Shown in pieces: positions 1 through 64,000 of a stretch of 64,000 nucleotides of DNA. The stretch comes from Streptomyces halstedii. GTDB lineage: Bacteria > Actinomycetota > Actinomycetes > Streptomycetales > Streptomycetaceae. The stretch's first letter is position 1, and the number at the start of each line of letters is the position of its first letter. A program made the translations under genes and the position numbers. The stretch is from contig JOAZ01000035.1 in NCBI GenBank assembly GCA_000720535.1, positions 1 through 64,000 of the forward strand, read 5' to 3'. The notes beneath the pieces are model-generated. The model was not told the origin of the DNA. It saw only the letters and a list, made by a program, of their open reading frames with translations, and made no database searches.

Positions 1-42
1 GGAAACGCTCCCGAAGCCCCGCAAGATCACGCTCAACGCCCA

Positions 43-85
43 CGGTCCTCGCAACTCCCACAGATCGCGGGTGTTGCGAGGACCG
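43..85. terminator. Inverted repeat in the left flank
   Basis: A perfect 13-bp stem (43-55 with 73-85) encloses a 17-nt loop, just outside the left end of the element. There is no U-tract, so terminator function is inferred only from the stem. It could end a gene lying left of the window or be an internal end of another element. Confidence 0.4.
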
Positions 86-97
86 TTAGAACCCAAG

Positions 98-192
98 AGC
101 GGTGGGGCCCTTCGACGTATTGCCCGGTGAGAGCAATGGCGGAGGATACGAGATTCGAACTCGTGAGGGGTTGCCCCCAACACGCTTTCCAA
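98..192. repeat. attL direct repeat (tRNA-Ser 3' fragment)
   Basis: Identical base for base to 30562-30656. It contains the 3' half of tRNA-Ser(GGA) on the minus strand, from the anticodon loop to the encoded CCA, plus about 39 bp beyond the 3' end. To the right of 192 the sequence leaves the tRNA, so this copy is not a functional tRNA gene. It is interpreted as attL. Confidence 0.92.
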
Positions 193-288
193 ATGTTCGT
201 ACGGGAGTCCGGCGGGGGCCGTAGGTGTCCTGACCTGCGGCGGAGCGTTCAGGGCGCCCCTGTCCGGACGGGCTCGGACGGAGGCGAA

Positions 289-308
289 TGAGACCAAGAC
301 TGAGACCA
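289..308. repeat. Paired TGAGACCA repeats near the left end
   Basis: Two copies of TGAGACCA start at 289 and 301, 12 bp apart, and the same pair with the same spacing sits at 30518-30537 by the right end. Their paired position at both ends suggests arm-type integrase or excisionase sites; that role is inferred. Confidence 0.55.
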
Positions 309-408
309 AACCCTGGTCGGTCATCGCAGTCGGCGTGGGCCTCGTGGTCACAGCTGCGAGCTGAATTGGGCCGCAGGTCGGAGAACGAGTGAGTGGCCTG
401 ATGGGTAT

Positions 409-705
409 CTAGCTGGGGTCCGTCGAGTCGGCAGACTCGACGGCGGGGTGTCCCGCGTCCTCCTCTGTGTCCTTCACAGCGCGGCCAAGCCCTGCCTTGC
501 GGCGCGGTTCTGCCTCGACGGGCTGGGCTACGGGCGGCTGGCCGGTGCGCCAGGCCGTGTACAAGCTGGCCAGAGCGATGGTGACGGCAGCTAGGGATTC
601 TGGCGACAGCCCCAGGGCCACCAGCGTGACCCCCGTCGCGAGAACCATGACGAAGGCGATGAGGTCCAGAACGCGGGAGCGCTGGAGCAAGGAGGGACGG
701 CGCAT
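409..705 (-). CDS. Small membrane protein, unknown function
   Basis: A 98-residue protein with two closely spaced hydrophobic segments (about residues 13-33 and 36-52) and a charged, acidic C-terminal tail, which suggests a small integral membrane protein with a cytoplasmic tail. The ATG is preceded by a purine-rich AGAGGA about 10 nt upstream. It is the first gene inside the left end and is divergent from the NaeI-like gene. No family is recognised. Nothing but weak RBS evidence and hydrophobicity argues that it is real. Confidence 0.5.
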   Translation of the reverse strand: MRRPSLLQRSRVLDLIAFVMVLATGVTLVALGLSPESLAAVTIALASLYTAWRTGQPPVAQPVEAEPRRKAGLGRAVKDTEEDAGHPAVESADSTDPS

Positions 706-831
706 TGGTACGGAATCCTCTCGTGACGGGCTGTGGTGATCAGCCTTCCCTTCTGGTCCCGTCGCGCGCTATGATTTCTTAGTTCTACCTGAGAAAATAC
801 GGCATCTGTCGAGAGATTGAATGGGGTCAGT

Positions 832-2604
832 ATGGCGTCCCAGGCCCGAGGCGGCCGTCCTGCTGGACCTCCTTCGACAGGCTCGGAAGCCGTGGACGCG
901 GTGGTGCTGCTCCTGCTGGACATACGCAAGCAGGCGGGGCTCTCAGTTGAGGACCTCCATGAACTGCTCCGAACCGGTGGGCAGCTGGGTGAGCAGTTGC
1001 CTGCCAGGTCGACGCTCTATCGCAAGCTGAGCGGTACCGGACTAACGAATGAGCGCCGTCTGGTTGAGGCAGTGATTGAGGTCTGCGTCCCGGATGAACA
1101 GCGTGCCGTCGCTCTGCGGGAACGTGCCGTCGGCCTGTTGCGCCAAGCCTGGTCGAAGGATGTCGAGCCGGTTCCGCCACGGCCTGAGGTGCCCGCGATT
1201 GACAACGGCTCGATGGCCGAACTGATCAAAGTCCAGCGCGAGTTGATCGGCGTCCAGGCTCAACTTGCTTCCGCGCTCCACACGGCTGCAGAGGCCGAGC
1301 GGGAAGCGGCCCGATCGCGCGCGTTGGTGACCACGCTGCTGGTTCTCGGGGCTGTCAGGGCCACCGCACTCGGGGATGCTTCTGCTCCCAATACTGCCCC
1401 CGGGCTGCGGTCTCGCCTCGCGGATGTCGTGGCCGAACGGGACGAGGCGAGGCAAGCTCTGCGCGCTGCACAACTCCGCCTGGCTGAGGCTGAGGAGCTG
1501 CTTGCTGCCAGCACCATGGGCCCAGTAGATACCGCCCAGGCCGGTCGTCAAGAGTGGCCGACGATCCGTAGGGACGCCGTCAACGGGTCCACTCCCGCTG
1601 CTACCCCTGGCCGGGCAGCCGGTCGGGTTGCGCTGGATACAAGTGCCTCACCCGTCGAGCCTGACACTGAGCGGGGAGTGGTGTCCCTGTCGGAGCAGCA
1701 GGTCCAGGCACTGGAGCACGACCCCGGATTGGCCGAGGTCCTCGCGGAGATGCTGCGCCTCGACCCGGACGGCAGCCGAATGGGGGCCGTGATCGACGGA
1801 GCGGGACGGCATCTACTTGATCCCGCGCACACCGGTCGCTATCTCTGGTCCCAGCTCACCAAGGGCGAGAAGACTGGCTTGGGTGTCGCCGTGGGGCATC
1901 GCATCCAGCGTGAGTTGGGCCTCGCCGATGGATTGCATCTGGACTTCAGAGTGGTCGGGCACGAGGTCGACATGAGGTTCACGACGGGTGGCAACTGGAT
2001 GTTCCCGCCCGAACTCCAGGGCGGTCTATGCCTGCTTGTCCGGGCCGACGATGCGAGCGGCCAATGGAGCCTTGGCCTGCTGCGGGTGAGGCCCGAACTG
2101 ATGCGAACTGGCGCTAATCGGGATGGCAAACGTGGACTGAGTGCGCAGGGACGGAGCGCGATCCACTGGATCCACCGCGACCTTCCCCTGCCCGAGCATG
2201 CCCTGCGGCAGCTGCCTGCCGATGTGGTGGCCGCGATCTTCGCCAAGTCCTCGGGGCAGGCTCGCACTGAGGAGCTGTTTCAGCAGGCCCAACTGACTGC
2301 GATCACCACAGCAGACCTTTCCGCTGTCACCATGCAGCTCGACGGCGTAAAGCGGGCACGGGAGGCACGACGTAGGCTTGCCAGCCGGGGTGTGCTCATA
2401 CTGAATGGCACCCATTCTCGCGATTGCGAGTGGGCTTCGGCCCTTGACCTGCCCGTTCTCGCGCCGAGTATCTGGATGAGCGTTCGGCTCACTCCGGCAC
2501 CCCAGCACGACGACAGCCCCACAATTACGCTTAACGGCATCCCATGGCGCGTGGCCCGCCCAGGCGACCCCGAGACCCCGCTGCCTACGGCTGTCCTCAG
2601 ATGA
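832..2604 (+). CDS. HTH/coiled-coil protein with NaeI-like endonuclease domain
   Basis: A 590-residue protein. Residues 15-105 look like the N-terminal helical DNA-binding region of many Streptomyces regulators (STLYRKLSG motif). Residues about 125-235 are rich in heptad-like Ala/Glu/Arg helices, likely coiled coil. From about residue 340 the protein follows the NaeI-family restriction endonuclease pattern: KTGLGVAVG, then HLDF, EVDMRFT, WMFPPEL, GANRDGK and a C-terminal MQLDGVKRAREA segment. In R.NaeI the catalytic triplet is D-C-K; here it is D380-M-R382, so the catalytic lysine is replaced by arginine and cleavage may be lost. No methyltransferase is adjacent. Start chosen at ATG 832; an in-frame TTG lies at 817. 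A DNA-binding regulator or modified nuclease are both possible. Confidence 0.75.
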   Translation: MASQARGGRPAGPPSTGSEAVDAVVLLLLDIRKQAGLSVEDLHELLRTGGQLGEQLPARSTLYRKLSGTGLTNERRLVEAVIEVCVPDEQRAVALRERAVGLLRQAWSKDVEPVPPRPEVPAIDNGSMAELIKVQRELIGVQAQLASALHTAAEAEREAARSRALVTTLLVLGAVRATALGDASAPNTAPGLRSRLADVVAERDEARQALRAAQLRLAEAEELLAASTMGPVDTAQAGRQEWPTIRRDAVNGSTPAATPGRAAGRVALDTSASPVEPDTERGVVSLSEQQVQALEHDPGLAEVLAEMLRLDPDGSRMGAVIDGAGRHLLDPAHTGRYLWSQLTKGEKTGLGVAVGHRIQRELGLADGLHLDFRVVGHEVDMRFTTGGNWMFPPELQGGLCLLVRADDASGQWSLGLLRVRPELMRTGANRDGKRGLSAQGRSAIHWIHRDLPLPEHALRQLPADVVAAIFAKSSGQARTEELFQQAQLTAITTADLSAVTMQLDGVKRAREARRRLASRGVLILNGTHSRDCEWASALDLPVLAPSIWMSVRLTPAPQHDDSPTITLNGIPWRVARPGDPETPLPTAVLR

Positions 2605-2773
2605 TCGGCGTTGTCCCCTCACAGGCGTGAGGAAGTACGGCGGTATCGTCACCCTTTGAGTAAGCCCCCGTAGGTGGATGAGGGGAGCGCCGTTTGCCAG
2701 CCATTGGCTGATCAGCGCCCTTACGCTTCAGCGCCGCCTCCTTGATCCTGCTGTGCCGGACCAAAGGAGGGCC

Positions 2774-3478
2774 ATGGCGGCGGCACGGAAGCGGCGGGTA
2801 TCGGCTGCGCGTAAGCGTCGCCAGCGGCGACTCAAGATCGGCGCCATCGCTGGGGGCGTGAGCGTTGTTGCGCTGGTGGTCTTCTGGAGCGTGATCTGGC
2901 CCTATCTCGTCGGTGCACTTGCTCTCAGTAGCGTCGGCGGTGGCGGGTGGTGGCTGTGGCGCACCGATCGTTTCGTCAGAGGAAGCGATCGGCAGTGGCG
3001 GCATGACGAGGCCGTGAAGGCAGGGCACCGGACGCTCGCTGAGGTCGACGCGATGATGGGGACGGAGTTCGAGGACTTCGTTGCGGAGCTGTGCCGGCGC
3101 GACGGGTGCACCAACGTGCGGAGGGTAGGGGGCTCGCACGATAACGGGGCTGACGTGCTGGGGTGCCTTCCCGATGGGCGGAGCATGGTGATCCAGTGCA
3201 AGCGGTATACGCCCAAGAGCAAGATCCCCAGCCGGGAGATGCGGGACCTGCTCGGAGCGAAGGTGCACTTCAAGGTCGACGTGGCGATCTTCGTGGCCAC
3301 GACGTACTTCAGCGGGCCGGCTGAGGAGTTCGCCACTGAGAACGACATCCTCGCCGTCCACCGTGATCACCTCGGACTCTGGAACAACGGGGCCTCGCTG
3401 CTGTCGCTCGGCGCGGTGAACGGCCTGGGGCAGGGAGACCGGAGGCATCGGGAACGCTGGAAGGAGACGTACGGGTAA
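2774..3478 (+). CDS. Membrane-anchored Mrr-type restriction endonuclease
   Basis: A 234-residue protein. A basic N-terminus is followed by hydrophobic segments (about residues 22-65), then a C-terminal Mrr_cat-like PD-(D/E)xK domain with the expected elements: E100 in TEFEDFV, D127 in NGADVLG, and the Q141-C-K143 triplet. Such proteins are modification-dependent or structure-specific nucleases, here apparently tethered to the membrane. The start is ATG 2774 because AAAGGAGG lies 3-4 nt before it. It follows the NaeI-like gene on the same strand with a 169-bp gap, so the pair could form a nuclease module. Substrate unknown. Confidence 0.8.
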   Translation: MAAARKRRVSAARKRRQRRLKIGAIAGGVSVVALVVFWSVIWPYLVGALALSSVGGGGWWLWRTDRFVRGSDRQWRHDEAVKAGHRTLAEVDAMMGTEFEDFVAELCRRDGCTNVRRVGGSHDNGADVLGCLPDGRSMVIQCKRYTPKSKIPSREMRDLLGAKVHFKVDVAIFVATTYFSGPAEEFATENDILAVHRDHLGLWNNGASLLSLGAVNGLGQGDRRHRERWKETYG

Positions 3479-3518
3479 GAGAGTCTCTCGGCGGACGTAG
3501 TGGCTGGCTTGTGGCTAT

Positions 3519-4133
3519 CTATTGGGTAGGTCGCTGAAGGTCAGGTGCCACTCGTTGATGGGCGGGCAGAAGGCGGAGGTCGGCGAAGTGCCAGGGCGTC
3601 TTCGCGGCGGTGGTGAAGGCGGCGGGTCCTTCTGGGAGGTGGGTGAGGACGCCCAGCAGGAGGGTGTGGGAGACGGCCAGGAGTGGGCCGTGGCGCCCAG
3701 AGGTGTGGTGGAGGAAGGCGGCGCAGTGGCGGGCGCGGGTATGGAGGTCGGTGAGGCTTTCGCCGTCTTCGCAGCGCAGAGAGGGATTGGCGAGGCGGCG
3801 GGCTCGCCAGGCGCGGTAGGCCGGCGGGTAGGTCTCCGCCGTGCGGCCGAGAACGATGCTCGGGGCGCGCCATTCGGCAAGGAGGCCGGAGGCGGCCACG
3901 ATCGGCAGGCCCGAGAGGTGCGAGATGAGGGTGGCGGTCTGACGGGCGCGGGGGATCGGGCTGGTGACGATCGCGGTGACGCCCTCAGGGAGGGGCAGGG
4001 AGCGGCGTACCTGCTCGCGGCCCTCCTGCGTGAGGGCGGCTTCATGCGGGGCGTGGTAGCCGGGGCGGTGACCTTCGTAGGCGCCGTGGCGCATGAGCCA
4101 GATGTCAGCCAAGGATCCAGCCTCCGTCGACAC
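3519..4133 (-). CDS. Histidine phosphatase family protein
   Basis: A 204-residue protein of the phosphoglycerate-mutase-like histidine phosphatase superfamily. The phospho-acceptor RHG motif is at the N-terminus (LMRHGAYEG), an arginine lies in SPIPRARQT, and the second catalytic His is in LLAVSHTLLLG. These enzymes remove phosphate from sugars, nucleotides or other small molecules; the substrate is not predictable. It is the last gene of the minus-strand operon and overlaps the SDR gene by 29 bp (GTG start; an alternative TTG at the SDR stop would shorten the overlap). Confidence 0.82.
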   Translation of the reverse strand: MSTEAGSLADIWLMRHGAYEGHRPGYHAPHEAALTQEGREQVRRSLPLPEGVTAIVTSPIPRARQTATLISHLSGLPIVAASGLLAEWRAPSIVLGRTAETYPPAYRAWRARRLANPSLRCEDGESLTDLHTRARHCAAFLHHTSGRHGPLLAVSHTLLLGVLTHLPEGPAAFTTAAKTPWHFADLRLLPAHQRVAPDLQRPTQ

Positions 4134-4854
4134 GCAGGGTCTGGCCGGTGATGAAGCCGGCGTCGTCGGTTGCGAGGAAGGCGACGGCCGAGGCGATGTC
4201 CTCCGGGCGGCCCCGGCGCGGGACGCACTGGCGGGCGAGCTGCCGGGCGGTCATGGCTTCCGGGTCGTCGACGACGGTGTCCTCAGCGGGGACGCGGATG
4301 GAACCGGGGGCGACACAGTTCACGGTGATGCCGACGGGACCGAGTTCGCGTGCGAGGGCACGGGTGAGTCCTTCGAGGCCGGCCTTGGCACTGATGTAGC
4401 CGGCGAGGTCGTGACGGCCCGCCGTGGCGAGGACTGAGCCGATGGTGATGATCCGGCCCCAGCCGACGGCCGTCATGGCAGGGGTCAGCTCGTGGGCCAG
4501 GAGGTAGTGGCTGGTCAGGTTAGAGGCCAGAGCCTCGTCCCAGTGAGCCGGCGTTGTCTCCGTCCACGTGCGGCGGGGGTAGGCGCCGGCGTTGCTGACC
4601 AGGATGTCGATTGGGCCGAGCTGGTCGTGGGCCTGGTGGCACAGGGCGCGCACGGCCTCGGCGTCTCGGAGGTCGGCTGCCAGGGAGATTGTGGCGCCGC
4701 CACTGCCGGTGATGTGGGCGGTGAGCTCGGCTGCGGCCAGACCGTCGTCGAGGTGCGCGAGGGCGACGGTGGCGCCGTCGGCGGCGAGACGGCGGGCGAT
4801 GGCCGAGCCGAGGCCGCCGGTGGCTCCGCTGACCAGGGCGGTGCGGCCGTTCAT
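4105..4854 (-). CDS. SDR family oxidoreductase
   Basis: About 250 residues with the classical short-chain dehydrogenase layout: Rossmann motif TGGLGSA near the N-terminus, NAG (VSNAGAY), catalytic Ser in IGSV, the YxxxK pair in YISAKAG, and a C-terminal GGW segment. It is probably an NAD(P)H-dependent reductase of a sugar or hydroxy compound; FabG-like sequence alone does not fix the substrate. I chose the ATG at 4854 because it forms an ATGA overlap with the upstream kinase stop, as at other junctions in this operon; an in-frame ATG at 4866 is the alternative. Confidence 0.85.
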   Translation of the reverse strand: MNGRTALVSGATGGLGSAIARRLAADGATVALAHLDDGLAAAELTAHITGSGGATISLAADLRDAEAVRALCHQAHDQLGPIDILVSNAGAYPRRTWTETTPAHWDEALASNLTSHYLLAHELTPAMTAVGWGRIITIGSVLATAGRHDLAGYISAKAGLEGLTRALARELGPVGITVNCVAPGSIRVPAEDTVVDDPEAMTARQLARQCVPRRGRPEDIASAVAFLATDDAGFITGQTLRVDGGWILG

Positions 4855-5987
4855 GGGGCCGGGCATGGCGACTCCAGCGGGCAGAAGTAGGTGGTGGGGT
4901 CGAAGGTGGGGCTCATGGCCTCGGCGAGCCGGGCGAGGAGGACAAGCCGGTCCTCGGGGGCCAGGTCGGCCAGGTTGTAGACGCCGAGGATGCGCGTGGC
5001 GAGGTAGGGGCGGAGCAGGTTCGCCAGGTCCTCGCCGGGCCAGAGACGGTCCGCGACCGGTCGTACGAGTTTGTTCCAGTACGCGGTCACGGCGGCTCGC
5101 CGGGGTGCAGAGAGGTGCGGCGTGTAGTCGATGTGGATGGTGCTGGTGGTGTGGTCGATCGCCGCTCGTCGGATCTCAGGGGTGTTGGCCGGGATGTGGG
5201 TGAAGGCGGCGGGGTGGTCGGCGAAGGCGGTCGGGTTGTACGTGGGTACGAGCCAGCCGCCGAGAGCGGAGGCGTACCAGAGGAAGTTGGCGAACTCGCC
5301 GGGGATGCTGTTCATTCCCGCGGTGTCGTAGTCGAACCAGGCGAGCGGGTGGGCGAGGTTGACGTCGGTGGGGTCGCCTTGGGTGAGGGCCGCCCAGACC
5401 GGCTCTGCCGTGGCGAAGTGCGCGCGCAGCCAACGGAGGGTGGCGGCCCAATCCAGGTGGTGTCGGCGGCCGTTGATCTTCAGGGCGTAGGTGTTGAGGC
5501 GGGATACCGGGATGTCGACGAGGCCGTCGGCGATCAGGAAGTCCTTGCCGGCGTAGTACGCGTCGAGTCGGCCGCCGGGTGCCGCGCGGTCCCAGTACAG
5601 CTTGCGGACGACGTGCGCCGGATCGGCCGGCCATGCCGTTGTGAGGATGACCTCCTGGTACGCGGCCGTGAGCTGGTCCATGTAGGTGTGGAGGTGGCTG
5701 GTCGGCCCGTCTGTGTTGAGGAGGTCGAGCAGAAGTCCCTGGTCGGTGCCGCCGGGCAGGCGTTCGTACGCGAGGAGGTGTCCGCCCGGTACACGCAGGT
5801 GGGTGTGGAGGGCGGGAACGCGGTAGTGCCGGGCCAGGCGGGCATGGCCGCGGATCTCCTCGCGAGCCTCGGCCGGGTTGCGGGTGTACTTCAGGAGTAG
5901 CGAGTGGCCGAAGAGGTCGACCGGGCAGAGCAGGTTGCGGGTGAAGCGCCGCACCGGTCCGACCCGAAAGAGAGGCTGGAAGGTCAT
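4851..5987 (-). CDS. Aminoglycoside-phosphotransferase-like kinase
   Basis: 378 residues related to the APH/choline-kinase-like fold. A Brenner-type catalytic segment appears as QGDPTDVNL (His of the usual HGD replaced by Gln), followed by WFDYDTAG for the metal-binding DFD-like motif. An N-terminal region with HSLLLKYTR and YERLPGG fits the ATP-binding lobe. It probably phosphorylates a small molecule such as a sugar or nucleoside rather than conferring drug resistance. It starts with an ATGA overlap on the glycosyltransferase stop and is therefore translationally coupled. Confidence 0.72.
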   Translation of the reverse strand: MTFQPLFRVGPVRRFTRNLLCPVDLFGHSLLLKYTRNPAEAREEIRGHARLARHYRVPALHTHLRVPGGHLLAYERLPGGTDQGLLLDLLNTDGPTSHLHTYMDQLTAAYQEVILTTAWPADPAHVVRKLYWDRAAPGGRLDAYYAGKDFLIADGLVDIPVSRLNTYALKINGRRHHLDWAATLRWLRAHFATAEPVWAALTQGDPTDVNLAHPLAWFDYDTAGMNSIPGEFANFLWYASALGGWLVPTYNPTAFADHPAAFTHIPANTPEIRRAAIDHTTSTIHIDYTPHLSAPRRAAVTAYWNKLVRPVADRLWPGEDLANLLRPYLATRILGVYNLADLAPEDRLVLLARLAEAMSPTFDPTTYFCPLESPCPAP

Positions 5988-7144
5988 CGCCCCACCTCGT
6001 TGAGTAGTTCGAGGCTGAACTGGGCCAGCATGGCGGGCGGGATGGCGTCCATGTGCACGTCCGTGTCCGGGGCGATGGCGTCGCGGACGGGGCAGAGGTC
6101 GCCCTGGTGCATGCGGTCGGACAGGTTGGTGGCGACGGCGTGGTGGTGCGGCAGGCCGGTGCGCCACTTGCTGTGGCTGTGGCGTGCGTTCAGGCCGATG
6201 ACCGGCGGGCCACCGGCATCCCGGCCGCCGCGCGCCATCGCGGCGAGGTGGGTGAGGCCGGTGTCGTTGCCGACGATCAGGTGGCAGTGCGGGAAGAGGT
6301 CGGCGAGGTGGTCGGCCGGCATCCCGTCGATGTGGAGGGCCTGCACGTGGCGACGGGGAGCCTCCGTCGTGACGCGGAGGCCGCCGCCCGGGTTGCCGCC
6401 GATGAGCAGCAGCCGGGCCTGGGCCTGTTGTGCCTCGGCAATGTGCTCGGCAAGGGCGATGTAGCGCTGGGAGGTGTAGTCCTTGCGCTCCGGCCAACTG
6501 GTGGCGGTGATGGCGGCGAGGGTCACACCGCCCAGCCAGCCCACCGAGCGCAGCTCCTCCACGAGCTTGTTCGGCCCGGTCGCGAGGGTGGGAGCGAACG
6601 GAGCCGTGCCGGGCAGGCGGATGCCGAGGCGACGCTCCAGAGCCAGGTAGTGGCGGGCGGGCAGGTCCGGGTGGGCGCGGCCGTCGCTCGACCAGCACGG
6701 CGGGGCGGCTGGGTCGAGCACCAGGCTCACCGCCGCCTCCGAGCCGTATGCCTCGATGCCCGTACGGTCGCCGATCACGGCCCGCCAGCCGTTGGGAGCG
6801 GTGGCCTGGGGCTGCGTGATCAGCCCAGTGCGGGCGATCAGTCCCGCGTATGGACCCACCGCCCGTACGGCCACGCGTACCGACCGCAGCCGCAGCCAGT
6901 CGAGGACCGCGCGGACCCCCGACAGTGCGAGGAGCGTGTCACCGAGCTTCCCCTCGAAGGCCACGACGACCTCGCCGCACCCGCTCAGGCGGTGGACGAG
7001 CTCGGCGGAGGCGGCCAGCGGGAGCGGTGCGCCGATGGGAACGCTGTCCCGGTCGTACCCGAGCGGGGTGGTGTGGACGGCCCCGGCGGGGATGACCAGG
7101 GAACCGTGGTGGAACCGGATCCCCGCCGGGGCCACAGCTGTCAT
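5984..7144 (-). CDS. Glycosyltransferase family 9-like protein
   Basis: 386 residues with the heptosyltransferase (GT9, GT-B fold) pattern. The N-terminal GKLGDTLLALSGVRAV corresponds to the GDxLLxTP-like acceptor motif. The C-terminal LLLIGGNPGG and HLIVGNDTGLTHLAA correspond to the nucleotide-sugar region with the conserved NDTG-H segment. GT9 enzymes normally build LPS, which Gram-positive Streptomyces lacks, so the acceptor here must be something else. It overlaps both neighbours by 4 bp. The ATG at 7144 sits at the stop of the PRTase gene. Confidence 0.8.
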   Translation of the reverse strand: MTAVAPAGIRFHHGSLVIPAGAVHTTPLGYDRDSVPIGAPLPLAASAELVHRLSGCGEVVVAFEGKLGDTLLALSGVRAVLDWLRLRSVRVAVRAVGPYAGLIARTGLITQPQATAPNGWRAVIGDRTGIEAYGSEAAVSLVLDPAAPPCWSSDGRAHPDLPARHYLALERRLGIRLPGTAPFAPTLATGPNKLVEELRSVGWLGGVTLAAITATSWPERKDYTSQRYIALAEHIAEAQQAQARLLLIGGNPGGGLRVTTEAPRRHVQALHIDGMPADHLADLFPHCHLIVGNDTGLTHLAAMARGGRDAGGPPVIGLNARHSHSKWRTGLPHHHAVATNLSDRMHQGDLCPVRDAIAPDTDVHMDAIPPAMLAQFSLELLNEVGR

Positions 7145-7716
7145 TCCGCGCCCTCGATCGTGGTGAGCGAGACGAGCGGGAGACCGAGGTCGGTGAGCAG
7201 GTCGCGGGCTCCGCGGGTCGTGTCCTCCACCAGGCAGGCCGCCGCCAGCGGGACGGCGCCGACCTCGCGGAGGCGGCGGGTGAGATCGGCCAAGGTCCGG
7301 CCGGTGGTGATCTCGTCGTCCACGATGACGATGCGCTGCCCGGGAGTGATGCCGTACGCGAAGACGTCCGTGCGCATCGCGTGGGGCTCGCTGAAGCGGA
7401 CCGCGCCGTCGAGGGGCAGGTGCAGCTTCCAAGCGATCTTGTACGGGAGCTGAGCGGCGCCGGCGAGGGAGACGGTCGGCAGGATGCCGCCGGCGTCCAG
7501 GCCGAGGAGGAAGTCCACGGAGCCGAGCCCGTCCGGCACCTGCTCCTGGAGCAGACGCCACAGGTCGGCTCCGCTGTTGGCGAGGGTCTCGGGGTGGACC
7601 GGGTGCTCCAGGCCGTCCAGGGAATGGATGACGCGCTCGCGGCGGCTCGTGGCTCCGACGCTGAGCCGTTCGACGATCCGGGCGGTGAAGGACGGCACGG
7701 CGATGGTTTCGGGCAT
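7141..7716 (-). CDS. Phosphoribosyltransferase-like protein
   Basis: 191 residues of the type I PRTase fold. The 13-residue PRPP loop is IVIVDDEITTGRT, preceded by a substrate segment FLLGLDAGGILPT. The family transfers a phosphoribosyl group to a base, or salvages or degrades nucleotides; some members only sense PRPP. The RBS AGGAGCTT precedes the ATG by 5-6 nt. It is followed by the glycosyltransferase with an ATGA overlap. The DUF4254 fusion gene upstream ends 47 bp away. Substrate base unknown. Confidence 0.82.
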   Translation of the reverse strand: MPETIAVPSFTARIVERLSVGATSRRERVIHSLDGLEHPVHPETLANSGADLWRLLQEQVPDGLGSVDFLLGLDAGGILPTVSLAGAAQLPYKIAWKLHLPLDGAVRFSEPHAMRTDVFAYGITPGQRIVIVDDEITTGRTLADLTRRLREVGAVPLAAACLVEDTTRGARDLLTDLGLPLVSLTTIEGAE

Positions 7717-7763
7717 GGCGAAGCTCCTGTCGGACGGAGAACGAGGGAGGGGAGGGAGACTGT

Positions 7764-9563
7764 TCAGGCGGCGAGCTGGGCGGCGTACCAGGTGAGGAGC
7801 TGGTCGACGGCCACGGTGACGGGCTTGAGGACGAGCTCGGCCTCGCCGTCGCGCCAAGCGCTGGAGATCTCGGCCAGGGAGGGTGTCGCGAGGGCCGTCA
7901 GGCCCGGCATGCGGGAGGCTGCGGCGAGGATCCGATCGGGGCCGGACTCCCACTGGTTGTGCTCGCGCAGGAGCAGGCGGCAGGCGAGCACGAGGTGCTT
8001 GTAGAGCTGCCGCAGTGCGGTCGGCCCCGCGTCGGCGCGCAGACGGCGCATGGTCAGGATGACCTGGGGGAGTTCCCGGACAGCGGCGAACGCCAGCTCG
8101 CCTCGGCTGATCGTCGGCAGTTCGAGGCTGGGTGCGGCATGCAGAACAGGGCTGCCCTGCTGGAGCTGGTGGAGGACGAACGCCAGGCGCGGGGTGAGGC
8201 GCCGGGCGGTCAGTTCGCCGGGGGTGACGAGGGTGGGGCCGAGGGAGGCCGCACCGCCGAGGGCGGTCCGGTACTGCTCCAGGGCCTCGTGTACCCGGCC
8301 GATGGCCTCGTGCTCGGCGATCACGAGGAGGTCCAGGTCGGACCAGCCGACGATCCAGCTGCACTCGCCGGGACTGCCGGTCAGTGCGGCGAGCCGTACG
8401 TCGGGGCCGTAGGCCCGCACCGCGTCGGTGAAGTCGGCCGTCGCCGAGGCTATGGCGGCAGGCAGTCCCAGCCCGTACGGAGTGGCCGCGCGCAGCGCCG
8501 TGGATGCTGGCGGGGCGGCGATGCGCCGGAGCCGGGCGCGGAGGGCGGCGATGCTGCCGGTGTTGTCGATGACGTGGTCGGCGAGCGCGGCGACCTGATG
8601 GGCGCCACGGCTCATCTTGATCTCGTCCTTAGCGGCTACGGCCTGGGCCGGAGTGCCGGACCGTTCGACGCGAACGGCGAAGGAGGCGTCCAGGTAGACG
8701 ATCTGGAGTGCGTCGCCCATGAGTCGCTTGAGCTCGGCGATCGAGGCGTCGTCGTGGACGGACTCGATGGTGAACAGCTCCGTGTCGACGTGCGCGTCCG
8801 CGAAACGGTTCAGCTCACCGAGCAGCAGCTCGGCCTGCCGACGGGGAGACAGGGCGTACGGGTCTGCGAGACCCTTGCGATGGGCCGCCTGCCGCAACAG
8901 GAAGCCGATCTTGAAGCGTTGCGCACCGCAGGTGCGCTGGACGAACTCGGCGCTGGTGCTCTTGCCGCACTCGCTCAGTCCACCGAAGGCGAGGACCCGG
9001 CGCAGCCGCCGACTCGGCTTGATCTCTGCGGGGGCGGCGTCGTCCCGGCCGTACAGCTTGAAGCGAGCCGGTACGGGAAGCCGGCGGCGGCCTGCGACGA
9101 CGTCGGAGACCAGCGCGTCGAGGGCGGCGCACAGTTCCTCCCGTTGGCCGTGGAGGGCGGGGACACGTCGTCGGGCCAACTCGTCCCGGGCAGCTGCCCG
9201 TTCGCTGTGCCAGATCCTCAGTGTCAGCACCGAGAGGCGGTCGACGACGGAGGCGAGCGTCTCGGTGTGCAGTGGTGCGTCGGCTCGGCCCGCGTCGGCC
9301 AGCGAACCGAGGACCTCGTCAGCCCGCTCGGCGAGCAAGTTCCGTTCGGCGTTGAGCTGGTCGATCTCCCGCTTGCAGTCGGCGACCTGGGCGGCGGAGA
9401 GTAAGGCGCCACGCACCCGGTCCTCGGTGTCCCACAGGCGCCCGTTGACGGTGTGGAGCCGGGTGATGGTGTCGTCCAGGCGGTTCCGGTCCTTGTCCGG
9501 GAGCGCTGCCACGGTGCGGGACAGCCTGGGTGGTAACACCAGGGGCGGGGAGTTCTGCGTCAT
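7764..9563 (-). CDS. DUF4254 / P-loop kinase / nucleotidyltransferase fusion
   Basis: 599 residues, apparently three domains. Residues about 15-165 are helical with LHTVNGRLWDTEDRVR, the DUF4254 signature. Residues 188-350 are an NMP- or dephospho-CoA-kinase-like P-loop domain with Walker A GGLSECGKST (194-203). Residues about 360-599 begin with a minimal nucleotidyltransferase motif (G396-S397 and SDLDLL 408-413), followed by a helical tail. In Bacteroidetes DUF4254 proteins sit with GT9 heptosyltransferases, and here too a GT9 gene is two genes away. Likely role: prepares or regulates an activated phosphorylated donor. It starts with a 4-bp overlap on the upstream kinase gene. Confidence 0.7.
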   Translation of the reverse strand: MTQNSPPLVLPPRLSRTVAALPDKDRNRLDDTITRLHTVNGRLWDTEDRVRGALLSAAQVADCKREIDQLNAERNLLAERADEVLGSLADAGRADAPLHTETLASVVDRLSVLTLRIWHSERAAARDELARRRVPALHGQREELCAALDALVSDVVAGRRRLPVPARFKLYGRDDAAPAEIKPSRRLRRVLAFGGLSECGKSTSAEFVQRTCGAQRFKIGFLLRQAAHRKGLADPYALSPRRQAELLLGELNRFADAHVDTELFTIESVHDDASIAELKRLMGDALQIVYLDASFAVRVERSGTPAQAVAAKDEIKMSRGAHQVAALADHVIDNTGSIAALRARLRRIAAPPASTALRAATPYGLGLPAAIASATADFTDAVRAYGPDVRLAALTGSPGECSWIVGWSDLDLLVIAEHEAIGRVHEALEQYRTALGGAASLGPTLVTPGELTARRLTPRLAFVLHQLQQGSPVLHAAPSLELPTISRGELAFAAVRELPQVILTMRRLRADAGPTALRQLYKHLVLACRLLLREHNQWESGPDRILAAASRMPGLTALATPSLAEISSAWRDGEAELVLKPVTVAVDQLLTWYAAQLAA

Positions 9564-10207
9564 CGGGGAATCCCGTCGGTGAGTCGGCTGAGGCCGAGGC
9601 GATCGAGCACGTCGCTGTGCACGGCGTCCAAGGAGCGGTTCTCGCAGTCGACGACGGCGGTGAACGCACCGTGGTCGACCTGGTGGAGCAGGACCGCGTG
9701 CAGCGTCTTCTGGTAGTCCGGGTAGATCCCGGTCCAGGGGCGGCCCTCGCGGGCGCTGGTGATGGCGTAGCTGCGTTCGGCGTCGGATGACGGGAGCAGG
9801 AGGATGGACGTCTCGGGTGTGGCGGCCCGCGGACCGGCGATTCCCGTCACGGTCCTGAACGCCTCGCCGACGGTCAGCCCGTCCTTGACCACGCAGGTCG
9901 CAGCGGCCACGGCGAGAAGCATGGGCAGGCCCCGGTCCAGCAGACCCGTTCGCCCGGTCTCGCGTGCGGCGGCCCGCTTGGCATGACCGGCGAGCAGCAT
10001 CTCGGTCAGCTCGACGGTCGTGGACGTCTCGAACCACCACCGGGCGTAGTCGCCGGCGGCCACCCGTGCCCAGGGCTCGGGATCGTGCTCGTGGACCGCG
10101 CCCAGCGGCTGGAAGGCGTTCCACCGTTCGGCCAGTCGCACCAAGTGGGTCGTCTTGCCCACGTTGTCAGGGCCGTTGAGGCTGACGAAGTCCGGGGCTC
10201 GCGTCAT
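9560..10207 (-). CDS. Thymidylate-kinase-like P-loop protein
   Basis: 215 residues with Walker A GPDNVGKTT near the N-terminus and a DRG motif (LLDRGLPML), as in dTMP kinases; a lid-like basic region follows (SAREGRPW). Sequence around the substrate site is unlike housekeeping Tmk, so it may phosphorylate another nucleotide or sugar. It lies 3 bp downstream of the Nudix gene and overlaps the fusion gene by 4 bp, placing it early in the operon. Confidence 0.72.
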   Translation of the reverse strand: MTRAPDFVSLNGPDNVGKTTHLVRLAERWNAFQPLGAVHEHDPEPWARVAAGDYARWWFETSTTVELTEMLLAGHAKRAAARETGRTGLLDRGLPMLLAVAAATCVVKDGLTVGEAFRTVTGIAGPRAATPETSILLLPSSDAERSYAITSAREGRPWTGIYPDYQKTLHAVLLHQVDHGAFTAVVDCENRSLDAVHSDVLDRLGLSRLTDGIPR

Positions 10208-10210
10208 CGC

Positions 10211-10678
10211 TCACGCCTCGCGGATCGGGGTGATGAGGACGGAGGTGATCGCGTACGTGTTGGCGGCGATGAACTCGGCGAGCTCCGGGGGCATCAGGTT
10301 CAGTTCGCGGACCGCCTCGCCGGTGAACGGGACGCGTACCACCTCGTACTCACCCCGTTCCGGCTTCGCGAACTCCGTTCCTGTACGCGCGGCCAGGTCC
10401 ATCGACTCCAGGCGCGCGGCGAAGATGTGCTGGACGCCGACGCCGCCCTCCAACTGGTCGGTGATCAGGTGGACCAGTTCGGCGCGCGCCAGCTTGCCGC
10501 CGAGCTCCTCGAACACCTCGCGGTGCAGAGCCGACTCGATGGTCGCGTCGTCCGCCTCGACCCCTCCGCCGACCGTCACCCAGTACGGCTCCCTGCCCGG
10601 CTTGGTGCGCTTGATCAGGACCAGTTCGTCGCCGTCGAGGAGGATGGCGCGGGCGTTGCGCTTGACGATGTCGGTCAT
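10211..10678 (-). CDS. Nudix hydrolase, first gene of the minus operon
   Basis: 155 residues with a Nudix box GGVEADDATIESALHREV followed by FEELGG. The REVFEELG core is intact, but the Glu that usually follows GX5 is Ala, with Asp residues next to it. Nudix enzymes hydrolyse nucleoside diphosphates linked to another group. The start is ATG 10678 with AAGGAG about 8 nt upstream. It is the promoter-proximal gene of the eight-gene minus operon, divergent from the XRE regulator. Confidence 0.82.
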   Translation of the reverse strand: MTDIVKRNARAILLDGDELVLIKRTKPGREPYWVTVGGGVEADDATIESALHREVFEELGGKLARAELVHLITDQLEGGVGVQHIFAARLESMDLAARTGTEFAKPERGEYEVVRVPFTGEAVRELNLMPPELAEFIAANTYAITSVLITPIREA

Positions 10679-10887
10679 GCCGGTGCTCCTTCTGGTGGTG
10701 GTACAGGAGAGAACGGTGGAGAGGCCGCCTGGCAGTGGCCGGCCCCGACGCGGTGGATTCAGCATGGAGCAAGACGGTTACGAAGTGTGATGTACGGGCG
10801 CTGCAGCAATGCCGCAGCACTGCTGAACAAGGCTGGCTACGCTGGTCGTTCGGTCGTTCCACCGGGTGACGGACAGGGGGTGCCACG
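10679..10887. promoter_or_regulatory. Divergent promoter region of the metabolic cluster
   Basis: A 209-bp intergenic stretch separates the minus operon (Nudix first) from the plus-strand XRE regulator. It must hold the promoters of both arms, and the adjacent XRE protein is the obvious candidate regulator. I see no strong palindrome; the -10/-35 elements cannot be assigned confidently. Confidence 0.45.
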
Positions 10888-12021
10888 GTGGTCACGGTGC
10901 AGAGATGGTCCGGCCGGGAAGCCCGGCTGCTACGCGACGCCCTGCGCATGAGCCTGCGGGACTTCGCCGCGTACCTGGGGGTCAGCGACCGCACCGTGTC
11001 GAACTGGGAGGCAGGCGGCGCCGGCTACCAGCCTCGCGCCGAGTCTCAGGGCATTCTCGACACCGCGCTCGGTCGCGCACCCGACGACGCGAGAACCCGG
11101 TTCGCGGAAGCGCTGGGAACGAGTGACGTGGCTGCACCTGTGCCAGGGCGGATAGAAGTCGACTCCCACAAGTTCCTGCCGGTCTTCATCGGTGTCGAGC
11201 ACGCCGGCCGGCTCCGGGAGCATCTGACACCGAGCGAGGGCGCTCAGTGGCTGGAGTCCTCCTCGGCCCGACTGGACCACCCCGAGGCGCAGAGCTGTGT
11301 CCTGCACGTCTTCGCATGCGGGGTAGCCGTCTTCCACCTTGTCCAGCCGCACGAACCTGCCGCGCTGACCGACCTGGCCGTCTGGCGCTACCGCTCCTAC
11401 GCGTCCGACCTTCCCTGGGCCCGGGACAAGATCCGCGAACTCCTCGAAGGGGACCACACCGGGGCCCCCAACCCCGAATACGTCCTTTCCCTCTACTGCC
11501 TCACCTCCGGCCCGTGGTCCGGAGACGCTTACGACACCGCGCTGCGCCTGCTCTCCACTCCCTCGGTTCTCGTCGATCGCGGGGCACCGGGTGGTCCCGC
11601 GCCCCTGGCCTGCACGGTCGAGGAGTCGCTTCTTGCCACCGGCTTCGACCACCCGGACATCGTTTCCTTCGGTGTACGGGGAGTGTCCACCGCCTACGCC
11701 GGCTGGTCCGGCGTCGCCTACGCCTCCCACTCCAGCGAGCGCAGCCTCACCACCGACGAGCTGGTCGCCTGCGAGCTGACCGTCCAGGCCCTGTGGTGTT
11801 TCACCCGCCACATCCAGCAGATGGTCGAGGACGGCCAGGACCCCTCCATGCCGGAGCGGTACGGCTGGCGATTCCTGCGCGCCGCCGCCTCCCGGCTCAC
11901 CACCGCCCGTGCTCAGGAGACCGCGCAACACGTCCTGATGCGGGAGGCCATCATGAAGACCAGCGGATTGGCCGAACGGCTGCGCACCGCGCAGGAGGCT
12001 CTGCGCGAGAGCGCCGGCTGA
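10888..12021 (+). CDS. XRE-family regulator with large C-terminal domain
   Basis: 377 residues. The N-terminal HTH (residues about 8-60) has the typical SLRDFAAYLGVSDRTVSNWE helix-turn-helix. The remainder (about 300 residues) resembles the long helical C-terminal region of Streptomyces XRE regulators, with no named domain. The start is GTG with a GGGGG-rich RBS. It heads the plus-strand arm and stands back to back with the eight-gene minus operon, so it is the likely controller of both arms. Confidence 0.8.
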   Translation: MVTVQRWSGREARLLRDALRMSLRDFAAYLGVSDRTVSNWEAGGAGYQPRAESQGILDTALGRAPDDARTRFAEALGTSDVAAPVPGRIEVDSHKFLPVFIGVEHAGRLREHLTPSEGAQWLESSSARLDHPEAQSCVLHVFACGVAVFHLVQPHEPAALTDLAVWRYRSYASDLPWARDKIRELLEGDHTGAPNPEYVLSLYCLTSGPWSGDAYDTALRLLSTPSVLVDRGAPGGPAPLACTVEESLLATGFDHPDIVSFGVRGVSTAYAGWSGVAYASHSSERSLTTDELVACELTVQALWCFTRHIQQMVEDGQDPSMPERYGWRFLRAAASRLTTARAQETAQHVLMREAIMKTSGLAERLRTAQEALRESAG

Positions 12022-12043
12022 GAACGGGCAGGAGTGAGAGCCG

Positions 12044-12613
12044 ATGGACATCAGCAGCGCCGCACTGGTCGTGATCGACATGCAGAACGGCTTCGTGAAC
12101 CACCACAGTCGCCACGTCGTGCCCACAGTCGCCGACCTTGTCGCCAGATGGTCCGCCGCCGGGCGCCCTGTCGTCTTCACCCGGTACTTCAACTATCCCG
12201 ACAGCCCTTACGAGCGCTTCTTCCAATGGAGCCGGCTCCAGGAACCACCCGAGACCGACATCGTTCCCGAGCTCGCCGAGGCGGCGCGCCACGCGCACGC
12301 AGGCGTCGACAAGACCGGATACACGCTCTTCACACCCGAGGCCACGGAACTGATTCGCCGGGCCGGCTGGACCGACCTGGTCTTCTGCGGAATCGCCACC
12401 GAGAGTTGCGTTCTGAAGTCCGCCGCCGACGCCTTCGAGCACGGATACGCACCCTGGATCGTCACGGACGCCTGCGCCAGCGACGCCGGCCCGGCCGTCC
12501 ACGACGCCGGTCTGCTCGTAGCTCGGCGCCTGATCGGAACAGGCCAACTCGTCAACGCCGAGCATGTGATGGGGCAACTCGATACGCGTGTGGCCGACCC
12601 GGTGCTGGAATAG
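12044..12613 (+). CDS. Isochorismatase-like cysteine hydrolase
   Basis: 189 residues with the isochorismatase-superfamily triad pattern: Asp in VIDMQNGF near the N-terminus, Lys in DKTGYTLF, and Cys in GIATESCVLKSA. Members hydrolyse nicotinamide, isochorismate, N-carbamoyl compounds and similar amides or enol ethers. It lies 22 bp after the regulator gene and 4 bp before the FAD oxidoreductase, in an operon with them. Specific substrate unknown. Confidence 0.83.
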   Translation: MDISSAALVVIDMQNGFVNHHSRHVVPTVADLVARWSAAGRPVVFTRYFNYPDSPYERFFQWSRLQEPPETDIVPELAEAARHAHAGVDKTGYTLFTPEATELIRRAGWTDLVFCGIATESCVLKSAADAFEHGYAPWIVTDACASDAGPAVHDAGLLVARRLIGTGQLVNAEHVMGQLDTRVADPVLE

Positions 12614-12617
12614 CCTC

Positions 12618-13532
12618 ATGGCCGACACACCGCTCGACACCGACCTGATCATCATCGGCGGAGGGCCGGCCGGCTGCGCCGCCGCCCGTATGGCCGCCGG
12701 CGTGGGCATGCGCTCGGTCCTGGTCGAGCCGGACCGGCTGTGCCGCAATCTCTACCGGATCCCGGCCCTGAACAACGTCCTCGGCGGCCACACCAACGGC
12801 CCCGACCTGGCCGACGCCATCGTGGCGGAGCTGAAGGGCACCGAGCTGTGCCGCCTCGAACTCGGCAGGCGTGTCACTGAACTCCGGGCCGATGACGACC
12901 GGGTGACCGTCACGGTCGACACCGGTGCGCGTCTCACGGCTCCGTACGCTGTCGTCGCCACCGGCGTCGGCCCCCTCCAGCCCCACGACGTCACCTGGAT
13001 CACCGCCCCCAGCGGCCGTGTCCTGCCCCCGCTCTGGGAGGCCGAAGCCGACGACGCTCAGGGGCGCACCCTCCTCGTCCTGGGCGGCGACCGCCCGATC
13101 GGCACGTTCCTGCGCGCCCACCCGACCACAGACACCCGCCTGCTCGTGGTGTACCCGGCAGCCGACGCGTACAAGATCGAGGAGATCCGGGACGATCCCC
13201 GCGTCGCCCTCGTTCCCGTCGAACACCTGACGCTGCAGGCCGAAGAGGGCACCCCGGTGTCGGCGGAGGCAGTGGGCCAGGACGGCACGCGGCGGACGAT
13301 CACAGCGGATTCGGCCTACCTCAGCATCGGCAACGCCCCGACCGCCCCGCCCGGCGATCTGACCCGGGGTTCGGACGGATACTGCCCGCCGACCGACCAG
13401 CACCCCCGCGTCATCGTGGCCGGCGACCTCCGCTCCGCCCGCTTCCAACGGATCATGACCGCCCTGGGATCAGGCAGCGAGGCCGCACTGCACGCCTACT
13501 ACGCGGCCAGGGACGTGCCCACCAAGGGCTGA
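12618..13532 (+). CDS. FAD-dependent oxidoreductase (thioredoxin-reductase-like fold)
   Basis: 304 residues with an N-terminal FAD Rossmann motif GGGPAGCAAARMA and a C-terminal FAD segment VIVAGDLRSARF, matching the thioredoxin-reductase-like two-dinucleotide fold. The redox CxxC of true thioredoxin reductases is absent (PSGRVLPPLWEAEADD), so it more likely oxidises or reduces a small molecule. The usual second GxGxxG segment is replaced by VLGGDRPIG. The start is ATG 12618, 5 bp after the isochorismatase stop. Confidence 0.78.
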   Translation: MADTPLDTDLIIIGGGPAGCAAARMAAGVGMRSVLVEPDRLCRNLYRIPALNNVLGGHTNGPDLADAIVAELKGTELCRLELGRRVTELRADDDRVTVTVDTGARLTAPYAVVATGVGPLQPHDVTWITAPSGRVLPPLWEAEADDAQGRTLLVLGGDRPIGTFLRAHPTTDTRLLVVYPAADAYKIEEIRDDPRVALVPVEHLTLQAEEGTPVSAEAVGQDGTRRTITADSAYLSIGNAPTAPPGDLTRGSDGYCPPTDQHPRVIVAGDLRSARFQRIMTALGSGSEAALHAYYAARDVPTKG

Positions 13533-13584
13533 GACCACAGCGGTGGGATACGCGCGACGACCTACGCACTCGGGAAGGAATCTC

Positions 13585-13989
13585 ATGACCACTGAGGTCA
13601 AGCCGGCGGTCGCCGCCGCCGTCGTCGTGCAGGACGGGCGGGTGCTGCTTGTGCGACGGCGCGTGTCGGAGGGCGCGCTTTCGTGGCAGTTCCCGGCAGG
13701 GAAGATCGAATCCGGCGAGAGTGCGGGGGAGGCGGCGGCGCGCGAGGCCCGGGAGGAGACCGGGCTGCTGGTGACTCCCCAGATCGTGCTCGGGCAACGG
13801 GTTCACCCCATGACCGGCTGGGAGATCCACTACATCGCGTGTAGACGCTCTGGCGGCGAAGCGGGCATCGCGAGTCCGGACGAGGTAGCAGGTCTGGCTT
13901 GGGTCGCGCACGGCGAGATCCCGCACTACGTGCCCTCCGGACTGTTCAAGCCGGTACGGGACTATCTCGATGAGGCTCTACTCTCGTGA
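13585..13989 (+). CDS. Nudix hydrolase (MutT-like)
   Basis: 134 residues with a complete Nudix box: GKIESGESAGEAAAREAR followed by EETGLL. The start is ATG 13585 with GGGAAGGAA 4-5 nt upstream, so the longer in-frame extension to 13543 is unlikely. It follows the FAD oxidoreductase by 52 bp as the last gene of the plus arm. It may clean up or activate a nucleotide intermediate; small MutT-like genes are also common passengers in actinomycete elements. Confidence 0.85.
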   Translation: MTTEVKPAVAAAVVVQDGRVLLVRRRVSEGALSWQFPAGKIESGESAGEAAAREAREETGLLVTPQIVLGQRVHPMTGWEIHYIACRRSGGEAGIASPDEVAGLAWVAHGEIPHYVPSGLFKPVRDYLDEALLS

Positions 13990-14099
13990 TCCGGGCCAAG
14001 CCGGACACCGTCCCTTCGGGGTATATCCAGCTCGGGATCGCTGAGGCCAGCGCATTCCGTGCCGGCACCCAAGGGGCTGAGGCGTGTCAAGCCTGGTGA

Positions 14100-14255
14100 T
14101 CAAGGCTTGCGCAAGGGAGCGTGCTTCTGGTCCGAGCCGTCGAGAACGTCGCGGGCATAGGGGGTGTCGGGTCGGGCGGCGAGATCCTGGACAGCGGCCC
14201 ACTTCTCGGCGATGAGGTGTAAGAGAACGGTGCTCGAATCTGAGTCCTGGCACAC
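14100..14255 (-). CDS. Small ORF downstream of DUF3800 gene
   Basis: A 51-codon minus-strand frame (GTG start at 14255) encodes a peptide with ordered coding-like sequence, including LLHLIAEKWAAVQDLAARP and YARDVLDGSD, and ends just before a CAAGCC/GGCTTG hairpin. The frame stays open upstream into the end of the DUF3800 gene, so it may be the remnant of a larger gene rather than a complete small protein. No family recognised. Confidence 0.35.
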   Translation of the reverse strand: MCQDSDSSTVLLHLIAEKWAAVQDLAARPDTPYARDVLDGSDQKHAPLRKP

Positions 14256-14274
14256 TGCGTTCCGGGCGGACAGC

Positions 14275-15276
14275 TCAGTTCCCCGGCACAGACGGCCAGA
14301 TCGCTTCGATCACCCAAGGCCGCACCACGTTCTCCAAGTCCTGCGCGAACCGATCACCGCCGCCCACCGCCAAGTGAGCCGCCCACTGCCGCACCGCGCC
14401 GGCTGCCCAGTCCGCCAACTGAAGTTGCGGATGGGCCTTGCTGTCCGCGAATTCGATCTGAGTGGCAGCAGGCCGACTGAGGCGCCCCGGACGTGCCGGG
14501 TCCGGGAGAAGGTGCGCGTCACGCAGCGTCGTTGCGTGACGGTCGATCACCTTCGACACATCGTGGACGAGGCGGAACTGGCCGAGGGACTCGCGGTAGC
14601 TGACGCACAGGCAGTAGATCGAGGTCACAGCCGGATCGAGTAGATCGCGCTGCCCGCCGGCCGCCAGGTCAACTGCGGTCTCATCGGCCACGCTCCGGCA
14701 GTACTCCAGCAGCTCTATCTGCTCGGCGAAGTCGCTGTACTGAACCGGGATCGACTTCTTGTACGCGGCCACAGCCGCAAACAGGCCGTCGGTCGAGAGA
14801 CGCTGACGTACCCAGTCAACGAAAGCCTGCTGCATCTGGCGATAAGCCACAGCACCCCCGAGAACGGGCCCACACGTGTGCAGGAGTTGCGCCAGAGCCA
14901 ATGCCTGCTTGTCCTCGTACAGGTTGAATCCATCCGCGTACGCCAGCGGCTCGACGAGAACGTCGACCAGCTTGGTCATCACCATGAACGGCTTGTGTAC
15001 CAGTGAGCTGCGGATGCTCCCCTCAGGTAGTTGCTCGAAGGCTCGCATCAGCGCCTTCCGCCCCCGTGACGAGCGGGCGAGGGAGCCGTACTTGGGCTCT
15101 CCCTGGGTCGGTGGAAGTTGGGCACGGACCTCGTCCACGATGGACATGGCCAGCTCGTCGGGAAGGTGGACCCCAGCCACCGTGAACACGGGCTGATCAG
15201 GGTCAAGGAGGTTCTGCCCTGAATTCGAGGACTCGTCCGCGTAGACGACAGGGGGCGAGGCGAGGGGGGCATTCAT
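14275..15276 (-). CDS. DUF3800 domain protein
   Basis: 333 residues. The N-terminal VVYADESSNSGQNL and FTVAGV match the DUF3800 family, a predicted RNase H-like fold with a conserved DES motif often found on mobile elements and near defence genes. The C-terminal segment keeps acidic residues (QLQLADWAAGAVRQW) also typical of the family. The start at ATG 15276 puts the DES motif about residue 13. It ends at the putative small ORF and begins beside a broken TadA fragment. Function unknown. Confidence 0.7.
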   Translation of the reverse strand: MNAPLASPPVVYADESSNSGQNLLDPDQPVFTVAGVHLPDELAMSIVDEVRAQLPPTQGEPKYGSLARSSRGRKALMRAFEQLPEGSIRSSLVHKPFMVMTKLVDVLVEPLAYADGFNLYEDKQALALAQLLHTCGPVLGGAVAYRQMQQAFVDWVRQRLSTDGLFAAVAAYKKSIPVQYSDFAEQIELLEYCRSVADETAVDLAAGGQRDLLDPAVTSIYCLCVSYRESLGQFRLVHDVSKVIDRHATTLRDAHLLPDPARPGRLSRPAATQIEFADSKAHPQLQLADWAAGAVRQWAAHLAVGGGDRFAQDLENVVRPWVIEAIWPSVPGN

Positions 15277-15344
15277 TTCTGGAGCATGCCGGGAGGCAAC
15301 CGAGAAGGCCACCGGTTTCGAGTCAACGCCCGCCTGGACCTGCG

Positions 15345-15603
15345 CCACGATCTCTCCAGCCTGCTGGGCGCGGTCGGCGTGAACGAGCGGATCGTGCTCG
15401 CCGAGGACTCCGACCGGACCATCCGCATGTGGTCCGCCTGGAGTCCCGCCCGGCCAACCAGGAAGGCGCGGGCCGCTGACGTTACGCGACCTCGTGCGGC
15501 AGGCGCTGCGCATGAGACCCGACCGGCTGGTGGTCGGCGAGGTGCGCGGAGCTGAAGTCACCGAGCTGCTGGCCGCTTTGAACACCGGACGCGAAGGCGG
15601 GTG
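15345..15603 (+). pseudogene. Remnant of a TadA/VirB11-family ATPase gene
   Basis: Conceptual translation in three successive frames gives fragments of the secretion ATPase TadA (CpaF): NERIVLAED, then HVVRLESRPANQEGAG, then LTLRDLVRQALRMRPDRLVV and the GEVRGAE Walker-B region ending at LNTGREGGC. At least two frameshifts break it, the Walker A part is missing, and TadA similarity stops abruptly at about 15603. It is therefore a non-functional leftover of DNA that once belonged to a Tad-type or integrated locus. Confidence 0.75.
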
Positions 15604-15682
15604 CCTGGCTAAACATACATGCGTCCACCTCGTTGTAAGCGAAGTCGCACGCGATGGGGCCGTGCGCTCCTATCCTCCAACG

Positions 15683-16177
15683 ATGGAGTGGAGTTCAGTC
15701 GTCAGCACGGTGACAGGCGCGGTGATCGGCGTGGGGGCCACGTGGCTAGCCGACCGGTCCAGGTGGAGCCGAGAACAGGGTGTCAATCGCACCAATGTCA
15801 GGCGCGAGCTGTACGCCGCCTACCTTGCAGCGGTGGCGCAGACGTGGAACGAGATACACGCCGCAACGATCAACAGCACGGAGCCTTGGCCGGAGCGTGC
15901 CAGTCAGGCAGCGCACGCCTATAGGAACGGCGGCATGTACGAACTGCGATACCAAGTGTCCATCACCGCTCCACCTGAGATTGTCGCGCTATCTGACACG
16001 GTGCTGCGTGGCATGCGCGATCTCGTAGAAAGCTTGGTTGCTGGACAGACTTATGACAGCTGGGCCGAGCTCAAAGAGGCCAACCGTGCATGGTTCGAAG
16101 CCTTCGACACGATGTGGGGCAAGATGCGCCTTGACCTTGACCCCGCGTCGCTGCCCCTCCCTCCTTCCGCTCCGTAG
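15683..16177 (+). CDS. Hypothetical protein with N-terminal TM helix
   Basis: 164 residues. A single hydrophobic segment (about residues 6-22) precedes a largely helical soluble domain with many Glu, Arg and Trp residues. The reading frame runs upstream through the TadA remnant, so the start is uncertain; I use ATG 15683, which begins just before the TM helix, though its RBS is poor. No family recognised. Small one-TM helical proteins of this kind are frequent in actinomycete elements. Confidence 0.5.
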   Translation: MEWSSVVSTVTGAVIGVGATWLADRSRWSREQGVNRTNVRRELYAAYLAAVAQTWNEIHAATINSTEPWPERASQAAHAYRNGGMYELRYQVSITAPPEIVALSDTVLRGMRDLVESLVAGQTYDSWAELKEANRAWFEAFDTMWGKMRLDLDPASLPLPPSAP

Positions 16178-16353
16178 TGTTGGTCCGATGCGCTGAGCGC
16201 GGTGCTTTCCGCTCCGCTCGGAATCTCACCAACGGATGCGTTCCGCGTCTCCGCCAACACACATCGAGCAGGGACGCTTAAAAGGCTTGTCTTGACCGCT
16301 GGATAGCTTCCCGTCTCTTCTGTGTGCTCCATGTCCGTACGACTGCAAGGAGT

Positions 16354-18006
16354 TCAGCGCGTACGTCGCTGCTGGTCTGTGCGGGCGGGTCCGTAGGGGG
16401 CCGACTGAGGTGCTGCCGGGCCACGGCTGGTGGTCCGTTGGTTCAGGTTGGCGATACGGTGCAGCCGCCAGGCGAGAACCTCGGTGACGCTCATGGCGGT
16501 GTCCAGGTCTCGCCTTTCGGCGGCTTGGGTGAGGAGGGCGGCGGAGTCGAGGCCGACGCTGCTGGCCTGGGCGAGGGTGGCTGCCAGGGCGGGCCAGCCG
16601 GTCGCGGTGAGGATCTTCTCGGCCTGCTCGGGGAGGGCTCGGCGCACGGCGGCCGCTTGTTGGTGGTGAAGCCATTCGGGCAGTTGGGTTCCTCGCTGGT
16701 GGATCATGGCCAGCGGCCCGGCTGCAGCGGCCTGGTAAGCGGTGCGGAGGTGCTCGGCGGCCTGTGATGCGGCCTCGGCCTGTTGGGTGTGGCCGCGAGT
16801 ACGGTGCCAGTGCTGCGCGGCCACGGCGGCCAAGAGGACGGCGTCGAGAAGGACTGCGAGGAGGACTCCGTCCTTCGGGGCGGGTGCACGGAGGATCGAT
16901 TTCACTGCTCGGCGGGTGGTGTGGGCCTGTCGGTGCTCTGCGCGGATTCGGGAGCGACTTGCCCGCTCGAACGCGGTTGCTGCTTGCAGGAGATCGGACC
17001 GCAGGCTCGCGGGCGCGGTGAGGGGCAGGACGTCGAGGGCTTCGGCGAGGACGGTGATGTGGGCCTGCCCGGCTTCGGTGCCACCGTTGCTGAGGTGGTC
17101 GGGTGTCCGATCGATGGCGACGGTGAGGCGCCGCCAAGCTGTGGAGCCAGTGGGTTCCCTCGGTGTCGTCTCGGTGGCCGTGAGGCGTTCGGCGATCCTG
17201 GGATAGGAGAGGTCCGGGGCGAGGGTGGAGCCGGAGAACCACACCGGTTGGCCTTGGGCGTTTGTGTCGCCGTCGAGGGCGAGCTTGTAGCCGCGGACGT
17301 CCCCGGACGGGAAGTACTGGACGTCGATGAGGGCTCCGGCACCTTCGACGAGCCGGAAGAACTCCTCGGTGTCCGTGGCAGCTGAGAGCGCCGTGCGGGC
17401 GACGGTACGAAGGCGCTCACGTGAGGTTCGGGTGTTCCCCGCGCGGCGGGCTTTCTCCTGCTCGGCGCGGGTGGGGCGCTTGGCGGCGGTGCGGTCGCCC
17501 CGTTGGACCTGTCGGAGCCCGTACTCCTTCTCGATCGCTTCGAGTTCCTTGTCGGCGCGCAGGAAGTCGTTCCAGTTGCGGGGCGGACGGAGGTCACCTC
17601 GTACCTTGGTGGCGACGATGTGGATGTGGTCGTCGGCGTGGCGGACGGCGACCCAGCGGCAGGCGTCGGGATCACCGGCGGGTGCGATGCCGGTGGCGTC
17701 GAGGACGCGGCGGGCGATGGTTGCCCACTCGTCGTCGGACAGGTGGCGGTCCTCGGGGGCGGAGCGGATCGAGCAGTGCCAGACGTGGTTCTCCGGCGCC
17801 TTGTGGTCGGCCTGCTTGACCCTCAGGTCGAGGACGGTGGCGAGCTGGGCGAGTGTCGCGTCTGGGTCGCGGCCGGGGTCGGGGGCGAAACCGTCGAACG
17901 AGGCCACGAGGTGGGGGTCGGTGTGTTCGTTGGCGCGGCCGGGACCGTAGAGGTAGTTCAGGACGCCCCGGGTCTTGTGCCCCGGCTTGACGATGTTCGC
18001 GATCAA
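16354..18006 (-). CDS. MOB-type relaxase
   Basis: 550 residues. The N-terminal relaxase/mobilization nuclease domain has the three-histidine metal site RHADDHIHIVAT (H123, H127, H129) and a likely N-terminal catalytic Tyr (NYLYG, residues 17-21). Such proteins nick oriT and lead single-strand transfer. A hydrophobic stretch near residues 375-395 is unusual for a soluble relaxase. Translation apparently starts at a TTG directly following the mobC stop codon, so the two are coupled. It defines this element as mobilizable. Confidence 0.88.
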   Translation of the reverse strand: MIANIVKPGHKTRGVLNYLYGPGRANEHTDPHLVASFDGFAPDPGRDPDATLAQLATVLDLRVKQADHKAPENHVWHCSIRSAPEDRHLSDDEWATIARRVLDATGIAPAGDPDACRWVAVRHADDHIHIVATKVRGDLRPPRNWNDFLRADKELEAIEKEYGLRQVQRGDRTAAKRPTRAEQEKARRAGNTRTSRERLRTVARTALSAATDTEEFFRLVEGAGALIDVQYFPSGDVRGYKLALDGDTNAQGQPVWFSGSTLAPDLSYPRIAERLTATETTPREPTGSTAWRRLTVAIDRTPDHLSNGGTEAGQAHITVLAEALDVLPLTAPASLRSDLLQAATAFERASRSRIRAEHRQAHTTRRAVKSILRAPAPKDGVLLAVLLDAVLLAAVAAQHWHRTRGHTQQAEAASQAAEHLRTAYQAAAAGPLAMIHQRGTQLPEWLHHQQAAAVRRALPEQAEKILTATGWPALAATLAQASSVGLDSAALLTQAAERRDLDTAMSVTEVLAWRLHRIANLNQRTTSRGPAAPQSAPYGPARTDQQRRTR

Positions 18007-18630
18007 CTAGGCCGCCTGGTGCTTTGTGGCCGCCGCGTCGGCGGCGGTGTCGACCGCGGTGGCCGCCCGCTTGACCGTGACCAGGACCCGTCCGGCCTCC
18101 GCGAGCACGGCAGCGTCAACCGGGTGGGTATGACCACCGGAGTTGAGGCGGTGGGCAACCTGGTTCACGTTCGTACCGATCTTGGCAACCTGCGCGCGCA
18201 AAGCGGCGAGCTCGTCGATCAGGTCATCGGTTGCGGTCCGATTGCCAGGCAGGACGAAGTCGTTGTCCAGGTGAGCCATGACGATCGCACCGACCAGGTG
18301 TGCACCGGCCAGACCTAGCCGACGGGCTTCGGCCAGGATCGCTTCCTTCTCGTCAACGCTGTAGCGGACATCGACACGCTCCTTGCGCTGCATGTCCTGG
18401 CGGGCGCGACGGTGGGCGACACGACGCAGCGCGGCCTCGTCGGCGGCACGCCCGCCTGCTGTCCCCGGTGCGCCCTCGCGCCGGGGGCCCGTCTCCGCCA
18501 CCCCCGGGGCGGAGGCTTCTGCGTTGGACCGGCCCTTGGACGGTCCAACGCCATACCTTGCTCCGCCCGGGGCTGGGTGGGTGGTCGACTGAAGCTGGGG
18601 CGTGGTGGGTTCGTGAAGGGGGTGGGGCAT
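18007..18630 (-). CDS. MobC-like relaxosome protein
   Basis: 207 residues. The Pro/Gly-rich N-terminal third has low complexity. The rest matches MobC-type mobilization proteins, with a ribbon-helix-helix-like start (RVDVRYSVDEKEAILAEAR) and the C-terminal AQVAKIGTNVNQVAHRLN segment typical of the family. It helps the relaxase bind and melt oriT. A perfect RBS AAGGAG precedes the ATG. It is upstream of and adjacent to the relaxase, with the DUF2637 gene 36 bp before it. Confidence 0.85.
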   Translation of the reverse strand: MPHPLHEPTTPQLQSTTHPAPGGARYGVGPSKGRSNAEASAPGVAETGPRREGAPGTAGGRAADEAALRRVAHRRARQDMQRKERVDVRYSVDEKEAILAEARRLGLAGAHLVGAIVMAHLDNDFVLPGNRTATDDLIDELAALRAQVAKIGTNVNQVAHRLNSGGHTHPVDAAVLAEAGRVLVTVKRAATAVDTAADAAATKHQAA

Positions 18631-18666
18631 GGGTCTCCTTGTCGGTCTGGAGGGGGCAGATGGCCG

Positions 18667-20007
18667 TCAGCCGTGGCGAGAGGCGTGTCGTTCGGCTTTG
18701 ACCGCCCGAACCATGGCCCCGGCGTGGTCGCTAGCGACGCTGTATCCGTCATCGCGTACGGCCTGCTCCAGGAGGTCGCGAGACAGCCGGCCGTGCGCAT
18801 CGAAGAGCCTTTGGGCGTAGCCGCGAAGAATCTCGTCGGTAGCACGGAGCTTCTGGCCGGGCCGTTTCGGCTTCGGTGTGGAGTACTTGCCCGTGGTGGT
18901 TTCTGAGCGGCTGCCCGTGGGAGGAGAAGCCGCCATTCGCGGGCGGGCAGGATCCGGGCTGAAGCGGGCGGTGAGACCCGGGCGAGCGCCGGGGCCGGGT
19001 GCCTCGTCGCCCGGCTCTGAAGGGTGTGGGCAGGGCTGCTTCTGCACCCGCTCACCGCCAACATTCGCCCGCTCGACGGCCTCCGCCCGAGACCGGTCGG
19101 GCTGTGCTGCGGGCGGGCTGGCGGGCTGCCCGGAGGGCGGGGTCCAACGTCCGGGCAGGTCGATGGTGGCCAGATCAGCTGCCTGACGGCGGGTGGCGAG
19201 CTGGCGGAGCAGCCTCTCATTGCGGAGCGGGTCGGCATCGACACCCGAGCGGGCGAGGGCCTTTGACAGACGACGCACGGTGCGACGGCCCCTCCACCCG
19301 GTGCGTTGCGCGGGCGGCATCTCGGCGAGACGGGCGGCCAGTGCGACGGCCCGGCGCGTGGCTCGGTCGTGAATGATCTGGGCGGCGCCTTGGTCTCGCT
19401 CGGCGATCCCGAGGCGGGCGAGCAGCCGCTCGCGGGCTTGCCGGCTGAGGACGGCTGCGAGCCCGCGGGAGGCGGAGTCGGGTGTGTGCTGGCGCAGCTC
19501 GATGCCCATGGCTAGGTGCCACAGCACTGCGGCCATTACGGGGCCTGTGAAGGCGCGCACGGTGCCCCCGACCGGGCCGGACTCGGCGTACGCGGGGATG
19601 GCCTGCACCGTGGTGATGACCCAGACCAGGACTCCGGGCAGGCCGGCCGCGTTCCTCGGCCCGTGCAGGTTCTGGCGGGCCATCAGTGCCATCGAGAACA
19701 GGGCGAGCTCAGCGGCTGCGAACATCACGGCGCGTTCGGCGGTATCGCGCATGTCGAGGTGGTGGGCGGCGAACCGCCAGCTCGTGTCGGCACTGTAGGC
19801 AGTGCACACGAATGCCGCCACGGCAGCTGTGACGACTGCTGCCGAAGGCGTCCGCTTCGGATCACGGGCGGGACGACGGCTGCGCCGGGTTTTCATGCAC
19901 GCAAGAAGCGCCGAGGCGGCGACGGCCAAGACGATCACGGCGAGGAGCGGGCTGTCGGCGTTCGGGAGCGAGATGGTGGCGAGCGTTTCGGGTATTGCGG
20001 GGCGCAT
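18667..20007 (-). CDS. DUF2637-like membrane protein
   Basis: 446 residues. The N-terminal half has several hydrophobic helices (about residues 20-38, 55-75, 90-110, 125-145 and 155-170), and the C-terminal half is a hydrophilic, Pro-rich region ending in a helical DNA-binding-like domain (LRATDEILRGYAQRLFDAHG). This is the arrangement of DUF2637 proteins encoded next to transfer genes of Streptomyces plasmids, sometimes likened to spread (Spd) proteins. The start has GGAG about 10 nt upstream. It is the first gene of the mobC-relaxase operon. Confidence 0.72.
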   Translation of the reverse strand: MRPAIPETLATISLPNADSPLLAVIVLAVAASALLACMKTRRSRRPARDPKRTPSAAVVTAAVAAFVCTAYSADTSWRFAAHHLDMRDTAERAVMFAAAELALFSMALMARQNLHGPRNAAGLPGVLVWVITTVQAIPAYAESGPVGGTVRAFTGPVMAAVLWHLAMGIELRQHTPDSASRGLAAVLSRQARERLLARLGIAERDQGAAQIIHDRATRRAVALAARLAEMPPAQRTGWRGRRTVRRLSKALARSGVDADPLRNERLLRQLATRRQAADLATIDLPGRWTPPSGQPASPPAAQPDRSRAEAVERANVGGERVQKQPCPHPSEPGDEAPGPGARPGLTARFSPDPARPRMAASPPTGSRSETTTGKYSTPKPKRPGQKLRATDEILRGYAQRLFDAHGRLSRDLLEQAVRDDGYSVASDHAGAMVRAVKAERHASRHG

Positions 20008-20259
20008 GTGCGGGGCTACTCCGTGACAGGGCAGGGAAGACGATCACGGCGTTCACGGAGGGGGCTTACACGCGGGCCCCCTTCTAAAGAGGGGCCCGCG
20101 CGTGATCGCTCGGGCGTGTGAGCGTCGTGAACGCTCGCGTGAACGCTTGACCTGCGGTTTTTCCGTGAGCGTGTGCGCTGTGAGCGGTCCATAACGGTCT
20201 GCGGCTGTGGGGGCCGCGTGTACGGTCGCGTGAACGCTCCGGCAGGGCCGGGGCGGGAA
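20008..20259. other. Iteron-rich intergenic region (candidate oriT / replication or control region)
   Basis: The 252-bp gap between the helicase gene and the DUF2637-mobC-relaxase operon has three direct copies of GTGAACGCT (20127-20135, 20139-20147, 20230-20238), an inverted GCGTTCAC (20049-20056), and near matches at 20102 and 20118. It must carry the promoter of the mobilization operon. Iterons fit an origin, an oriT or a repressor site; the sequence does not decide which. Confidence 0.5.
20071..20100. terminator. Perfect 10-bp GC hairpin downstream of the helicase gene
   Basis: CGCGGGCCCC pairs exactly with GGGGCCCGCG across a 10-nt loop. It lies about 160 bp past the end of the minus-strand helicase ORF, so it may terminate it, or it may be part of the origin or oriT structure. 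There is no clear U-tract. Confidence 0.5.
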
Positions 20260-21369
20260 TCAGCCCACGGAGATGAGGTGGCGAGCGGAGGCGTAGTAGC
20301 GGGCCTGCTGGCCGCCTCCGGCCCCTCCGGCGATGCCGTCGGTCTTGGTGGCAAGGCTGCTGTCGACGAGGCGGCTGAGATGGCGTCGCGCCTTCTCGAC
20401 ATCGGCTCGCTCGGGATCGCCACCGACGAGGATGGTGGCCAGTTCGCGTGCGGTCAGCCCGCCCAGGGCGTTCCGCAGCAGGACGGCGGGGTCCTTGGTG
20501 GGGTCGACGGTGGTGGTCCCACGTACATGGTCGTGGGTGACATCCAGGGGGCCGACTTCGCCGGTGGGCGTCTTGAGGTGATGCAGAGTCACCGCAGGGT
20601 CGCCCGCCCTGCCGGTGACGAACAGGACGCTGCCCGCGCCGGCGGTGAACCAGGTGGACCCGTAGACCTGGTCCAGGCCGGGGCGCTGGCCGCGTGGCGC
20701 GTCGGCGGTCGCCTTGCGCTGGTGGTGCAGTTCCAGGATCTCCACCCCGTTGCGCAGAGCGCGCATACGGGCGTTATGGAAGGCGACCGCGAGGCTGTCG
20801 TCGACCATCGTGCTGACCGCGTCCTTGAGGCTGTCGATCACGATGGTGTCGGCTTGGTGGGCGGCGGCGAGGTCGGCGAGGAGGTCGGGTTCCTTGTCGA
20901 GGGTGGTGGGCAGCGGGCCCTCCCAGACCACGAGCCGCTCGCGGAGGATCTTCTCGTCCGTGGGGAAGACGCGGCGGGCCATGGCCTTGGCGATCTGTTT
21001 GGGGCGATCCATCGCCAGGTAGAGCACGCGCCTGCTGGGAGCGACAGGCATCTCCAGGACGGTTTCCGTCAGGCCGAGGCGGGCGAAGATCACCTGATGG
21101 GCCAGCGTCGTCTTGCCGACGCCCGGAGCGCCGACGATCATCAGGCTCTCGCCTGGGGCCCAGACGGTCTTCTCGCCCGTGCCCCACAAGGGCTGGGCGT
21201 TTGCGCCGCTCTCTTTGACGAACGACCATCCGTCGGTGGCGAAGCGGGACAGCCGCCCCTGTCCCGATGCGAGCGCGCGTTCGCGTTCGGCGCGTACTTC
21301 CGTCTCGACCTCGCTGCGGATCGCCTCGGGATCGGCGCCGGGCTCCCGGACCCGCTGGAGTGTGCGCAC
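20260..21369 (-). CDS. DnaB/RepA-like AAA ATPase (C-terminal part of a split helicase)
   Basis: 369 residues from a GTG start. The RecA-fold ATPase has Walker A GAPGVGKTT, Walker B TIVIDSLKDA, and a LHHQRK segment, as in DnaB- or RepA-like helicases; a basic helical linker precedes it. In homologues the domain is fused to a DnaB N-terminal domain, which here lies in another frame upstream with a 229-bp overlap. A weak GGAG lies about 8 nt before the GTG. It likely unwinds element DNA for replication after excision. Confidence 0.75.
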   Translation of the reverse strand: MRTLQRVREPGADPEAIRSEVETEVRAERERALASGQGRLSRFATDGWSFVKESGANAQPLWGTGEKTVWAPGESLMIVGAPGVGKTTLAHQVIFARLGLTETVLEMPVAPSRRVLYLAMDRPKQIAKAMARRVFPTDEKILRERLVVWEGPLPTTLDKEPDLLADLAAAHQADTIVIDSLKDAVSTMVDDSLAVAFHNARMRALRNGVEILELHHQRKATADAPRGQRPGLDQVYGSTWFTAGAGSVLFVTGRAGDPAVTLHHLKTPTGEVGPLDVTHDHVRGTTTVDPTKDPAVLLRNALGGLTARELATILVGGDPERADVEKARRHLSRLVDSSLATKTDGIAGGAGGGQQARYYASARHLISVG

Positions 21370-21776
21370 GGCTGAGGCTCCAAGCGGCGCAGGTCCGCCT
21401 TGGCGCGGACGATCTCCGCGTGGTACTCCGCGCTGCTGGTGCCGTAGGGGGCATCGGCGAGCTGGGACACGTAGACGGGGCCGCCCACGCGCTGCAGCTC
21501 GCCCTGCTGCTGGAGCAGCTCGGTGAGGACGATCGGGTCGGTCGGCTTGTCCTCGCGATGCTGCGCGAGGAGCGCGCGCCAGATGGTCTCGTGCGCGGGC
21601 CGGTAGAAGGCGTCATCGCCGAGGATGGGCCTGACCGCGGCGATGATGCCGGGTTTGTGCATGCAGGCGCCGAGGACCGCGCACTCGGCGTCCAGGTTAA
21701 ACGGTTGCTCCGTCGGGGTGGAGCCTTCGTCGAAGCGGGATGGCATCTGGGAGGGCAGGGTCGTACCCTGGTTCAC
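21141..21776 (-). CDS. DnaB N-terminal domain ORF (frameshifted from the ATPase domain)
   Basis: 211 residues from a GTG with GAGGAG 4 nt upstream. Residues about 24-130 are a DnaB N-terminal domain (FNLDAECAVLGACMHKPG through YHAEIVRAKADLRRLE). After that the frame continues as proline/arginine-rich out-of-frame sequence over the start of the ATPase gene. A single -1 shift near 21372 would restore one continuous DnaB-like protein, so this is either a real frameshift mutation, a sequencing error, or a genuine split protein. Confidence 0.65.
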   Translation of the reverse strand: MNQGTTLPSQMPSRFDEGSTPTEQPFNLDAECAVLGACMHKPGIIAAVRPILGDDAFYRPAHETIWRALLAQHREDKPTDPIVLTELLQQQGELQRVGGPVYVSQLADAPYGTSSAEYHAEIVRAKADLRRLEPQPCAHSSGSGSPAPIPRRSAARSRRKYAPNANARSHRDRGGCPASPPTDGRSSKRAAQTPSPCGARARRPSGPQARA

Positions 21777-22052
21777 GGAGCTCCTCACCCGGCAGGCCAT
21801 ACGGGGCGGCAACCCCGGCCTCCGGTTTCGATCGTTCAGGGATGGATGGTTGTGCGGTGGAGCCTCTACTTCGGCCCCGGTGTTCGTAGCACCGGGGCCG
21901 CTTGCGTGTGCGGTTCCGTCCGTCGCTGTACGGCGGAGTACGACCATAGCCGAGATTTTCGGCAACGCAATGCCTTGCATTTCAATCCGCAACGATGTTT
22001 AGTTGCGGATGCTGGTTCGATCGGAACTGTCGTCGTGGGAAGGGAGGCGCGA

Positions 22053-22592
22053 GTGAGTGGTGAGGAAGGCGCGGAGCGCGCCGGCCCAGGCCGACCGGTG
22101 CCGGAAGACCACGTCGCCGCACGCGTCAAGCTGGAACGCGAGGTCCGCGGTTGGAGCACGGTGAAGCTCGCCGAGGAGATGGCCGCTGTCGGTCATCCGA
22201 TCAACCAATCCGCGATCTGGCGCATCGAGAGCGGCAAGCCGCGCCGCAGGGTCAACCTTGACGAGGCGCTCGGCTTCTGCAAGGTCTTCGACCTCACCAT
22301 GCAGGACCTGACCGGGCCGCCGGACGAGCTGGCCACGCCCCGCATCCGCCAGCTGGCACACGAGTACGTGCAGATGACGTTGGAGTACCGCCAACTGCGG
22401 GCGGCGATCGACCGGAACCAGATGCACCTGCATGAGATCGATGTCGAACTCAACGCCTACGGTGACAAGGGTCCTGAGCAGAGAGGGCAGGTCGACGAGC
22501 TTCTCCGGCTCGAAGAACGGACCCAGCAGAGGAATCTGCACCCGTCCCGAGCGCATCTGAGAAACCAGAACCCGCCACCAGCCGGCGAGTAG
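22053..22592 (+). CDS. XRE-family HTH regulator
   Basis: 179 residues. The HTH covers about residues 25-80 (WSTVKLAEEMAAVGHPINQS, then IWRIESGKPRR). A C-terminal segment with YVQMTLEYRQLRAAIDRNQM looks helical, likely for dimerisation. GTG 22053 follows an AGGGAGG about 5 nt upstream. It lies divergent from the helicase operon and before xis-int, so it is the natural candidate for controlling excision and replication genes. Confidence 0.78.
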   Translation: MSGEEGAERAGPGRPVPEDHVAARVKLEREVRGWSTVKLAEEMAAVGHPINQSAIWRIESGKPRRRVNLDEALGFCKVFDLTMQDLTGPPDELATPRIRQLAHEYVQMTLEYRQLRAAIDRNQMHLHEIDVELNAYGDKGPEQRGQVDELLRLEERTQQRNLHPSRAHLRNQNPPPAGE

Positions 22593-22751
22593 CCGACCAC
22601 TGTCCTTTCTGCGGCGCTACGAACGCCGAGTAGCCCCACGCACGGCGAACTGCCTGCCACCGCCCCATCCATCCCTGAACGACGCCACCGGCCAGGCCGA
22701 CGGGAGTTGCCGCTCCCGCGACGCCGCACGGCCGACGCGAGGAGTACCCCC

Positions 22752-23048
22752 ATGCCGCAGCCCGGCCTGCCCATTTCCCAGATAGCCCAGCTTTTGGATG
22801 TCCCCGAAGACGCCCTGCGTACTCTGATGGCCGAGCGCCGCCCCAGTGGTGACACGACTCTCGTCGCTCTCACCGTCACCGAGGCCGCCCGTCGAATCGG
22901 CATCGGCCGTACCAAGCTCTACGAGTACGTCTCCTCCGGTGAGATCGCCTCCGTCAAGATCGGTAGCCTGCGCCGCATCCCAGCAGAAGCGGTGAACGAC
23001 TTCCTGGCCCGCCGGCTGTCGGCGACCGATTTCGGGGCCGCCGCGTGA
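22752..23048 (+). CDS. Excisionase / MerR-like DNA-binding protein
   Basis: 98 residues. The C-terminal half is a winged HTH of the excisionase type (LTVTEAARRIGIGRTKLYEY, then GEIASVKIGSLRRIP). It directs the integrase toward excision. The start ATG has GAGGAG about 8 nt upstream. Its stop overlaps the integrase GTG (GTGA) by 4 bp, the classic xis-int coupling. Confidence 0.88.
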   Translation: MPQPGLPISQIAQLLDVPEDALRTLMAERRPSGDTTLVALTVTEAARRIGIGRTKLYEYVSSGEIASVKIGSLRRIPAEAVNDFLARRLSATDFGAAA

Positions 23049-24811
23049 CTCGCGCCTCCGAATCGCAGTCCCGCCAGCCCAATGGAGCCTCGTCCATCTA
23101 CCTCGGCAAGGACGGCCGCTGGCACGGCCGAGTCACCGTCGGCGTCAAGGACGACGGCACCCCTGACCGTCGCCACGTCAGCCGGAAGACCCGACCCGAG
23201 GTCACCAAGGCCGTCCGCGAGCTGGAGCGCCAGCGCGACAAGGGCGCGGTGCGCAAGGCCGGCCAGAGCTGGACGCTCGCGACCTGGCTCACCCACTGGG
23301 TCGAGAACATCGCAGCGCCGAACGTCTCCGAGAACACCATCGACGGCTACCGGGTCGCGGTGAACCATCACCTCGTCCCCGGCCTCGGCGCCCACCGCCT
23401 GGAGAAGCTGGAGCCGGAGCACCTGGAGCGCTTCTACAGGAAGATGCAGGAGACCGGCAGCGCCGCCGGCACTGCCCACCAGGTGCACCGCACCCTCCGT
23501 GCCGCGCTCAACGAAGCCGTGCGCCGTGGGCACGCCGTCCGGAACCCGGCGACGATCGCGAAAGCCCCGCGCCTCGAAGAGGACGAAGTCGAGCCGTACT
23601 CGGTTGAGGAGGTCCAACGCCTCCTGGCGGAGACGGGGAAGCGCCGCAACGAGGCCCGCTGGGTCATCGCCTTGGCGCTCGGACTCCGTCAGGGCGAGGT
23701 CCTCGGCATGCAGTGGACCGACATCGACTTCGAGCTCGGAGTCATCCGTGTCCGACGAGGCCGCCTACGGCCCCGCTACGAGCACGGCTGCGGTAACCGC
23801 TGCGGGCGCAAGCCCGGCTACTGCCCGCAGAAGATCAACGTTCGGCGCGAGACCAAGAGCGTGAAGTCACGAGCCGGTCAGCGGCCCATCGGCGTTCCGG
23901 ACGAGCTGATGGCTCTGCTCCGACGGCACAAGGAGCAGCAGGGCCGAGAGTGCGCTCTCGCTCGTGACCTCTGGACGGAGAAGGGGTATGTCTTCACCTC
24001 GCCGGTCGGTGAACCCCTGAACCCGAACACCGACTTCCACCGGTGGAAGGACCTGCTGAAGGCTGCGGGGGTTCGCGACGGCCGCCTTCACGACGCCCGA
24101 CACACGGCGGCCACGGTCCTGCTCATCCTCGGGATCTCCGACGCCGTCGTCGACGGCATCATGGGCTGGGAGCCCGGCAAGTCCGCACGGATGCGCCGCC
24201 GCTACCAGCACATGACCGGCCCCGTCCTGAAGCAGACCGCCGCCAAGGTCGGAGCGCTGCTCTGGACCGTGCCCGCGGACGTGTCGGTGGAGGCCGGCTC
24301 CAGTGCCGCCGTGCGCTCCGCCTCTGCCTCGGTCGACTCAGCTCTCTACCTCGCCAAGCTCGGCGGCCGACGCCTGGCCTTCGCCGCCCGTGAGCACGCG
24401 GAGCGAGTGGTTGCCCAGTGGAGCGAGGATCGGCCAGGCCAAGCTGCTCAGGTTGAGGAGATAGGGCGGGCGCAGTGGGAGGCCGAGGCAGGCGGCGGAG
24501 CCCAGCCCATCCGTCACGAGGTTCCCGACCGCCGGATGGTGCACCACGCTCATGCCGTGTTTCTGACGGGAGGAAAACGGCTCAACGTCGGGAGTCCTGC
24601 CCGATGGTCGACATGGGCCTGGGACTTCGAGCCCGATCTGTACACGGACCTGCCAGTCCGCTGGCACACTTCTCGTCGGCCGGGCCAGGAGATCGAGGCC
24701 CATGTGCGTGGCACGGACGAGAACGCGGTCTCGTCGGCCTACGGGGAGGCGTGCGCACAGGCTGTGGACCGGGCGCGTAATCCCACCACGTACGGCGATG
24801 GGCAGAGTTAG
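23045..24811 (+). CDS. Tyrosine integrase with unusual C-terminal extension
   Basis: 588 residues. SAM-like core-binding region about residues 75-165; catalytic domain with R215 (LGLRQGE), a Cys-rich insert at 248-260, HDAR (H349, R352) and nucleophile Tyr387 (RYQHM). Integrases of this family normally end about 15-25 residues after the tyrosine; here another roughly 180 residues follow (from about 408 to 588) with no similarity I recognise, ending NPTTYGDGQS. It catalyses recombination between attP and the tRNA-Ser 3' end. It overlaps xis by 4 bp. Confidence 0.9.
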   Translation: MTRASESQSRQPNGASSIYLGKDGRWHGRVTVGVKDDGTPDRRHVSRKTRPEVTKAVRELERQRDKGAVRKAGQSWTLATWLTHWVENIAAPNVSENTIDGYRVAVNHHLVPGLGAHRLEKLEPEHLERFYRKMQETGSAAGTAHQVHRTLRAALNEAVRRGHAVRNPATIAKAPRLEEDEVEPYSVEEVQRLLAETGKRRNEARWVIALALGLRQGEVLGMQWTDIDFELGVIRVRRGRLRPRYEHGCGNRCGRKPGYCPQKINVRRETKSVKSRAGQRPIGVPDELMALLRRHKEQQGRECALARDLWTEKGYVFTSPVGEPLNPNTDFHRWKDLLKAAGVRDGRLHDARHTAATVLLILGISDAVVDGIMGWEPGKSARMRRRYQHMTGPVLKQTAAKVGALLWTVPADVSVEAGSSAAVRSASASVDSALYLAKLGGRRLAFAAREHAERVVAQWSEDRPGQAAQVEEIGRAQWEAEAGGGAQPIRHEVPDRRMVHHAHAVFLTGGKRLNVGSPARWSTWAWDFEPDLYTDLPVRWHTSRRPGQEIEAHVRGTDENAVSSAYGEACAQAVDRARNPTTYGDGQS

Positions 24812-24866
24812 CGGCCCGCAGCGCGGAAGAACGCGTTGCGAAGGAGAGCGATGGAGGCCCCACGGC

Positions 24867-25379
24867 ATGAAGTACAAGAACGAAGCCGAGATCATGCGCG
24901 CGCTCGGGATCGACACCTGGAGGCATCTCTCCAAGGAGAAAGCGGTCAAGTTCGCGGCCATGATGCCTGACATGGACACCGAAGTGGCCATGAAGATTGT
25001 CGAACAGTTCCCCGAGTTCAGGAAGTTCGCCACGGATGCCTTCGGAGCCATCGAGAAGGCCCACGAGGCCACTCTCGCCGACGGCAGGCATAGCCTGGAT
25101 CAGGTCTACCAGACCCTCCGGGAGAACCGGGTGATCTTCGAGCGAGAACTCCACAGAGGCGACCTGACCTGGGAGCAGAGGAAGCACATCCTCGAACTCA
25201 TTCAGGAAACGGCAAGACTTGCTTCTCAGAAGGACACTGAGCACAAGCGCCACGTCGATGGTCTGCTGAAGAAGACCATGATCGGTGTCGGATCCGCGCT
25301 CGCTCTGGGTGTGGTCTTCGTCGGAGGCCGGATCCTGGCGCAGGGCAAGGAAGAACCCGATGACTCCGGGGAGTCGTGA
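24867..25379 (+). CDS. Hypothetical protein with C-terminal TM helix
   Basis: 170 residues. A helical, charged N-terminal part (LDQVYQTLRENRVIFERELH, with heptad-like charge) ends in a single hydrophobic helix (about residues 143-160, MIGVGSALALGVVFVGG) and a short acidic tail, so it is probably tail-anchored. The start ATG 24867 has GGAGG about 9 nt upstream. It lies 55 bp after the integrase and 182 bp before the CD-NTase. No family recognised; possibly part of the neighbouring defence cargo. Confidence 0.6.
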   Translation: MKYKNEAEIMRALGIDTWRHLSKEKAVKFAAMMPDMDTEVAMKIVEQFPEFRKFATDAFGAIEKAHEATLADGRHSLDQVYQTLRENRVIFERELHRGDLTWEQRKHILELIQETARLASQKDTEHKRHVDGLLKKTMIGVGSALALGVVFVGGRILAQGKEEPDDSGES

Positions 25380-25561
25380 CCCGGTGGGCGGCGCCGGCCC
25401 GTGTTCTCGGTGACCGTCTCATCGACTGGGCCGCGCTGGGCTGTGCCCTTGCTGTGCGCCGAGGCATTGTCAGTGGTGTGCGTCAGACTCGGAACACGGC
25501 GCACACCCGTGTTGGCCGTCCGTCCACGCCTCTCACTCCTCTGCACCCGCAAGGAACGGTC

Positions 25562-26614
25562 ATGGCACATCTGCACAAGCAGTTCGACGACCTGCTCACC
25601 CTGATCAACGTAGAACCCGACATCCTCGCGGCGACGCGCGAACGTCTCGTGTTGGCCCGCACGTTGGCTGAGAAGCACCCCGAGGGCCGTACGTCCTACA
25701 GCTCGGGTTCGATCCCCGTTGGCACCCACGTTCAGCCGCACGGGGGAGCCGTCAGCGACGGGGACGGCGGGATCATCTTGGACCGTGTCCGGCACCCGGA
25801 GCTTGGTCCTGACGGCGAAGGGGAGGCCCCGCACGCCGTCACCGACGCACTCGTCGCGTTCATCGGTCCGAAGCTCCGCGACCCGGAGCGCACCCCGTCT
25901 TACCCCAAAGCGCGAGTTTGCAAGTCCCGGCGTGGCCTCAAGATTCATTTCGGTGCTCCGGTTAACGGCACGGATGTCACGGTTGATCTCATCGTGGCGC
26001 TGCGCCGCCGCGGTGGGCGCGGACTATGGATCCCCGACCTGGAGCAGGTCCAGGGCTCCAAGAAGGCATGGAGTGCCAGCGACCCCCAAGGCCACGTAGA
26101 GCTGTTGACTTCCGGCGCCGACGCCCTGCGGCGCACCCGGCGCCGCGCCATCCGCATCCTCAAGGCGTGGAATGCACAGGCTGCGAAGCCAGGCTTTTCC
26201 TCGCACCAACTCTCCGTGTGGGCATATGAGTTCGTTGAGCCGCGAATGGGCCTCGTCGGCGCGGTGTACGCGGTGCTCCGGGAGGCCGCCCTGCGCCTCC
26301 AGCGTGGCGAGCCGACCGAGGATCCGCGCTCCGTTTCGCCCGACCTCAAGCCGCTGATCCCAGACGCGGATGCGGAGCGGCGGCTGCGGGTCGCCGCTGA
26401 CAAGCTCGCGAAGGCCATAGCCGATCCCGACGACATCGACACGGTGGCGGAGGTCTTGCAGCAGCTCTTCCCCAAGACGATGCGTGAACGAGAGCGTTCC
26501 TTCTCCGCCGCCTCCGCTCCCCTGAGCACCACCGCCAGCCTCGGTCTCGCCGGCGCGAGTCTGCTCCTTCCGAAGACGCGTTCGTGGAGGGAAGACGTGT
26601 CCGGTGGGCGGTGA
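25562..26614 (+). CDS. CBASS-like CD-NTase (cyclic oligonucleotide synthase)
   Basis: 350 residues of the SMODS/CD-NTase superfamily. The nucleotidyltransferase motifs are G49-S50 with T55 (SSGSIPVGT), a D66/D68 pair (SDGDGG) and the third acidic residue D142 in VTVDLIVAL; a helical C-terminal region follows. These enzymes sense phage infection and make a cyclic di- or trinucleotide second messenger that activates an effector. It is the first of three genes with overlapping ends (E2-like, then a TM protein). AAGGAA lies just before ATG 25562; the product nucleotide cannot be predicted. Confidence 0.78.
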   Translation: MAHLHKQFDDLLTLINVEPDILAATRERLVLARTLAEKHPEGRTSYSSGSIPVGTHVQPHGGAVSDGDGGIILDRVRHPELGPDGEGEAPHAVTDALVAFIGPKLRDPERTPSYPKARVCKSRRGLKIHFGAPVNGTDVTVDLIVALRRRGGRGLWIPDLEQVQGSKKAWSASDPQGHVELLTSGADALRRTRRRAIRILKAWNAQAAKPGFSSHQLSVWAYEFVEPRMGLVGAVYAVLREAALRLQRGEPTEDPRSVSPDLKPLIPDADAERRLRVAADKLAKAIADPDDIDTVAEVLQQLFPKTMRERERSFSAASAPLSTTASLGLAGASLLLPKTRSWREDVSGGR

Positions 26615-27077
26615 CCGGCGTGCCGCGCGCCGTCCTTGGTTCGCCCGTCCCGTGGCCCGCGACAAGCTGTTGACCGAGATGCGCTCAACGGGGCTCGACG
26701 CGCGCGAGGTGGACAGGCCCACCGACTTCGCGTCCGGTTTCACTGTCCAGGTCTACCCGCACGTGCAGATCCTGCCCTTGCATAGTCTCCGCATCGTCTT
26801 CGCTCCCGGCGATCCAGCATTCCCCCGCGTCCACGCACGTGGACCCGACTGCCCGGCCCACCGCAACCCCGATGGTTCCCTTTGCCTTTGGTACCCGAAG
26901 GACGCGTCCTCGCGCCGGTGGTCGCCCGGCGACGGTGGGCGACTCCTCGTCGCGATCATCGTCCGCCATCTGCGCTGGGAGTCTGCCTATCGCTCCACCG
27001 GCGTCTGGCCGGGCTTCGAAGCACCCCACGGCCTCGGTTCACCGGGCCTCGACGAACAGGACCAAATAATTGGCTGA
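26604..27077 (+). CDS. Stand-alone prokaryotic E2-like protein (CBASS accessory)
   Basis: 157 residues. Segment HRNPDGSLCLWYP (H86, C94) matches the His/Cys signature of prokaryotic E2 ubiquitin-conjugating-like domains tied to SMODS nucleotidyltransferases; a WSPGDGGRLLVAI helix follows. In short type II CBASS operons such an E2 protein without E1 or JAB partners modifies the CD-NTase. The GTG start overlaps the end of the CD-NTase gene by 11 bp, so they are translationally coupled. Without a structural search the E2 assignment is by motif only. Confidence 0.65.
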   Translation: MGGDRRAARRPWFARPVARDKLLTEMRSTGLDAREVDRPTDFASGFTVQVYPHVQILPLHSLRIVFAPGDPAFPRVHARGPDCPAHRNPDGSLCLWYPKDASSRRWSPGDGGRLLVAIIVRHLRWESAYRSTGVWPGFEAPHGLGSPGLDEQDQIIG

Positions 27078-27660
27078 CGCGATCAAGGCCCTCGGCCCCT
27101 ACGCTGCTGTTTTTGCCGCACTAGTGACCGGCCTCGTCCTCGGCGTCCAGGCGCGTATCGGCCGTCGCGCTCAGCTGCAGGAGCGGAAGCAGGAATTGTT
27201 CGCGAGCGCGTACGAGGTGAGTATTCAGTACGCGGAGATGGCTTACGCCGTGCGGCGCCGCCGCGCGGATGCTGCCGCCGAGGAGCGGGTTCGCCTGTCG
27301 GAGCAGCTGCGGGAGATCCAGTCCAGACTGACTTGGCACGAGGCGTGGGTCCGCTTCGAGGCTCCGGAGGTGGGCGCCGCGTACGACGAACTCGTAGCCC
27401 GCACCCGGACAGTGGCGGGGCAGAGCATGAAGGAGGCGTGGCGCTCGCCCCCAGCGGGGGACGATCCGGCGATGGTGATCTCGACTTCGGTCGTTGACCT
27501 GCGGGTGCTGGCGGATGTCCGCGAGCGATACATGGCCGCGGTGGAAGCGCACCTTCGCCCCGGGGGCCGCGCCCTCCGCCTCATCCCGCGGCCGCGCCGC
27601 GCCTTGCCGCCTTCTCCCGTGCCCGCTCCACCGCCCGGTACTGGCCCTGGGCCCACGTGA
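27070..27660 (+). CDS. Candidate CBASS membrane effector (single-TM, coiled-coil)
   Basis: 196 residues. The N-terminal hydrophobic helix (about residues 9-30, YAAVFAALVTGLVLGVQARI) is followed by a long charged helical region and a proline-rich C-terminus. It is the third gene of the CD-NTase/E2 operon (TTG start overlapping the E2 gene by 8 bp), the position of the effector that cyclic nucleotides activate, often a membrane-disrupting protein. I do not recognise the family, so effector status is inferred from context. Confidence 0.55.
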   Translation: MADAIKALGPYAAVFAALVTGLVLGVQARIGRRAQLQERKQELFASAYEVSIQYAEMAYAVRRRRADAAAEERVRLSEQLREIQSRLTWHEAWVRFEAPEVGAAYDELVARTRTVAGQSMKEAWRSPPAGDDPAMVISTSVVDLRVLADVRERYMAAVEAHLRPGGRALRLIPRPRRALPPSPVPAPPPGTGPGPT

Positions 27661-27686
27661 TCACCGACGCTCTCGAACGGATCGAT

Positions 27687-28436
27687 TCACAGTGTCAATT
27701 CGTCGAATACATCGTCCGGCAGCGTCTTGATGTACGCGATGCGTGCACGGATGGCTGCCTCGAGATTGGCCAACGACAAGCTCACCGAAGGCTCGATGAA
27801 GTGTTCGCTGCCCGCCTCGGCGGTGAGTAGCGCGGCAGCGTCGTAGTTGCCCTCTTTGACCATGCGTTCGAAGAAGATCTTGTACCGTCCTATGTACGAC
27901 GCTCCCTCGAAGATTGGGTCCGGCGGAAACGGCATGTTCTTGGGCAACTCGACCTTTGTCAATGACTTCGGCGCGCGTTCTACGAGCATGATGAAACCGA
28001 ACCAGGGCTTCAACTTGCCGAATAGGCCGCGCTCTGCGGCCATCTTGGAGTCGGCCGCGAGCCCGAGGGCTTCCTCCGTCCGGTTGTTGAAGTTGTTGCT
28101 GAACGAGGGGCCTCGCTGGGACTTGAACTCCAGCGCCGCGATGAGGGAGCCGCGGTAGAGCACCAGGAGATCCCAGTTCTTCGCCGGTCGAAAGTACGCC
28201 GGCAGATGGTTGTGACCGGTCGTGCGCACCTCAAGGGTGATGTCAGGATCGGCGCGCCAGATCTTCGCCACGACTTCCTGCATAGCGTCCATCTGCTTGC
28301 CGCCGGTGACAGCTGCGCGATTGCCGGTGTCCTTCACCCCGGTCGCTTGGCCCTGCTTCGCGGCCTGTAGGTCCAGGCCCTTCCAGTAGCCGAGAACAGC
28401 GGCGCGCCAGGTCTCGACAGGTGTCAGGTCGCTCAT
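27687..28436 (-). CDS. PaeR7I/XhoI-type restriction endonuclease
   Basis: 249 residues. Segments NWDLLVLYRGSLIAALEFKS and GPSFSNNFNNR with TEEALGLAADS match the PaeR7I family, including PD-(D/E)xK-type residues D89, E103 and K105. This family, with XhoI, cleaves CTCGAG. It is preceded by its methyltransferase (26-bp gap) and is convergent with the CBASS operon. It protects the host from incoming DNA and may also stabilise the element by post-segregational killing. Confidence 0.88.
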   Translation of the reverse strand: MSDLTPVETWRAAVLGYWKGLDLQAAKQGQATGVKDTGNRAAVTGGKQMDAMQEVVAKIWRADPDITLEVRTTGHNHLPAYFRPAKNWDLLVLYRGSLIAALEFKSQRGPSFSNNFNNRTEEALGLAADSKMAAERGLFGKLKPWFGFIMLVERAPKSLTKVELPKNMPFPPDPIFEGASYIGRYKIFFERMVKEGNYDAAALLTAEAGSEHFIEPSVSLSLANLEAAIRARIAYIKTLPDDVFDELTL

Positions 28437-28462
28437 GGCCCCCTCTTCTTCTATCTGGATCT

Positions 28463-30094
28463 TCAGATGCTGCCGACGGGCAGCCCGTATGCTTCTTCGG
28501 CCGCACGCGTTGCAGCCGCCCTGTCGCCGGCGCGGAATGCGTCACGGAGCCTGGAGGCGATGTCGTCAGGGATCGTCTCGGGGCGCGGAACGGCGATCTT
28601 CCGCAGGTATTGCGCCTGGAATCGCAGCGTGCCGCCACGCATCTTCACCCCGTAGGCGCTCACGAAAGCCTCTGCGATCCGAGACAGCAGCAGCCCGCCG
28701 AGTACTTCCATGTCCCACGTCGACGAGACGATGTAGTACAGGTTGTGGTGCGGGTAGTAGCCGCCTGGCTCCAGTACCGGCGTGATCTGGGCTTTCATGT
28801 CCTGGAGAAGCAGCTTCGGCCGTTCGGCGAGGCCGGGGTAGACCTTGTCGATGGTGCGGTGCCAGGTGCTCGGGTTCTTCCTCGCGACGAAGCGCTGCTT
28901 GACGTTCGGGTGTGATGCGAGGGCGGCCACGAACTTCGGGTAGTCCCCGGGATCCACGAGCCTGCCCTCGTCGTCCCACGGGTTCAGCAGCATCTTCGAT
29001 GGCGTCGTGAGGCGACCTGTACGGATGTCGTCGGCCATGACGATGGGCGTCAGCCGATCTTGCTCGACACCGATGCCGGCTTCTGGGCTGATGATGTAAG
29101 CCTTGTCGGCTCCGGTCGCGACCCCGATGCTGATCCTCGTCGAGCCGTCTGCTTCGAGCGTCGGGAACGTATCCTGTAGGTGCTCGAGCAGCTTGATGGT
29201 GCGAGGGGGTCCTGCGGGCCAGAAGTCGTCGGTCTCGAACCAGCTGGGGAGGCGCGCGCCTTCCCAGCCCTTGCCTGAAGCCTCCTCCGCCTCGCCCCGC
29301 ACGAACGACAGGGCTTCGCTAGCGGAGGCCGCTCCGAACGCGGCAGTGGTGTCGATGAACGTGGCGCTACCCTGCTCGGAGTTGGTCAGGATCGTGATCG
29401 CCGGATAGGCGGATACCTCTGCTTCAAATGCGTCCACATCGTGCATCTGCCACACCGACTCGACCGCGTAGTGTGAGGTCACAAGGCCCCGTAGGTGCTT
29501 CCCGTAGGCGTTTCGCATCCAACGGTCCGCGCAGATGAACCCAACCTTCCCTCCGCTTGCGAGGATGGACAGCGAACGCTCGTAGAACCCGACGTAGATG
29601 TCCGCTCGTCCACGCATCGTCCGCCATGTCTTGCGGTAGGTAGCCTCGGTCTCGTCATCGAGATCCTCGGTGCGGATGTAGGGCGGGTTGCCGATCACGA
29701 AGTCGGCATCGGTCGGTACCGCGTCGAGAAGGAAGTCGCCGTGATGCAGCCAGCCAGCGGACAGGGTTCGGGCTTCTGTCGGTCTTGCCCCAGCGGCTTG
29801 GAGCATGTCCTCTGACTTCTTCCGGCAGGTCGCGACATGATCGTGCTGGAGATCGAGGCCGTACAGGCAGTCAGCCAGTGCCGGTGGTTCGGCGCCATGG
29901 ATCTTTGCAGACTCGAGCAGTCGCTCCAACGTTGGGACGAAAAACGCTCCGGACCCGAGCGATGGTTCAACGACCCTCATCTGGGTTAGGTCCTTGTTTG
30001 GCGTATAGCCGACCAGATCAAGAATCGTCTCGACGACCCATCGTCGGGTGAAGACCTCGCCGTACTCGATCTCGTCTGGGGCAGCTGCAGCCAT
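28463..30094 (-). CDS. PaeR7I-type N6-adenine DNA methyltransferase
   Basis: 543 residues with SAM-binding motif I EPSLGSGAF and catalytic motif IV GNPPYIRTED in the gamma order, as in Eco57I- and PaeR7I-type adenine methyltransferases. It should methylate the adenine of CTCGAG and protect the genome from the co-transcribed endonuclease. The methyltransferase precedes the nuclease in the operon, which favours modification before cutting. The ATG has GAGGAA about 6 nt upstream. The gene itself contains CTCGAG at 29183 and 29912, consistent with self-protection. Confidence 0.9.
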   Translation of the reverse strand: MAAAAPDEIEYGEVFTRRWVVETILDLVGYTPNKDLTQMRVVEPSLGSGAFFVPTLERLLESAKIHGAEPPALADCLYGLDLQHDHVATCRKKSEDMLQAAGARPTEARTLSAGWLHHGDFLLDAVPTDADFVIGNPPYIRTEDLDDETEATYRKTWRTMRGRADIYVGFYERSLSILASGGKVGFICADRWMRNAYGKHLRGLVTSHYAVESVWQMHDVDAFEAEVSAYPAITILTNSEQGSATFIDTTAAFGAASASEALSFVRGEAEEASGKGWEGARLPSWFETDDFWPAGPPRTIKLLEHLQDTFPTLEADGSTRISIGVATGADKAYIISPEAGIGVEQDRLTPIVMADDIRTGRLTTPSKMLLNPWDDEGRLVDPGDYPKFVAALASHPNVKQRFVARKNPSTWHRTIDKVYPGLAERPKLLLQDMKAQITPVLEPGGYYPHHNLYYIVSSTWDMEVLGGLLLSRIAEAFVSAYGVKMRGGTLRFQAQYLRKIAVPRPETIPDDIASRLRDAFRAGDRAAATRAAEEAYGLPVGSI

Positions 30095-30517
30095 GGGTTC
30101 CTCTCGTCACGGCTCACTGCACGAGCCCTCGCTCCAAGGCTATCGGTGGGTGCGACCGCCAGAGCACTTCTCGCACCTCGCTACTCGGATTCGTCGCCGC
30201 GGCGGCTCGTCGAAGCTCTCTTTCGTGATGAGCGAAGTTCCCGTGTGCCTCCGGCAGCAGGCACGTGTCGCAGCAGGGCCCCGAAGCCCCCCCACTCCAG
30301 CAAGCTCCTTGGGAGGTTCGCTCAGCTTCCGCCCGCCACTGCATGCGCGCTGCGCCTCAACTCTCGCCCGTTCCTCTGGAGCCGCCGCAGGAGACCTGCG
30401 GCCTGTACGTCGTGGTCGCAGATGGCTTGGCGACGGCCCGGAGTGTGACACGTGCGGTCAGGCGCTGAGCGAAGCTCTCGCTCGTTGCGGATGGCGCCCA
30501 CTCTCGGTCGCGCCAAC
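30095..30517. other. Intergenic stretch before the right element end
   Basis: About 420 bp upstream of the methyltransferase gene. Open frames on both strands have no recognisable protein, so I treat it as non-coding. It should hold the promoter of the restriction-modification operon and perhaps further integrase arm sites. Confidence 0.45.
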
Positions 30518-30537
30518 TGAGACCAGAACTGAGACCA
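30518..30537. repeat. Paired TGAGACCA repeats near the right end
   Basis: TGAGACCA occurs at 30518-30525 and 30530-30537, 12 bp apart, the same orientation and spacing as at 289-308. It lies 25 bp from the right direct repeat. Arm-type recombinase binding is the likely role, inferred from position. Confidence 0.55.
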
Positions 30538-30540
30538 GCA

Positions 30541-30582
30541 ACGTCGAAGGGCCCCACCGCAAGCGGTGGGGCCCTTCGACGT
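30541..30582 (-). terminator. Long perfect hairpin after tRNA-Ser
   Basis: A 20-bp stem (30541-30560 with 30563-30582) has a 2-nt loop and lies directly after the 3' end of the minus-strand tRNA-Ser. It would terminate tRNA transcription. The right arm lies inside the 95-bp repeat while the left arm belongs to the element. Confidence 0.7.
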
Positions 30583-30656
30583 ATTGCCCGGTGAGAGCAA
30601 TGGCGGAGGATACGAGATTCGAACTCGTGAGGGGTTGCCCCCAACACGCTTTCCAA
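30562..30656. repeat. attR direct repeat (in tRNA-Ser)
   Basis: Identical to 98-192. Here the repeat continues into the intact 5' half of the tRNA gene, so this end preserves a functional tRNA-Ser and is the chromosomal junction. Confidence 0.92.
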
Positions 30657-30688
30657 GCGTGCGCCCTAGGCCACTAGGCGAATCCTCC
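30601..30688 (-). tRNA. tRNA-Ser(GGA)
   Basis: 88 nt including an encoded CCA. The acceptor stem GGAGGAT/ATCCTCC, the anticodon stem CACGC/GCGTG with loop TTGGAAA (anticodon GGA), the long variable arm typical of tRNA-Ser and the discriminator G are all present. It is the integration site of the element and remains intact on this side. Confidence 0.95.
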
Positions 30689-30863
30689 GCCGCAAACAAT
30701 ACAAGACGTTTGAGGGTGCTCGCGAACACGTTCCCCGTAGAACGTTCCCGGGAGGGTCCGCGGGGGTCCGAGGGAGGGTCCGGAGGCGGGTGGGGTGTTC
30801 GTCCGCCGTGATCGTCTCCGGGGGCGGGGCCGGTTGTCGGTGCGCCCCGATAACCTCGTAGAT

Positions 30864-33209
30864 GTGTCGTCCCTTGCGCTGTACCGCCGCTATCGCCCCG
30901 AGTCCTTCGCCGAGGTCATCGGTCAGGAGCATGTCACTGACCCCTTGCAGCAGGCCCTGCGGAACAACCGGGTCAACCACGCGTACCTGTTCAGCGGGCC
31001 GCGCGGGTGTGGAAAGACGACCAGCGCCCGCATCCTCGCGCGCTGTCTGAACTGCGAGCAGGGACCGACGCCGACGCCGTGCGGGGAGTGCCAGTCCTGC
31101 CGTGACCTGGCGCGCAACGGGCCGGGTTCGATCGATGTGATCGAGATCGACGCCGCCTCGCACGGTGGTGTGGACGACGCCCGTGACCTGCGGGAGAAGG
31201 CGTTCTTCGGGCCCGCGTCGAGCCGGTACAAGATCTACATCATCGACGAGGCGCACATGGTCACCCCGGCGGGGTTCAACGCCCTGCTGAAGGTGGTCGA
31301 GGAGCCGCCGGAGCATCTGAAGTTCATCTTCGCGACCACCGAGCCCGAGAAGGTCATCGGCACGATCCGGTCGCGTACGCACCACTACCCGTTCCGGCTG
31401 GTGCCCCCCGGGACGCTGCGGAGTTACCTCGCCGAGGTGTGCGGCAAGGAGAACAGCCCCGTCGAGGACGGTGTGCTGCCGCTCGTCGTGCGGGCCGGTG
31501 CGGGTTCCGTCCGTGACTCGATGTCCGTGATGGACCAGCTGCTGGCCGGGGCGGGCGAGGACGGTGTGACCTATGCCATGGCGACCTCGCTCCTCGGGTA
31601 CACGGACGGGTCCCTGCTGGACTCGGTCGTGGACGCCTTCGCGGCCGGCGACGGGGCGGCGGCCTTCGAGGTCGTGGACCGGGTGGTCGAGGGCGGTAAC
31701 GACCCCCGTCGCTTCGTGGCCGATCTGCTGGAGCGGCTGCGCGATCTGGTGATCCTCGCCGCGGTGCCGGACGCCGGGGACAAGGGGCTCATCGACGCCC
31801 CCGCCGACGTGGTCGAGCGGATGCAGGCGCAGGCCGCCGTCTTCGGCGCCGCCGAGCTGAGCCGTGCCGCCGACCTGGTCAACGAGGGCCTTACGGAGAT
31901 GCGTGGGGCGACCTCGCCGCGGCTTCAGGTCGAGCTGATCTGCGCCCGTGTGCTGCTGCCCGCCGCGTTCGACGACGAGCGTTCGCTCCAGGCCCGGCTG
32001 GACCGGCTGGAGCGCGGCGCCTCCTTCGCGACGGCCGGGGCCGGTCCCGCCGTGGGGTACGTACCCGGCCCGGAGGCCCACGCGCCCGGTGCGGCGCTGC
32101 CCGGCGGGGGGCCCGCCGCCGCGCGGGCCGCGGTGCGGGGAGAGGCGCCCGGCACCGCCCCCGCCCCCGCCGTAGCCCCCCCGGTGCCCCAGACAGCCGG
32201 TCAGGGCGCTCCCCCCGCCGCGGAGCCTTCGCCCGGCATGTCTCCGCCTGCCGCGCCCGCCGTGCCGACGGCTCAGCAGACGCCGCCGGTCCAGCACTCC
32301 CAGGCCCAGCAGCCCCAAGCCCAGCACTCCCAGGCCCAGCAGGCTCCCGCCGGGCCCGGTGGCGCGCGGCCCGGTGCCTGGCCGACCGCCGCTCCGGCCG
32401 GTGGCGGCCCAGGTGGTGCCGAGACCACGCGCCGGCCCGGCGGCTGGCCCACCGCGGCGGCTCCCGGCCGGGCCGCGCCTCCGCAGCCCCCGGCGCAGCC
32501 TCACGCCCCGGCCGCCCCGGCGCCCGGTCCCGCCGCGCCCCCGGCCGGCGGCCCGGACATGGCCCAAGGCGCGGCCCAGGTACGGAACATGTGGCCCGAC
32601 ATCCTGGAGGCGGTGAAGAACCGCCGCCGTTTCACGTGGATCCTGCTCAGCCAGAACGCCCAGGTGAGCGGGTTCGACGGCAGCACCCTCCAGCTCGCCT
32701 TCCTCAACGCCGGAGCGCGGGACACCTTCGCGAGCAGTGGCAGCGAGGACGTACTGAAGCAGGCGCTGGCCGAGCAGTTCAACGCCACCTGGCGCGTCGA
32801 CGCCGTCGTCGACCCGTCGGGCGGTGGCGGCGCGCCCCCGCAGTCGGGCGGCGGTGGCGGCCGGCCTCCGGCCTCCGGCCCGTACCAGGGCGCCGCGCCC
32901 ACCGGGGGCGCGTACCAGGCCGCACCGCCCGCCCCGCAGACGCCGTCGTACGAGTCCCGGCCCGCCCCCGCCCAGCAGCCCCCGGCACCGGCTCCGCAGT
33001 CCTCGCCTCCGCCCCAGCACTCCGGGCGGCCCGAGCCGTCGGGGTACGACCGTGCCCCGGCCCCCGAGCCGCCGCACGCGGTCGCGCCCGAGGACGACAC
33101 CGCCGAGGCGGACGACCCGGACCTGGTCGACTCCGCGCTGTCCGGGCACGACCTGATCGTCCGTGAGCTCGGCGCCACGGTCATCGAGGAGTTCACCAAC
33201 GAGCAGTGA
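30864..33209 (+). CDS. dnaX: DNA polymerase III subunits gamma and tau
   Basis: 781 residues. The clamp-loader AAA+ ATPase has Walker A GPRGCGKTTSARILA, zinc-binding cysteines (CLNCEQ, CGECQSC) and IIDEAHM. Residues about 400-580 form a long Pro/Ala/Gln-rich linker with repeated QHSQAQQ-type units, and the C-terminal domain binds the polymerase alpha subunit and helicase. GTG 30864 begins at the conserved SSLALYRRYRP; the longer in-frame extension to 30795 is unlikely. It assembles the sliding clamp at replication forks. Confidence 0.95.
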   Translation: MSSLALYRRYRPESFAEVIGQEHVTDPLQQALRNNRVNHAYLFSGPRGCGKTTSARILARCLNCEQGPTPTPCGECQSCRDLARNGPGSIDVIEIDAASHGGVDDARDLREKAFFGPASSRYKIYIIDEAHMVTPAGFNALLKVVEEPPEHLKFIFATTEPEKVIGTIRSRTHHYPFRLVPPGTLRSYLAEVCGKENSPVEDGVLPLVVRAGAGSVRDSMSVMDQLLAGAGEDGVTYAMATSLLGYTDGSLLDSVVDAFAAGDGAAAFEVVDRVVEGGNDPRRFVADLLERLRDLVILAAVPDAGDKGLIDAPADVVERMQAQAAVFGAAELSRAADLVNEGLTEMRGATSPRLQVELICARVLLPAAFDDERSLQARLDRLERGASFATAGAGPAVGYVPGPEAHAPGAALPGGGPAAARAAVRGEAPGTAPAPAVAPPVPQTAGQGAPPAAEPSPGMSPPAAPAVPTAQQTPPVQHSQAQQPQAQHSQAQQAPAGPGGARPGAWPTAAPAGGGPGGAETTRRPGGWPTAAAPGRAAPPQPPAQPHAPAAPAPGPAAPPAGGPDMAQGAAQVRNMWPDILEAVKNRRRFTWILLSQNAQVSGFDGSTLQLAFLNAGARDTFASSGSEDVLKQALAEQFNATWRVDAVVDPSGGGGAPPQSGGGGGRPPASGPYQGAAPTGGAYQAAPPAPQTPSYESRPAPAQQPPAPAPQSSPPPQHSGRPEPSGYDRAPAPEPPHAVAPEDDTAEADDPDLVDSALSGHDLIVRELGATVIEEFTNEQ

Positions 33210-33280
33210 GCGGGCTGTCCGCCACCACCCGGCCTGAGGCGACGCACCGAACGCCCTTGACGGCCCCGTCCGTCCCACGG

Positions 33281-33467
33281 TGCCGGGTCCGTCCAGCCTC
33301 ACGGGGCGGAGTCCGTCAGGTCCTGCGGTGCCGGTCCGTTCAGCCTCACGGGGCGGAGTCCGTCAGGCCTTACGGTGCCGGGCCGTTCAGCCCCATGGCC
33401 GGAGTTCGTCCAGCCCCACGGGCCGGGTCCGTCAAGTCCCAGGGCCGAGCCCGTCCAGCCCCACGGC
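33281..33467. repeat. Four imperfect ~47-bp tandem repeats
   Basis: Units starting at about 33281, 33329, 33376 and 33423 share a TGCCGG...CCGTTCAGCC...GGGGCGGAGTCCGTCAGG core, degenerating in the last copy. They fill the gap between dnaX and purD. They could be expanded intergenic sequence or a hairpin-rich control region; no coding sense is apparent. Confidence 0.65.
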
Positions 33468-33539
33468 CCGGAGCACCCGCGAGTCCCACGGACTGGAGGC
33501 CGTCAAGGGCGTTCGGTCCCGGCGACTAGGCTGCTCCCC

Positions 33540-34793
33540 GTGAAGGTCCTCGTCATCGGCGGCGGCGCCCGCGAACACGCCCTGTGCCGCTCTCTCTCCC
33601 TCGACCCCGTCGTCACCGATCTGTACTGCGCTCCCGGCAACGCCGGTATCGCCGAGGTGGCCGAACTGCACCCGGTCGACGCGCTCGACGGCGACGCCGT
33701 CGCGCGTCTCGCCACCGAACTGGGCGCCGGACTGGTGGTCGTCGGCCCGGAGGCGCCCCTTGTCGCCGGTGTCGCCGACGCCGTGCGCGCGGCCGGCATC
33801 TCCTGCTTCGGCCCCTCGCGCGAGGCGGCACTGCTGGAGGGCTCCAAGGCGTTCGCCAAGGACGTCATGGCCGGCGCCAACGTGCCCACCGCCCGTAGTT
33901 ACGTCTGCGCGACGCCCGCGGAGATCGACGAGGCGCTCGACGCCTTCGGCGCCCCCTACGTCGTCAAGGACGACGGGCTCGCGGCGGGCAAGGGCGTCGT
34001 CGTCACCGACGACGTCGGTGCCGCCCGCGCCCACGCGCTGGCCTGCGACCGGGTGGTCATCGAGGAGTTCCTCGACGGCCCGGAGGTGAGCCTCTTCGCG
34101 ATCACCGACGGTACGACGGTGCTGCCCCTCCAGCCCGCCCAGGACTTCAAGCGGGCCCTGGACGGCGACGAGGGCCCGAACACCGGGGGCATGGGCGCGT
34201 ACTCCCCGCTGCCGTGGGCCGACCCGAAGCTGGTCGACGAGGTTCTGCGGACCGTGCTCCAGCCGACCGTCGACGAGCTGCGCCGCCGGGGCACCCCCTT
34301 CTCCGGGCTGCTGTACGCGGGCCTGGCGATCACCTCGCGCGGCGTCCGGGTCATCGAGTTCAACGCCCGCTTCGGCGACCCGGAGACCCAGGTGGTCCTG
34401 GCCCGGCTGAAGACCCCGCTGGCCGGCGTCCTGCTCGGGGCCGCCGACGGCACCCTGGACACCGTGCCCCCGCTGACCTGGCACGACGACGCCGCCGTCA
34501 CCGTCGTCATCGCCTCGCACAACTACCCCGGCACCCCGCGCACCGGAGACCCGATCAAGGGGCTGGACGAGGTGGCGGCACAGGATGCCCCGCACGCGTT
34601 CGTCCTGCACGCGGGGACCCGGAAGGACGGGGACGCGGTGCTCAGCGCCGGAGGGCGCGTGCTGTCGGTCACCGCGACCGGCAAGGACCTCTCCCAGGCC
34701 CGTGAGCGCGCCTACGCCGCCGTGGGCCGGGTCCGGCTCGACGGCTCCCAGCACCGCACGGACATCGCCCGCAAGGCCGCCCAGGAGGCCTGA
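33540..34793 (+). CDS. purD: Phosphoribosylamine-glycine ligase (GARS)
   Basis: 417 residues with an N-terminal GGGAREHAL motif, ATP-grasp domain (YVVKDDGLAAGKGVVV) and FNARFGDPE at the metal site, as expected for PurD. It joins glycine to phosphoribosylamine with ATP, the second step of de novo purine synthesis. GTG 33540 is the start, matching the KVLVIGGG motif. It lies downstream of the repeat region and upstream of a hairpin. Confidence 0.95.
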   Translation: MKVLVIGGGAREHALCRSLSLDPVVTDLYCAPGNAGIAEVAELHPVDALDGDAVARLATELGAGLVVVGPEAPLVAGVADAVRAAGISCFGPSREAALLEGSKAFAKDVMAGANVPTARSYVCATPAEIDEALDAFGAPYVVKDDGLAAGKGVVVTDDVGAARAHALACDRVVIEEFLDGPEVSLFAITDGTTVLPLQPAQDFKRALDGDEGPNTGGMGAYSPLPWADPKLVDEVLRTVLQPTVDELRRRGTPFSGLLYAGLAITSRGVRVIEFNARFGDPETQVVLARLKTPLAGVLLGAADGTLDTVPPLTWHDDAAVTVVIASHNYPGTPRTGDPIKGLDEVAAQDAPHAFVLHAGTRKDGDAVLSAGGRVLSVTATGKDLSQARERAYAAVGRVRLDGSQHRTDIARKAAQEA

Positions 34794-35250
34794 GCGGGCG
34801 CCCCGGAGGCCGGCCGGTCAGACCGGCCTTCGCTCCCGTGGCCTCGCCCGCACGACACCGGGTGCCGCCCGGCCCGTACCGGGTGCCGCGTGGCCGTGTC
34901 CTGTGCCCGGCGCCCCGTGCCGGGTGCCCCCGTACCCGAGCGTGTGTCCCGTGCCCGGCGCCTCCTTCGGAGGGGTCGGGCACAGGCGTGTCCGGAGTCG
35001 GGCGGGCGGGCCGTGCGCAGGGGGCGCTCGTATCACCGGAGCGCTGTACGCTCGCGCGTCAGCAGCTTTGCCCAAAGCCATTCCATCGGGTGACGGCTCG
35101 GCCATCCGGATGACGGCCGCCGAGGCCCCAACTAGGGTGCGGCGCAAGCTTTCCGGCACTTGGCCCACCGGCATTGCGATGTCGGTGGGCGGTGCCACAG
35201 TGGGGGAGTGACCAACACCGTCGCGGGGGCAGAGGGGGTGACGTCCGGCC
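34794..35250. other. Intergenic region after purD
   Basis: A hairpin GGCCGGT/ACCGGCC at 34812-34828 is a possible purD terminator. The remaining roughly 400 bp is low-complexity sequence with repeated GTGCCGGGTGC-like words. No convincing gene is seen. Confidence 0.45.
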
Positions 35251-37017
35251 GTGTCCGCTACCGGTTCGGTTGAAGAGCTGGGCACGCGGTCCGCGCGCGC
35301 CCGTGCCCTCGCCCTGCTGCGCGTCCGCAGCAGAGCGACGGCCCTGGCGGTCCTGCCCGCCGCGGCAGCCGTCGTGCTGTTCGTCGTGGGTGCCCAGGGG
35401 TACATCGGCGGCGCGGCGTGGGAGACGGTGCGCTGGGTGGTGACGGGCTGCGCCGTGGTGGTGCTGCTGGCCGCGGCCGGGGTCGCCGTCGCGGTGGCCC
35501 GTGCCAGGCCCGCGGTCAGCCCGACCGTGGCCCTCACCGAAGCCGCCGCCCCCGACCTCTACCGGCTCGTCCGGGAGCTCGCGGACCGGCTGGAGGTCCC
35601 CGCGCCGTCCGCCGTGGCGCTGACCCCGGACTGCGACAGCTGGCTGGAGGACCGTACGCACCCGGCCGCCCGGCCCAAGGCGCTGGGCGGGCGCCGGGTC
35701 CGACGTGCCCCGGACGCCCCCGTGCTGGTCATCGGCTCGCCGTTCCTGTGGTGGATGCGGGTCGCCGAGCTGCGCGCGGTGCTCGCCCCGGTCGTCGCGG
35801 GCACGGGGCCCTCGGCGCACCCGGACATAGCCGCCGCCCGGCGCTTCGTACGAGGGCTGGACGCGGCGGTCGCCGACGCCGCCGCGCCGGGCCGGGGAGC
35901 GTTCCGCAGGATCCCGGCGGCGTTCGTCGGACGGATCGCCACCCTGCTGCTGCGCGGCTGCCGGTCCCACGCCGCCGAGATGGAGCGCTCCGTGGCGGCC
36001 GCCGCGTCGGTCCGCGCACAGGGGGTGGACTACGGCCTCCGGATCGTCGCGCAGGAACAGGTCGGTCTCGCCTACGCGGGCTGGGACCGGCTGCTGACGC
36101 GGGTCGCGCTGCCGGCCTGGCGGATGGGCCGCTGGCCCTCACGGCTGGACGCCGGGGTCGTCTCCGCGCTCACCGAGCTTTCCCGCCGCGACCGGCTGGC
36201 CGAGGGCTTCACCTCCCGGCTCGGGGAGCGCCCCGCCTGCGACCTCATCGAGGAGCCGGGTACGGCCGACGAGGCGGCCTCGCTGCTGGCCGCCCGGCTC
36301 TTCCACGGGGGCCCGGCCCAGAGCGGGCCCGGCTGGTCGCCCGTCGACTGGCAGCAGTACCCGGACGAGGTCGTCGACCGGAAGTGGCGTACCGAGGCGG
36401 CCCGTCTGCACCGTGTGCTCGACTCCCTGGGGGTGGCCGCGAGCGTCTCCGTGGGGGCACCCGGTACGCCGGCGGTCGGCGGGAGTGCCGGGCACACGCT
36501 GGCCCGCGTCATCGACCACCTCGCGCTGCCCGGACGGAACGCCGAGGAGCTCGCGGCCCGCATCGGCGCCGCCGTCGCCCGTGACGAGGCGGCGGAGGTC
36601 CACGGCGTCCAGGGCGGCGCGCAGAGCGCCCCGGGGACCCGGCCCGGTGAACAGGGCTCCGGCCCGTCCGGCACACCCGCGCCGTCCGGCCAGAAGAACG
36701 GCACCGCGGCCGCCGACCCCCTGGAGCTGTGGGGCTCCGTCCCGCTGCCGCTCTTCCCGCTCCAGCCGCCACGTACGGGTACGGAGCTGCTGGCCGACCA
36801 CGTCGTGGCGATGGTCTGCTGCGCGGCCGTGGACACCGCGGGCGCGGCCCCGGGCCTGGACTGGCTCGACGGGCCCGCGCTGCTGGTCGACGGCAGGCGC
36901 GGGTCGGACGTGGGCGGGCCCGTCCTCAGCCTGGTCGAGGACGGCGACGCGGAACCGCTGCGGTCCTGGCTCTCCGCCGTGGGGGTCCGCGCCGACAAGC
37001 CGGTACGCCTCGTCTGA
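35251..37017 (+). CDS. Degenerate M48-like membrane protein
   Basis: 588 residues with two N-terminal TM helices (about residues 28-50 and 58-85). The following region (PVLVIGSPFLWWMRVAELRA) matches M48 zinc metallopeptidases immediately before the HExxH motif, but here the sequence is VLAPVVAGTGPS, so zinc-binding histidines are missing and no proteolysis is expected. The C-terminal part is unique, with a Gly/Pro-rich linker at about 455-495. It may be a structural or regulatory pseudo-enzyme. Confidence 0.6.
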   Translation: MSATGSVEELGTRSARARALALLRVRSRATALAVLPAAAAVVLFVVGAQGYIGGAAWETVRWVVTGCAVVVLLAAAGVAVAVARARPAVSPTVALTEAAAPDLYRLVRELADRLEVPAPSAVALTPDCDSWLEDRTHPAARPKALGGRRVRRAPDAPVLVIGSPFLWWMRVAELRAVLAPVVAGTGPSAHPDIAAARRFVRGLDAAVADAAAPGRGAFRRIPAAFVGRIATLLLRGCRSHAAEMERSVAAAASVRAQGVDYGLRIVAQEQVGLAYAGWDRLLTRVALPAWRMGRWPSRLDAGVVSALTELSRRDRLAEGFTSRLGERPACDLIEEPGTADEAASLLAARLFHGGPAQSGPGWSPVDWQQYPDEVVDRKWRTEAARLHRVLDSLGVAASVSVGAPGTPAVGGSAGHTLARVIDHLALPGRNAEELAARIGAAVARDEAAEVHGVQGGAQSAPGTRPGEQGSGPSGTPAPSGQKNGTAAADPLELWGSVPLPLFPLQPPRTGTELLADHVVAMVCCAAVDTAGAAPGLDWLDGPALLVDGRRGSDVGGPVLSLVEDGDAEPLRSWLSAVGVRADKPVRLV

Positions 37018-37538
37018 GCGGCGGGCCACCTCGTCCGAACGACGAGCCGCCTCGTCCGAGCGGCGGGCCGGACGGCGGCCGGCGGCCACCGAGCCGCCCG
37101 TACGCCTCGTGCCCCTCGCGTCCACCGTGAACGCCACCGAGCCGCCCGTACGCCTCGTGCCCCCGTCATCCCCCTCGCGCCCACGGTGAACACCGCCGCG
37201 TCCCCCGTACGCCTCGGCCGAGCCGCACACGCCCCCACAACGGCGCGCGGGGCGCCCGTGGCGGCGTGAGGGCACGCCCGCGCGTCGTCCCTGGCATCGC
37301 GCACGCTCCCGGCGCACCGGAGGCCCCGACGGCGGCCCGTAACACCCACTTCGCACGGCCGTGCGTGCACAAAAGACGCGAGATGTCATACATACGCCCC
37401 CCATACGCGGAAGAATGCGCTCCGCACGCGTCAATTCGCGACGAACGGTGACGGAGTGCATGCGGGATGTGATGTGCTGGAGTCGGCACCCGGCATCCGG
37501 GGCGACAGAGTGGTCGGGGGACGAGGGAGGGGAGCGGC
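37018..37538. other. Intergenic region with a short duplicated segment
   Basis: Roughly 520 bp. The segment GAGCCGCCCGTACGCCTCGT recurs about 40 bp downstream with similar flanks near 37099-37165. A promoter for the downstream gene must be here; no gene is convincing. Confidence 0.4.
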
Positions 37539-39002
37539 ATGGGGGCTGAGCACATCCGGCGGTGGGAATCGGGGGCGCTGGCGCATGCCGTGAGCGATCC
37601 CTTCGGGCAGGGTCCGCTGCCCTGGCTGCGCGGCAGCGAGAACTACTTCGACGACACCGGCCACGTCGTCCCCTGGTACGCGGACCCCGACCTCGGCCGC
37701 GCGGGCAGCGGGGGCGGTACGCGTACCGCCGACGACGTGCACCAGCAGATCAAGGGGTTCGCCTCGCCGGGCGCGGCCGCCCCCGGCGAGGCCATCGACT
37801 TCCACATCACGGTGGACCCGCCGCAGCAGTTCTCCGTGGACGTCTACCGCATCGGCCACTACGCGGGCGACGGCGCCTCCAAGATCACCACCAGTCCCCG
37901 GCTCCCCGGCATCGTCCAGCCGGCCCCGCTCGCCGCCGAGCGGACGGTCTCCTGCCACCACTGGTGGCTCTCCTGGCGGCTCCAGATCCCCGGCTACTGG
38001 TCGGTCGGCGCGTACGTCGCCGTGCTCACCACCGCCGACGGGCACCGCTCGCACGTCCCGTTCACGGTCCGCGACGACCACCCGGCCGACCTGCTGCTCC
38101 TGCTGCCGGACATCACCTGGCAGGCGTACAACCTCTACCCCGAGGACGGCCGTACGGGCGCCAGCCTCTACCACGCCTGGGACGAGCGGGGCAGGCTGCT
38201 GGGTGAGGAGGACGCGGCCGTCACCATCTCCTTCGACCGCCCCTACGCGGGCGCCGGACTGCCCCTGCACGTGGGCCACGCCTACGACTTCATCCGCTGG
38301 GCCGAGCGCTACGGCTACGACCTCGCGTACGCGGACGCCCGCGACCTGCACGCCGGCCGGGTCGATCCCGGCCGGTACCGCGGGCTGATCTTCCCCGGGC
38401 ACGACGAGTACTGGTCGGTTCCCATGCGCCGTACCGCCGAGCTGGCCCGGGACACCGGCACCTCGCTCGTCTTCCTGTCCGCCAACACCATGTACTGGCA
38501 GGTCGGCCTCTCGCCGTCCGCCTCCGGGGTGCCGGACCGGCTCCTGACCTGCCGCAAGCGCCGCGGGCCGGGGAAGTCCGCGCTCTGGCGCGAGGTGGAC
38601 CGCCCCGAGCAGCAGTTGCTCGGCATCCAGTACGCGGGCCGGGTCCCCGACCCGCACCCCCTGGTCGTACGGAACGCCGGGCACTGGCTCTGGGAGGCCA
38701 CCGGGGCGGGCGAGGGCGACGAGATCGACGGGCTGGTGGCGGGCGAGGCCGACCGCTACTTCCCGCGTACGACCCTGCCCGAGCACGAGAACCGCATACT
38801 GCTGGCCCACTCCCCCTACCAGGACAGCGAGGGGGCCACCCGGCACCAGGAGACCTCGCTGTACCGGGCCCCCTCGGGCGCGCTCGTCTTCGCCTCCGGC
38901 ACCTTCGCCTGGTCCCCGGCCCTGGACCGCCCAGGCCACGTGGACTCCCGGATCCAGCGGGCCACGGCCAATCTGCTCGACCGGATCTGCAAGCGCGACT
39001 GA
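37539..39002 (+). CDS. N,N-dimethylformamidase-beta-like protein
   Basis: 487 residues. The sequence resembles the C-terminal domain of the DMFase beta subunit: an immunoglobulin-like start (HITVDPPQQFSVDVYRIG) followed by a glutamine-amidotransferase-like fold with GHDEYWSVPMRR and FLSANTMYWQV. Many actinomycetes carry such orphan proteins, so hydrolysis of an amide is inferred, not shown. The ATG has GGGAGGGGAG upstream. It is not in an obvious operon with purC. Confidence 0.7.
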   Translation: MGAEHIRRWESGALAHAVSDPFGQGPLPWLRGSENYFDDTGHVVPWYADPDLGRAGSGGGTRTADDVHQQIKGFASPGAAAPGEAIDFHITVDPPQQFSVDVYRIGHYAGDGASKITTSPRLPGIVQPAPLAAERTVSCHHWWLSWRLQIPGYWSVGAYVAVLTTADGHRSHVPFTVRDDHPADLLLLLPDITWQAYNLYPEDGRTGASLYHAWDERGRLLGEEDAAVTISFDRPYAGAGLPLHVGHAYDFIRWAERYGYDLAYADARDLHAGRVDPGRYRGLIFPGHDEYWSVPMRRTAELARDTGTSLVFLSANTMYWQVGLSPSASGVPDRLLTCRKRRGPGKSALWREVDRPEQQLLGIQYAGRVPDPHPLVVRNAGHWLWEATGAGEGDEIDGLVAGEADRYFPRTTLPEHENRILLAHSPYQDSEGATRHQETSLYRAPSGALVFASGTFAWSPALDRPGHVDSRIQRATANLLDRICKRD

Positions 39003-39188
39003 ACGCCCGCGTCCGCCCGCCGGAGAGACGGGAAGGGGGGCTCGCAGGAGAGAGGGCTCGCAGGAGAGACGGGAAGGCGGGAAGGTGTCCCGCGTCCTCC
39101 CCGGTCCCGGCGGGGACCCCTGGCGGCGGGCAGCCGGTCCATGCGGGACAATCGGAACCACTCCTGGATCAACCTACGCGGAGGCAGC

Positions 39189-40115
39189 GTGTCCGGTTTC
39201 GTAGAAAAGCCCGAGCCCGTGCGGGTGCCGGGGCTCACCCATCTGCACACCGGCAAGGTGCGCGACCTGTACCGGAACGAGGCGGGCGACCTCGTCATGG
39301 TCGCCAGCGACCGCATCTCCGCGTACGACTGGGTCCTGCCCACCGAGATCCCGGACAAGGGGCGGGTGCTCACCCAGCTGTCGCTGTGGTGGTTCGACCA
39401 GCTCGCCGACATCGTCCCCAACCACGTGCTGTCCACCGAGCTCCCGCCCGGCGCGCCCGCCGACTGGGCCGGGCGGACGATGATCTGCCGGTCGCTGCGG
39501 ATGGTGCCCGTCGAGTGCGTGGCGCGCGGCTACCTCACCGGCTCCGGGCTCACCGAGTACAACGCGACGCAGACCGTCTGCGGCCTCGGCCTGCCCGCGG
39601 GCCTGGTCGACGGGTCCGAGCTGCCGGGACCGATCTTCACCCCGGCCACCAAGGCCGCCGTCGGTGACCACGACGAGAACGTGAGTTACGAGACGGTCGC
39701 CCACGAGGTCGGCACCGAGACGGCGGCGACGCTGCGGCAGACCACGCTGGCCGTCTACAGCCGGGCCCGCGACATCGCCCACGGGCGCGGCATCATCCTC
39801 GCGGACACGAAGTTCGAGTTCGGCTTCGCGCCCACCGAGGACGGCGGCGAGGAACTGGTCATCGCCGACGAGGTGCTGACGCCCGACTCCTCGCGCTTCT
39901 GGCCCGCGGCGAGCTGGAAGCCCGGCACGGCGCAGCCCTCGTACGACAAGCAGTTCGTGCGCGACTGGCTGACCTCGCCGGCCTCCGGCTGGGACCGGCA
40001 CGGCGAGCAGCCGCCCCCGGCACTGCCCCAGGAGATCGTGGACGCGACCCGGGCCAAGTACCTGGACGCCTACGAGCACCTGACCGGTCTCAGCTGGTCG
40101 GACCGCCGGCGGTGA
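39189..40115 (+). CDS. purC: SAICAR synthetase
   Basis: 308 residues. Typical motifs HTGKVRDLY, IPDKGRVL, VECVARGYLTGSG and DTKFEFGF identify phosphoribosylaminoimidazole-succinocarboxamide synthase, which adds aspartate to CAIR in purine synthesis. GTG 39189 has GGAGG 5 nt upstream and begins just before the conserved region. Followed immediately by a strong bidirectional terminator. Confidence 0.94.
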   Translation: MSGFVEKPEPVRVPGLTHLHTGKVRDLYRNEAGDLVMVASDRISAYDWVLPTEIPDKGRVLTQLSLWWFDQLADIVPNHVLSTELPPGAPADWAGRTMICRSLRMVPVECVARGYLTGSGLTEYNATQTVCGLGLPAGLVDGSELPGPIFTPATKAAVGDHDENVSYETVAHEVGTETAATLRQTTLAVYSRARDIAHGRGIILADTKFEFGFAPTEDGGEELVIADEVLTPDSSRFWPAASWKPGTAQPSYDKQFVRDWLTSPASGWDRHGEQPPPALPQEIVDATRAKYLDAYEHLTGLSWSDRRR

Positions 40116-40120
40116 CAGCA

Positions 40121-40151
40121 GAAGGCCCCGGTCACCAGGACCGGGGCCTTC
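40121..40151. terminator. Bidirectional terminator between purC and tRNA-Gly
   Basis: A perfect 13-bp stem (40121-40133 with 40139-40151) encloses loop ACCAG, followed on the plus strand by TT. It ends purC and also the convergent minus-strand tRNA-Gly. Confidence 0.85.
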
Positions 40152-40159
40152 TTGTGCGG

Positions 40160-40232
40160 AGCGGACGACCAGGTTCGAACTGGCGACCTCAACCTTGGCA
40201 AGGTTGCGCTCTACCAACTGAGCTACGTCCGC
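40160..40232 (-). tRNA. tRNA-Gly(GCC)
   Basis: 73 nt without encoded CCA. Acceptor stem GCGGACG/CGTCCGC, anticodon stem CAACC/GGTTG with loop TTGCCAA (anticodon GCC), and a normal T-loop TTCGAAC. Nearly the same sequence recurs at 44218-44290. Confidence 0.92.
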
Positions 40233-40254
40233 ATGCGCCGTGGCGCGGAGACCA

Positions 40255-40878
40255 CTATACCCAACCCCGCTCCCGGGCGAGACGCGCGGCCGCGTGACGG
40301 TTCTCCGCACCCGTCTTGGAGACCGCCGAGGAGAGGTAGTTGCGGACCGTGCCCTGCGACAGCGAGGCGCGTTCGGCGATCTCCGCGACGGGCGCCCCGT
40401 CCGACGCCAGCTCCAGCACCTCGGCCTCCCGGGCGGTCAGCGGCGAGTCCCCGGCGGAGATCGCGTCGGCGGCCAACTCCGGGTCCACATAGCGGTTTCC
40501 GGCGTGGACGGTCCGGACGATCTCGGCCAGGCGGCGGGCGCTGACCGTCTTGGGCACGAAGGCCCGCACGCCCGCCGCCAGCGCCCGCTTGAGATGGCCG
40601 GGGCGACCGTGGCTCGTCACGATCATGGTCCGGCAGCCGGGCAGCGCGGTGCGCAGCGATGTGGCGACGCTCACACCGTCCGCCCCGGGCATCTCCAGGT
40701 CCAGGACCGCCACGTCGGGCCGGTGGGCCAGGGCCATCGCGAGCGCCTCCGGGCCGGTGGCCGCCTCGGCGACCAGGACGATGTCGTCCTCCAGGGCGAG
40801 CAGGGCGGCCAGCGCGCCCCGGATCAGGTGCTCGTCGTCGGCCAGCAGGACCCGGACGGGCCGTGGCGCGGATGTCAT
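40255..40878 (-). CDS. NarL/LuxR-type response regulator
   Basis: 207 residues. The receiver domain has the DD pair (LLADDEH), phospho-acceptor Asp in VAVLDLEMPG and a Lys in VPKTVS; the C-terminal LuxR HTH is TAREAEVLELASDGAPVAEI. It overlaps the sensor kinase stop by 4 bp (ATGA), so they form a pair. It probably controls the ABC transporter upstream in the same run of minus-strand genes. GGAGGA lies 6 nt before ATG 40878. Confidence 0.9.
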   Translation of the reverse strand: MTSAPRPVRVLLADDEHLIRGALAALLALEDDIVLVAEAATGPEALAMALAHRPDVAVLDLEMPGADGVSVATSLRTALPGCRTMIVTSHGRPGHLKRALAAGVRAFVPKTVSARRLAEIVRTVHAGNRYVDPELAADAISAGDSPLTAREAEVLELASDGAPVAEIAERASLSQGTVRNYLSSAVSKTGAENRHAAARLARERGWV

Positions 40879-40955
40879 CGTCGTTCCTCCAGCGGGCGCG
40901 GATGTCGTCGTCGATCCTCCACCGGGCGCGGATGTCGTCGATCCTCCAGCGGCGA
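40865..40955. repeat. Three-copy ~30-bp repeat at the kinase/regulator junction
   Basis: Units of about 30 bp starting near 40865, 40895 and 40925 contain GGCGCGGATGTC and TCCTCCA. They encode the repeated C-terminus of the kinase and carry extra copies of the Shine-Dalgarno-like GGAGGA. Only the copy nearest the regulator has the ATG start. Confidence 0.75.
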
Positions 40956-42209
40956 CGGTACGGCGGTCCGGGGCGAGGGCAGGGGGACGGTCGCCCTCAG
41001 CCGGAAGAGGCCGTCGCCCGCCGGGCCCGCCTCCAGCCGGCCGTCCAGCGCGCCCAGCCGTTCGCGGAGCCCGCGCAGCCCCGAGCCCGCGCCGGGGGAC
41101 GCCCCGGCCGCGTCCTGCGGTACGCCGTCGTTCTCCACCACCAGCCGTACGGAGTCCCGGTCCGTGTCGAGGTGGATGGAGCACCGCCGGGGGTCGCCGT
41201 GCCGCAGCACGTTGGTGGCGGCTTCCCGGACGACCCAGCCGAGCGCCGACCGGACGTCGGCGGGGAGGTGTTCGCCGGGGCGGAGCCCGCTGTCCCGTAC
41301 CGCGCAGGTGATGCCGGCGGCCTCCAGCACACCCTGGGCGCCCGCGAGTTCCGTGGGCAGATCGATCTCCCGGTAGCCGCGGACCACATCGCGGAACTCC
41401 TGCTGGGAGTCGCGGGCGATCCGCTGCACCTCGGTCATCTGGTCCACGGCCGCGGGCTTCCCGCGCTGCGCCAGCTCCACGGCCAGTTCGCTCTTCAGCG
41501 CGATCACCGCCAGGTTCCGGCCCAGTACGTCGTGCATGTCCCGGCCGAACCGCAGCCGCTCCTCGGCGACCGCCAGCCGGGTCTCCACGTCCTTGGCCTC
41601 GCGGAGCTTGAGCATCACCCCCAGCGACCAGGCGGAGACCCGCACCGTGGCGGAGACCAGGGCGTTGCCGAGGGCCACCGAGACGAACGTGGCCAGGGCG
41701 AAGAGGGCGTTGCCCCCGGCCGCCCACACGCCGCCGCCCACACCGGCCGCCACGGCCACCAGGCACGCCGTGGACGTCCACACCGGCACCACGAGGACGA
41801 GGGAGGTCATGAACGGCAGCACCACGGCCGCCAGCGCCATCTGGATCTCGGGGAACTCGTCGGGGCCGGCGTACGCGCCGAGCGTCAGCACCCCCGCCGC
41901 GTTGGCCGCCATCAGGACGGCCGCCAGGACCACCAGCCGCGGTTCGGTGGTCCGCCGGCCGACGTAGCTGTCGAGCGTCCGGCCGACCAGCCGTGCCGCG
42001 CAGACGCCCTGGGCGACGGCGGTCAGGACCGTACCCGCGATCAGGACGGCGGGCGCGTCCGAGTGCCGCACGGGGCGGGTCACCGACAGGAGGCCCTCGC
42101 AGAGGATCGCCCCCCAGACCAGCGAGTGCAGGGTGCCCCGCGTGTAGAGGTCGATCTTGTCGAAGCCGTCGCGCCTCTGCCATCGGCGTACGCGCGTCCG
42201 TACCCACAC
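40875..42209 (-). CDS. DesK-like sensor histidine kinase
   Basis: 444 residues with several TM helices in the N-terminal half, the HisKA_3 motif RFGRDMHDVLGRNLAV (phospho-His in DMHD) and the ATPase N-box REAATNVLRHGD. It is a partner of the NarL-type regulator. GTG 42209 is chosen because GAGAGGAA lies about 8 nt upstream. The C-terminus ends in the repeated sequence described at 40865-40955. Probably senses envelope stress or small molecules; ligand unknown. Confidence 0.88.
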   Translation of the reverse strand: MWVRTRVRRWQRRDGFDKIDLYTRGTLHSLVWGAILCEGLLSVTRPVRHSDAPAVLIAGTVLTAVAQGVCAARLVGRTLDSYVGRRTTEPRLVVLAAVLMAANAAGVLTLGAYAGPDEFPEIQMALAAVVLPFMTSLVLVVPVWTSTACLVAVAAGVGGGVWAAGGNALFALATFVSVALGNALVSATVRVSAWSLGVMLKLREAKDVETRLAVAEERLRFGRDMHDVLGRNLAVIALKSELAVELAQRGKPAAVDQMTEVQRIARDSQQEFRDVVRGYREIDLPTELAGAQGVLEAAGITCAVRDSGLRPGEHLPADVRSALGWVVREAATNVLRHGDPRRCSIHLDTDRDSVRLVVENDGVPQDAAGASPGAGSGLRGLRERLGALDGRLEAGPAGDGLFRLRATVPLPSPRTAVPSPLEDRRHPRPVEDRRRHPRPLEERR

Positions 42210-42280
42210 GGTTCCGCTTCCTCTCGCTCTCCCGGGGCCTCGGCCTCGCGGGTTCGTACCCCGGGTCCCGGACCGGGGCC

Positions 42281-43114
42281 TCAGCGTCGCGGGTCCCACC
42301 GGAACCAGCGCTGCCCAGCAAACACCGCGAGCGCCGTCCAGGCCAGCGCCGTGAGCGCCGCCCCGAGCACGTCATGGCCCGGCACGCCGCCCAGCCAGCC
42401 GGCCCGGACGAGGGTCAGCACCCCGGTCAGCGGCAGCAGTTCGCACACGGACGCGGCTGCATCCGGGAGGAGGTCCAGCGGTACGAAGAGCCCGGAGCCC
42501 AGCATCGAGACGAGGAACAGCGGCAGCGTGGTGAGCTGGGAGGTCTGCACCGTGCGGGTCAGGGCGGAGGTGGCCGCGGCCAGCGCGGTCAGCAGGACGC
42601 ACCCGAGCAGCACGCCCAGCACCAGCAGTCCGGGCCGCCGTGGTGCCGAGAGGTCGAAGGCGAGGGTGCCGACGGACACGATCAGCGCGCTCTGGAGGAG
42701 TGCCAGGAGCACCGCCGGGAGAGCCGTCCCGACGAGGATCTCGCGGTCGGAGACCTCCCCGGTGCGCAGCCGCTTCAGGACGAGTTCCTCGCGCCGGGCC
42801 ACGTAGGCCGAGACCAGGTTCATGTAGACGACCTGGAGCAGCACCATGCCGATGCCGCCGCTGAGGGACGCCCCGGCGACGGTCAGCCCGGACTCCTCCA
42901 GGCCGATCTCCTGGAGCGTGGACCTCATGACGAGGATCAGCAGCACCGGCATCATCAGGACGAGGAAGACCGTCGTCCGGTTGCGTAGGAGGAGGGTCAG
43001 TTCGGCCCGGCCGAGCGCGTTCAGCCGGCCCGCCACCGTGGTGCTCCGGCCCGCTTTCACGGCGTCCCGGCCCGCCGTCGTGGTCTCCCGGTCCGCCGTC
43101 GTGGTGCCCGTCAT
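42281..43114 (-). CDS. ABC-2 type transporter permease
   Basis: 277 residues. After a Thr/Arg-rich N-terminus comes about six TM helices (first about residue 50, RTTVFLVLMMPVLLILV) as in ABC-2 export permeases. It overlaps the ATPase gene stop by 4 bp, so they form one transporter. The kinase/regulator pair lies next, a usual arrangement for drug or antimicrobial-peptide exporters. Substrate unknown. Confidence 0.86.
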   Translation of the reverse strand: MTGTTTADRETTTAGRDAVKAGRSTTVAGRLNALGRAELTLLLRNRTTVFLVLMMPVLLILVMRSTLQEIGLEESGLTVAGASLSGGIGMVLLQVVYMNLVSAYVARREELVLKRLRTGEVSDREILVGTALPAVLLALLQSALIVSVGTLAFDLSAPRRPGLLVLGVLLGCVLLTALAAATSALTRTVQTSQLTTLPLFLVSMLGSGLFVPLDLLPDAAASVCELLPLTGVLTLVRAGWLGGVPGHDVLGAALTALAWTALAVFAGQRWFRWDPRR

Positions 43115-44055
43115 GCCGCCACCTTCTCCCGCTCCGTGTGCGTCTTCGCGATGTCGAGGAACGCCTCTTCCAGCGAGGCGGAACGGGCGTCGAGCCCGCG
43201 CAGCTCCACGCCCGACTCCCGGGCCCAGGACAGCAGGGTGTGGAGGGACTCCTGGAGCGTGTGCGTACGGATGTCGACGCGCCTGCCGTCCGCCGCCGCG
43301 CGCAGCGCCAGCGGGAGCCGGGCCGGTGCCACGCCCGCCGGGAGCTCGAAGCGGATCCGGGAGGGGCGTTCGGCCGTCACGTCGGCGATGGTGCCCGAGG
43401 TGACGATCCGGCCCCGGTGCATGATCGCCAGCCGGTCGGCGAGCGACTCGGCCTCCTCCAGGTAGTGCGTGGTCAGCAGGACGGTCGTACCGGCCTCGCG
43501 CAGCTCCCGCACCAGCCGCCAGGTCTCGCGCCGCCCCTCGGCGTCGAGTCCGGTCGTCGGCTCGTCCAGGAACAGCACCTCGGGCCGGCCGAGCAGGGCC
43601 AGGGCCAGGTCGAGGCGGCGGCGCTCGCCGCCGGAGAGCTGCTTGACCCGCACCCCGGCGCGGGCGCCCAGGCCCACCAGCTCCAGGACCTCTCCGGGCG
43701 GTCTGGCACCACTGGTGCACCCCGCCCACATGCGCAGGGTCTCGGTGACGGTCAGGTCGGACGGGAAGCCGCCCTCCTGGAGCATCACGCCGACCCGGGG
43801 GCGGACGGCGGCGCGCTCGCGGTACGGATCGTGGCCGAGCACCCGCACTCTCCCGCCGTCCGGGCGGGCCAGGCCCTCCAGCAGCTCGACCGTCGAGGTC
43901 TTGCCCGCGCCGTTGGTCCCGAGCAGGGCGAAGAGTTCGCCGCGTGCCACGGAGAACGAGATACCGGTCACTGCCTCGAAGCCGCCCGCGTATCGCCGCC
44001 GGACCTCGTGCGCCTCGATGGCGGGGCTGTCGGGGGGAAAGTCGTCGCTGGTCAT
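43111..44055 (-). CDS. ABC transporter ATP-binding protein
   Basis: 314 residues. Walker A GTNGAGKTS, signature LSGGERRR, Walker B VLFLDEPTTGLD and H-loop TTHYLEE are complete, with a DrrA-like C-terminal extension. It energises the permease that follows. First gene of the run that continues into the kinase and regulator. Confidence 0.92.
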   Translation of the reverse strand: MTSDDFPPDSPAIEAHEVRRRYAGGFEAVTGISFSVARGELFALLGTNGAGKTSTVELLEGLARPDGGRVRVLGHDPYRERAAVRPRVGVMLQEGGFPSDLTVTETLRMWAGCTSGARPPGEVLELVGLGARAGVRVKQLSGGERRRLDLALALLGRPEVLFLDEPTTGLDAEGRRETWRLVRELREAGTTVLLTTHYLEEAESLADRLAIMHRGRIVTSGTIADVTAERPSRIRFELPAGVAPARLPLALRAAADGRRVDIRTHTLQESLHTLLSWARESGVELRGLDARSASLEEAFLDIAKTHTEREKVAA

Positions 44056-44177
44056 GGTCCAAGACTTCCGTCCGGCCGGGGCCGTGAGCAGTGCGTGCTG
44101 TCATCACTGCTCATGACAAACGTCATGGGCGGGCCGGGCGGCGGAAGCGACCGGGAGTGCCGGAACACGAAAATGAC

Positions 44178-44210
44178 AAAGGCCCCGGTCGATAATCGAC
44201 CAGAGCCTTT
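44178..44210 (-). terminator. Imperfect hairpin after tRNA-Gly
   Basis: AAAGGC...GGTCGAT pairs with ATCGACC...GCCTTT, with a small internal mismatch, just past the 3' end of the second tRNA-Gly(GCC). It probably terminates that tRNA and may also stop transcription from the opposite side. Confidence 0.6.
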
Positions 44211-44217
44211 GAACAAG

Positions 44218-44290
44218 AGCGGACGACCAGGTTCGAACTGGCGACCTCAACCTTGGCAAGGTTGCGCTCTACCAACTGAGCTACGTCCGC
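44218..44290 (-). tRNA. tRNA-Gly(GCC), second copy
   Basis: 73 nt with the same arms and anticodon GCC as the copy at 40160-40232. The T-loop (TTCGAAC) and D-loop are normal. It lies 79 bp from the atypical tRNA-Gly(TCC). Confidence 0.92.
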
Positions 44291-44369
44291 GTGGCAACCA
44301 CTCGGCTTTCACCGGTGGTGCTTCCACCACTCTACCTGATCCACGAAGTGGCCCGGTAAGGCGGTGCAG

Positions 44370-44441
44370 AGCGGGTGACAGGAATTGCACACTGCGCCTT
44401 CCCCCTGGAAGGGGGATGTTCTACTACTGAACTACACCCGC
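44370..44441 (-). tRNA. Atypical tRNA-Gly(TCC)
   Basis: 72 nt without CCA. Acceptor stem GCGGGTG/CACCCGC and anticodon stem TCCCC/GGGGA with loop CTTCCAG (anticodon TCC) are good, but the T-arm reads CAGTG-TGCAATT-CCTGT: the T-loop has GTGC instead of GTTC and the stem pairs poorly, and the D-loop has A in place of the first conserved G. It is either a degenerate tRNA or a specialised one, resembling staphylococcal tRNA-Gly used for cell-wall synthesis. Confidence 0.7.
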
Positions 44442-44594
44442 ACGCTGCTTGGGGCCCGGCTTTTCGGCCTTGCCCTTCGGCGTGCTCCAGACTCTAGCCG
44501 ACCTGCGGGGGTGTTGTGCAAGTCGGCTCCCCGGGGCGCCGCCGAGGGCCCCCTCCCGGACCGGAAGCGGATGGGAACATTCCGGTCACAGGGG

Positions 44595-44930
44595 TCAACT
44601 GGCGGCCTGGAACGCCTCGTAGACCTTCTTGGGGATCCGGCCGCGGGCCGGCACCTCCATCCGGTGCGAGCGCGCCCAGGCACGCACGGCCGCGGGATCG
44701 GGGGCGACGGCCGTGTGGTGGTACGTGACCGGGGGCTTGCCGCGCTTGCCGGTATTTGTCTGCTTTCGGCCGGCCGCCACGTACGGGGCCAGGGCGTTGC
44801 GCAGTTTCTTCGCGTTGGCGGGATTGAGGTCGATCTCGTACGACTTCCCGTCCAGGGCGAAGGCGACCGTTTCCGCCGCTTCTCCCCCGTCGATGTCGTC
44901 GGAGAGTGTGACCACGACGCGCTGAGCCAC
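44595..44930 (-). CDS. lsrL: Lsr2-family nucleoid-associated protein
   Basis: 111 residues. An N-terminal beta-rich dimerisation domain (VVVTLSDDIDGGEAAETVAF) is followed by a basic linker and the C-terminal AT-hook-like RGRIP motif, with WARSHRMEV before it. Lsr2 proteins bind AT-rich DNA and silence foreign genes. From synteny by purS it is probably the second Streptomyces paralogue (LsrL) rather than Lsr2 itself. Confidence 0.88.
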   Translation of the reverse strand: MAQRVVVTLSDDIDGGEAAETVAFALDGKSYEIDLNPANAKKLRNALAPYVAAGRKQTNTGKRGKPPVTYHHTAVAPDPAAVRAWARSHRMEVPARGRIPKKVYEAFQAAS

Positions 44931-45301
44931 GGATATCGTTCCTTTCCTGCGGCACCCTCGCGTCTGACATGCGCTGATGCCGGCCTTCCGGCGGCTGGGC
45001 GGATACGTATCGACGGCTGTCGACTGTTCCGGGGGTAATCCTGCTTTCCCCGGTAATCATTTGTACAGCGGTGGGAGCCGCATGGTGAAGCCCAGCCAAT
45101 TGCGTCCGCGTGTCCGCATGCAATCCGGGTGAAGATTCTTTCCCGAGACTTTCCCTGCGTGTTGTCGCCTCCGATATCTCGGCATGATCCGGTACGCCCG
45201 ATATCTACCCGCGTAGAATTTTGGGCCAGGTACGCTGAGTGGACCCGTGGGGATGGGGAACCCCTCGGAGACTCAGCCGCACCACACCACCGGGAGTGCC
45301 A
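44931..45301. promoter_or_regulatory. Divergent lsr2-type / purS upstream region
   Basis: 370 bp. It must hold the promoters of the minus-strand lsr2-type gene and the purSQL operon. It is locally AT-richer than surroundings (for example AATCATTTGT and GTAGAATTTTGG). No riboswitch-like fold is evident by eye. Confidence 0.5.
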
Positions 45302-45550
45302 GTGGCACGCGTCGTAGTCGACGTCATGCTCAAGCCCGAGATCCTCGACCCGCAGGGACAGGCCGTGCAGCGCGCGCTGCCCCGTCTCGGCTTCGACGGA
45401 ATCGCGGACGTCCGCCAGGGAAAGCGTTTCGAACTCGAAGTCGAGGGGCCGGTCGACGACGCCGCCCTCGCCCGCATCCACGAGATGGCGGAGACCTTCC
45501 TCGCCAACACCGTGATCGAGGACTTCGTCGTCAAGGTGGAGGAGAAGTGA
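45302..45550 (+). CDS. purS: FGAM synthase subunit PurS
   Basis: 82 residues matching the small PurS subunit ([20 protein letters not shown] and [11 protein letters not shown]). It bridges PurL and PurQ in the three-subunit formylglycinamidine ribonucleotide synthase. GTG 45302 is the start, with GGGAG 5 nt upstream, and its stop overlaps the purQ start (GTGA). Confidence 0.93.
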
Positions 45551-46223
45551 CCTCCCGTATCGGCGTCGTCACTTTCCCCGGGACCCTGGACGACCAGGAC
45601 GCCCTGCGGGCCGTCCGGGTGGCGGGCGCCGAGCCCGTCCCGCTCTGGCACCGCGACAAGGACCTGCACCAGGTCGACGCGGTCGTGCTGGCCGGCGGCT
45701 TCTCGTACGGGGACTACCTCCGCGCCGGAGCCATCTCCCGCTTCTCGCCGGTGATGGAGACGCTCATCGAGCAGGCGAGGGCGGGCATGCCGGTCCTCGG
45801 CATCTGCAACGGCTTCCAGATCCTCACCGAGGCGCACCTGCTGCCCGGCGCGATGCTCCGCAACAACCACCTGCACTTCGTCTGCCGCGACCAGAAGCTG
45901 CGGGTGGAGAACGCTCGGACCGCCTGGACCTCGGACTACGCACCGGGCCAGGAGATCTCCGTACCGCTGAAGAACATGGACGGCCGGTACACCGCGGACG
46001 AGCGCACGCTCGACGAGCTGGAGGCCGAGGGGCGCGTCGCGTTCCGCTACCTCGACGGCAACCCCAACGGCTCGCTGCGCGACATCGCCGGCATCACGAA
46101 CGCCGCCGGGAACGTCGTCGGCCTGATGCCGCACCCGGAGCACGCCGTGGAGCCGCTCATCGGCACCGGCCGCACCGACGGCCTCGGGTTCTTCACCTCG
46201 ATCATCAAGAAGCTGGTCAACGC

Positions 46224-46227
<4 letters not shown>
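45547..46227 (+). CDS. purQ: FGAM synthase glutaminase subunit PurQ
   Basis: 226 residues of the class I glutamine amidotransferase fold. The nucleophile Cys lies in GICNGFQIL and the His/Glu pair in MPHPEHAVE. It supplies ammonia to PurL. It is coupled by 4-bp overlaps to both purS and purL. Confidence 0.95.
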
Positions 46228-48473
<2,246 letters not shown>

Positions 48474-48490
48474 TCCTTTTCCCGATCCAT

Positions 48491-48529
48491 CCGAAGCCCC
48501 CGTCCGGGCCGACCGGTCGGGGGCTTCGG
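48491..48529 (+). terminator. purL terminator
   Basis: A perfect 12-bp stem (48491-48502 with 48518-48529) with a 15-nt loop directly after purL. There is no U-run, as is common in Streptomyces. Confidence 0.8.
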
Positions 48530-48548
48530 CGTTCCCTGTTGATTGAGA

Positions 48549-48564
48549 TTACGTAATTACGTAA
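48549..48564. promoter_or_regulatory. 16-bp perfect palindrome upstream of ArsR-like gene
   Basis: TTACGTAATTACGTAA is a perfect palindrome 10 bp upstream of the chosen ATG of the next gene, overlapping the RBS and probably the promoter. It is a likely operator for autoregulation by the gene product. Confidence 0.65.
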
Positions 48565-48574
48565 GGTTGTGGAC

Positions 48575-49099
48575 ATGGAGCTTGAGGAACGCGTCGCCGA
48601 GCTGGAGCGCCGCATCGCGGTGCTGGAGCAGGCGGCGGAGGGCGCGCCGCCGGTTCTGGACGACGGTGACTTCTGGGCGCTGGACGGGCTCAAGGACCAG
48701 TTCGACCGGCTCGGGGACGCCGCGGCGGACGGCGGGGTGCTGTTCACCGGCACGGTCCGGCTGCCCGCCGGGGAGCGGTACGAGTGGCAGTACGGCGCGC
48801 TCACGATCGGGCTCCTGGGCTCCGAGGAGTACCGCCCCGACTGGGCGGAGGCCGCCGAACCGCTGGCGGCGCTGGGCCACCCGGTGCGGCTGCGGCTCCT
48901 CCGCGAGATCCTCGCGGGCCGGCGCACCGCGGCCGAACTGGCCGAGCTGGACGCGACCGGGACGACCGGTCAGATCTACCACCACCTGCGCCTGCTGACC
49001 GGCGCGGGCTGGCTGCACACCACCGGCCGCGGGCGGTACGAGGTGCCCGGCACCCGGGTCGTGCCGCTGCTGGTGGTCCTCACGGCCGCCCGGCCCTGA
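48575..49099 (+). CDS. ArsR-like winged-helix regulator
   Basis: 174 residues. A helical N-terminal segment (ERVAELERRIAVLEQ) looks like a coiled coil; the C-terminal half is a winged-helix domain (LAALGHPVRLRLLREILAGR, GTTGQIYHHLRLLTGAGW) of the ArsR/DUF-type family with no metal-binding cysteines. It is followed closely by the M23 peptidase gene. GTG 48569 is an alternative start. The upstream palindrome suggests autoregulation. Confidence 0.82.
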   Translation: MELEERVAELERRIAVLEQAAEGAPPVLDDGDFWALDGLKDQFDRLGDAAADGGVLFTGTVRLPAGERYEWQYGALTIGLLGSEEYRPDWAEAAEPLAALGHPVRLRLLREILAGRRTAAELAELDATGTTGQIYHHLRLLTGAGWLHTTGRGRYEVPGTRVVPLLVVLTAARP

Positions 49100-49124
49100 G
49101 GGACCCGTGACGAGGGGGAGGACC

Positions 49125-49967
49125 ATGTCCGTACGCAAAGCCGCGATGATCCTGAGCCGTTGCTGCTGGATCGTCTTCGTCGCTCTCGTGCTGGTCGGGG
49201 TGTTCGCCCACCCGGTCCTCCCCTTCGGGCTGACGTTCGTGCCCGCGGCGGTCGCGGTCGCCGTCACCGTGGTGCTGGGCCGCCTCAGCGGGCGTGAGGT
49301 GGCGAAGGCCCGGCCCGCCGTCGAGGTCGGCCCGCCGGTGTCCGGGCGGTGGCGGGCGCTCAACAGCCCGGCCGACCGGGTGCCCAGCCACGGCGTCCAC
49401 GCCTACGGGCAGTCGTACGCGATCGACGTGGTCGCCGAACCGGAGGTGGAGGGAAGCCGCCCGCCCTTCCGGTGGCTGTGGCCTGTGGTCCGCCGCAACA
49501 CGGACTTCCCGGCCTTCGGTGCCCCGCTGCTCGCGGTGGCGGACGGCACCGTCGTGCACGCGAGCGACGGCAGGCGCGACCACCTCAGCCGGAACTCGGG
49601 CCCGGCCCTGGCGTATCTGATGCTGATCGAGGCGTCCGTGCGCGACATGGCGGGGGCGCACCGGATCGTCGGCAACCACCTGGTGCTCGACCTCGGCGGC
49701 GGGACGTACGCCCTGTACGCGCACCTGCGGCGCGGCTCGCTCCGGGTGAAGGCGGGGGACACCGTGCGGGCCGGGGAGCAGCTCGCCCGGTGCGGCAACT
49801 CGGGCAACTCCACCGAGCCGCACGTGCACTTCCAGCTCATGGACCACCCGGACCTGGACGTGGCCCGGGGAGTGCCCTTCACCTGGCGGGGCATCGGCGT
49901 CCCGGCGAACGGCGAGACGTTCGTGGCCGGGGCGGGCGTCGCCGGGGTGGACGTCCGCATCGGCTGA
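49125..49967 (+). CDS. M23 (LytM) metallopeptidase-like membrane protein
   Basis: 280 residues. Two N-terminal TM helices (about residues 14-50) anchor it in the membrane. The C-terminal LytM domain has SHGVHAYGQSYAIDV, YALYAHLRRGS, and EPHVHFQLMD (HxH). Such enzymes cut peptidoglycan crosslinks or act as their regulators. ATG 49125 has GGGGGAGG 3-4 nt upstream. It lies 25 bp downstream of the ArsR-like regulator, suggesting co-expression. Confidence 0.82.
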   Translation: MSVRKAAMILSRCCWIVFVALVLVGVFAHPVLPFGLTFVPAAVAVAVTVVLGRLSGREVAKARPAVEVGPPVSGRWRALNSPADRVPSHGVHAYGQSYAIDVVAEPEVEGSRPPFRWLWPVVRRNTDFPAFGAPLLAVADGTVVHASDGRRDHLSRNSGPALAYLMLIEASVRDMAGAHRIVGNHLVLDLGGGTYALYAHLRRGSLRVKAGDTVRAGEQLARCGNSGNSTEPHVHFQLMDHPDLDVARGVPFTWRGIGVPANGETFVAGAGVAGVDVRIG

Positions 49968-50009
49968 CGGCCCGGGGCCGTTGTCGTAGGGGCCGGTTAG
50001 TCTCGCCCC

Positions 50010-50810
50010 ATGCCCCCGGCCAAGAAGCGCCCCCGTGCGTACGACCTCTCCCGGACCCGGACCGCCGTCCTCGCCCAGTTCGGCCACCTGAGCCAGGCCG
50101 TGCGCACCCTGACGGCCGAGCGGCTCGCCCGGCCGTCGGGGCTCGGGGAGTGGACCGTGCGGGAGCTGGCCGTCCATGTCACCGCCGCGCTCGAACGCGT
50201 CAGCCGCGAACTGGAACTGCCGGAGCCGGCCGGCCGCGAGCCCCGCCTCGGACTGCTGGAGTGGGCCTCGACCACCGCACCCCGGGGGGCGGGCATCGCA
50301 CAGGACGCCCGGTCCCTGGCCGCCGCCCACCCGGACCTCGGCGCGCTGTACGACGAGACAGCCGACCGGTTCGCGCGGCTGGTCCCCGGCGCTCCGGCGG
50401 ACCGGCTGCTGACGACCCGGGCGGGCACCATGCGGCTGGGCGACTTCCTCGTCACCCGTACCGTCGAACTCGTCGTGCACACCGACGACCTCAACCGCGC
50501 GGCGGGCCTCGACATCCCGTACGACCGGCAGGCGCTCGGGGCCTGCGTGCGTCTGCTGGCGGACACCCTCGCCGACCGGGTGCCGGGCGGCTCGGTCGAG
50601 GTGCGGATCCCGCCCTTCGCCGTCGTCCAGTGCGTCGGCGGCCCGAAACACACCCGGGGCACCCCGCCCAACGTCGTGGAGACCGATCCGCTCACCTGGA
50701 TCCGCCTGGCCACCGGGCGTACGGCGTGGGAGCGGGCGCTCGAAGCGGCGGAGGTCCGGGCGAGCGGCGAGCGGGCCGACCTGTCGGAGCCGCTGCCGCT
50801 CCTGGGCTGA
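50010..50810 (+). CDS. Maleylpyruvate isomerase-like / sterol-carrier-family protein
   Basis: 266 residues. The N-terminal region (LGEWTVRELAVHVTAALERV) is DinB/MDMPI-like with a His in HVTAAL and HTDDLNRA, which would bind metal; the C-terminal part looks like an SCP-2-related domain. Proteins of this type are common between purL and purF in Streptomyces but without an assigned role. Mycothiol-dependent isomerase activity is inferred at best. Confidence 0.7.
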   Translation: MPPAKKRPRAYDLSRTRTAVLAQFGHLSQAVRTLTAERLARPSGLGEWTVRELAVHVTAALERVSRELELPEPAGREPRLGLLEWASTTAPRGAGIAQDARSLAAAHPDLGALYDETADRFARLVPGAPADRLLTTRAGTMRLGDFLVTRTVELVVHTDDLNRAAGLDIPYDRQALGACVRLLADTLADRVPGGSVEVRIPPFAVVQCVGGPKHTRGTPPNVVETDPLTWIRLATGRTAWERALEAAEVRASGERADLSEPLPLLG

Positions 50811-50840
50811 GGGAACCCGATCGACCGGTCGGCCCGTCCC

Positions 50841-51662
50841 ATGGCCATGCGCGGACCTCGTACGCTCGTCGGAATCCTGACCCTTCTCACGCTCGCCGCC
50901 TGCGGTACGGAACCAGGGCCCGGAGGTGGCAGCGGCTCCGTACGGGAGGGGCCGGCCGTCACCGGTGTCCACTGGAGCGTGACCTCCCTGACCGTGGGCG
51001 GCAAGAGAACGGCCGCCCCCGCCGGGGCCCATGTGGAGTTCGGCCCCTCGGGCACGGCCGAGGGGAGTTTCGGCTGCAACCGCTTCACCGCCGACGCCCG
51101 GATCGGCGCGGACAGCGTCACCCTGGGCCCGGCCACCACCACCGCCATGGGCTGCGAGCAGGACGTCCAGCGGTTCGAGACGGCCCTGGCCCGCGCGCTC
51201 GACGGCGAGCTGAAGACCTCGGTCACCGGGCGGGGCGGCGGGCGGACCCTGACCCTGACCACGGCCGGCGGCGACCGGATCGCCCTCACCGCCCAGCCGC
51301 CGGCCCCACTGACCGGCACCACCTGGAAGGTCACCTCGCTGATCTCGGGAGACACCGCCACCAGCCTCCCCACCGGCGCGGAGGGCCGGGCCGTGCTCAC
51401 CTTCGGCGAGGACGGCTCGGTGGAGGGGAACCTCGGCTGCAACTCCTTCCACGGCGAGGCGGCCGTCTCCGGCTCCACGATCACCTTCGGCGCGCTCGCC
51501 TCCACCCGGAAGATGTGCCCGCCCGAGCGGATGGAGGTGGAGCGCGCGCTGCTGGAGGTGCTGGACGGCAGGACGACGTACGAGCTGCGCCACCGCGACC
51601 TGTCCCTCACGGCGCCGAGCGGCAGGGGACTGGCGGCGACGGCTCAGGAGGTGCCGGGCTGA
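50841..51662 (+). CDS. META-domain lipoprotein
   Basis: 273 residues. A signal peptide ends in lipobox LAAC (cysteine about residue 21). Two META/HslJ-like domains follow (about residues 45-145 and 160-265), each with the GCNxF signature (GCNRFTADA and GCNSFHGEA). It is probably anchored to the outer face of the membrane. The function of actinomycete META lipoproteins is not known. ATG 50841 or an internal ATG at 50847 can serve as start. Confidence 0.82.
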   Translation: MAMRGPRTLVGILTLLTLAACGTEPGPGGGSGSVREGPAVTGVHWSVTSLTVGGKRTAAPAGAHVEFGPSGTAEGSFGCNRFTADARIGADSVTLGPATTTAMGCEQDVQRFETALARALDGELKTSVTGRGGGRTLTLTTAGGDRIALTAQPPAPLTGTTWKVTSLISGDTATSLPTGAEGRAVLTFGEDGSVEGNLGCNSFHGEAAVSGSTITFGALASTRKMCPPERMEVERALLEVLDGRTTYELRHRDLSLTAPSGRGLAATAQEVPG

Positions 51663-52119
51663 CGGTGGCACGGGCCGGCGGGGGTGCCGGGGCGCGGGGC
51701 AGGGACCGGCGGGAGGTGCCCCATGGCCCCGCCCCGTCCCGAAGTGCGGACATCCACCGGCTCCACGGCGTCCGATCCCGGTCCCCGCAGTGTGAGGCTC
51801 GCCACGAAACGAGCGTTCGGCCAGCGTCCGCCGCGCCCGGTGCCCCGGTTCACCGAGCGCCACGAGCGACCGGCCCGCGCCGCCGCTCCCCGTACGGCCC
51901 GACCGGCCGGTAACCGCCCTTCATTCCGGGCGACGAAAGACCTCCGGGCGCTGACGGGCGCCGACCACCGCCCGGCGGTGGTCACTCCCGGTGACCGTCA
52001 CGGGTGCCGTCGAACGCGTACGGGAATCCCCTCGTGGCCTTCCCCCACGCACCTTCCGAGGGCCGATGTGGGGGCCACCCAATTCGGACCGGTGGTCGAT
52101 CTCCCCTACACTCGGTGCC
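51663..52119. other. Intergenic region upstream of purF
   Basis: About 460 bp. Open frames exist on both strands but their composition (Arg/Pro/Ala-rich, no domains) looks like spurious high-GC translation. It should contain the purF promoter. Confidence 0.45.
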
Positions 52120-53646
52120 GTGCCTCGTGGTGATGGACGACTCAACCACGACCTGCTCCCCGGAGAGAAAGGCCCCCAGGACGCTTGCGGCGTCTTCGGT
52201 GTCTGGGCTCCGGGCGAAGAGGTCGCCAAGCTCACCTATTTCGGACTGTATGCCCTGCAGCACCGTGGACAGGAGTCCGCGGGCATCGCAGTGAGCAACG
52301 GGTCCCAGATCCTCGTCTTCAAGGACATGGGACTGGTCTCGCAGGTCTTCGACGAAACGTCCCTGGGATCGCTCCAGGGCCATATCGCGGTCGGTCATGC
52401 CCGCTACTCCACCACCGGTGCCTCGGTGTGGGAGAACGCCCAGCCGACGTTCCGTGCCACCGCGCACGGCTCGATCGCCCTGGGCCACAACGGCAACCTG
52501 GTCAACACGGCCCAGCTCGCCGAGATGGTCGCCGACCTCCCGCGCAAGGACGGCCGCGCGACGCAGGTCGCGGCGACCAACGACACCGATCTGGTGACCG
52601 CCCTGCTCGCCGGACAGCGGGACGCCGACGACAAGCCGCTGACCGTCGAGGAGGCCGCCGCGACGGTCCTCCCCGAGGTCAAGGGGGCCTTCTCGCTCGT
52701 CTTCATGGACGAGCACACCCTCTACGCGGCCCGCGACCCGCAGGGCATCCGCCCGCTGGTCCTCGGCCGGCTGGAGCGCGGCTGGGTGGTGGCCTCCGAG
52801 TCCGCCGCCCTGGACATCTGCGGCGCCAGCTTCGTCCGTGAGATCGAACCGGGTGAGCTCGTCGCGATCGACGAGAACGGTCTGCGGACCTCTCGATTCG
52901 CGGAAGCGAAGCCCAAGGGCTGTGTCTTCGAGTACGTCTACCTGGCCCGGCCCGACACCGACATCGCGGGCCGGAACGTCTACCTCTCCCGCGTCGAGAT
53001 GGGCCGCAGGCTGGCGGCGGAAGCCCCCGCCGAGGCTGACCTCGTCATAGCGACGCCGGAATCCGGGACCCCCGCGGCCATCGGCTACGCCGAGGCGAGC
53101 GGTATCCCGTTCGGTGCCGGACTGGTCAAGAACGCCTACGTCGGCCGGACCTTCATCCAGCCGTCGCAGACCATCCGCCAGCTCGGCATCCGCCTCAAGC
53201 TGAACCCGCTCAAGGAAGTCATCAAGGGCAAGCGCCTGGTGGTCGTGGACGACTCGATCGTCCGCGGCAACACCCAGCGCGCGCTGGTCCGGATGCTCCG
53301 GGAGGCCGGCGCCGCCGAGATCCACATCCGGATCTCCTCCCCGCCGGTGAAATGGCCCTGCTTCTTCGGCATCGACTTCGCGACCCGCGCCGAGCTGATC
53401 GCCAACGGCATGTCCGTCGACGAGATCGCCACCTCCATGGGCGCCGACTCGCTCGCCTACATCTCGATCGACTCGATGATCGAGGCGACGACGATCGACA
53501 AGCCGGACCTGTGCCGCGCCTGCTTCGACGGCGAATACCCGATGGAGCTCCCGGACCCGGAGCTGCTCGGCAAGCAGCTGCTGGAGACCGAGCTGGCGGC
53601 CGGCCCCGCCGCCACAGCGGCGGCCGACGCGCTGCGTCGTCCGTGA
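52120..53646 (+). CDS. purF: Amidophosphoribosyltransferase
   Basis: 508 residues. A short propeptide ends before the N-terminal nucleophile Cys (about residue 23, ACGVFGVW), with the Ntn glutaminase segment LQHRGQESAG and the PRPP-binding motif VVVDDSIVRGNT. It catalyses the first committed step of purine synthesis and is feedback-inhibited by purine nucleotides in the family. GTG 52120 gives the propeptide length typical of the Gram-positive enzymes. Confidence 0.95.
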   Translation: MPRGDGRLNHDLLPGEKGPQDACGVFGVWAPGEEVAKLTYFGLYALQHRGQESAGIAVSNGSQILVFKDMGLVSQVFDETSLGSLQGHIAVGHARYSTTGASVWENAQPTFRATAHGSIALGHNGNLVNTAQLAEMVADLPRKDGRATQVAATNDTDLVTALLAGQRDADDKPLTVEEAAATVLPEVKGAFSLVFMDEHTLYAARDPQGIRPLVLGRLERGWVVASESAALDICGASFVREIEPGELVAIDENGLRTSRFAEAKPKGCVFEYVYLARPDTDIAGRNVYLSRVEMGRRLAAEAPAEADLVIATPESGTPAAIGYAEASGIPFGAGLVKNAYVGRTFIQPSQTIRQLGIRLKLNPLKEVIKGKRLVVVDDSIVRGNTQRALVRMLREAGAAEIHIRISSPPVKWPCFFGIDFATRAELIANGMSVDEIATSMGADSLAYISIDSMIEATTIDKPDLCRACFDGEYPMELPDPELLGKQLLETELAAGPAATAAADALRRP

Positions 53647-53706
53647 CCCGGACCGACCGGCGTCCTCCCCACCAGCCCCGTATTCCGAAACGAAAGATCC
53701 CGGGCA

Positions 53707-54780
53707 ATGTCTGAGACAACAGGTGCTTCCTACGCGGCGGCCGGCGTCGACATCGAAGCCGGTGACCGCGCCGTCGAGCTGATGAAGGAGTGGGTGAAGA
53801 GGACCAGGCGTCCCGAGGTCGAGGGCCTCGGCGGCCTCGGCGGGTTCGCCGGGCTCTTCGACGCCTCGGCCCTCAAGCGCTACGAGCGCCCGCTGCTCGC
53901 CTCCGCCACCGACGGCGTCGGTACGAAGGTCGATCTGGCCCGCCGCATGGGGGTCTACGACACCATCGGCCGCGACCTCGTCGGCATGGTCGTCGACGAC
54001 CTCGTCGTCTGCGGTGCCGAGCCGCTGTTCATGACCGACTACATCTGCGTCGGCAAGGTCCACCCCGAGCGCGTCGCGGCCCTCGTCAAGGGCATCGCCG
54101 AGGGCTGCGTCCTGGCCGGCTGCGCCCTCGTCGGCGGCGAGACCGCCGAGCACCCGGGGCTGCTGGGCCCCGACGACTTCGACGTCGCCGGTGCCGGGAC
54201 GGGCGTGGTCGAGGCCGACCTGATGCTCGGCCCGGACCGTATCCGCAAGGGTGACGTGGTGATCGCGATGGCGTCGTCCGGTCTTCACTCGAACGGGTAC
54301 TCGCTCGTGCGCCACGTGGTCTTCGACCGGGCCGGCTGGTCCCTGGACCGGCAGGTCGAGGAGTTCGGCAGGACCCTGGGCGAAGAGCTCCTGGAGCCCA
54401 CCAGGATCTACTCCCTGGACTGCCTCGCCCTCACCCGCACCACCGAGGTCCACGGCTTCAGCCATGTCACGGGCGGCGGCCTGGCCAACAACCTGGCCCG
54501 GGTCGTGCCGGACTCCCTGCACGCCACGGTTGACCGGTCCACCTGGACGCCGGGCGCCGTCTTCGACGTGGTCGGCACGGCCGGCAAGGTCGAGCGCCTG
54601 GAGCTGGAGAAGACCCTCAACATGGGCGTCGGCATGATCGCGATCGTGCCGGCCGACTCGGTGGGCGCGGCACTCACGACGCTGGCGGACCGGGGCGTGG
54701 AGGCCTGGGTCGCCGGTGAGATCACCGACCGCGGTGCCCACACCACCGGTGCGGCACTGACGGGCGACTACGCACGGTAG
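53707..54780 (+). CDS. purM: AIR synthetase
   Basis: 357 residues with DGVGTKVDLA, AMASSGLHSNGYSLVR and HVTGGGLANNL, characteristic of phosphoribosylformylglycinamidine cyclo-ligase. It converts FGAM to AIR. It follows purF by 60 bp on the same strand, so they are likely co-transcribed. Confidence 0.95.
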   Translation: MSETTGASYAAAGVDIEAGDRAVELMKEWVKRTRRPEVEGLGGLGGFAGLFDASALKRYERPLLASATDGVGTKVDLARRMGVYDTIGRDLVGMVVDDLVVCGAEPLFMTDYICVGKVHPERVAALVKGIAEGCVLAGCALVGGETAEHPGLLGPDDFDVAGAGTGVVEADLMLGPDRIRKGDVVIAMASSGLHSNGYSLVRHVVFDRAGWSLDRQVEEFGRTLGEELLEPTRIYSLDCLALTRTTEVHGFSHVTGGGLANNLARVVPDSLHATVDRSTWTPGAVFDVVGTAGKVERLELEKTLNMGVGMIAIVPADSVGAALTTLADRGVEAWVAGEITDRGAHTTGAALTGDYAR

Positions 54781-54980
54781 AGGCCCCACGACGGCATGTC
54801 GACGGGCCCGGCGCACCGCCGCCGGGTCCGTGGGCGCCGGGGCGCCCCGGACACGACGAAGCGGTTTCGGGCATGACGAAACCGCGCCGTGCCGGACGGG
54901 TCGGAGATCGTCCGCCCGGCCGGGACAGCACAGAACCCGGTCCGGGCGGACCCGGACCGGGTTGATGTGTCAGCGCGAGG

Positions 54981-55232
54981 TCAAGCGCCGCGACGCTGTG
55001 ACGACGGACCGGACTGTTCGTCCTCGTCCGCGTCGTCGTTATACAGATCCGCGTACTGTGCGTACGGGTCATCTTCCTCGTCGTCGTCCTCGAACGGCTC
55101 GGCGTTCGGTGGTTGACTAGAAGTCGATGCGCCCAGCTCATTGGCCAGACGCGACAGGTCAGTCCCGCCGGTGCTGTACTTCAGCTGGCGGGCGACCTTT
55201 GTCTGCTTGGCCTTTGCCCGGCCGCGCCCCAT
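54981..55232 (-). CDS. DUF3073 small acidic protein
   Basis: 83 residues: a short basic N-terminus (MGRGRAKAKQTKVARQLKYS) then a strongly acidic region (FEDDDEEDDPY, DDADEDE), the DUF3073 family. It is highly conserved in actinobacteria downstream of purM. The start is ATG 55232, with GAGGGGG about 8 nt upstream. Function unknown. Confidence 0.85.
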   Translation of the reverse strand: MGRGRAKAKQTKVARQLKYSTGGTDLSRLANELGASTSSQPPNAEPFEDDDEEDDPYAQYADLYNDDADEDEQSGPSSQRRGA

Positions 55233-55553
55233 GGCTCGACCCCCTCGGTGACGGGGCTCGACGGCCCCAGAGTCTTGACACGCGTTCATGTTTCGGGACG
55301 GACTCTCGGCTGAGAGACCGCGCCCGTGGCTTTAACCGTACCTGCTTCGTCGGGCATACGGTACGCCGCCCGCCTCACGCGCCTGTTCACGTGACCTTCG
55401 AGGAGCCTGTCCTCGCTGGTCAACGGCGATTTTAACCTCTTCCGGACGGCCGACCCGCCGACCGGAGTGAGTCTTGTCTCCCCGCCCGGCCGCCGGCCCC
55501 GCCACCCCGCCCGAGGCGGCCCGGTGACGGGGCGGCGGCCGGTGCGGACCGGT
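55233..55553. other. Intergenic region between DUF3073 gene and vdh
   Basis: 320 bp. It contains a long GC hairpin near 55490-55545 (CCGCCGGCCCCG against CGGGGCGGCGG) downstream of vdh, likely its terminator. The rest should carry the promoter of the DUF3073 gene. No gene seen. Confidence 0.5.
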
Positions 55554-56636
55554 TCAGCGGCGGGCGGCCTCCGCCATCCGCTGCTCGGCGATCCGGTCGG
55601 CCGCGGCGGCCGGCGGAATCCCGTCCGCCTTCGCACGTGCGAATATGGCCAGCGTGGTGTCGAAGATCTTCGCGGCCTTCGCCTTGCACCGGTCGAAGTC
55701 GAAGCCCTGGAGCTCGTCGGCGACCTGGATCACCCCGCCGGCGTTGACCACGTAGTCCGGGGCGTACAGAACCGAACGGTCGGCAAGGTCCTTCTCCACC
55801 CCCGGGTGGGCGAGCTGGTTGTTGGCGGCCCCGCAGACCACCCGCGCGGTGAGCGCGGCGACGCTGGCGTCGTCGAGCGCGCCACCGAGCGCGCACGGAG
55901 CGTAGATGTCGAGGCCCTCGGTACGGATCAGCGCGTCGGTGTCCACGGCCACGGTGACCTCGGGGTGCGGGTCCGTGACACGGCGTACGGACTCCTCGCG
56001 GACGTCCGTCACGATCACCTCGGCCCCGTCGCTGAGCAGGTGCTCGACCAGGTGGTGACCCACCTTGCCGACACCCGCCACGCCGACCTTGCGGCCGCGC
56101 AGCGTGGGGTCGCCCCACAGGTGCTGGGCGCTGGCGCGCATGCCCTGGAAGACGCCGTACGCGGTGAGCACCGAGGAGTCGCCGGCGCCGCCGTTCTCGG
56201 GGGAGCGGCCGGTGGTCCAGCGGCACTCGCGGGCGACGACGTCCATGTCGGCGACGTAGGTCCCGACGTCGCAGGCGGTCACGTAGCGGCCGCCGAGCGA
56301 GGCCACGAACCGGCCGTAGGCCAGCAGCAGTTCCTCGGACTTGATCAGCGCGGGGTCCCCGATGATCACGGCCTTGCCGCCGCCGTGGCCGAGCCCGGCC
56401 ATGGCGTTCTTGTACGACATGCCGCGGGACAGGTTCAGCGCGTCCGCGACGGCCTCCTCCTCGGAGGCGTACGGGTAGAAGCGGGTGCCGCCGAGGGCCG
56501 GGCCCAGGGCGGTGGAGTGGAGGGCGATGACGGCCTTGAGGCCGCTGGCACGGTCCTGGCAGACCACGACCTGCTCGTGGCCTCCCTGATCCGAGTGGAA
56601 CAGGGTGTGCAGGACGCCGTCGGTCACATCGGTCAC
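55554..56636 (-). CDS. vdh: Valine dehydrogenase (Glu/Leu/Phe/Val family)
   Basis: 360 residues. ELFV dehydrogenase motifs: catalytic Lys in [10 protein letters not shown] and [11 protein letters not shown], and the NAD-binding [15 protein letters not shown]. From memory the sequence is close to Streptomyces coelicolor Vdh. It oxidatively deaminates valine, feeding branched acyl-CoA precursors. GTG 56636 starts at the conserved VTDVTDG; the longer frame upstream is unlikely. Confidence 0.92.
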
Positions 56637-56812
56637 TGTGGTGACTCCCAAGTACGAAGCGGCGGAAGGCCCTCCTGGAGGTGGGGAGGACCCCGGGCCG
56701 ACCGCTGCGGCCGGCCCGACTGGGCACGAGCGTAAGTCCTCCGGACACGCGGGTCCGTGCCGGTGCCCGGGATCACCCCCTGGCGGAGTACCGGCGTGAC
56801 ACGATCTGCTGC

Positions 56813-57658
56813 ATGTCGGTGGTGTCTTCGGTGCTCGTCCCCTACGCGTCCTACCTGCGGGTGTACGAGCCGCTCGTCGCCTTCCAGGAGCCCGAGCGGA
56901 GCCACTGGGCACGCTACGCCGGGCGTCCCGGCCGGCCCACGGCGCAGGACGAACTGCGCCGTTCGCTGGCGGACTTGGTGCCCACCCCGCCGGTGGCGGT
57001 CCCGGAGCGCGAGAGCGGGGACGCCTTCGTCGCGGAGATCGACGGGGTGGTGTGCGTCTGCCCGTGGCGGACCCGGATGCGCGGATGGCTGGCGATGGAG
57101 GAACTAGAGGGTCTGTTTCCGGCCAATGTGCTGGACGTGGTCCTGCCTCCGGTGGTGCGTGCGCAGGCCGCCGCGGACCACGAACGCTGGGCGGAGCGGA
57201 ACCCGGACGCCCGTCCCTGGATCCGCACCACGGTGTGGCACGTGCCGGTCCGCTGGTTCGTGCTCTTCACGGACGAGGAGCGGGAGTACGTGGCGGCCGG
57301 CGACGGCGACGGCCGCCCGCTGCTGCGGTACCGCACGCCGATGGTGCAGGCGCGGCGCCGGCTGGCGCGGGCGCTCAGGACGCTGCGGGAGACGGTCGAC
57401 GAAGGGCCGCTGACCGAGGGACTGGTGGACGTGGGCCGCTGGCTGGAGGAGTTCCACCCGAAGGCCCTGGTCGAGCTGGACTACGGCGGCCTGGTGCACG
57501 CGCTGAGCGGCGAGCTGCTGGCCGCGGACCGCTCGGCGGCGGACGTGGCCGAGGGCATCGCGGCGCTGCGGGACGGCGACGGCGACGCGGCGGGGGTGGC
57601 GTACGGGCGTCTCGTGGAGCGCTGGAGCGCGGTGCGGGAGCGGCGGTCCGCGAACTGA
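56813..57658 (+). CDS. Conserved hypothetical protein
   Basis: 281 residues, soluble, rich in Arg and Glu, with conserved-looking segments [35 protein letters not shown] and [19 protein letters not shown]. It lies between vdh and bldC, as in other Streptomyces, and is probably orthologous across the genus, but I do not know a function. Confidence 0.8.
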
Positions 57659-58357
57659 GGGGCAGGGGCCGGTTTACGTCACAAGTGGCCACAACCACCG
57701 CATAGAGCTGTGATCGGGAGGGAAGAGACAACCTGTGAGGTGTCCGGCATCGAGGACACCGTGAGCCCCCGGGAGCGCCCGGCGGACCGGTGGAGGTGGG
57801 CGGAGATGACCTGACGGGACCAGACGGGAACTGACGGGCCGTGAACCTGTGTCCTGTGTGACGCGTGTGAAGTGTGTGACGACGGGACGCCGGTGGTGGT
57901 CCGGGACCTACGTCCCGAACCGGGCCTTTGCCTCAAGCGTGACGGATAGCACTAACGGGGCCCTTGCGCCGTTCCCTACTCCTCATGCCAAAATAGGACA
58001 AGGAGTCCGGGGGGGGCTCTGTCCGTCCAAGTATGGGCGGAATGCTCTGCATTGCTCGCTATGGGGGGTCTGATGACTTCTGGCGACTCCTGTTCGTCCC
58101 TGTGACTGATCGTTACTGGGGTGTGACTGTCCGCTATGGCATGGTCCATCGGCTTCCGTCGCTGATGAACACCTGGGAGGGCAATTCCATCGGTTTGGCC
58201 GACGTGGCTGGACGGATGGTGTAGTTGTAGTGCCGAGGACAAGCCGTTCGTCCTATAACCGACTCGGCCCGCGTCCGCCATTTCGGGCAACGCGGGTCAA
58301 GGTGCAGAATTTAGAGGAAAGAACCGAGATGGTTCGGTTCTCCCGAGGAGGCCGCTC
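57659..58357. promoter_or_regulatory. Long upstream region of bldC
   Basis: Almost 700 bp without a convincing gene; it includes AT-richer stretches with GTGTGAC- and CCTGTGAC-like words. A long conserved leader before a developmental gene suggests complex regulation. The small open frames here lack coding character. Confidence 0.5.
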
Positions 58358-58564
58358 ATGACCGCTCGCACCCCTGATGCCGAGCCGCTGCTGACCCCGG
58401 CTGAGGTTGCCACGATGTTCCGCGTGGACCCGAAGACGGTCACCCGTTGGGCGAAGGCTGGCAAGCTCACGTCCATCCGCACGCTCGGTGGACATCGCCG
58501 GTACCGCGAGGCAGAGGTCCGCGCACTGCTTGCGGGTATTCCGCAGCAGCGCAGCGAGGCCTGA
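58358..58564 (+). CDS. bldC: Developmental regulator BldC
   Basis: 68 residues of the MerR-type winged HTH: LLTPAEVATMFRVDPKTVTR and TLGGHRRYREAEVRALL. The sequence matches S. coelicolor BldC as far as I recall. BldC controls entry into aerial growth by cooperative binding to direct repeats. GAGGAG upstream of ATG 58358. It has its own strong terminator. Confidence 0.97.
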   Translation: MTARTPDAEPLLTPAEVATMFRVDPKTVTRWAKAGKLTSIRTLGGHRRYREAEVRALLAGIPQQRSEA

Positions 58565-58709
58565 CACACCCCTGTCGCCGCACAGCCACACCGCTCCATC
58601 CAGGGCGCCGAACGGGTCCCCCAACCCGCTGGTGCCCCACTCATAGCTCCACACGACGGACGCCTGCCCCAACAGGCGTCATACCTGTGAGACGCAGGAC
58701 ACGTCGTTC

Positions 58710-58749
58710 GATCGCGCTGGACTCCGCCGGGTCCAGCGCGATCTTTTTT
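58710..58749 (+). terminator. Rho-independent terminator of bldC
   Basis: A 13-bp stem (58710-58722 with 58731-58743) followed by TTTTTT. This is the clearest intrinsic terminator in the window. Confidence 0.92.
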
Positions 58750-59185
58750 GTGCCCACGGGCCCTTGTCCCCGCCCTTGTCCCCGCGCTTGTCCCCGTGGG
58801 CCTTCCGCCCCCGCGGGCCCCGCGGCCCCGGTCCCGGGTGTCCCGCGACCCCGGTGCCCCGTCGCTTCGCGCGGTCGGGCGGTCGCGCTGCGCGGTGGCG
58901 GCGAACAGGCCGACGGGTCGGTTTCCCCAGGGGCCGTGTGCGACTCGGAGCGAGCCTGTTCGGGACTGTTCGTGTGGGTCCCGGGCGGCGTGGGCCGGCT
59001 CCGACCGAACGGTCCGGGATGTGCCTGAAAGGGGAGTGCAATTGCACATATTAAATTCGCCACTTGTAGGAAGTGAGTAAGGTCCCTCACGTCCAAAACT
59101 GTTTGAGTGACTCGCGTCACACCTGTGAGGTCCCGCTCACCTACGAGCCTGCCACTGTCCGCGGGCGGATCGCGGCGGCCTTCGG
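58750..59185. other. Intergenic region after bldC
   Basis: About 435 bp of GC-rich sequence without convincing genes. A short AT-rich patch at 59040-59060 (AATTGCACATATTAAATTC) stands out and could be a promoter or binding site. Confidence 0.4.
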
Positions 59186-59476
59186 TCATGTCGCGCCGGG
59201 ACTTTCGTCACCACCCGGCCCCTCGCGGACCGTTCCGCCCGGCTCCGGCCCCCGAGGCGCCCCGGCGGGCCTCTGCGGGGCTGCGGGGCTCCGGGGGGCA
59301 CTGTCGGACTCCCGTGCGCCGTACGGCGCCTGTGGGGCCGTCAGGGGCTCCATGGCGAGGCGTAACAGGCGATGGCAGACCGGGCAGCGCCCGGTGAGGT
59401 GGCGGTAGCCGGACGCGGCCGCCAGATGGGCGCGCAGCAGCGCGCGGGTCTCGTGCCGTGCCGTGGACGCAGCCAT
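59186..59476 (-). CDS. DUF6274-like small protein
   Basis: 96 residues. The N-terminus (RHETRALLRAHLAAASGYRH) and a CPVCHRLL motif match the small Streptomyces DUF6274 family; the rest is Pro/Gly-rich and likely disordered. The CPVC pair could bind zinc. ATG 59476 has GGAGG about 8 nt upstream. It lies just downstream of tRNA-Asp. Function unknown. Confidence 0.7.
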   Translation of the reverse strand: MAASTARHETRALLRAHLAAASGYRHLTGRCPVCHRLLRLAMEPLTAPQAPYGARESDSAPRSPAAPQRPAGAPRGPEPGGTVREGPGGDESPGAT

Positions 59477-59579
59477 GTGCGCGACCTCCCGGTCCCACCG
59501 GCCGCCCCGCGCCGAGGGAAACAGGGGCGGCCTCCGTCCTACGGAAGTACCCGTGAAGGGCGGCGGCGTCAAGACGCGC

Positions 59580-59610
59580 GAAAGCCCGGATCCGAGGGAT
59601 CCGGGCTTTC
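59580..59610 (-). terminator. tRNA-Asp terminator
   Basis: A perfect 14-bp stem (59580-59593 with 59597-59610) lies just past the 3' end of the minus-strand tRNA-Asp. Confidence 0.85.
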
Positions 59611-59618
59611 GTCTACTG

Positions 59619-59693
59619 CGGTCCTGACGGGATTTGAACCCGCGGCCTCCACCTTGACAGGGTGGCGAGCACTCCAAACTGCTCCACAGGACC
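59619..59693 (-). tRNA. tRNA-Asp(GTC)
   Basis: 75 nt. Acceptor stem GGTCCTG/CAGGACC, anticodon stem CCACC/GGTGG with loop CTGTCAA (anticodon GTC), T-loop TTCAAAT, discriminator G. Confidence 0.94.
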
Positions 59694-59813
59694 AGGCTGT
59701 TCCGCTGCCTTCCTCGCGTCCGGCTGCGAAGACAGACTCTACAGGAGGTCCCGGGGCCAGGTCGAACTCACCCACGGTCGCGACCCGGTCACGCCCCGTA
59801 CGGCCGGCGCGGA

Positions 59814-62800
59814 TCACGGCGCCGCCGCGTCGATCGCCTTGACGATCCGCTTGTCCGAGACCGGCTGGGCCGTGCCCAGCGCGTGGGCGAAGTAGCTCAC
59901 CCGCAGCTCCTCGATCATCCAGCGGATGTCCAGGACCTCCTGCGGCACGGGACGCCCCCGCGGCAGTTGTTCGAGCAGCCAGGCGTACTCGTCCTGCATC
60001 TCGTGGACCTTCTCCATGCGCGTGGTGTCGCGCTGGACGTTCGTCGGCATCTGCTGGAGCCGGCGGTCCTCGGCGACCAGGTAGCGCATCAGGTCGGGCA
60101 GCCTGCGCAGCCCGGTCGCGGTGACGAACCCGGGCGGTACGAGACGGGCCAGGTGCTCCCGTACGTCCGTGACGTTGTTGATCAGCACCAGGCTGCTGGT
60201 CGTCTTCAGCCGGCGTTCGCAGGCCTGCCAGGCGGCCAGGATCTGCTGCACCTGGCCGATCGTGCGCACCGTCAGGTCCACCAGGTCGGCGCGCACCTTC
60301 TCGTACAGCGCCCGGAAGGACGCCTCGTCCCAGGCCGGGCCGCCGTGGGCGGCGATCAGCCGGTCGGCCGCCGCCGTCGCGCAGTCGTCGAACAAGGCCT
60401 GGACGGAGCCGTGCGGATTACGGGACAGCGCCAGCTTCTGCTGGTTGGAGAGCGTGTCCGAGGCGAACTTGGAGGGGTTCACCGGGATGTTGAGCAGGAT
60501 CAGCCTCCGGGTGCCCCGCCACATCGCCTGCTGCTGCTCGGCCTGCGTGTCGAAGAGCCGTACGGCCACGCTCTCGCCCTGGTCGACGAGGGCCGGGTAC
60601 GCCTTGACCGGCTGGCCGGCCCTGCGGGTCTCGAAGACGCGGTCCAGGGTGCCGATCGTCCAGTCGGTCAGCCCCGACCGCTCGACGGACTCGCCGGACG
60701 GCCCGGCGGTGGCCGCCGCGGCCTTGGAGAGCGCCTGCCGGGCCTTGGGGCGCAGCGTGAGCTTCAGCGCCTCCAGGTCCTTGTCCTCGGCGACCTTGCG
60801 GCGCCGTTCGTCGACGATCCGGAAGGTGATCTTCAGGTGGTCCGGGACGCGTGACAGGTCGAAGTCGTCGGCCGTCACGGGGACGCCGACCATCCGCTGG
60901 AGCTCACGGGCGAGCGTGAGCGGCAGCGGCTCCTGGAGCGGGACCGCGCGGTCCAGGAACTTCGTCGCGTAGTTCGGGGCCGGGACGTAGTGGCGGCGGA
61001 CCGGCTTGGGCAGCGAGCGGATCAGCTCGGTGACGACCTCCTCGCGCAGGCCCGGGATCTGCCAGTCGAAGCCCTCGGGAGTGACCTGGTTGAGCACCTG
61101 GAGCGGGATGTGGACGGTCACGCCGTCCGCGTCCGCGCCCGGCTCGAACTGGTAGGTCACCCGGAACTTGAGCCTGCCCTGCCGCCAGGAGTCCGGGTAG
61201 TCGTCCTTGGTGACGGCCGAGGCCTTCTCGTTGATGAGCATGGACCGCTCGAAGTCGAGCGCGTCCGGCTCCTCACGGCGCTTGTGCTTCCACCAGGAGT
61301 CGAAGTGCGCCCCGGAGACCACGTGCTCCGGGATCCGCCGGTCGTAGAAGTCGAAGAGCGTCTCGTCGTCCACGAGGATGTCGCGGCGCCGGGCGCGGTG
61401 CTCCAACTCCTCGACCTCGCCGAGCAGTTTGCGGTTGTCGTGGAAGAACTGGTGGTGGGTGCGCCAGTCGCCCTCGACCAGGGCGTTGCGGATGAACAGG
61501 TCGCGGGAGGCCTCCTGGTCGATCCGGCCGAAATTGATCTTGCGCTGGGCGACGATCGGCACCCCGTAGAGCGTGACCCGCTCGTACGCCATGACCGCTG
61601 CCTGGTCCTTCTCCCAGTGCGGCTCGCTGTACGTGCGCTTCAGGAGGTGCTGGGCGAGCGGCTCGATCCACTCGGGTTCGACCTTGGCGTTGACCCGCGC
61701 CCAGAGCCGTGAGGTCTCGACCAGCTCGGCCGACATCACGAAGCGCGGCTGCTTCTTGAACAGCGCGGACCCGGGGAAGATCGCGAACTTGGCGCTGCGG
61801 GCGCCCAGGTACTCGTTCTTCTCGGTGTCCTTCAGCCCGATGTGGGACAGCAGTCCCGCCAGCAGCGAGGTGTGCACCGACTGCTCCGGCGCGTCCTCGT
61901 CGTTGAGCTCGATGCCCATCTGCTTGGCCACCGTGCGCAACTGCGCGTAGATGTCCTGCCACTCACGGATCCGCAGGAAGTTGAGGTACTCCTGCTTGCA
62001 CATCCGGCGGAAGCTGGAGGACCCGCGCTCCTTCTGCTGCTCCCGCACATGGCGCCACAGGTTCAGATACGCCAGGAAGTCGGACGTCTCGTCCTTGAAG
62101 CGGGCGTGGTGCTGGTCGGCCTGGGTCTGCTTCTCCGCGGGCCGCTCGCGCGGGTCCTGGATGGAGAGCGCGGCGGCGATCACCATGACCTCGCGGACGC
62201 AGCCGTTGCGGTCGGCCTCCACGACCATCCGGGCCAGGCGCGGGTCCACCGGCAGCTGGGAGAGCTTGCGGCCCAGCGGGGTGAGCCGCTTCTTCGGGTC
62301 CTTCTCGGCCGGATCGAGCGCGCCGAGCTCCTGGAGCAGCTGGACGCCGTCGCGGATGTTGCGGTGGTCCGGCGGGTCGATGAAGGGGAACTTCTCGATG
62401 TCGCCGAGGCCGGCCGCGGTCATCTGGAGGATGACGGAGGCGAGGTTGGTCCGCAGGATCTCGGGGTCGGTGAACTCCGGGCGGGTCACGAAGTCGTCCT
62501 CGGAGTACAGCCGGACACAGATGCCGTCCGACGTACGTCCGCAGCGGCCCTTGCGCTGGTTGGCGCTGGCCTGCGAGATCCGCTCGATCGGCAGCCGCTG
62601 GACCTTGGTGCGGTGGCTGTAGCGGGAGATACGGGCGGTGCCCGGGTCGATGACGTACTTGATGCCGGGGACGGTCAGCGAGGTCTCCGCGACGTTGGTC
62701 GCCAGAACGATCCTGCGGACGATGCCGTGGGGGGTCCGCTGGAACACCCGGTGCTGTTCGGCGTGCGAGAGGCGGGCGTAGAGGGGGAGCACCTCCGTGT

Positions 62801-63743
62801 GCCGGAGGTTCCGCTTGTTCAGCGCGTCCGCCGTGTCGCGGATCTCCCGCTCGCCGGAGAGGAAGACCAGGATGTCGCCCGGCGCCTCGTGGCCCAGCTC
62901 GTCGACGGCGTCGCAGATCGCGGTGATCTGGTCGCGGTCGGAGTCCTCGCCCTCCTCCTCCAGGAGGGGGCGGTAGCGCACCTCGACCGGATAGGTACGC
63001 CCGCTGACCTCGACGATCGGCGCGTCGCCGAAGTGCTTGGCGAAGCGCTCGGGGTCGATGGTCGCCGAGGTGACGACGACCTTCAGGTCGGGGCGTTCGG
63101 GCAGCAGCCGGGCCAGGTAGCCCAGCAGGAAGTCGATGTTCAGCGACCGCTCGTGGGCCTCGTCGATGATGATCGTGTCGTAGGCGAGCAGTTCGCGGTC
63201 CGTCTGGATCTCGGCCAGCAGGATGCCGTCCGTCATCAGCTTCACGAACGTCGCGTCCTGGTTCACCTGGTCGGTGAAGCGCACCTTCCAGCCGACGGCC
63301 TCGCCGAGCGGCGTCTTCAGCTCGTCCGCGATCCGCTCGGCGACCGTGCGGGCCGCGATCCGGCGGGGCTGGGTGTGCCCGATCATCCCCCGGACCCCGC
63401 GCCCGAGCTCCATGCAGATCTTGGGGATCTGCGTGGTCTTGCCGGACCCGGTCTCCCCGGCGACGATCACGACCTGGTGGTCGCGTATCGCCTCCAGGAT
63501 CTCGTCCTTCTTCTGGCTGACCGGGAGCTGGTCCGGGTACGACAGAGCGGGCACCCGCGCGGCGCGTGCGGCGACCCGCGCGGCCGCCTTCCCCGCCTGG
63601 GCGGAGATCTCGTCCAGCACGGACTGGCGGGCCTCGGGCTTACGGATGCGCCGGGCACCTTCGAGACGCCGGCCGAGCCGGTGCGCGTCGCGGAGCGAGA
63701 GCTGCCCGAGCTGGGACTGGAGATCGGCAAAGGAAGTAGACAT
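59814..63743 (-). CDS. hrpA: DEAH-box ATP-dependent RNA helicase HrpA
   Basis: 1309 residues, the length of bacterial HrpA. Walker A GETGSGKTTQ (96-105), IIIDEAHERS and the C-terminal HA2/OB and DUF3418 regions are present (for example SALFKKQPRFVMSAELVETS). It unwinds RNA with ATP, with roles in mRNA processing and rescue of collided ribosomes in other bacteria. Start ATG 63743. Confidence 0.93.
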   Translation of the reverse strand: MSTSFADLQSQLGQLSLRDAHRLGRRLEGARRIRKPEARQSVLDEISAQAGKAAARVAARAARVPALSYPDQLPVSQKKDEILEAIRDHQVVIVAGETGSGKTTQIPKICMELGRGVRGMIGHTQPRRIAARTVAERIADELKTPLGEAVGWKVRFTDQVNQDATFVKLMTDGILLAEIQTDRELLAYDTIIIDEAHERSLNIDFLLGYLARLLPERPDLKVVVTSATIDPERFAKHFGDAPIVEVSGRTYPVEVRYRPLLEEEGEDSDRDQITAICDAVDELGHEAPGDILVFLSGEREIRDTADALNKRNLRHTEVLPLYARLSHAEQHRVFQRTPHGIVRRIVLATNVAETSLTVPGIKYVIDPGTARISRYSHRTKVQRLPIERISQASANQRKGRCGRTSDGICVRLYSEDDFVTRPEFTDPEILRTNLASVILQMTAAGLGDIEKFPFIDPPDHRNIRDGVQLLQELGALDPAEKDPKKRLTPLGRKLSQLPVDPRLARMVVEADRNGCVREVMVIAAALSIQDPRERPAEKQTQADQHHARFKDETSDFLAYLNLWRHVREQQKERGSSSFRRMCKQEYLNFLRIREWQDIYAQLRTVAKQMGIELNDEDAPEQSVHTSLLAGLLSHIGLKDTEKNEYLGARSAKFAIFPGSALFKKQPRFVMSAELVETSRLWARVNAKVEPEWIEPLAQHLLKRTYSEPHWEKDQAAVMAYERVTLYGVPIVAQRKINFGRIDQEASRDLFIRNALVEGDWRTHHQFFHDNRKLLGEVEELEHRARRRDILVDDETLFDFYDRRIPEHVVSGAHFDSWWKHKRREEPDALDFERSMLINEKASAVTKDDYPDSWRQGRLKFRVTYQFEPGADADGVTVHIPLQVLNQVTPEGFDWQIPGLREEVVTELIRSLPKPVRRHYVPAPNYATKFLDRAVPLQEPLPLTLARELQRMVGVPVTADDFDLSRVPDHLKITFRIVDERRRKVAEDKDLEALKLTLRPKARQALSKAAAATAGPSGESVERSGLTDWTIGTLDRVFETRRAGQPVKAYPALVDQGESVAVRLFDTQAEQQQAMWRGTRRLILLNIPVNPSKFASDTLSNQQKLALSRNPHGSVQALFDDCATAAADRLIAAHGGPAWDEASFRALYEKVRADLVDLTVRTIGQVQQILAAWQACERRLKTTSSLVLINNVTDVREHLARLVPPGFVTATGLRRLPDLMRYLVAEDRRLQQMPTNVQRDTTRMEKVHEMQDEYAWLLEQLPRGRPVPQEVLDIRWMIEELRVSYFAHALGTAQPVSDKRIVKAIDAAAP

Positions 63744-64000
63744 ACGGACCCCAGGATCTCACCCGGGCGCGAGGAGTGGCGAACCCATTTCACGCGGAGT
63801 GCGTCACTCGGCCGGATCGGGGGGGCGGTCGGGGGCGGTCGGGGTGCGGTTCCGGCGTGGCCCGGCGGGGTTGGGGGTGTGGTCCGGGCGAGGTTCGGCG
63901 TGGGTCCCGGACCGTCTCCGGCCCGGCCCTCTCCGGGCCCCGGACCGTCCCCGAACCCTCCGGCCGACGAGGACGCGCGGGCCGGGCCGGCGACCGGACG
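63744..64000. other. Right-end intergenic sequence
   Basis: Beyond the hrpA start the sequence is a simple GC-rich stretch with repeated GGTCGGGG and CCCGGACCGT words. It likely contains the hrpA promoter; no gene can be read before the window ends. Confidence 0.4.

Follow-up and report, generated by a model that had tools for sequence, protein, structure and literature searches.

The biosynthesis of tubercidin involves a phosphoribosyltransferase (PRT) and a Nudix enzyme, whereas butirosin-type O-ribosylation pairs a PRT with a phosphatase, and ADP-heptose is the type of donor used by family 9 glycosyltransferases (GT9). Most antibiotic clusters have a scaffold-forming enzyme, an exporter or a resistance gene, and phosphotransferases, nucleotidyltransferases and glycosyltransferases represent the classic drug-modifying chemistries. 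Viperin systems, in turn, depend on CMPK2-type kinases. To our knowledge, no kinase-nucleotidyltransferase core like that of the cassette described here has been reported from nucleoside antibiotic clusters. Nucleoside antibiotics, whose septacidin/spicamycin type contains heptose, can use ADP-heptose donors (PMC10948575), and CMPK2 and viperin are genomic neighbours (PMC10058120).

We compared these systems with a gene set at 3519-13989 of the window, i.e. the whole analysed stretch of 64,000 nucleotides from Streptomyces halstedii (Table 1). Like nucleoside antibiotic clusters, this cassette has an enzyme of the kind that joins base and ribose, namely a PRT gene (VDDExTTG motif in 46/48 members), which is absent in 30 short-form loci among the best 80 of 110 relatives; the scaffold-building enzymes of the septacidin/spicamycin and tubercidin clusters, in contrast, are absent from its Pfam matches, and no exporter was found in it. 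The pairing of PRT and phosphatase would place a ribose on a small molecule as in butirosin, but no 2-deoxystreptamine enzymes occur among the Pfam matches, the only level at which the two were compared; a literature search on butirosin-type O-ribosylation found no paper. With viperin/CMPK2 immunity the cassette shares a nucleotide kinase resembling the thymidylate kinase (TMK) family in a defence-rich setting, whereas it differs in its many sugar-type enzymes and in having no radical SAM enzyme among its Pfam matches. The carrier of the cassette resembles integrative and mobilizable elements in its attachment repeats at a tRNA gene, integrase, relaxase, MobC and cargo, a likeness that is uninformative on the cassette chemistry. 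An earlier note on this DNA had recognised no known pathway, and our literature searches with DUF4254 and with combinations of the enzyme names likewise found no described pathway that matches.

Table 1. Features of the cassette and its carrier element (positions in the window).
Feature	Position	Strand	Basis
Attachment-site copy, outer element end	98..192	+	95 bp, 100% identical to 30562-30656
HP, histidine-phosphatase-superfamily phosphatase	3519..4133	-	Pfam His_Phos_1 2.4e-19; alternative start 4112
SDR, short-chain dehydrogenase/reductase	4105..4866	-	Pfam adh_short_C2 8.3e-59
Phosphotransferase-like protein ('APH-like'), family without assignment	4851..5987	-	QGDPTxxN motif
GT9, glycosyltransferase family 9	5984..7144	-	Pfam Glyco_transf_9 3.2e-9
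PRT, PRPP-type phosphoribosyltransferase	7141..7716	-	Pfam Pribosyltran 4.1e-8
Fusion, DUF4254 - P-loop kinase - pol-beta-type nucleotidyltransferase	7764..9563	-	Pfam DUF4254 1.5e-34; alignments
TMK-like kinase	9560..10207	-	Profile-profile comparison only
NUD1, Nudix hydrolase, first gene of minus-strand operon	10211..10678	-	Pfam NUDIX 3.6e-13
Operator-like triple direct repeat, 11-bp period, between divergent genes	10800..10828	-	Alignment of 30 intergenic regions
XRE helix-turn-helix regulator, divergent from minus-strand operon	10888..12021	+	Pfam HTH_3 2.5e-6
ISO, isochorismatase-like hydrolase	12044..12613	+	Pfam 1.9e-34
FAD oxidoreductase, thioredoxin-reductase-like	12618..13532	+	Pfam Pyr_redox_2 2.8e-11; GTG 12588 possible start too
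NUD2, second Nudix hydrolase, optional part	13585..13989	+	Pfam NUDIX 1e-20
MobA/VirD2-type relaxase of carrier	16354..18006	-	Pfam Relaxase 3.6e-9
MobC-like mobilisation protein	18007..18630	-	Pfam MobC 4.9e-8
Tyrosine integrase of carrier	23045..24811	+	Pfam Phage_integrase 3.8e-17
Attachment-site copy over 3' part of tRNA-Ser(GGA) + 39 bp beyond	30562..30656	+	Repeat comparison

All twelve genes that the earlier note had named are present, and its description of most minus-strand genes as overlapping by 4-29 bp holds: five of the seven junctions in this eight-gene operon overlap (4, 4, 4, 16 and 29 bp), leaving gaps of 47 bp between PRT and the DUF4254 fusion and of 3 bp between the TMK-like kinase and the Nudix gene. 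The size of the cluster has to be narrowed, however: comparison of the window with 32 Streptomycetaceae loci yields a common unit of 11 genes, whereas the 3' Nudix gene NUD2, whose family occurs in 6/32 of these loci and in the window, is optional. Homology begins at 3500-3650 in 21/32 Streptomycetaceae loci and stops at 13500-13600 in 21/32. Moreover, dN/dS values of 0.12-0.33 for the 11 genes against four relatives (L064, L071, L074 and L079) indicate purifying selection. A Pfam scan of the twelve genes left one gene without a match and the TMK-like gene with a weak one; the families found are His_Phos_1, SDR, Glyco_transf_9, Pribosyltran, DUF4254, two NUDIX, isochorismatase, Pyr_redox_2 and HTH_3. 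No Pfam match to an exporter or self-resistance gene lies inside the conserved borders, and no enzyme that would commit a nucleobase or nucleoside scaffold is among the matches of the twelve genes. A search with Rfam at gathering thresholds on 1-31000 returned a tRNA alone and no riboswitch.

The characteristic motifs are intact in most members of the enzyme families, though some members miss a strict motif. The Y..[AS]K motif of SDR is found in 69/70 members, DTGxxH of GT9 in 46/46, the cysteine motif ATE[SG]C of ISO in 33/33 and RHG of HP in 32/40 (dN/dS 0.20-0.27), while just 45/74 NUD1 members show the strict REx.EE.G pattern. A chromosomal paralogue of NUD1 has neighbours that by eye resemble a membrane transporter and a cystathionine-gamma-lyase-type enzyme, which is uninformative on function. 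The PRT profile matches structures of APRT/OPRT/XPRT, and that of GT9 matches heptosyltransferase structures weakly (E 0.0034). In the kinase-nucleotidyltransferase family the P-loop and the GS...DxD motif are each kept in 77/78 members. For the fusion proposed in the earlier note, Pfam supports DUF4254 in the window, whereas NTP_transf_2 was detected for the nucleotidyltransferase half in a homologue (L101) and not in the window protein. The naming of the following gene as a TMK-like kinase was borne out by profile-profile comparison only: against 19 thymidylate kinase stretches, hhalign gave a probability of 84% (E 7.7e-6; APH control 0.3%), and the P-loop is present in 40/41 members. The 'APH-like kinase' fared less well: QGDPTxxN recurs in 73/76 members, but the protein has no match in NCBIfam or, by sequence searches, in the PDB, 22 members of its family yielded just two chance-level Pfam matches to unrelated families, and hhalign against real APH proteins gave a probability of 2-3%. 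Membership of the APH family is therefore unsupported, and the label, which is weaker than stated, would stand on motifs alone. Across 10 cassette proteins, no NCBIfam model reaches its cut-off among the matches listed (for SDR, the best 25 of 237 models); HP most resembles alpha-ribazole phosphatase, with 43 bits where the cut-off is 163.

To see how far the set extends, we surveyed the best 80 of 110 relatives and, leaving the window out, obtained 79 loci, almost all of them from actinobacteria. Throughout these 79 loci, the kinase-nucleotidyltransferase gene, itself the search query and present in 78, adjoins the same partners: the phosphotransferase-like gene in 75, NUD1 in 73 and SDR in 71. 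The notion of one coupled set, which a lack of co-occurrence elsewhere would have undone, is thus upheld. The cassette occurs in two forms. The short form is the core of a fused kinase-kinase-nucleotidyltransferase, the phosphotransferase-like protein, SDR and Nudix; the long form adds DUF4254, PRT and GT9 jointly and usually the phosphatase too. All three joint genes are found in 48 of these 79 loci (47 by automatic count plus L068, in which a frameshift splits the DUF4254 gene) and none in 30, a split that reflects at most a few tree events rather than 78 independent observations; L099 is one decayed locus among the 79. In the short form, the TMK-like kinase forms one protein with the kinase-nucleotidyltransferase. 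Gene fusions were rearranged between the forms while the set was kept. In the tree, long forms of Pseudonocardiaceae join other long forms with support of 96/75, possibly a long-branch artefact according to a warning of the tool. Tailoring genes, as assigned by Pfam, differ by lineage: Streptomycetaceae have an isochorismatase-like hydrolase and an FAD oxidoreductase, some loci of the Nocardiopsis type a TauD dioxygenase, and most loci of the Pseudonocardiaceae type a TylF-type methyltransferase.

Three pairs of genomes share the cassette as a block whose homology ends close to the cassette borders: 10,762 bp in Prauserella and Amycolatopsis (97.1%), 7,839 bp in Prauserella and an actinomycetote MAG (92.6%) and 11,073 bp in Nocardiopsis and Glycomyces (88.7%). 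A GluRS-like gene lies inside the block common to L093 and L096, and tRNA-synt_1c has two matches among 135 flank genes. Judged by sequence, the cassette is a sharply bounded, co-regulated set of enzyme genes that moves between soil actinobacteria as one block. Among 295 Streptomyces genomes, the long operon was found in 10 and a match resembling the short form in 14 (8/14 mapped). Outside the cassette, DUF4254 adjoins GT9 at two Streptomyces loci (L219 and L217) and in a GT9-[DUF4254-GT2]-GT9 arrangement on a Burkholderia plasmid; as a universal rule this association fails, given two actinobacterial genomes with DUF4254 and no GT9 nearby. Searches of plasmids gave partial matches only (7 records; 2 records), among them one remnant with transposases nearby and one unannotated match. 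A phage origin was rejected: the alignments of the kinase-nucleotidyltransferase and phosphotransferase-like proteins gave 34 and 43 pattern matches in viral contigs, none confirmed, and no relative of the fusion protein was found in phage records.

Between the divergent operons, the triple repeat is conserved across the alignment of 30 intergenic regions. Its pattern occurs in 26 of the 32 XRE-bearing loci and the window and in 0 of the remaining 47 of the 79 loci; it matches once within the window (0.01 expected by shuffling) and once in the whole own genome, where the reversed-pattern control gave 0. The mobile carriage asserted in the earlier note was substantiated by identical 95-bp attachment repeats and an integrase, which together with a relaxase mark a 30.5-kb element at tRNA-Ser; this element also encodes CBASS cyclase and E2 proteins, restriction enzymes of the NaeI and XhoI types and an Mrr-like protein. 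The scanned element genes include no match to FtsK/Tra or a T4SS; a 446-aa gene (18667-20007) and some small genes are without assignment. We predict this carrier to be an integrative and mobilizable element.

Concerning chemistry, we infer the individual steps, the product, its intracellular retention and its role; the activated glycosylated nucleotide or sugar phosphate put forward in the earlier note would be one such product, deduced from the enzyme classes. We give about as much credence as doubt to the view that the cassette is a self-contained mobile biosynthetic pathway for a small molecule resembling a nucleoside or an aminoglycoside, which would carry a phosphate or nucleotidyl group, ribose and a further sugar and would stay in the cell. 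The core (TMK-like kinase, P-loop kinase-nucleotidyltransferase, phosphotransferase-like protein, SDR and Nudix) would build the scaffold and oxidise or reduce, phosphorylate, nucleotidylate and trim it. In the long form, PRT would attach 5-phosphoribose from PRPP, the histidine phosphatase would take off the phosphate after ribosylation, and GT9 together with the DUF4254 domain would attach a sugar; lineage-specific tailoring enzymes may then complete the molecule. The divergent XRE protein would control both operons from the single triple-repeat operator. Against this reading stand the placement of enzymes by class without substrate assignment, the phosphotransferase-like family, which matches no solved or curated family, and the Pfam matches, among which there is no committed scaffold-forming enzyme, exporter or resistance gene. 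The few tree events behind the 48/30 split, the possible long-branch artefact, the DUF4254 genes with no GT9 nearby and the members that miss strict motifs weigh against it too.

The alternative that survives best, though we regard it as unlikely, is intracellular chemical defence, in which phage infection would trigger formation of a modified nucleotide, either a chain terminator or an alarm molecule, by the enzymes resembling NMP kinases. It would fit the neighbouring CBASS, restriction and Mrr-like genes of the element, the XRE control, the lack of a detected exporter, the kinases and nucleotidyltransferase as the common core, and the relaxase relatives near 15/79 loci (best 80 of 110 relatives). 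A PADLOC scan of 12/12 cassette proteins matched both Nudix proteins to PDC-S07 (NUD2 6.3e-16, NUD1 1.2e-5), but this is a candidate model that reflects here just the fold common to Nudix proteins, and one of the two, NUD2, is an optional part; these matches therefore leave the readings unseparated. The remaining PADLOC matches are weak and partial: PDC-M05A on the nucleotidyltransferase (6.5e-4), a mad1-like HTH (1.7e-4) and JetB on HP (0.0012). Of the 148 nearest flank genes picked, 135 were scanned (the other 13 comprise five above 1,100 aa and eight shorter), with at most 3 of them matched by any one PADLOC model (25 of 57 matched models listed; raw counts, no control set). The absence of a radical SAM enzyme from the Pfam matches also speaks against defence, and GT9 and TylF tailoring resemble natural-product chemistry. 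Rather unlikely is the more specific proposal of chemical immunity of a new class, in which a mobile pathway switched by XRE would make a glycosylated or nucleotidylated nucleotide analogue in the cell as phage-polymerase poison or alarm molecule, in a short form and in a long form that adds ribose and sugar via the DUF4254-PRT-GT9 module.

We consider it improbable that the cassette, once induced through an XRE sensor, detoxifies an antibiotic entering the cell by phosphorylating, nucleotidylating and glycosylating it. The regulated, mobile cassette does contain phosphotransferase-like, nucleotidyltransferase and glycosyltransferase genes, but 11 genes including PRT, phosphatase, SDR and Nudix far exceed the need for inactivation, and the phosphotransferase-like protein is not recognised as an APH. 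Furthermore, no NCBIfam resistance model reaches its cut-off among the matches listed for 10 cassette proteins; those seen are the SDR-type TmpR (165 bits against 325) and two chance-level beta-lactamase matches to GT9. Similarly little credence goes to a salvage or turnover pathway for damaged nucleotides and sugar phosphates in place of a new product: enzymes of the Nudix, phosphatase, PRT and kinase kinds are typical of salvage, but the sparse, mobile distribution in the Streptomyces genomes and the presence of GT9 and lineage-specific tailoring enzymes ill suit housekeeping. Finally, although unrelated genes often gather on mobile islands, a chance neighbourhood is refuted, with hardly any probability left to it, because set and order are conserved over the 79 loci, the borders are sharp, the genes are under purifying selection and the operator is private.

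Under the biosynthetic reading, the cassette would represent a compact conserved pathway with unassigned enzymes, among them a phosphotransferase-like family that sequence searches of Pfam and the PDB do not recognise and a DUF4254 domain linked to GT9, in bacteria whose natural products have been explored for decades. Since homology stops sharply at both ends, the complete pathway should be movable into a laboratory Streptomyces on about 10 kb, so that its metabolite could be searched for directly.

In contig 35 of the 7.74-Mb genome G000, whose closest relatives mark it as a Streptomyces, all twelve genes that the earlier note had grouped together are present at the positions it gave, and the overlap it described for most minus-strand genes was found at five of seven junctions, where it spans 4-29 bp. 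The fusion protein (599 aa) joins DUF4254, a P-loop kinase and a nucleotidyltransferase; PRT is a phosphoribosyltransferase and HP a histidine phosphatase whose likeness to alpha-ribazole phosphatase scores far under the curated cut-off. Of the labels assigned, "APH-like kinase" proved the weakest: Among 22 family members scanned against Pfam we obtained two chance-level matches only, a PDB profile search returned no match, and against 21 genuine APH stretches the probability from profile comparison was 2-3%. Because the motif QGDPTxxN occurs in 73 of 76 members, we retained the name phosphotransferase-like. The label of the TMK-like kinase is better supported than the APH-like one: When compared with 19 thymidylate kinase stretches, this protein reached a probability of 84% (E 7.7e-6), and 0.3% in a control comparison with APH. 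Purifying selection acts on the eleven genes of the common unit, with dN/dS of 0.12-0.33 relative to loci L064, L071, L074 and L079. For NUD2, dN/dS is 0.21 against L071, while the value of 1.07 against L079 refers to a gene that is no orthologue of NUD2.

Features of the window and of loci in other contigs and genomes
Locus	Positions	Strand	Feature
Window	98-192 and 30562-30656		95-bp direct repeat, copies identical; element boundaries
Window	817-2604		NaeI-type restriction enzyme with ~300 additional N-terminal residues
Window	3519-13989		Cassette of twelve genes
Window		minus	NUD1 (Nudix), TMK-like kinase, fusion, PRT, GT9, phosphotransferase-like, SDR, HP (transcription order)
Window		plus	XRE regulator, ISO (isochorismatase-like), FAD oxidoreductase, NUD2 (Nudix)
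Window	14275-15585		DUF3800 gene between cassette and relaxase
Window	24867-27660		CBASS-type genes on the same element (PADLOC: cyclase 2.3e-147, E2 1.5e-31)
Window	27687-30094		XhoI-type restriction enzyme and Eco57I-like N6 methylase, adjoining the tRNA-Ser attachment site
L211 (G000 contig 10)	195586-195681		Third attachment-site copy; integrase-like gene end close to contig end
L039 (Bradyrhizobium japonicum plasmid)	3334-18552		Cluster with a relative of the cassette P-loop kinase
L060 (Streptomyces)	8460-10298		Lone fused TMK-kinase-nucleotidyltransferase, second P-loop lost
L061 (Streptomyces)	9305-11140		Lone fused TMK-kinase-nucleotidyltransferase, second P-loop lost
L093	15381-16790		GluRS-like gene, convergent with cassette, within Nocardiopsis-Glycomyces common block
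L096	15427-16794		GluRS-like gene, convergent with cassette, within Nocardiopsis-Glycomyces common block
L217 (Streptomyces)	4950-10251		Row DUF4254 / PLP decarboxylase-like / GT9 / APH / GT4

A search with the fusion protein matched 33 of 295 Streptomyces genomes, which were sorted by match coordinates and gene maps of 20 regions. Ten carry the eight-gene long operon, with DUF4254, PRT and GT9 (including G224, where it is split by frameshifts, and G025, which lacks XRE, ISO and FAD), one (G187) a decayed long form, and 14 a match to the kinase-nucleotidyltransferase part without DUF4254 (eight of them mapped; the arrangement in G168 is unusual and includes a second TMK gene); the others comprise a lone weak fused relative in two, a DUF4254 protein only in five, and one doubtful match. 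The lone fusions of L060 and L061 lie in a ribosomal-protein region, with L23 and EF-G genes close by in L060, and are perhaps repurposed, non-catalytic relatives. A non-exhaustive scan of GTDB species genomes with a kinase-nucleotidyltransferase alignment, seeded by two short peptide patterns, confirmed 110 relatives, of which the best 80 were retained, representing 79 distinct loci. These lie in Streptomyces, Actinacidiphila, Kitasatospora, Nocardiopsis, Glycomyces, Actinomadura, Kribbella, Nonomuraea, Sphaerimonospora, Prauserella, Amycolatopsis, Saccharomonospora, Saccharopolyspora, a Pseudonocardiaceae bacterium and MAGs, one of the latter labelled Bacillota. Over these 79 loci, window excluded, the kinase-nucleotidyltransferase, which served as query, is found in 78, the phosphotransferase-like gene in 75, NUD1 in 73, SDR in 71, GT9 in 48, PRT as a separate gene in 47 (in L089 the gene caller merged it with GT9), HP in 40, and XRE, ISO and FAD in 32 each; a relative of the window relaxase occurs in the examined flank of 15.

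The proposed carriage on a mobile element was borne out by an element of ~30.5 kb with 95-bp repeats, integrase, relaxase and MobC. Its second repeat copy lies inside tRNA-Ser(GGA) and just past its end, next to a dnaX-like gene identified by eye, and matches to the attachment region occur near the cassette in L062, L063, L066, L072, L073, L100 and L140. The third attachment-site copy and the integrase-like gene end on contig 10 suggest that another element occupies the same tRNA-Ser in tandem, located between contigs 10 and 35 (window 1-192). The element's cargo includes the tabulated CBASS, XhoI-type, Eco57I-like and NaeI-type genes and an Mrr-like nuclease gene; the two unassigned genes on either side of the CBASS cyclase and E2 are possibly membrane effectors, and no methylase-sized gene was called from the NaeI-type enzyme to the element end at 98. 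Alignment of the window with 32 Streptomycetaceae loci placed the start of homology at 3500-3650 in 21 and its end at 13500-13600 in 21, with extension to 13970-14223, through NUD2 or its remnant, in eight; in the remaining loci homology begins at 2697-3421 or at positions of at least 3719, some being cut by a contig end or more diverged. Prauserella endophytica and Amycolatopsis have 10,762 bp in common (97.1%), Prauserella muralis and an actinomycetote MAG 7,839 bp (92.6%), and Nocardiopsis alba and Glycomyces 11,073 bp (88.7%), the last block including the GluRS-like gene and giving way on one side to weaker homology (75%). This gene might provide self-protection as a spare target. Elsewhere the neighbours of the cassette vary widely, the commonest Pfam families occurring in 5 of 135 flank genes, which is what a moving block would show.

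DUF4254, PRT and GT9 are present together in 48 of the 79 loci (an automatic count gave 47, to which L068, with a DUF4254 gene broken by a frameshift, was added) and absent together from 30, the short form, the decayed L099 belonging to neither group; of the 48, 40 also have HP. In a midpoint-rooted kinase-nucleotidyltransferase tree of 79 rows including the window, one branch parts 49 long from 30 short rows (support 96/75), and the division thus reflects a few events at most, not 78 independent ones. The tree tool warned of a possible long-branch artefact where eight Pseudonocardiaceae-type long rows join the other 41, so that one common origin of the long forms is not secure. What gives the DUF4254-PRT-GT9 linkage its weight is its retention through changes of architecture: Pseudonocardiaceae-type loci encode DUF4254 as a gene of its own and fuse TMK to the kinase-nucleotidyltransferase, whereas Streptomyces has a fused DUF4254 and a free-standing TMK gene, and NUD1 shifts to the opposite end between the types. 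By annotation, added tailoring genes vary with lineage: ISO and FAD belong to Streptomycetaceae, TylF-type methyltransferase and Prim-Pol families are added in six and four Pseudonocardiaceae-type loci, respectively, and a TauD dioxygenase family in four Nocardiopsis-type loci.

The NUD1-XRE intergenic regions (n=30 aligned) have in common three consecutive 11-bp direct repeats. Of the 32 loci with XRE, 26 show the pattern, as does the window (L065, L077, L078, L080, L081 and L083 lack an exact match); it is absent from the remaining 47 of the 79 loci. A slightly stricter pattern matches once in the window (0.01 expected) and, with ≤2 mismatches, once in the whole genome (reversed control 0). 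We infer that the triple repeat is a putative operator of XRE, which would govern this cassette alone. A different regulator family, HTH-TPR by eye, is found in 19 of 30 short-form loci as well as L090 and L124; in 20 of these 21 cases it lies upstream and is transcribed divergently.

DUF4254 is rare, exceeding the cut-off in 4 of 296 genomes of the phylum. Outside the cassette, the DUF4254-GT9 gene pair of the Streptomyces locus L219, the L217 row, itself a possible further small glycoside pathway, and GT9-[DUF4254-GT2]-GT9 on a Burkholderia plasmid independently support a DUF4254-GT9 partnership. Counting against it, no neighbouring GT9-like gene was seen by eye in three DUF4254 regions of two other actinobacterial genomes, and none is annotated inside 10 kb of DUF4254 on a Legionella plasmid. 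The L039 cluster combines PEP-mutase-family, aconitase-like, isocitrate-dehydrogenase-like, nucleotidyltransferase, phosphoribosyltransferase and PRPP synthase genes and may represent, on a conjugative plasmid, a phosphonate-nucleotide pathway not yet described.

The enzyme classes of the cassette point to synthesis of a small molecule that would be phosphorylated, nucleotidylated, oxidised or reduced, ribosylated from PRPP and then dephosphorylated, and glycosylated. The presumed roles of PRT and HP are modelled on alpha-ribazole phosphatase, which acts downstream of a phosphoribosyl transfer in cobalamin synthesis. Donors of GT9 enzymes are of the ADP-heptose type. Such donors supply nucleoside antibiotics (PMC10948575). 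No exporter was found among the cassette genes, which suggests that the product is kept inside the cell or leaves via host transport. The same finding enters the boldest and less probable reading, a possible defence pathway that would yield a nucleotide analogue, together with the kinases, the siting among defence genes and the match of both NUD1 and NUD2 to PDC-S07, a PADLOC candidate model; detoxification and salvage are poorer fits. A literature search lacking most subscription journals and preprints found no published description of this gene set. In kind, the set reads as a mobile biosynthetic cassette.
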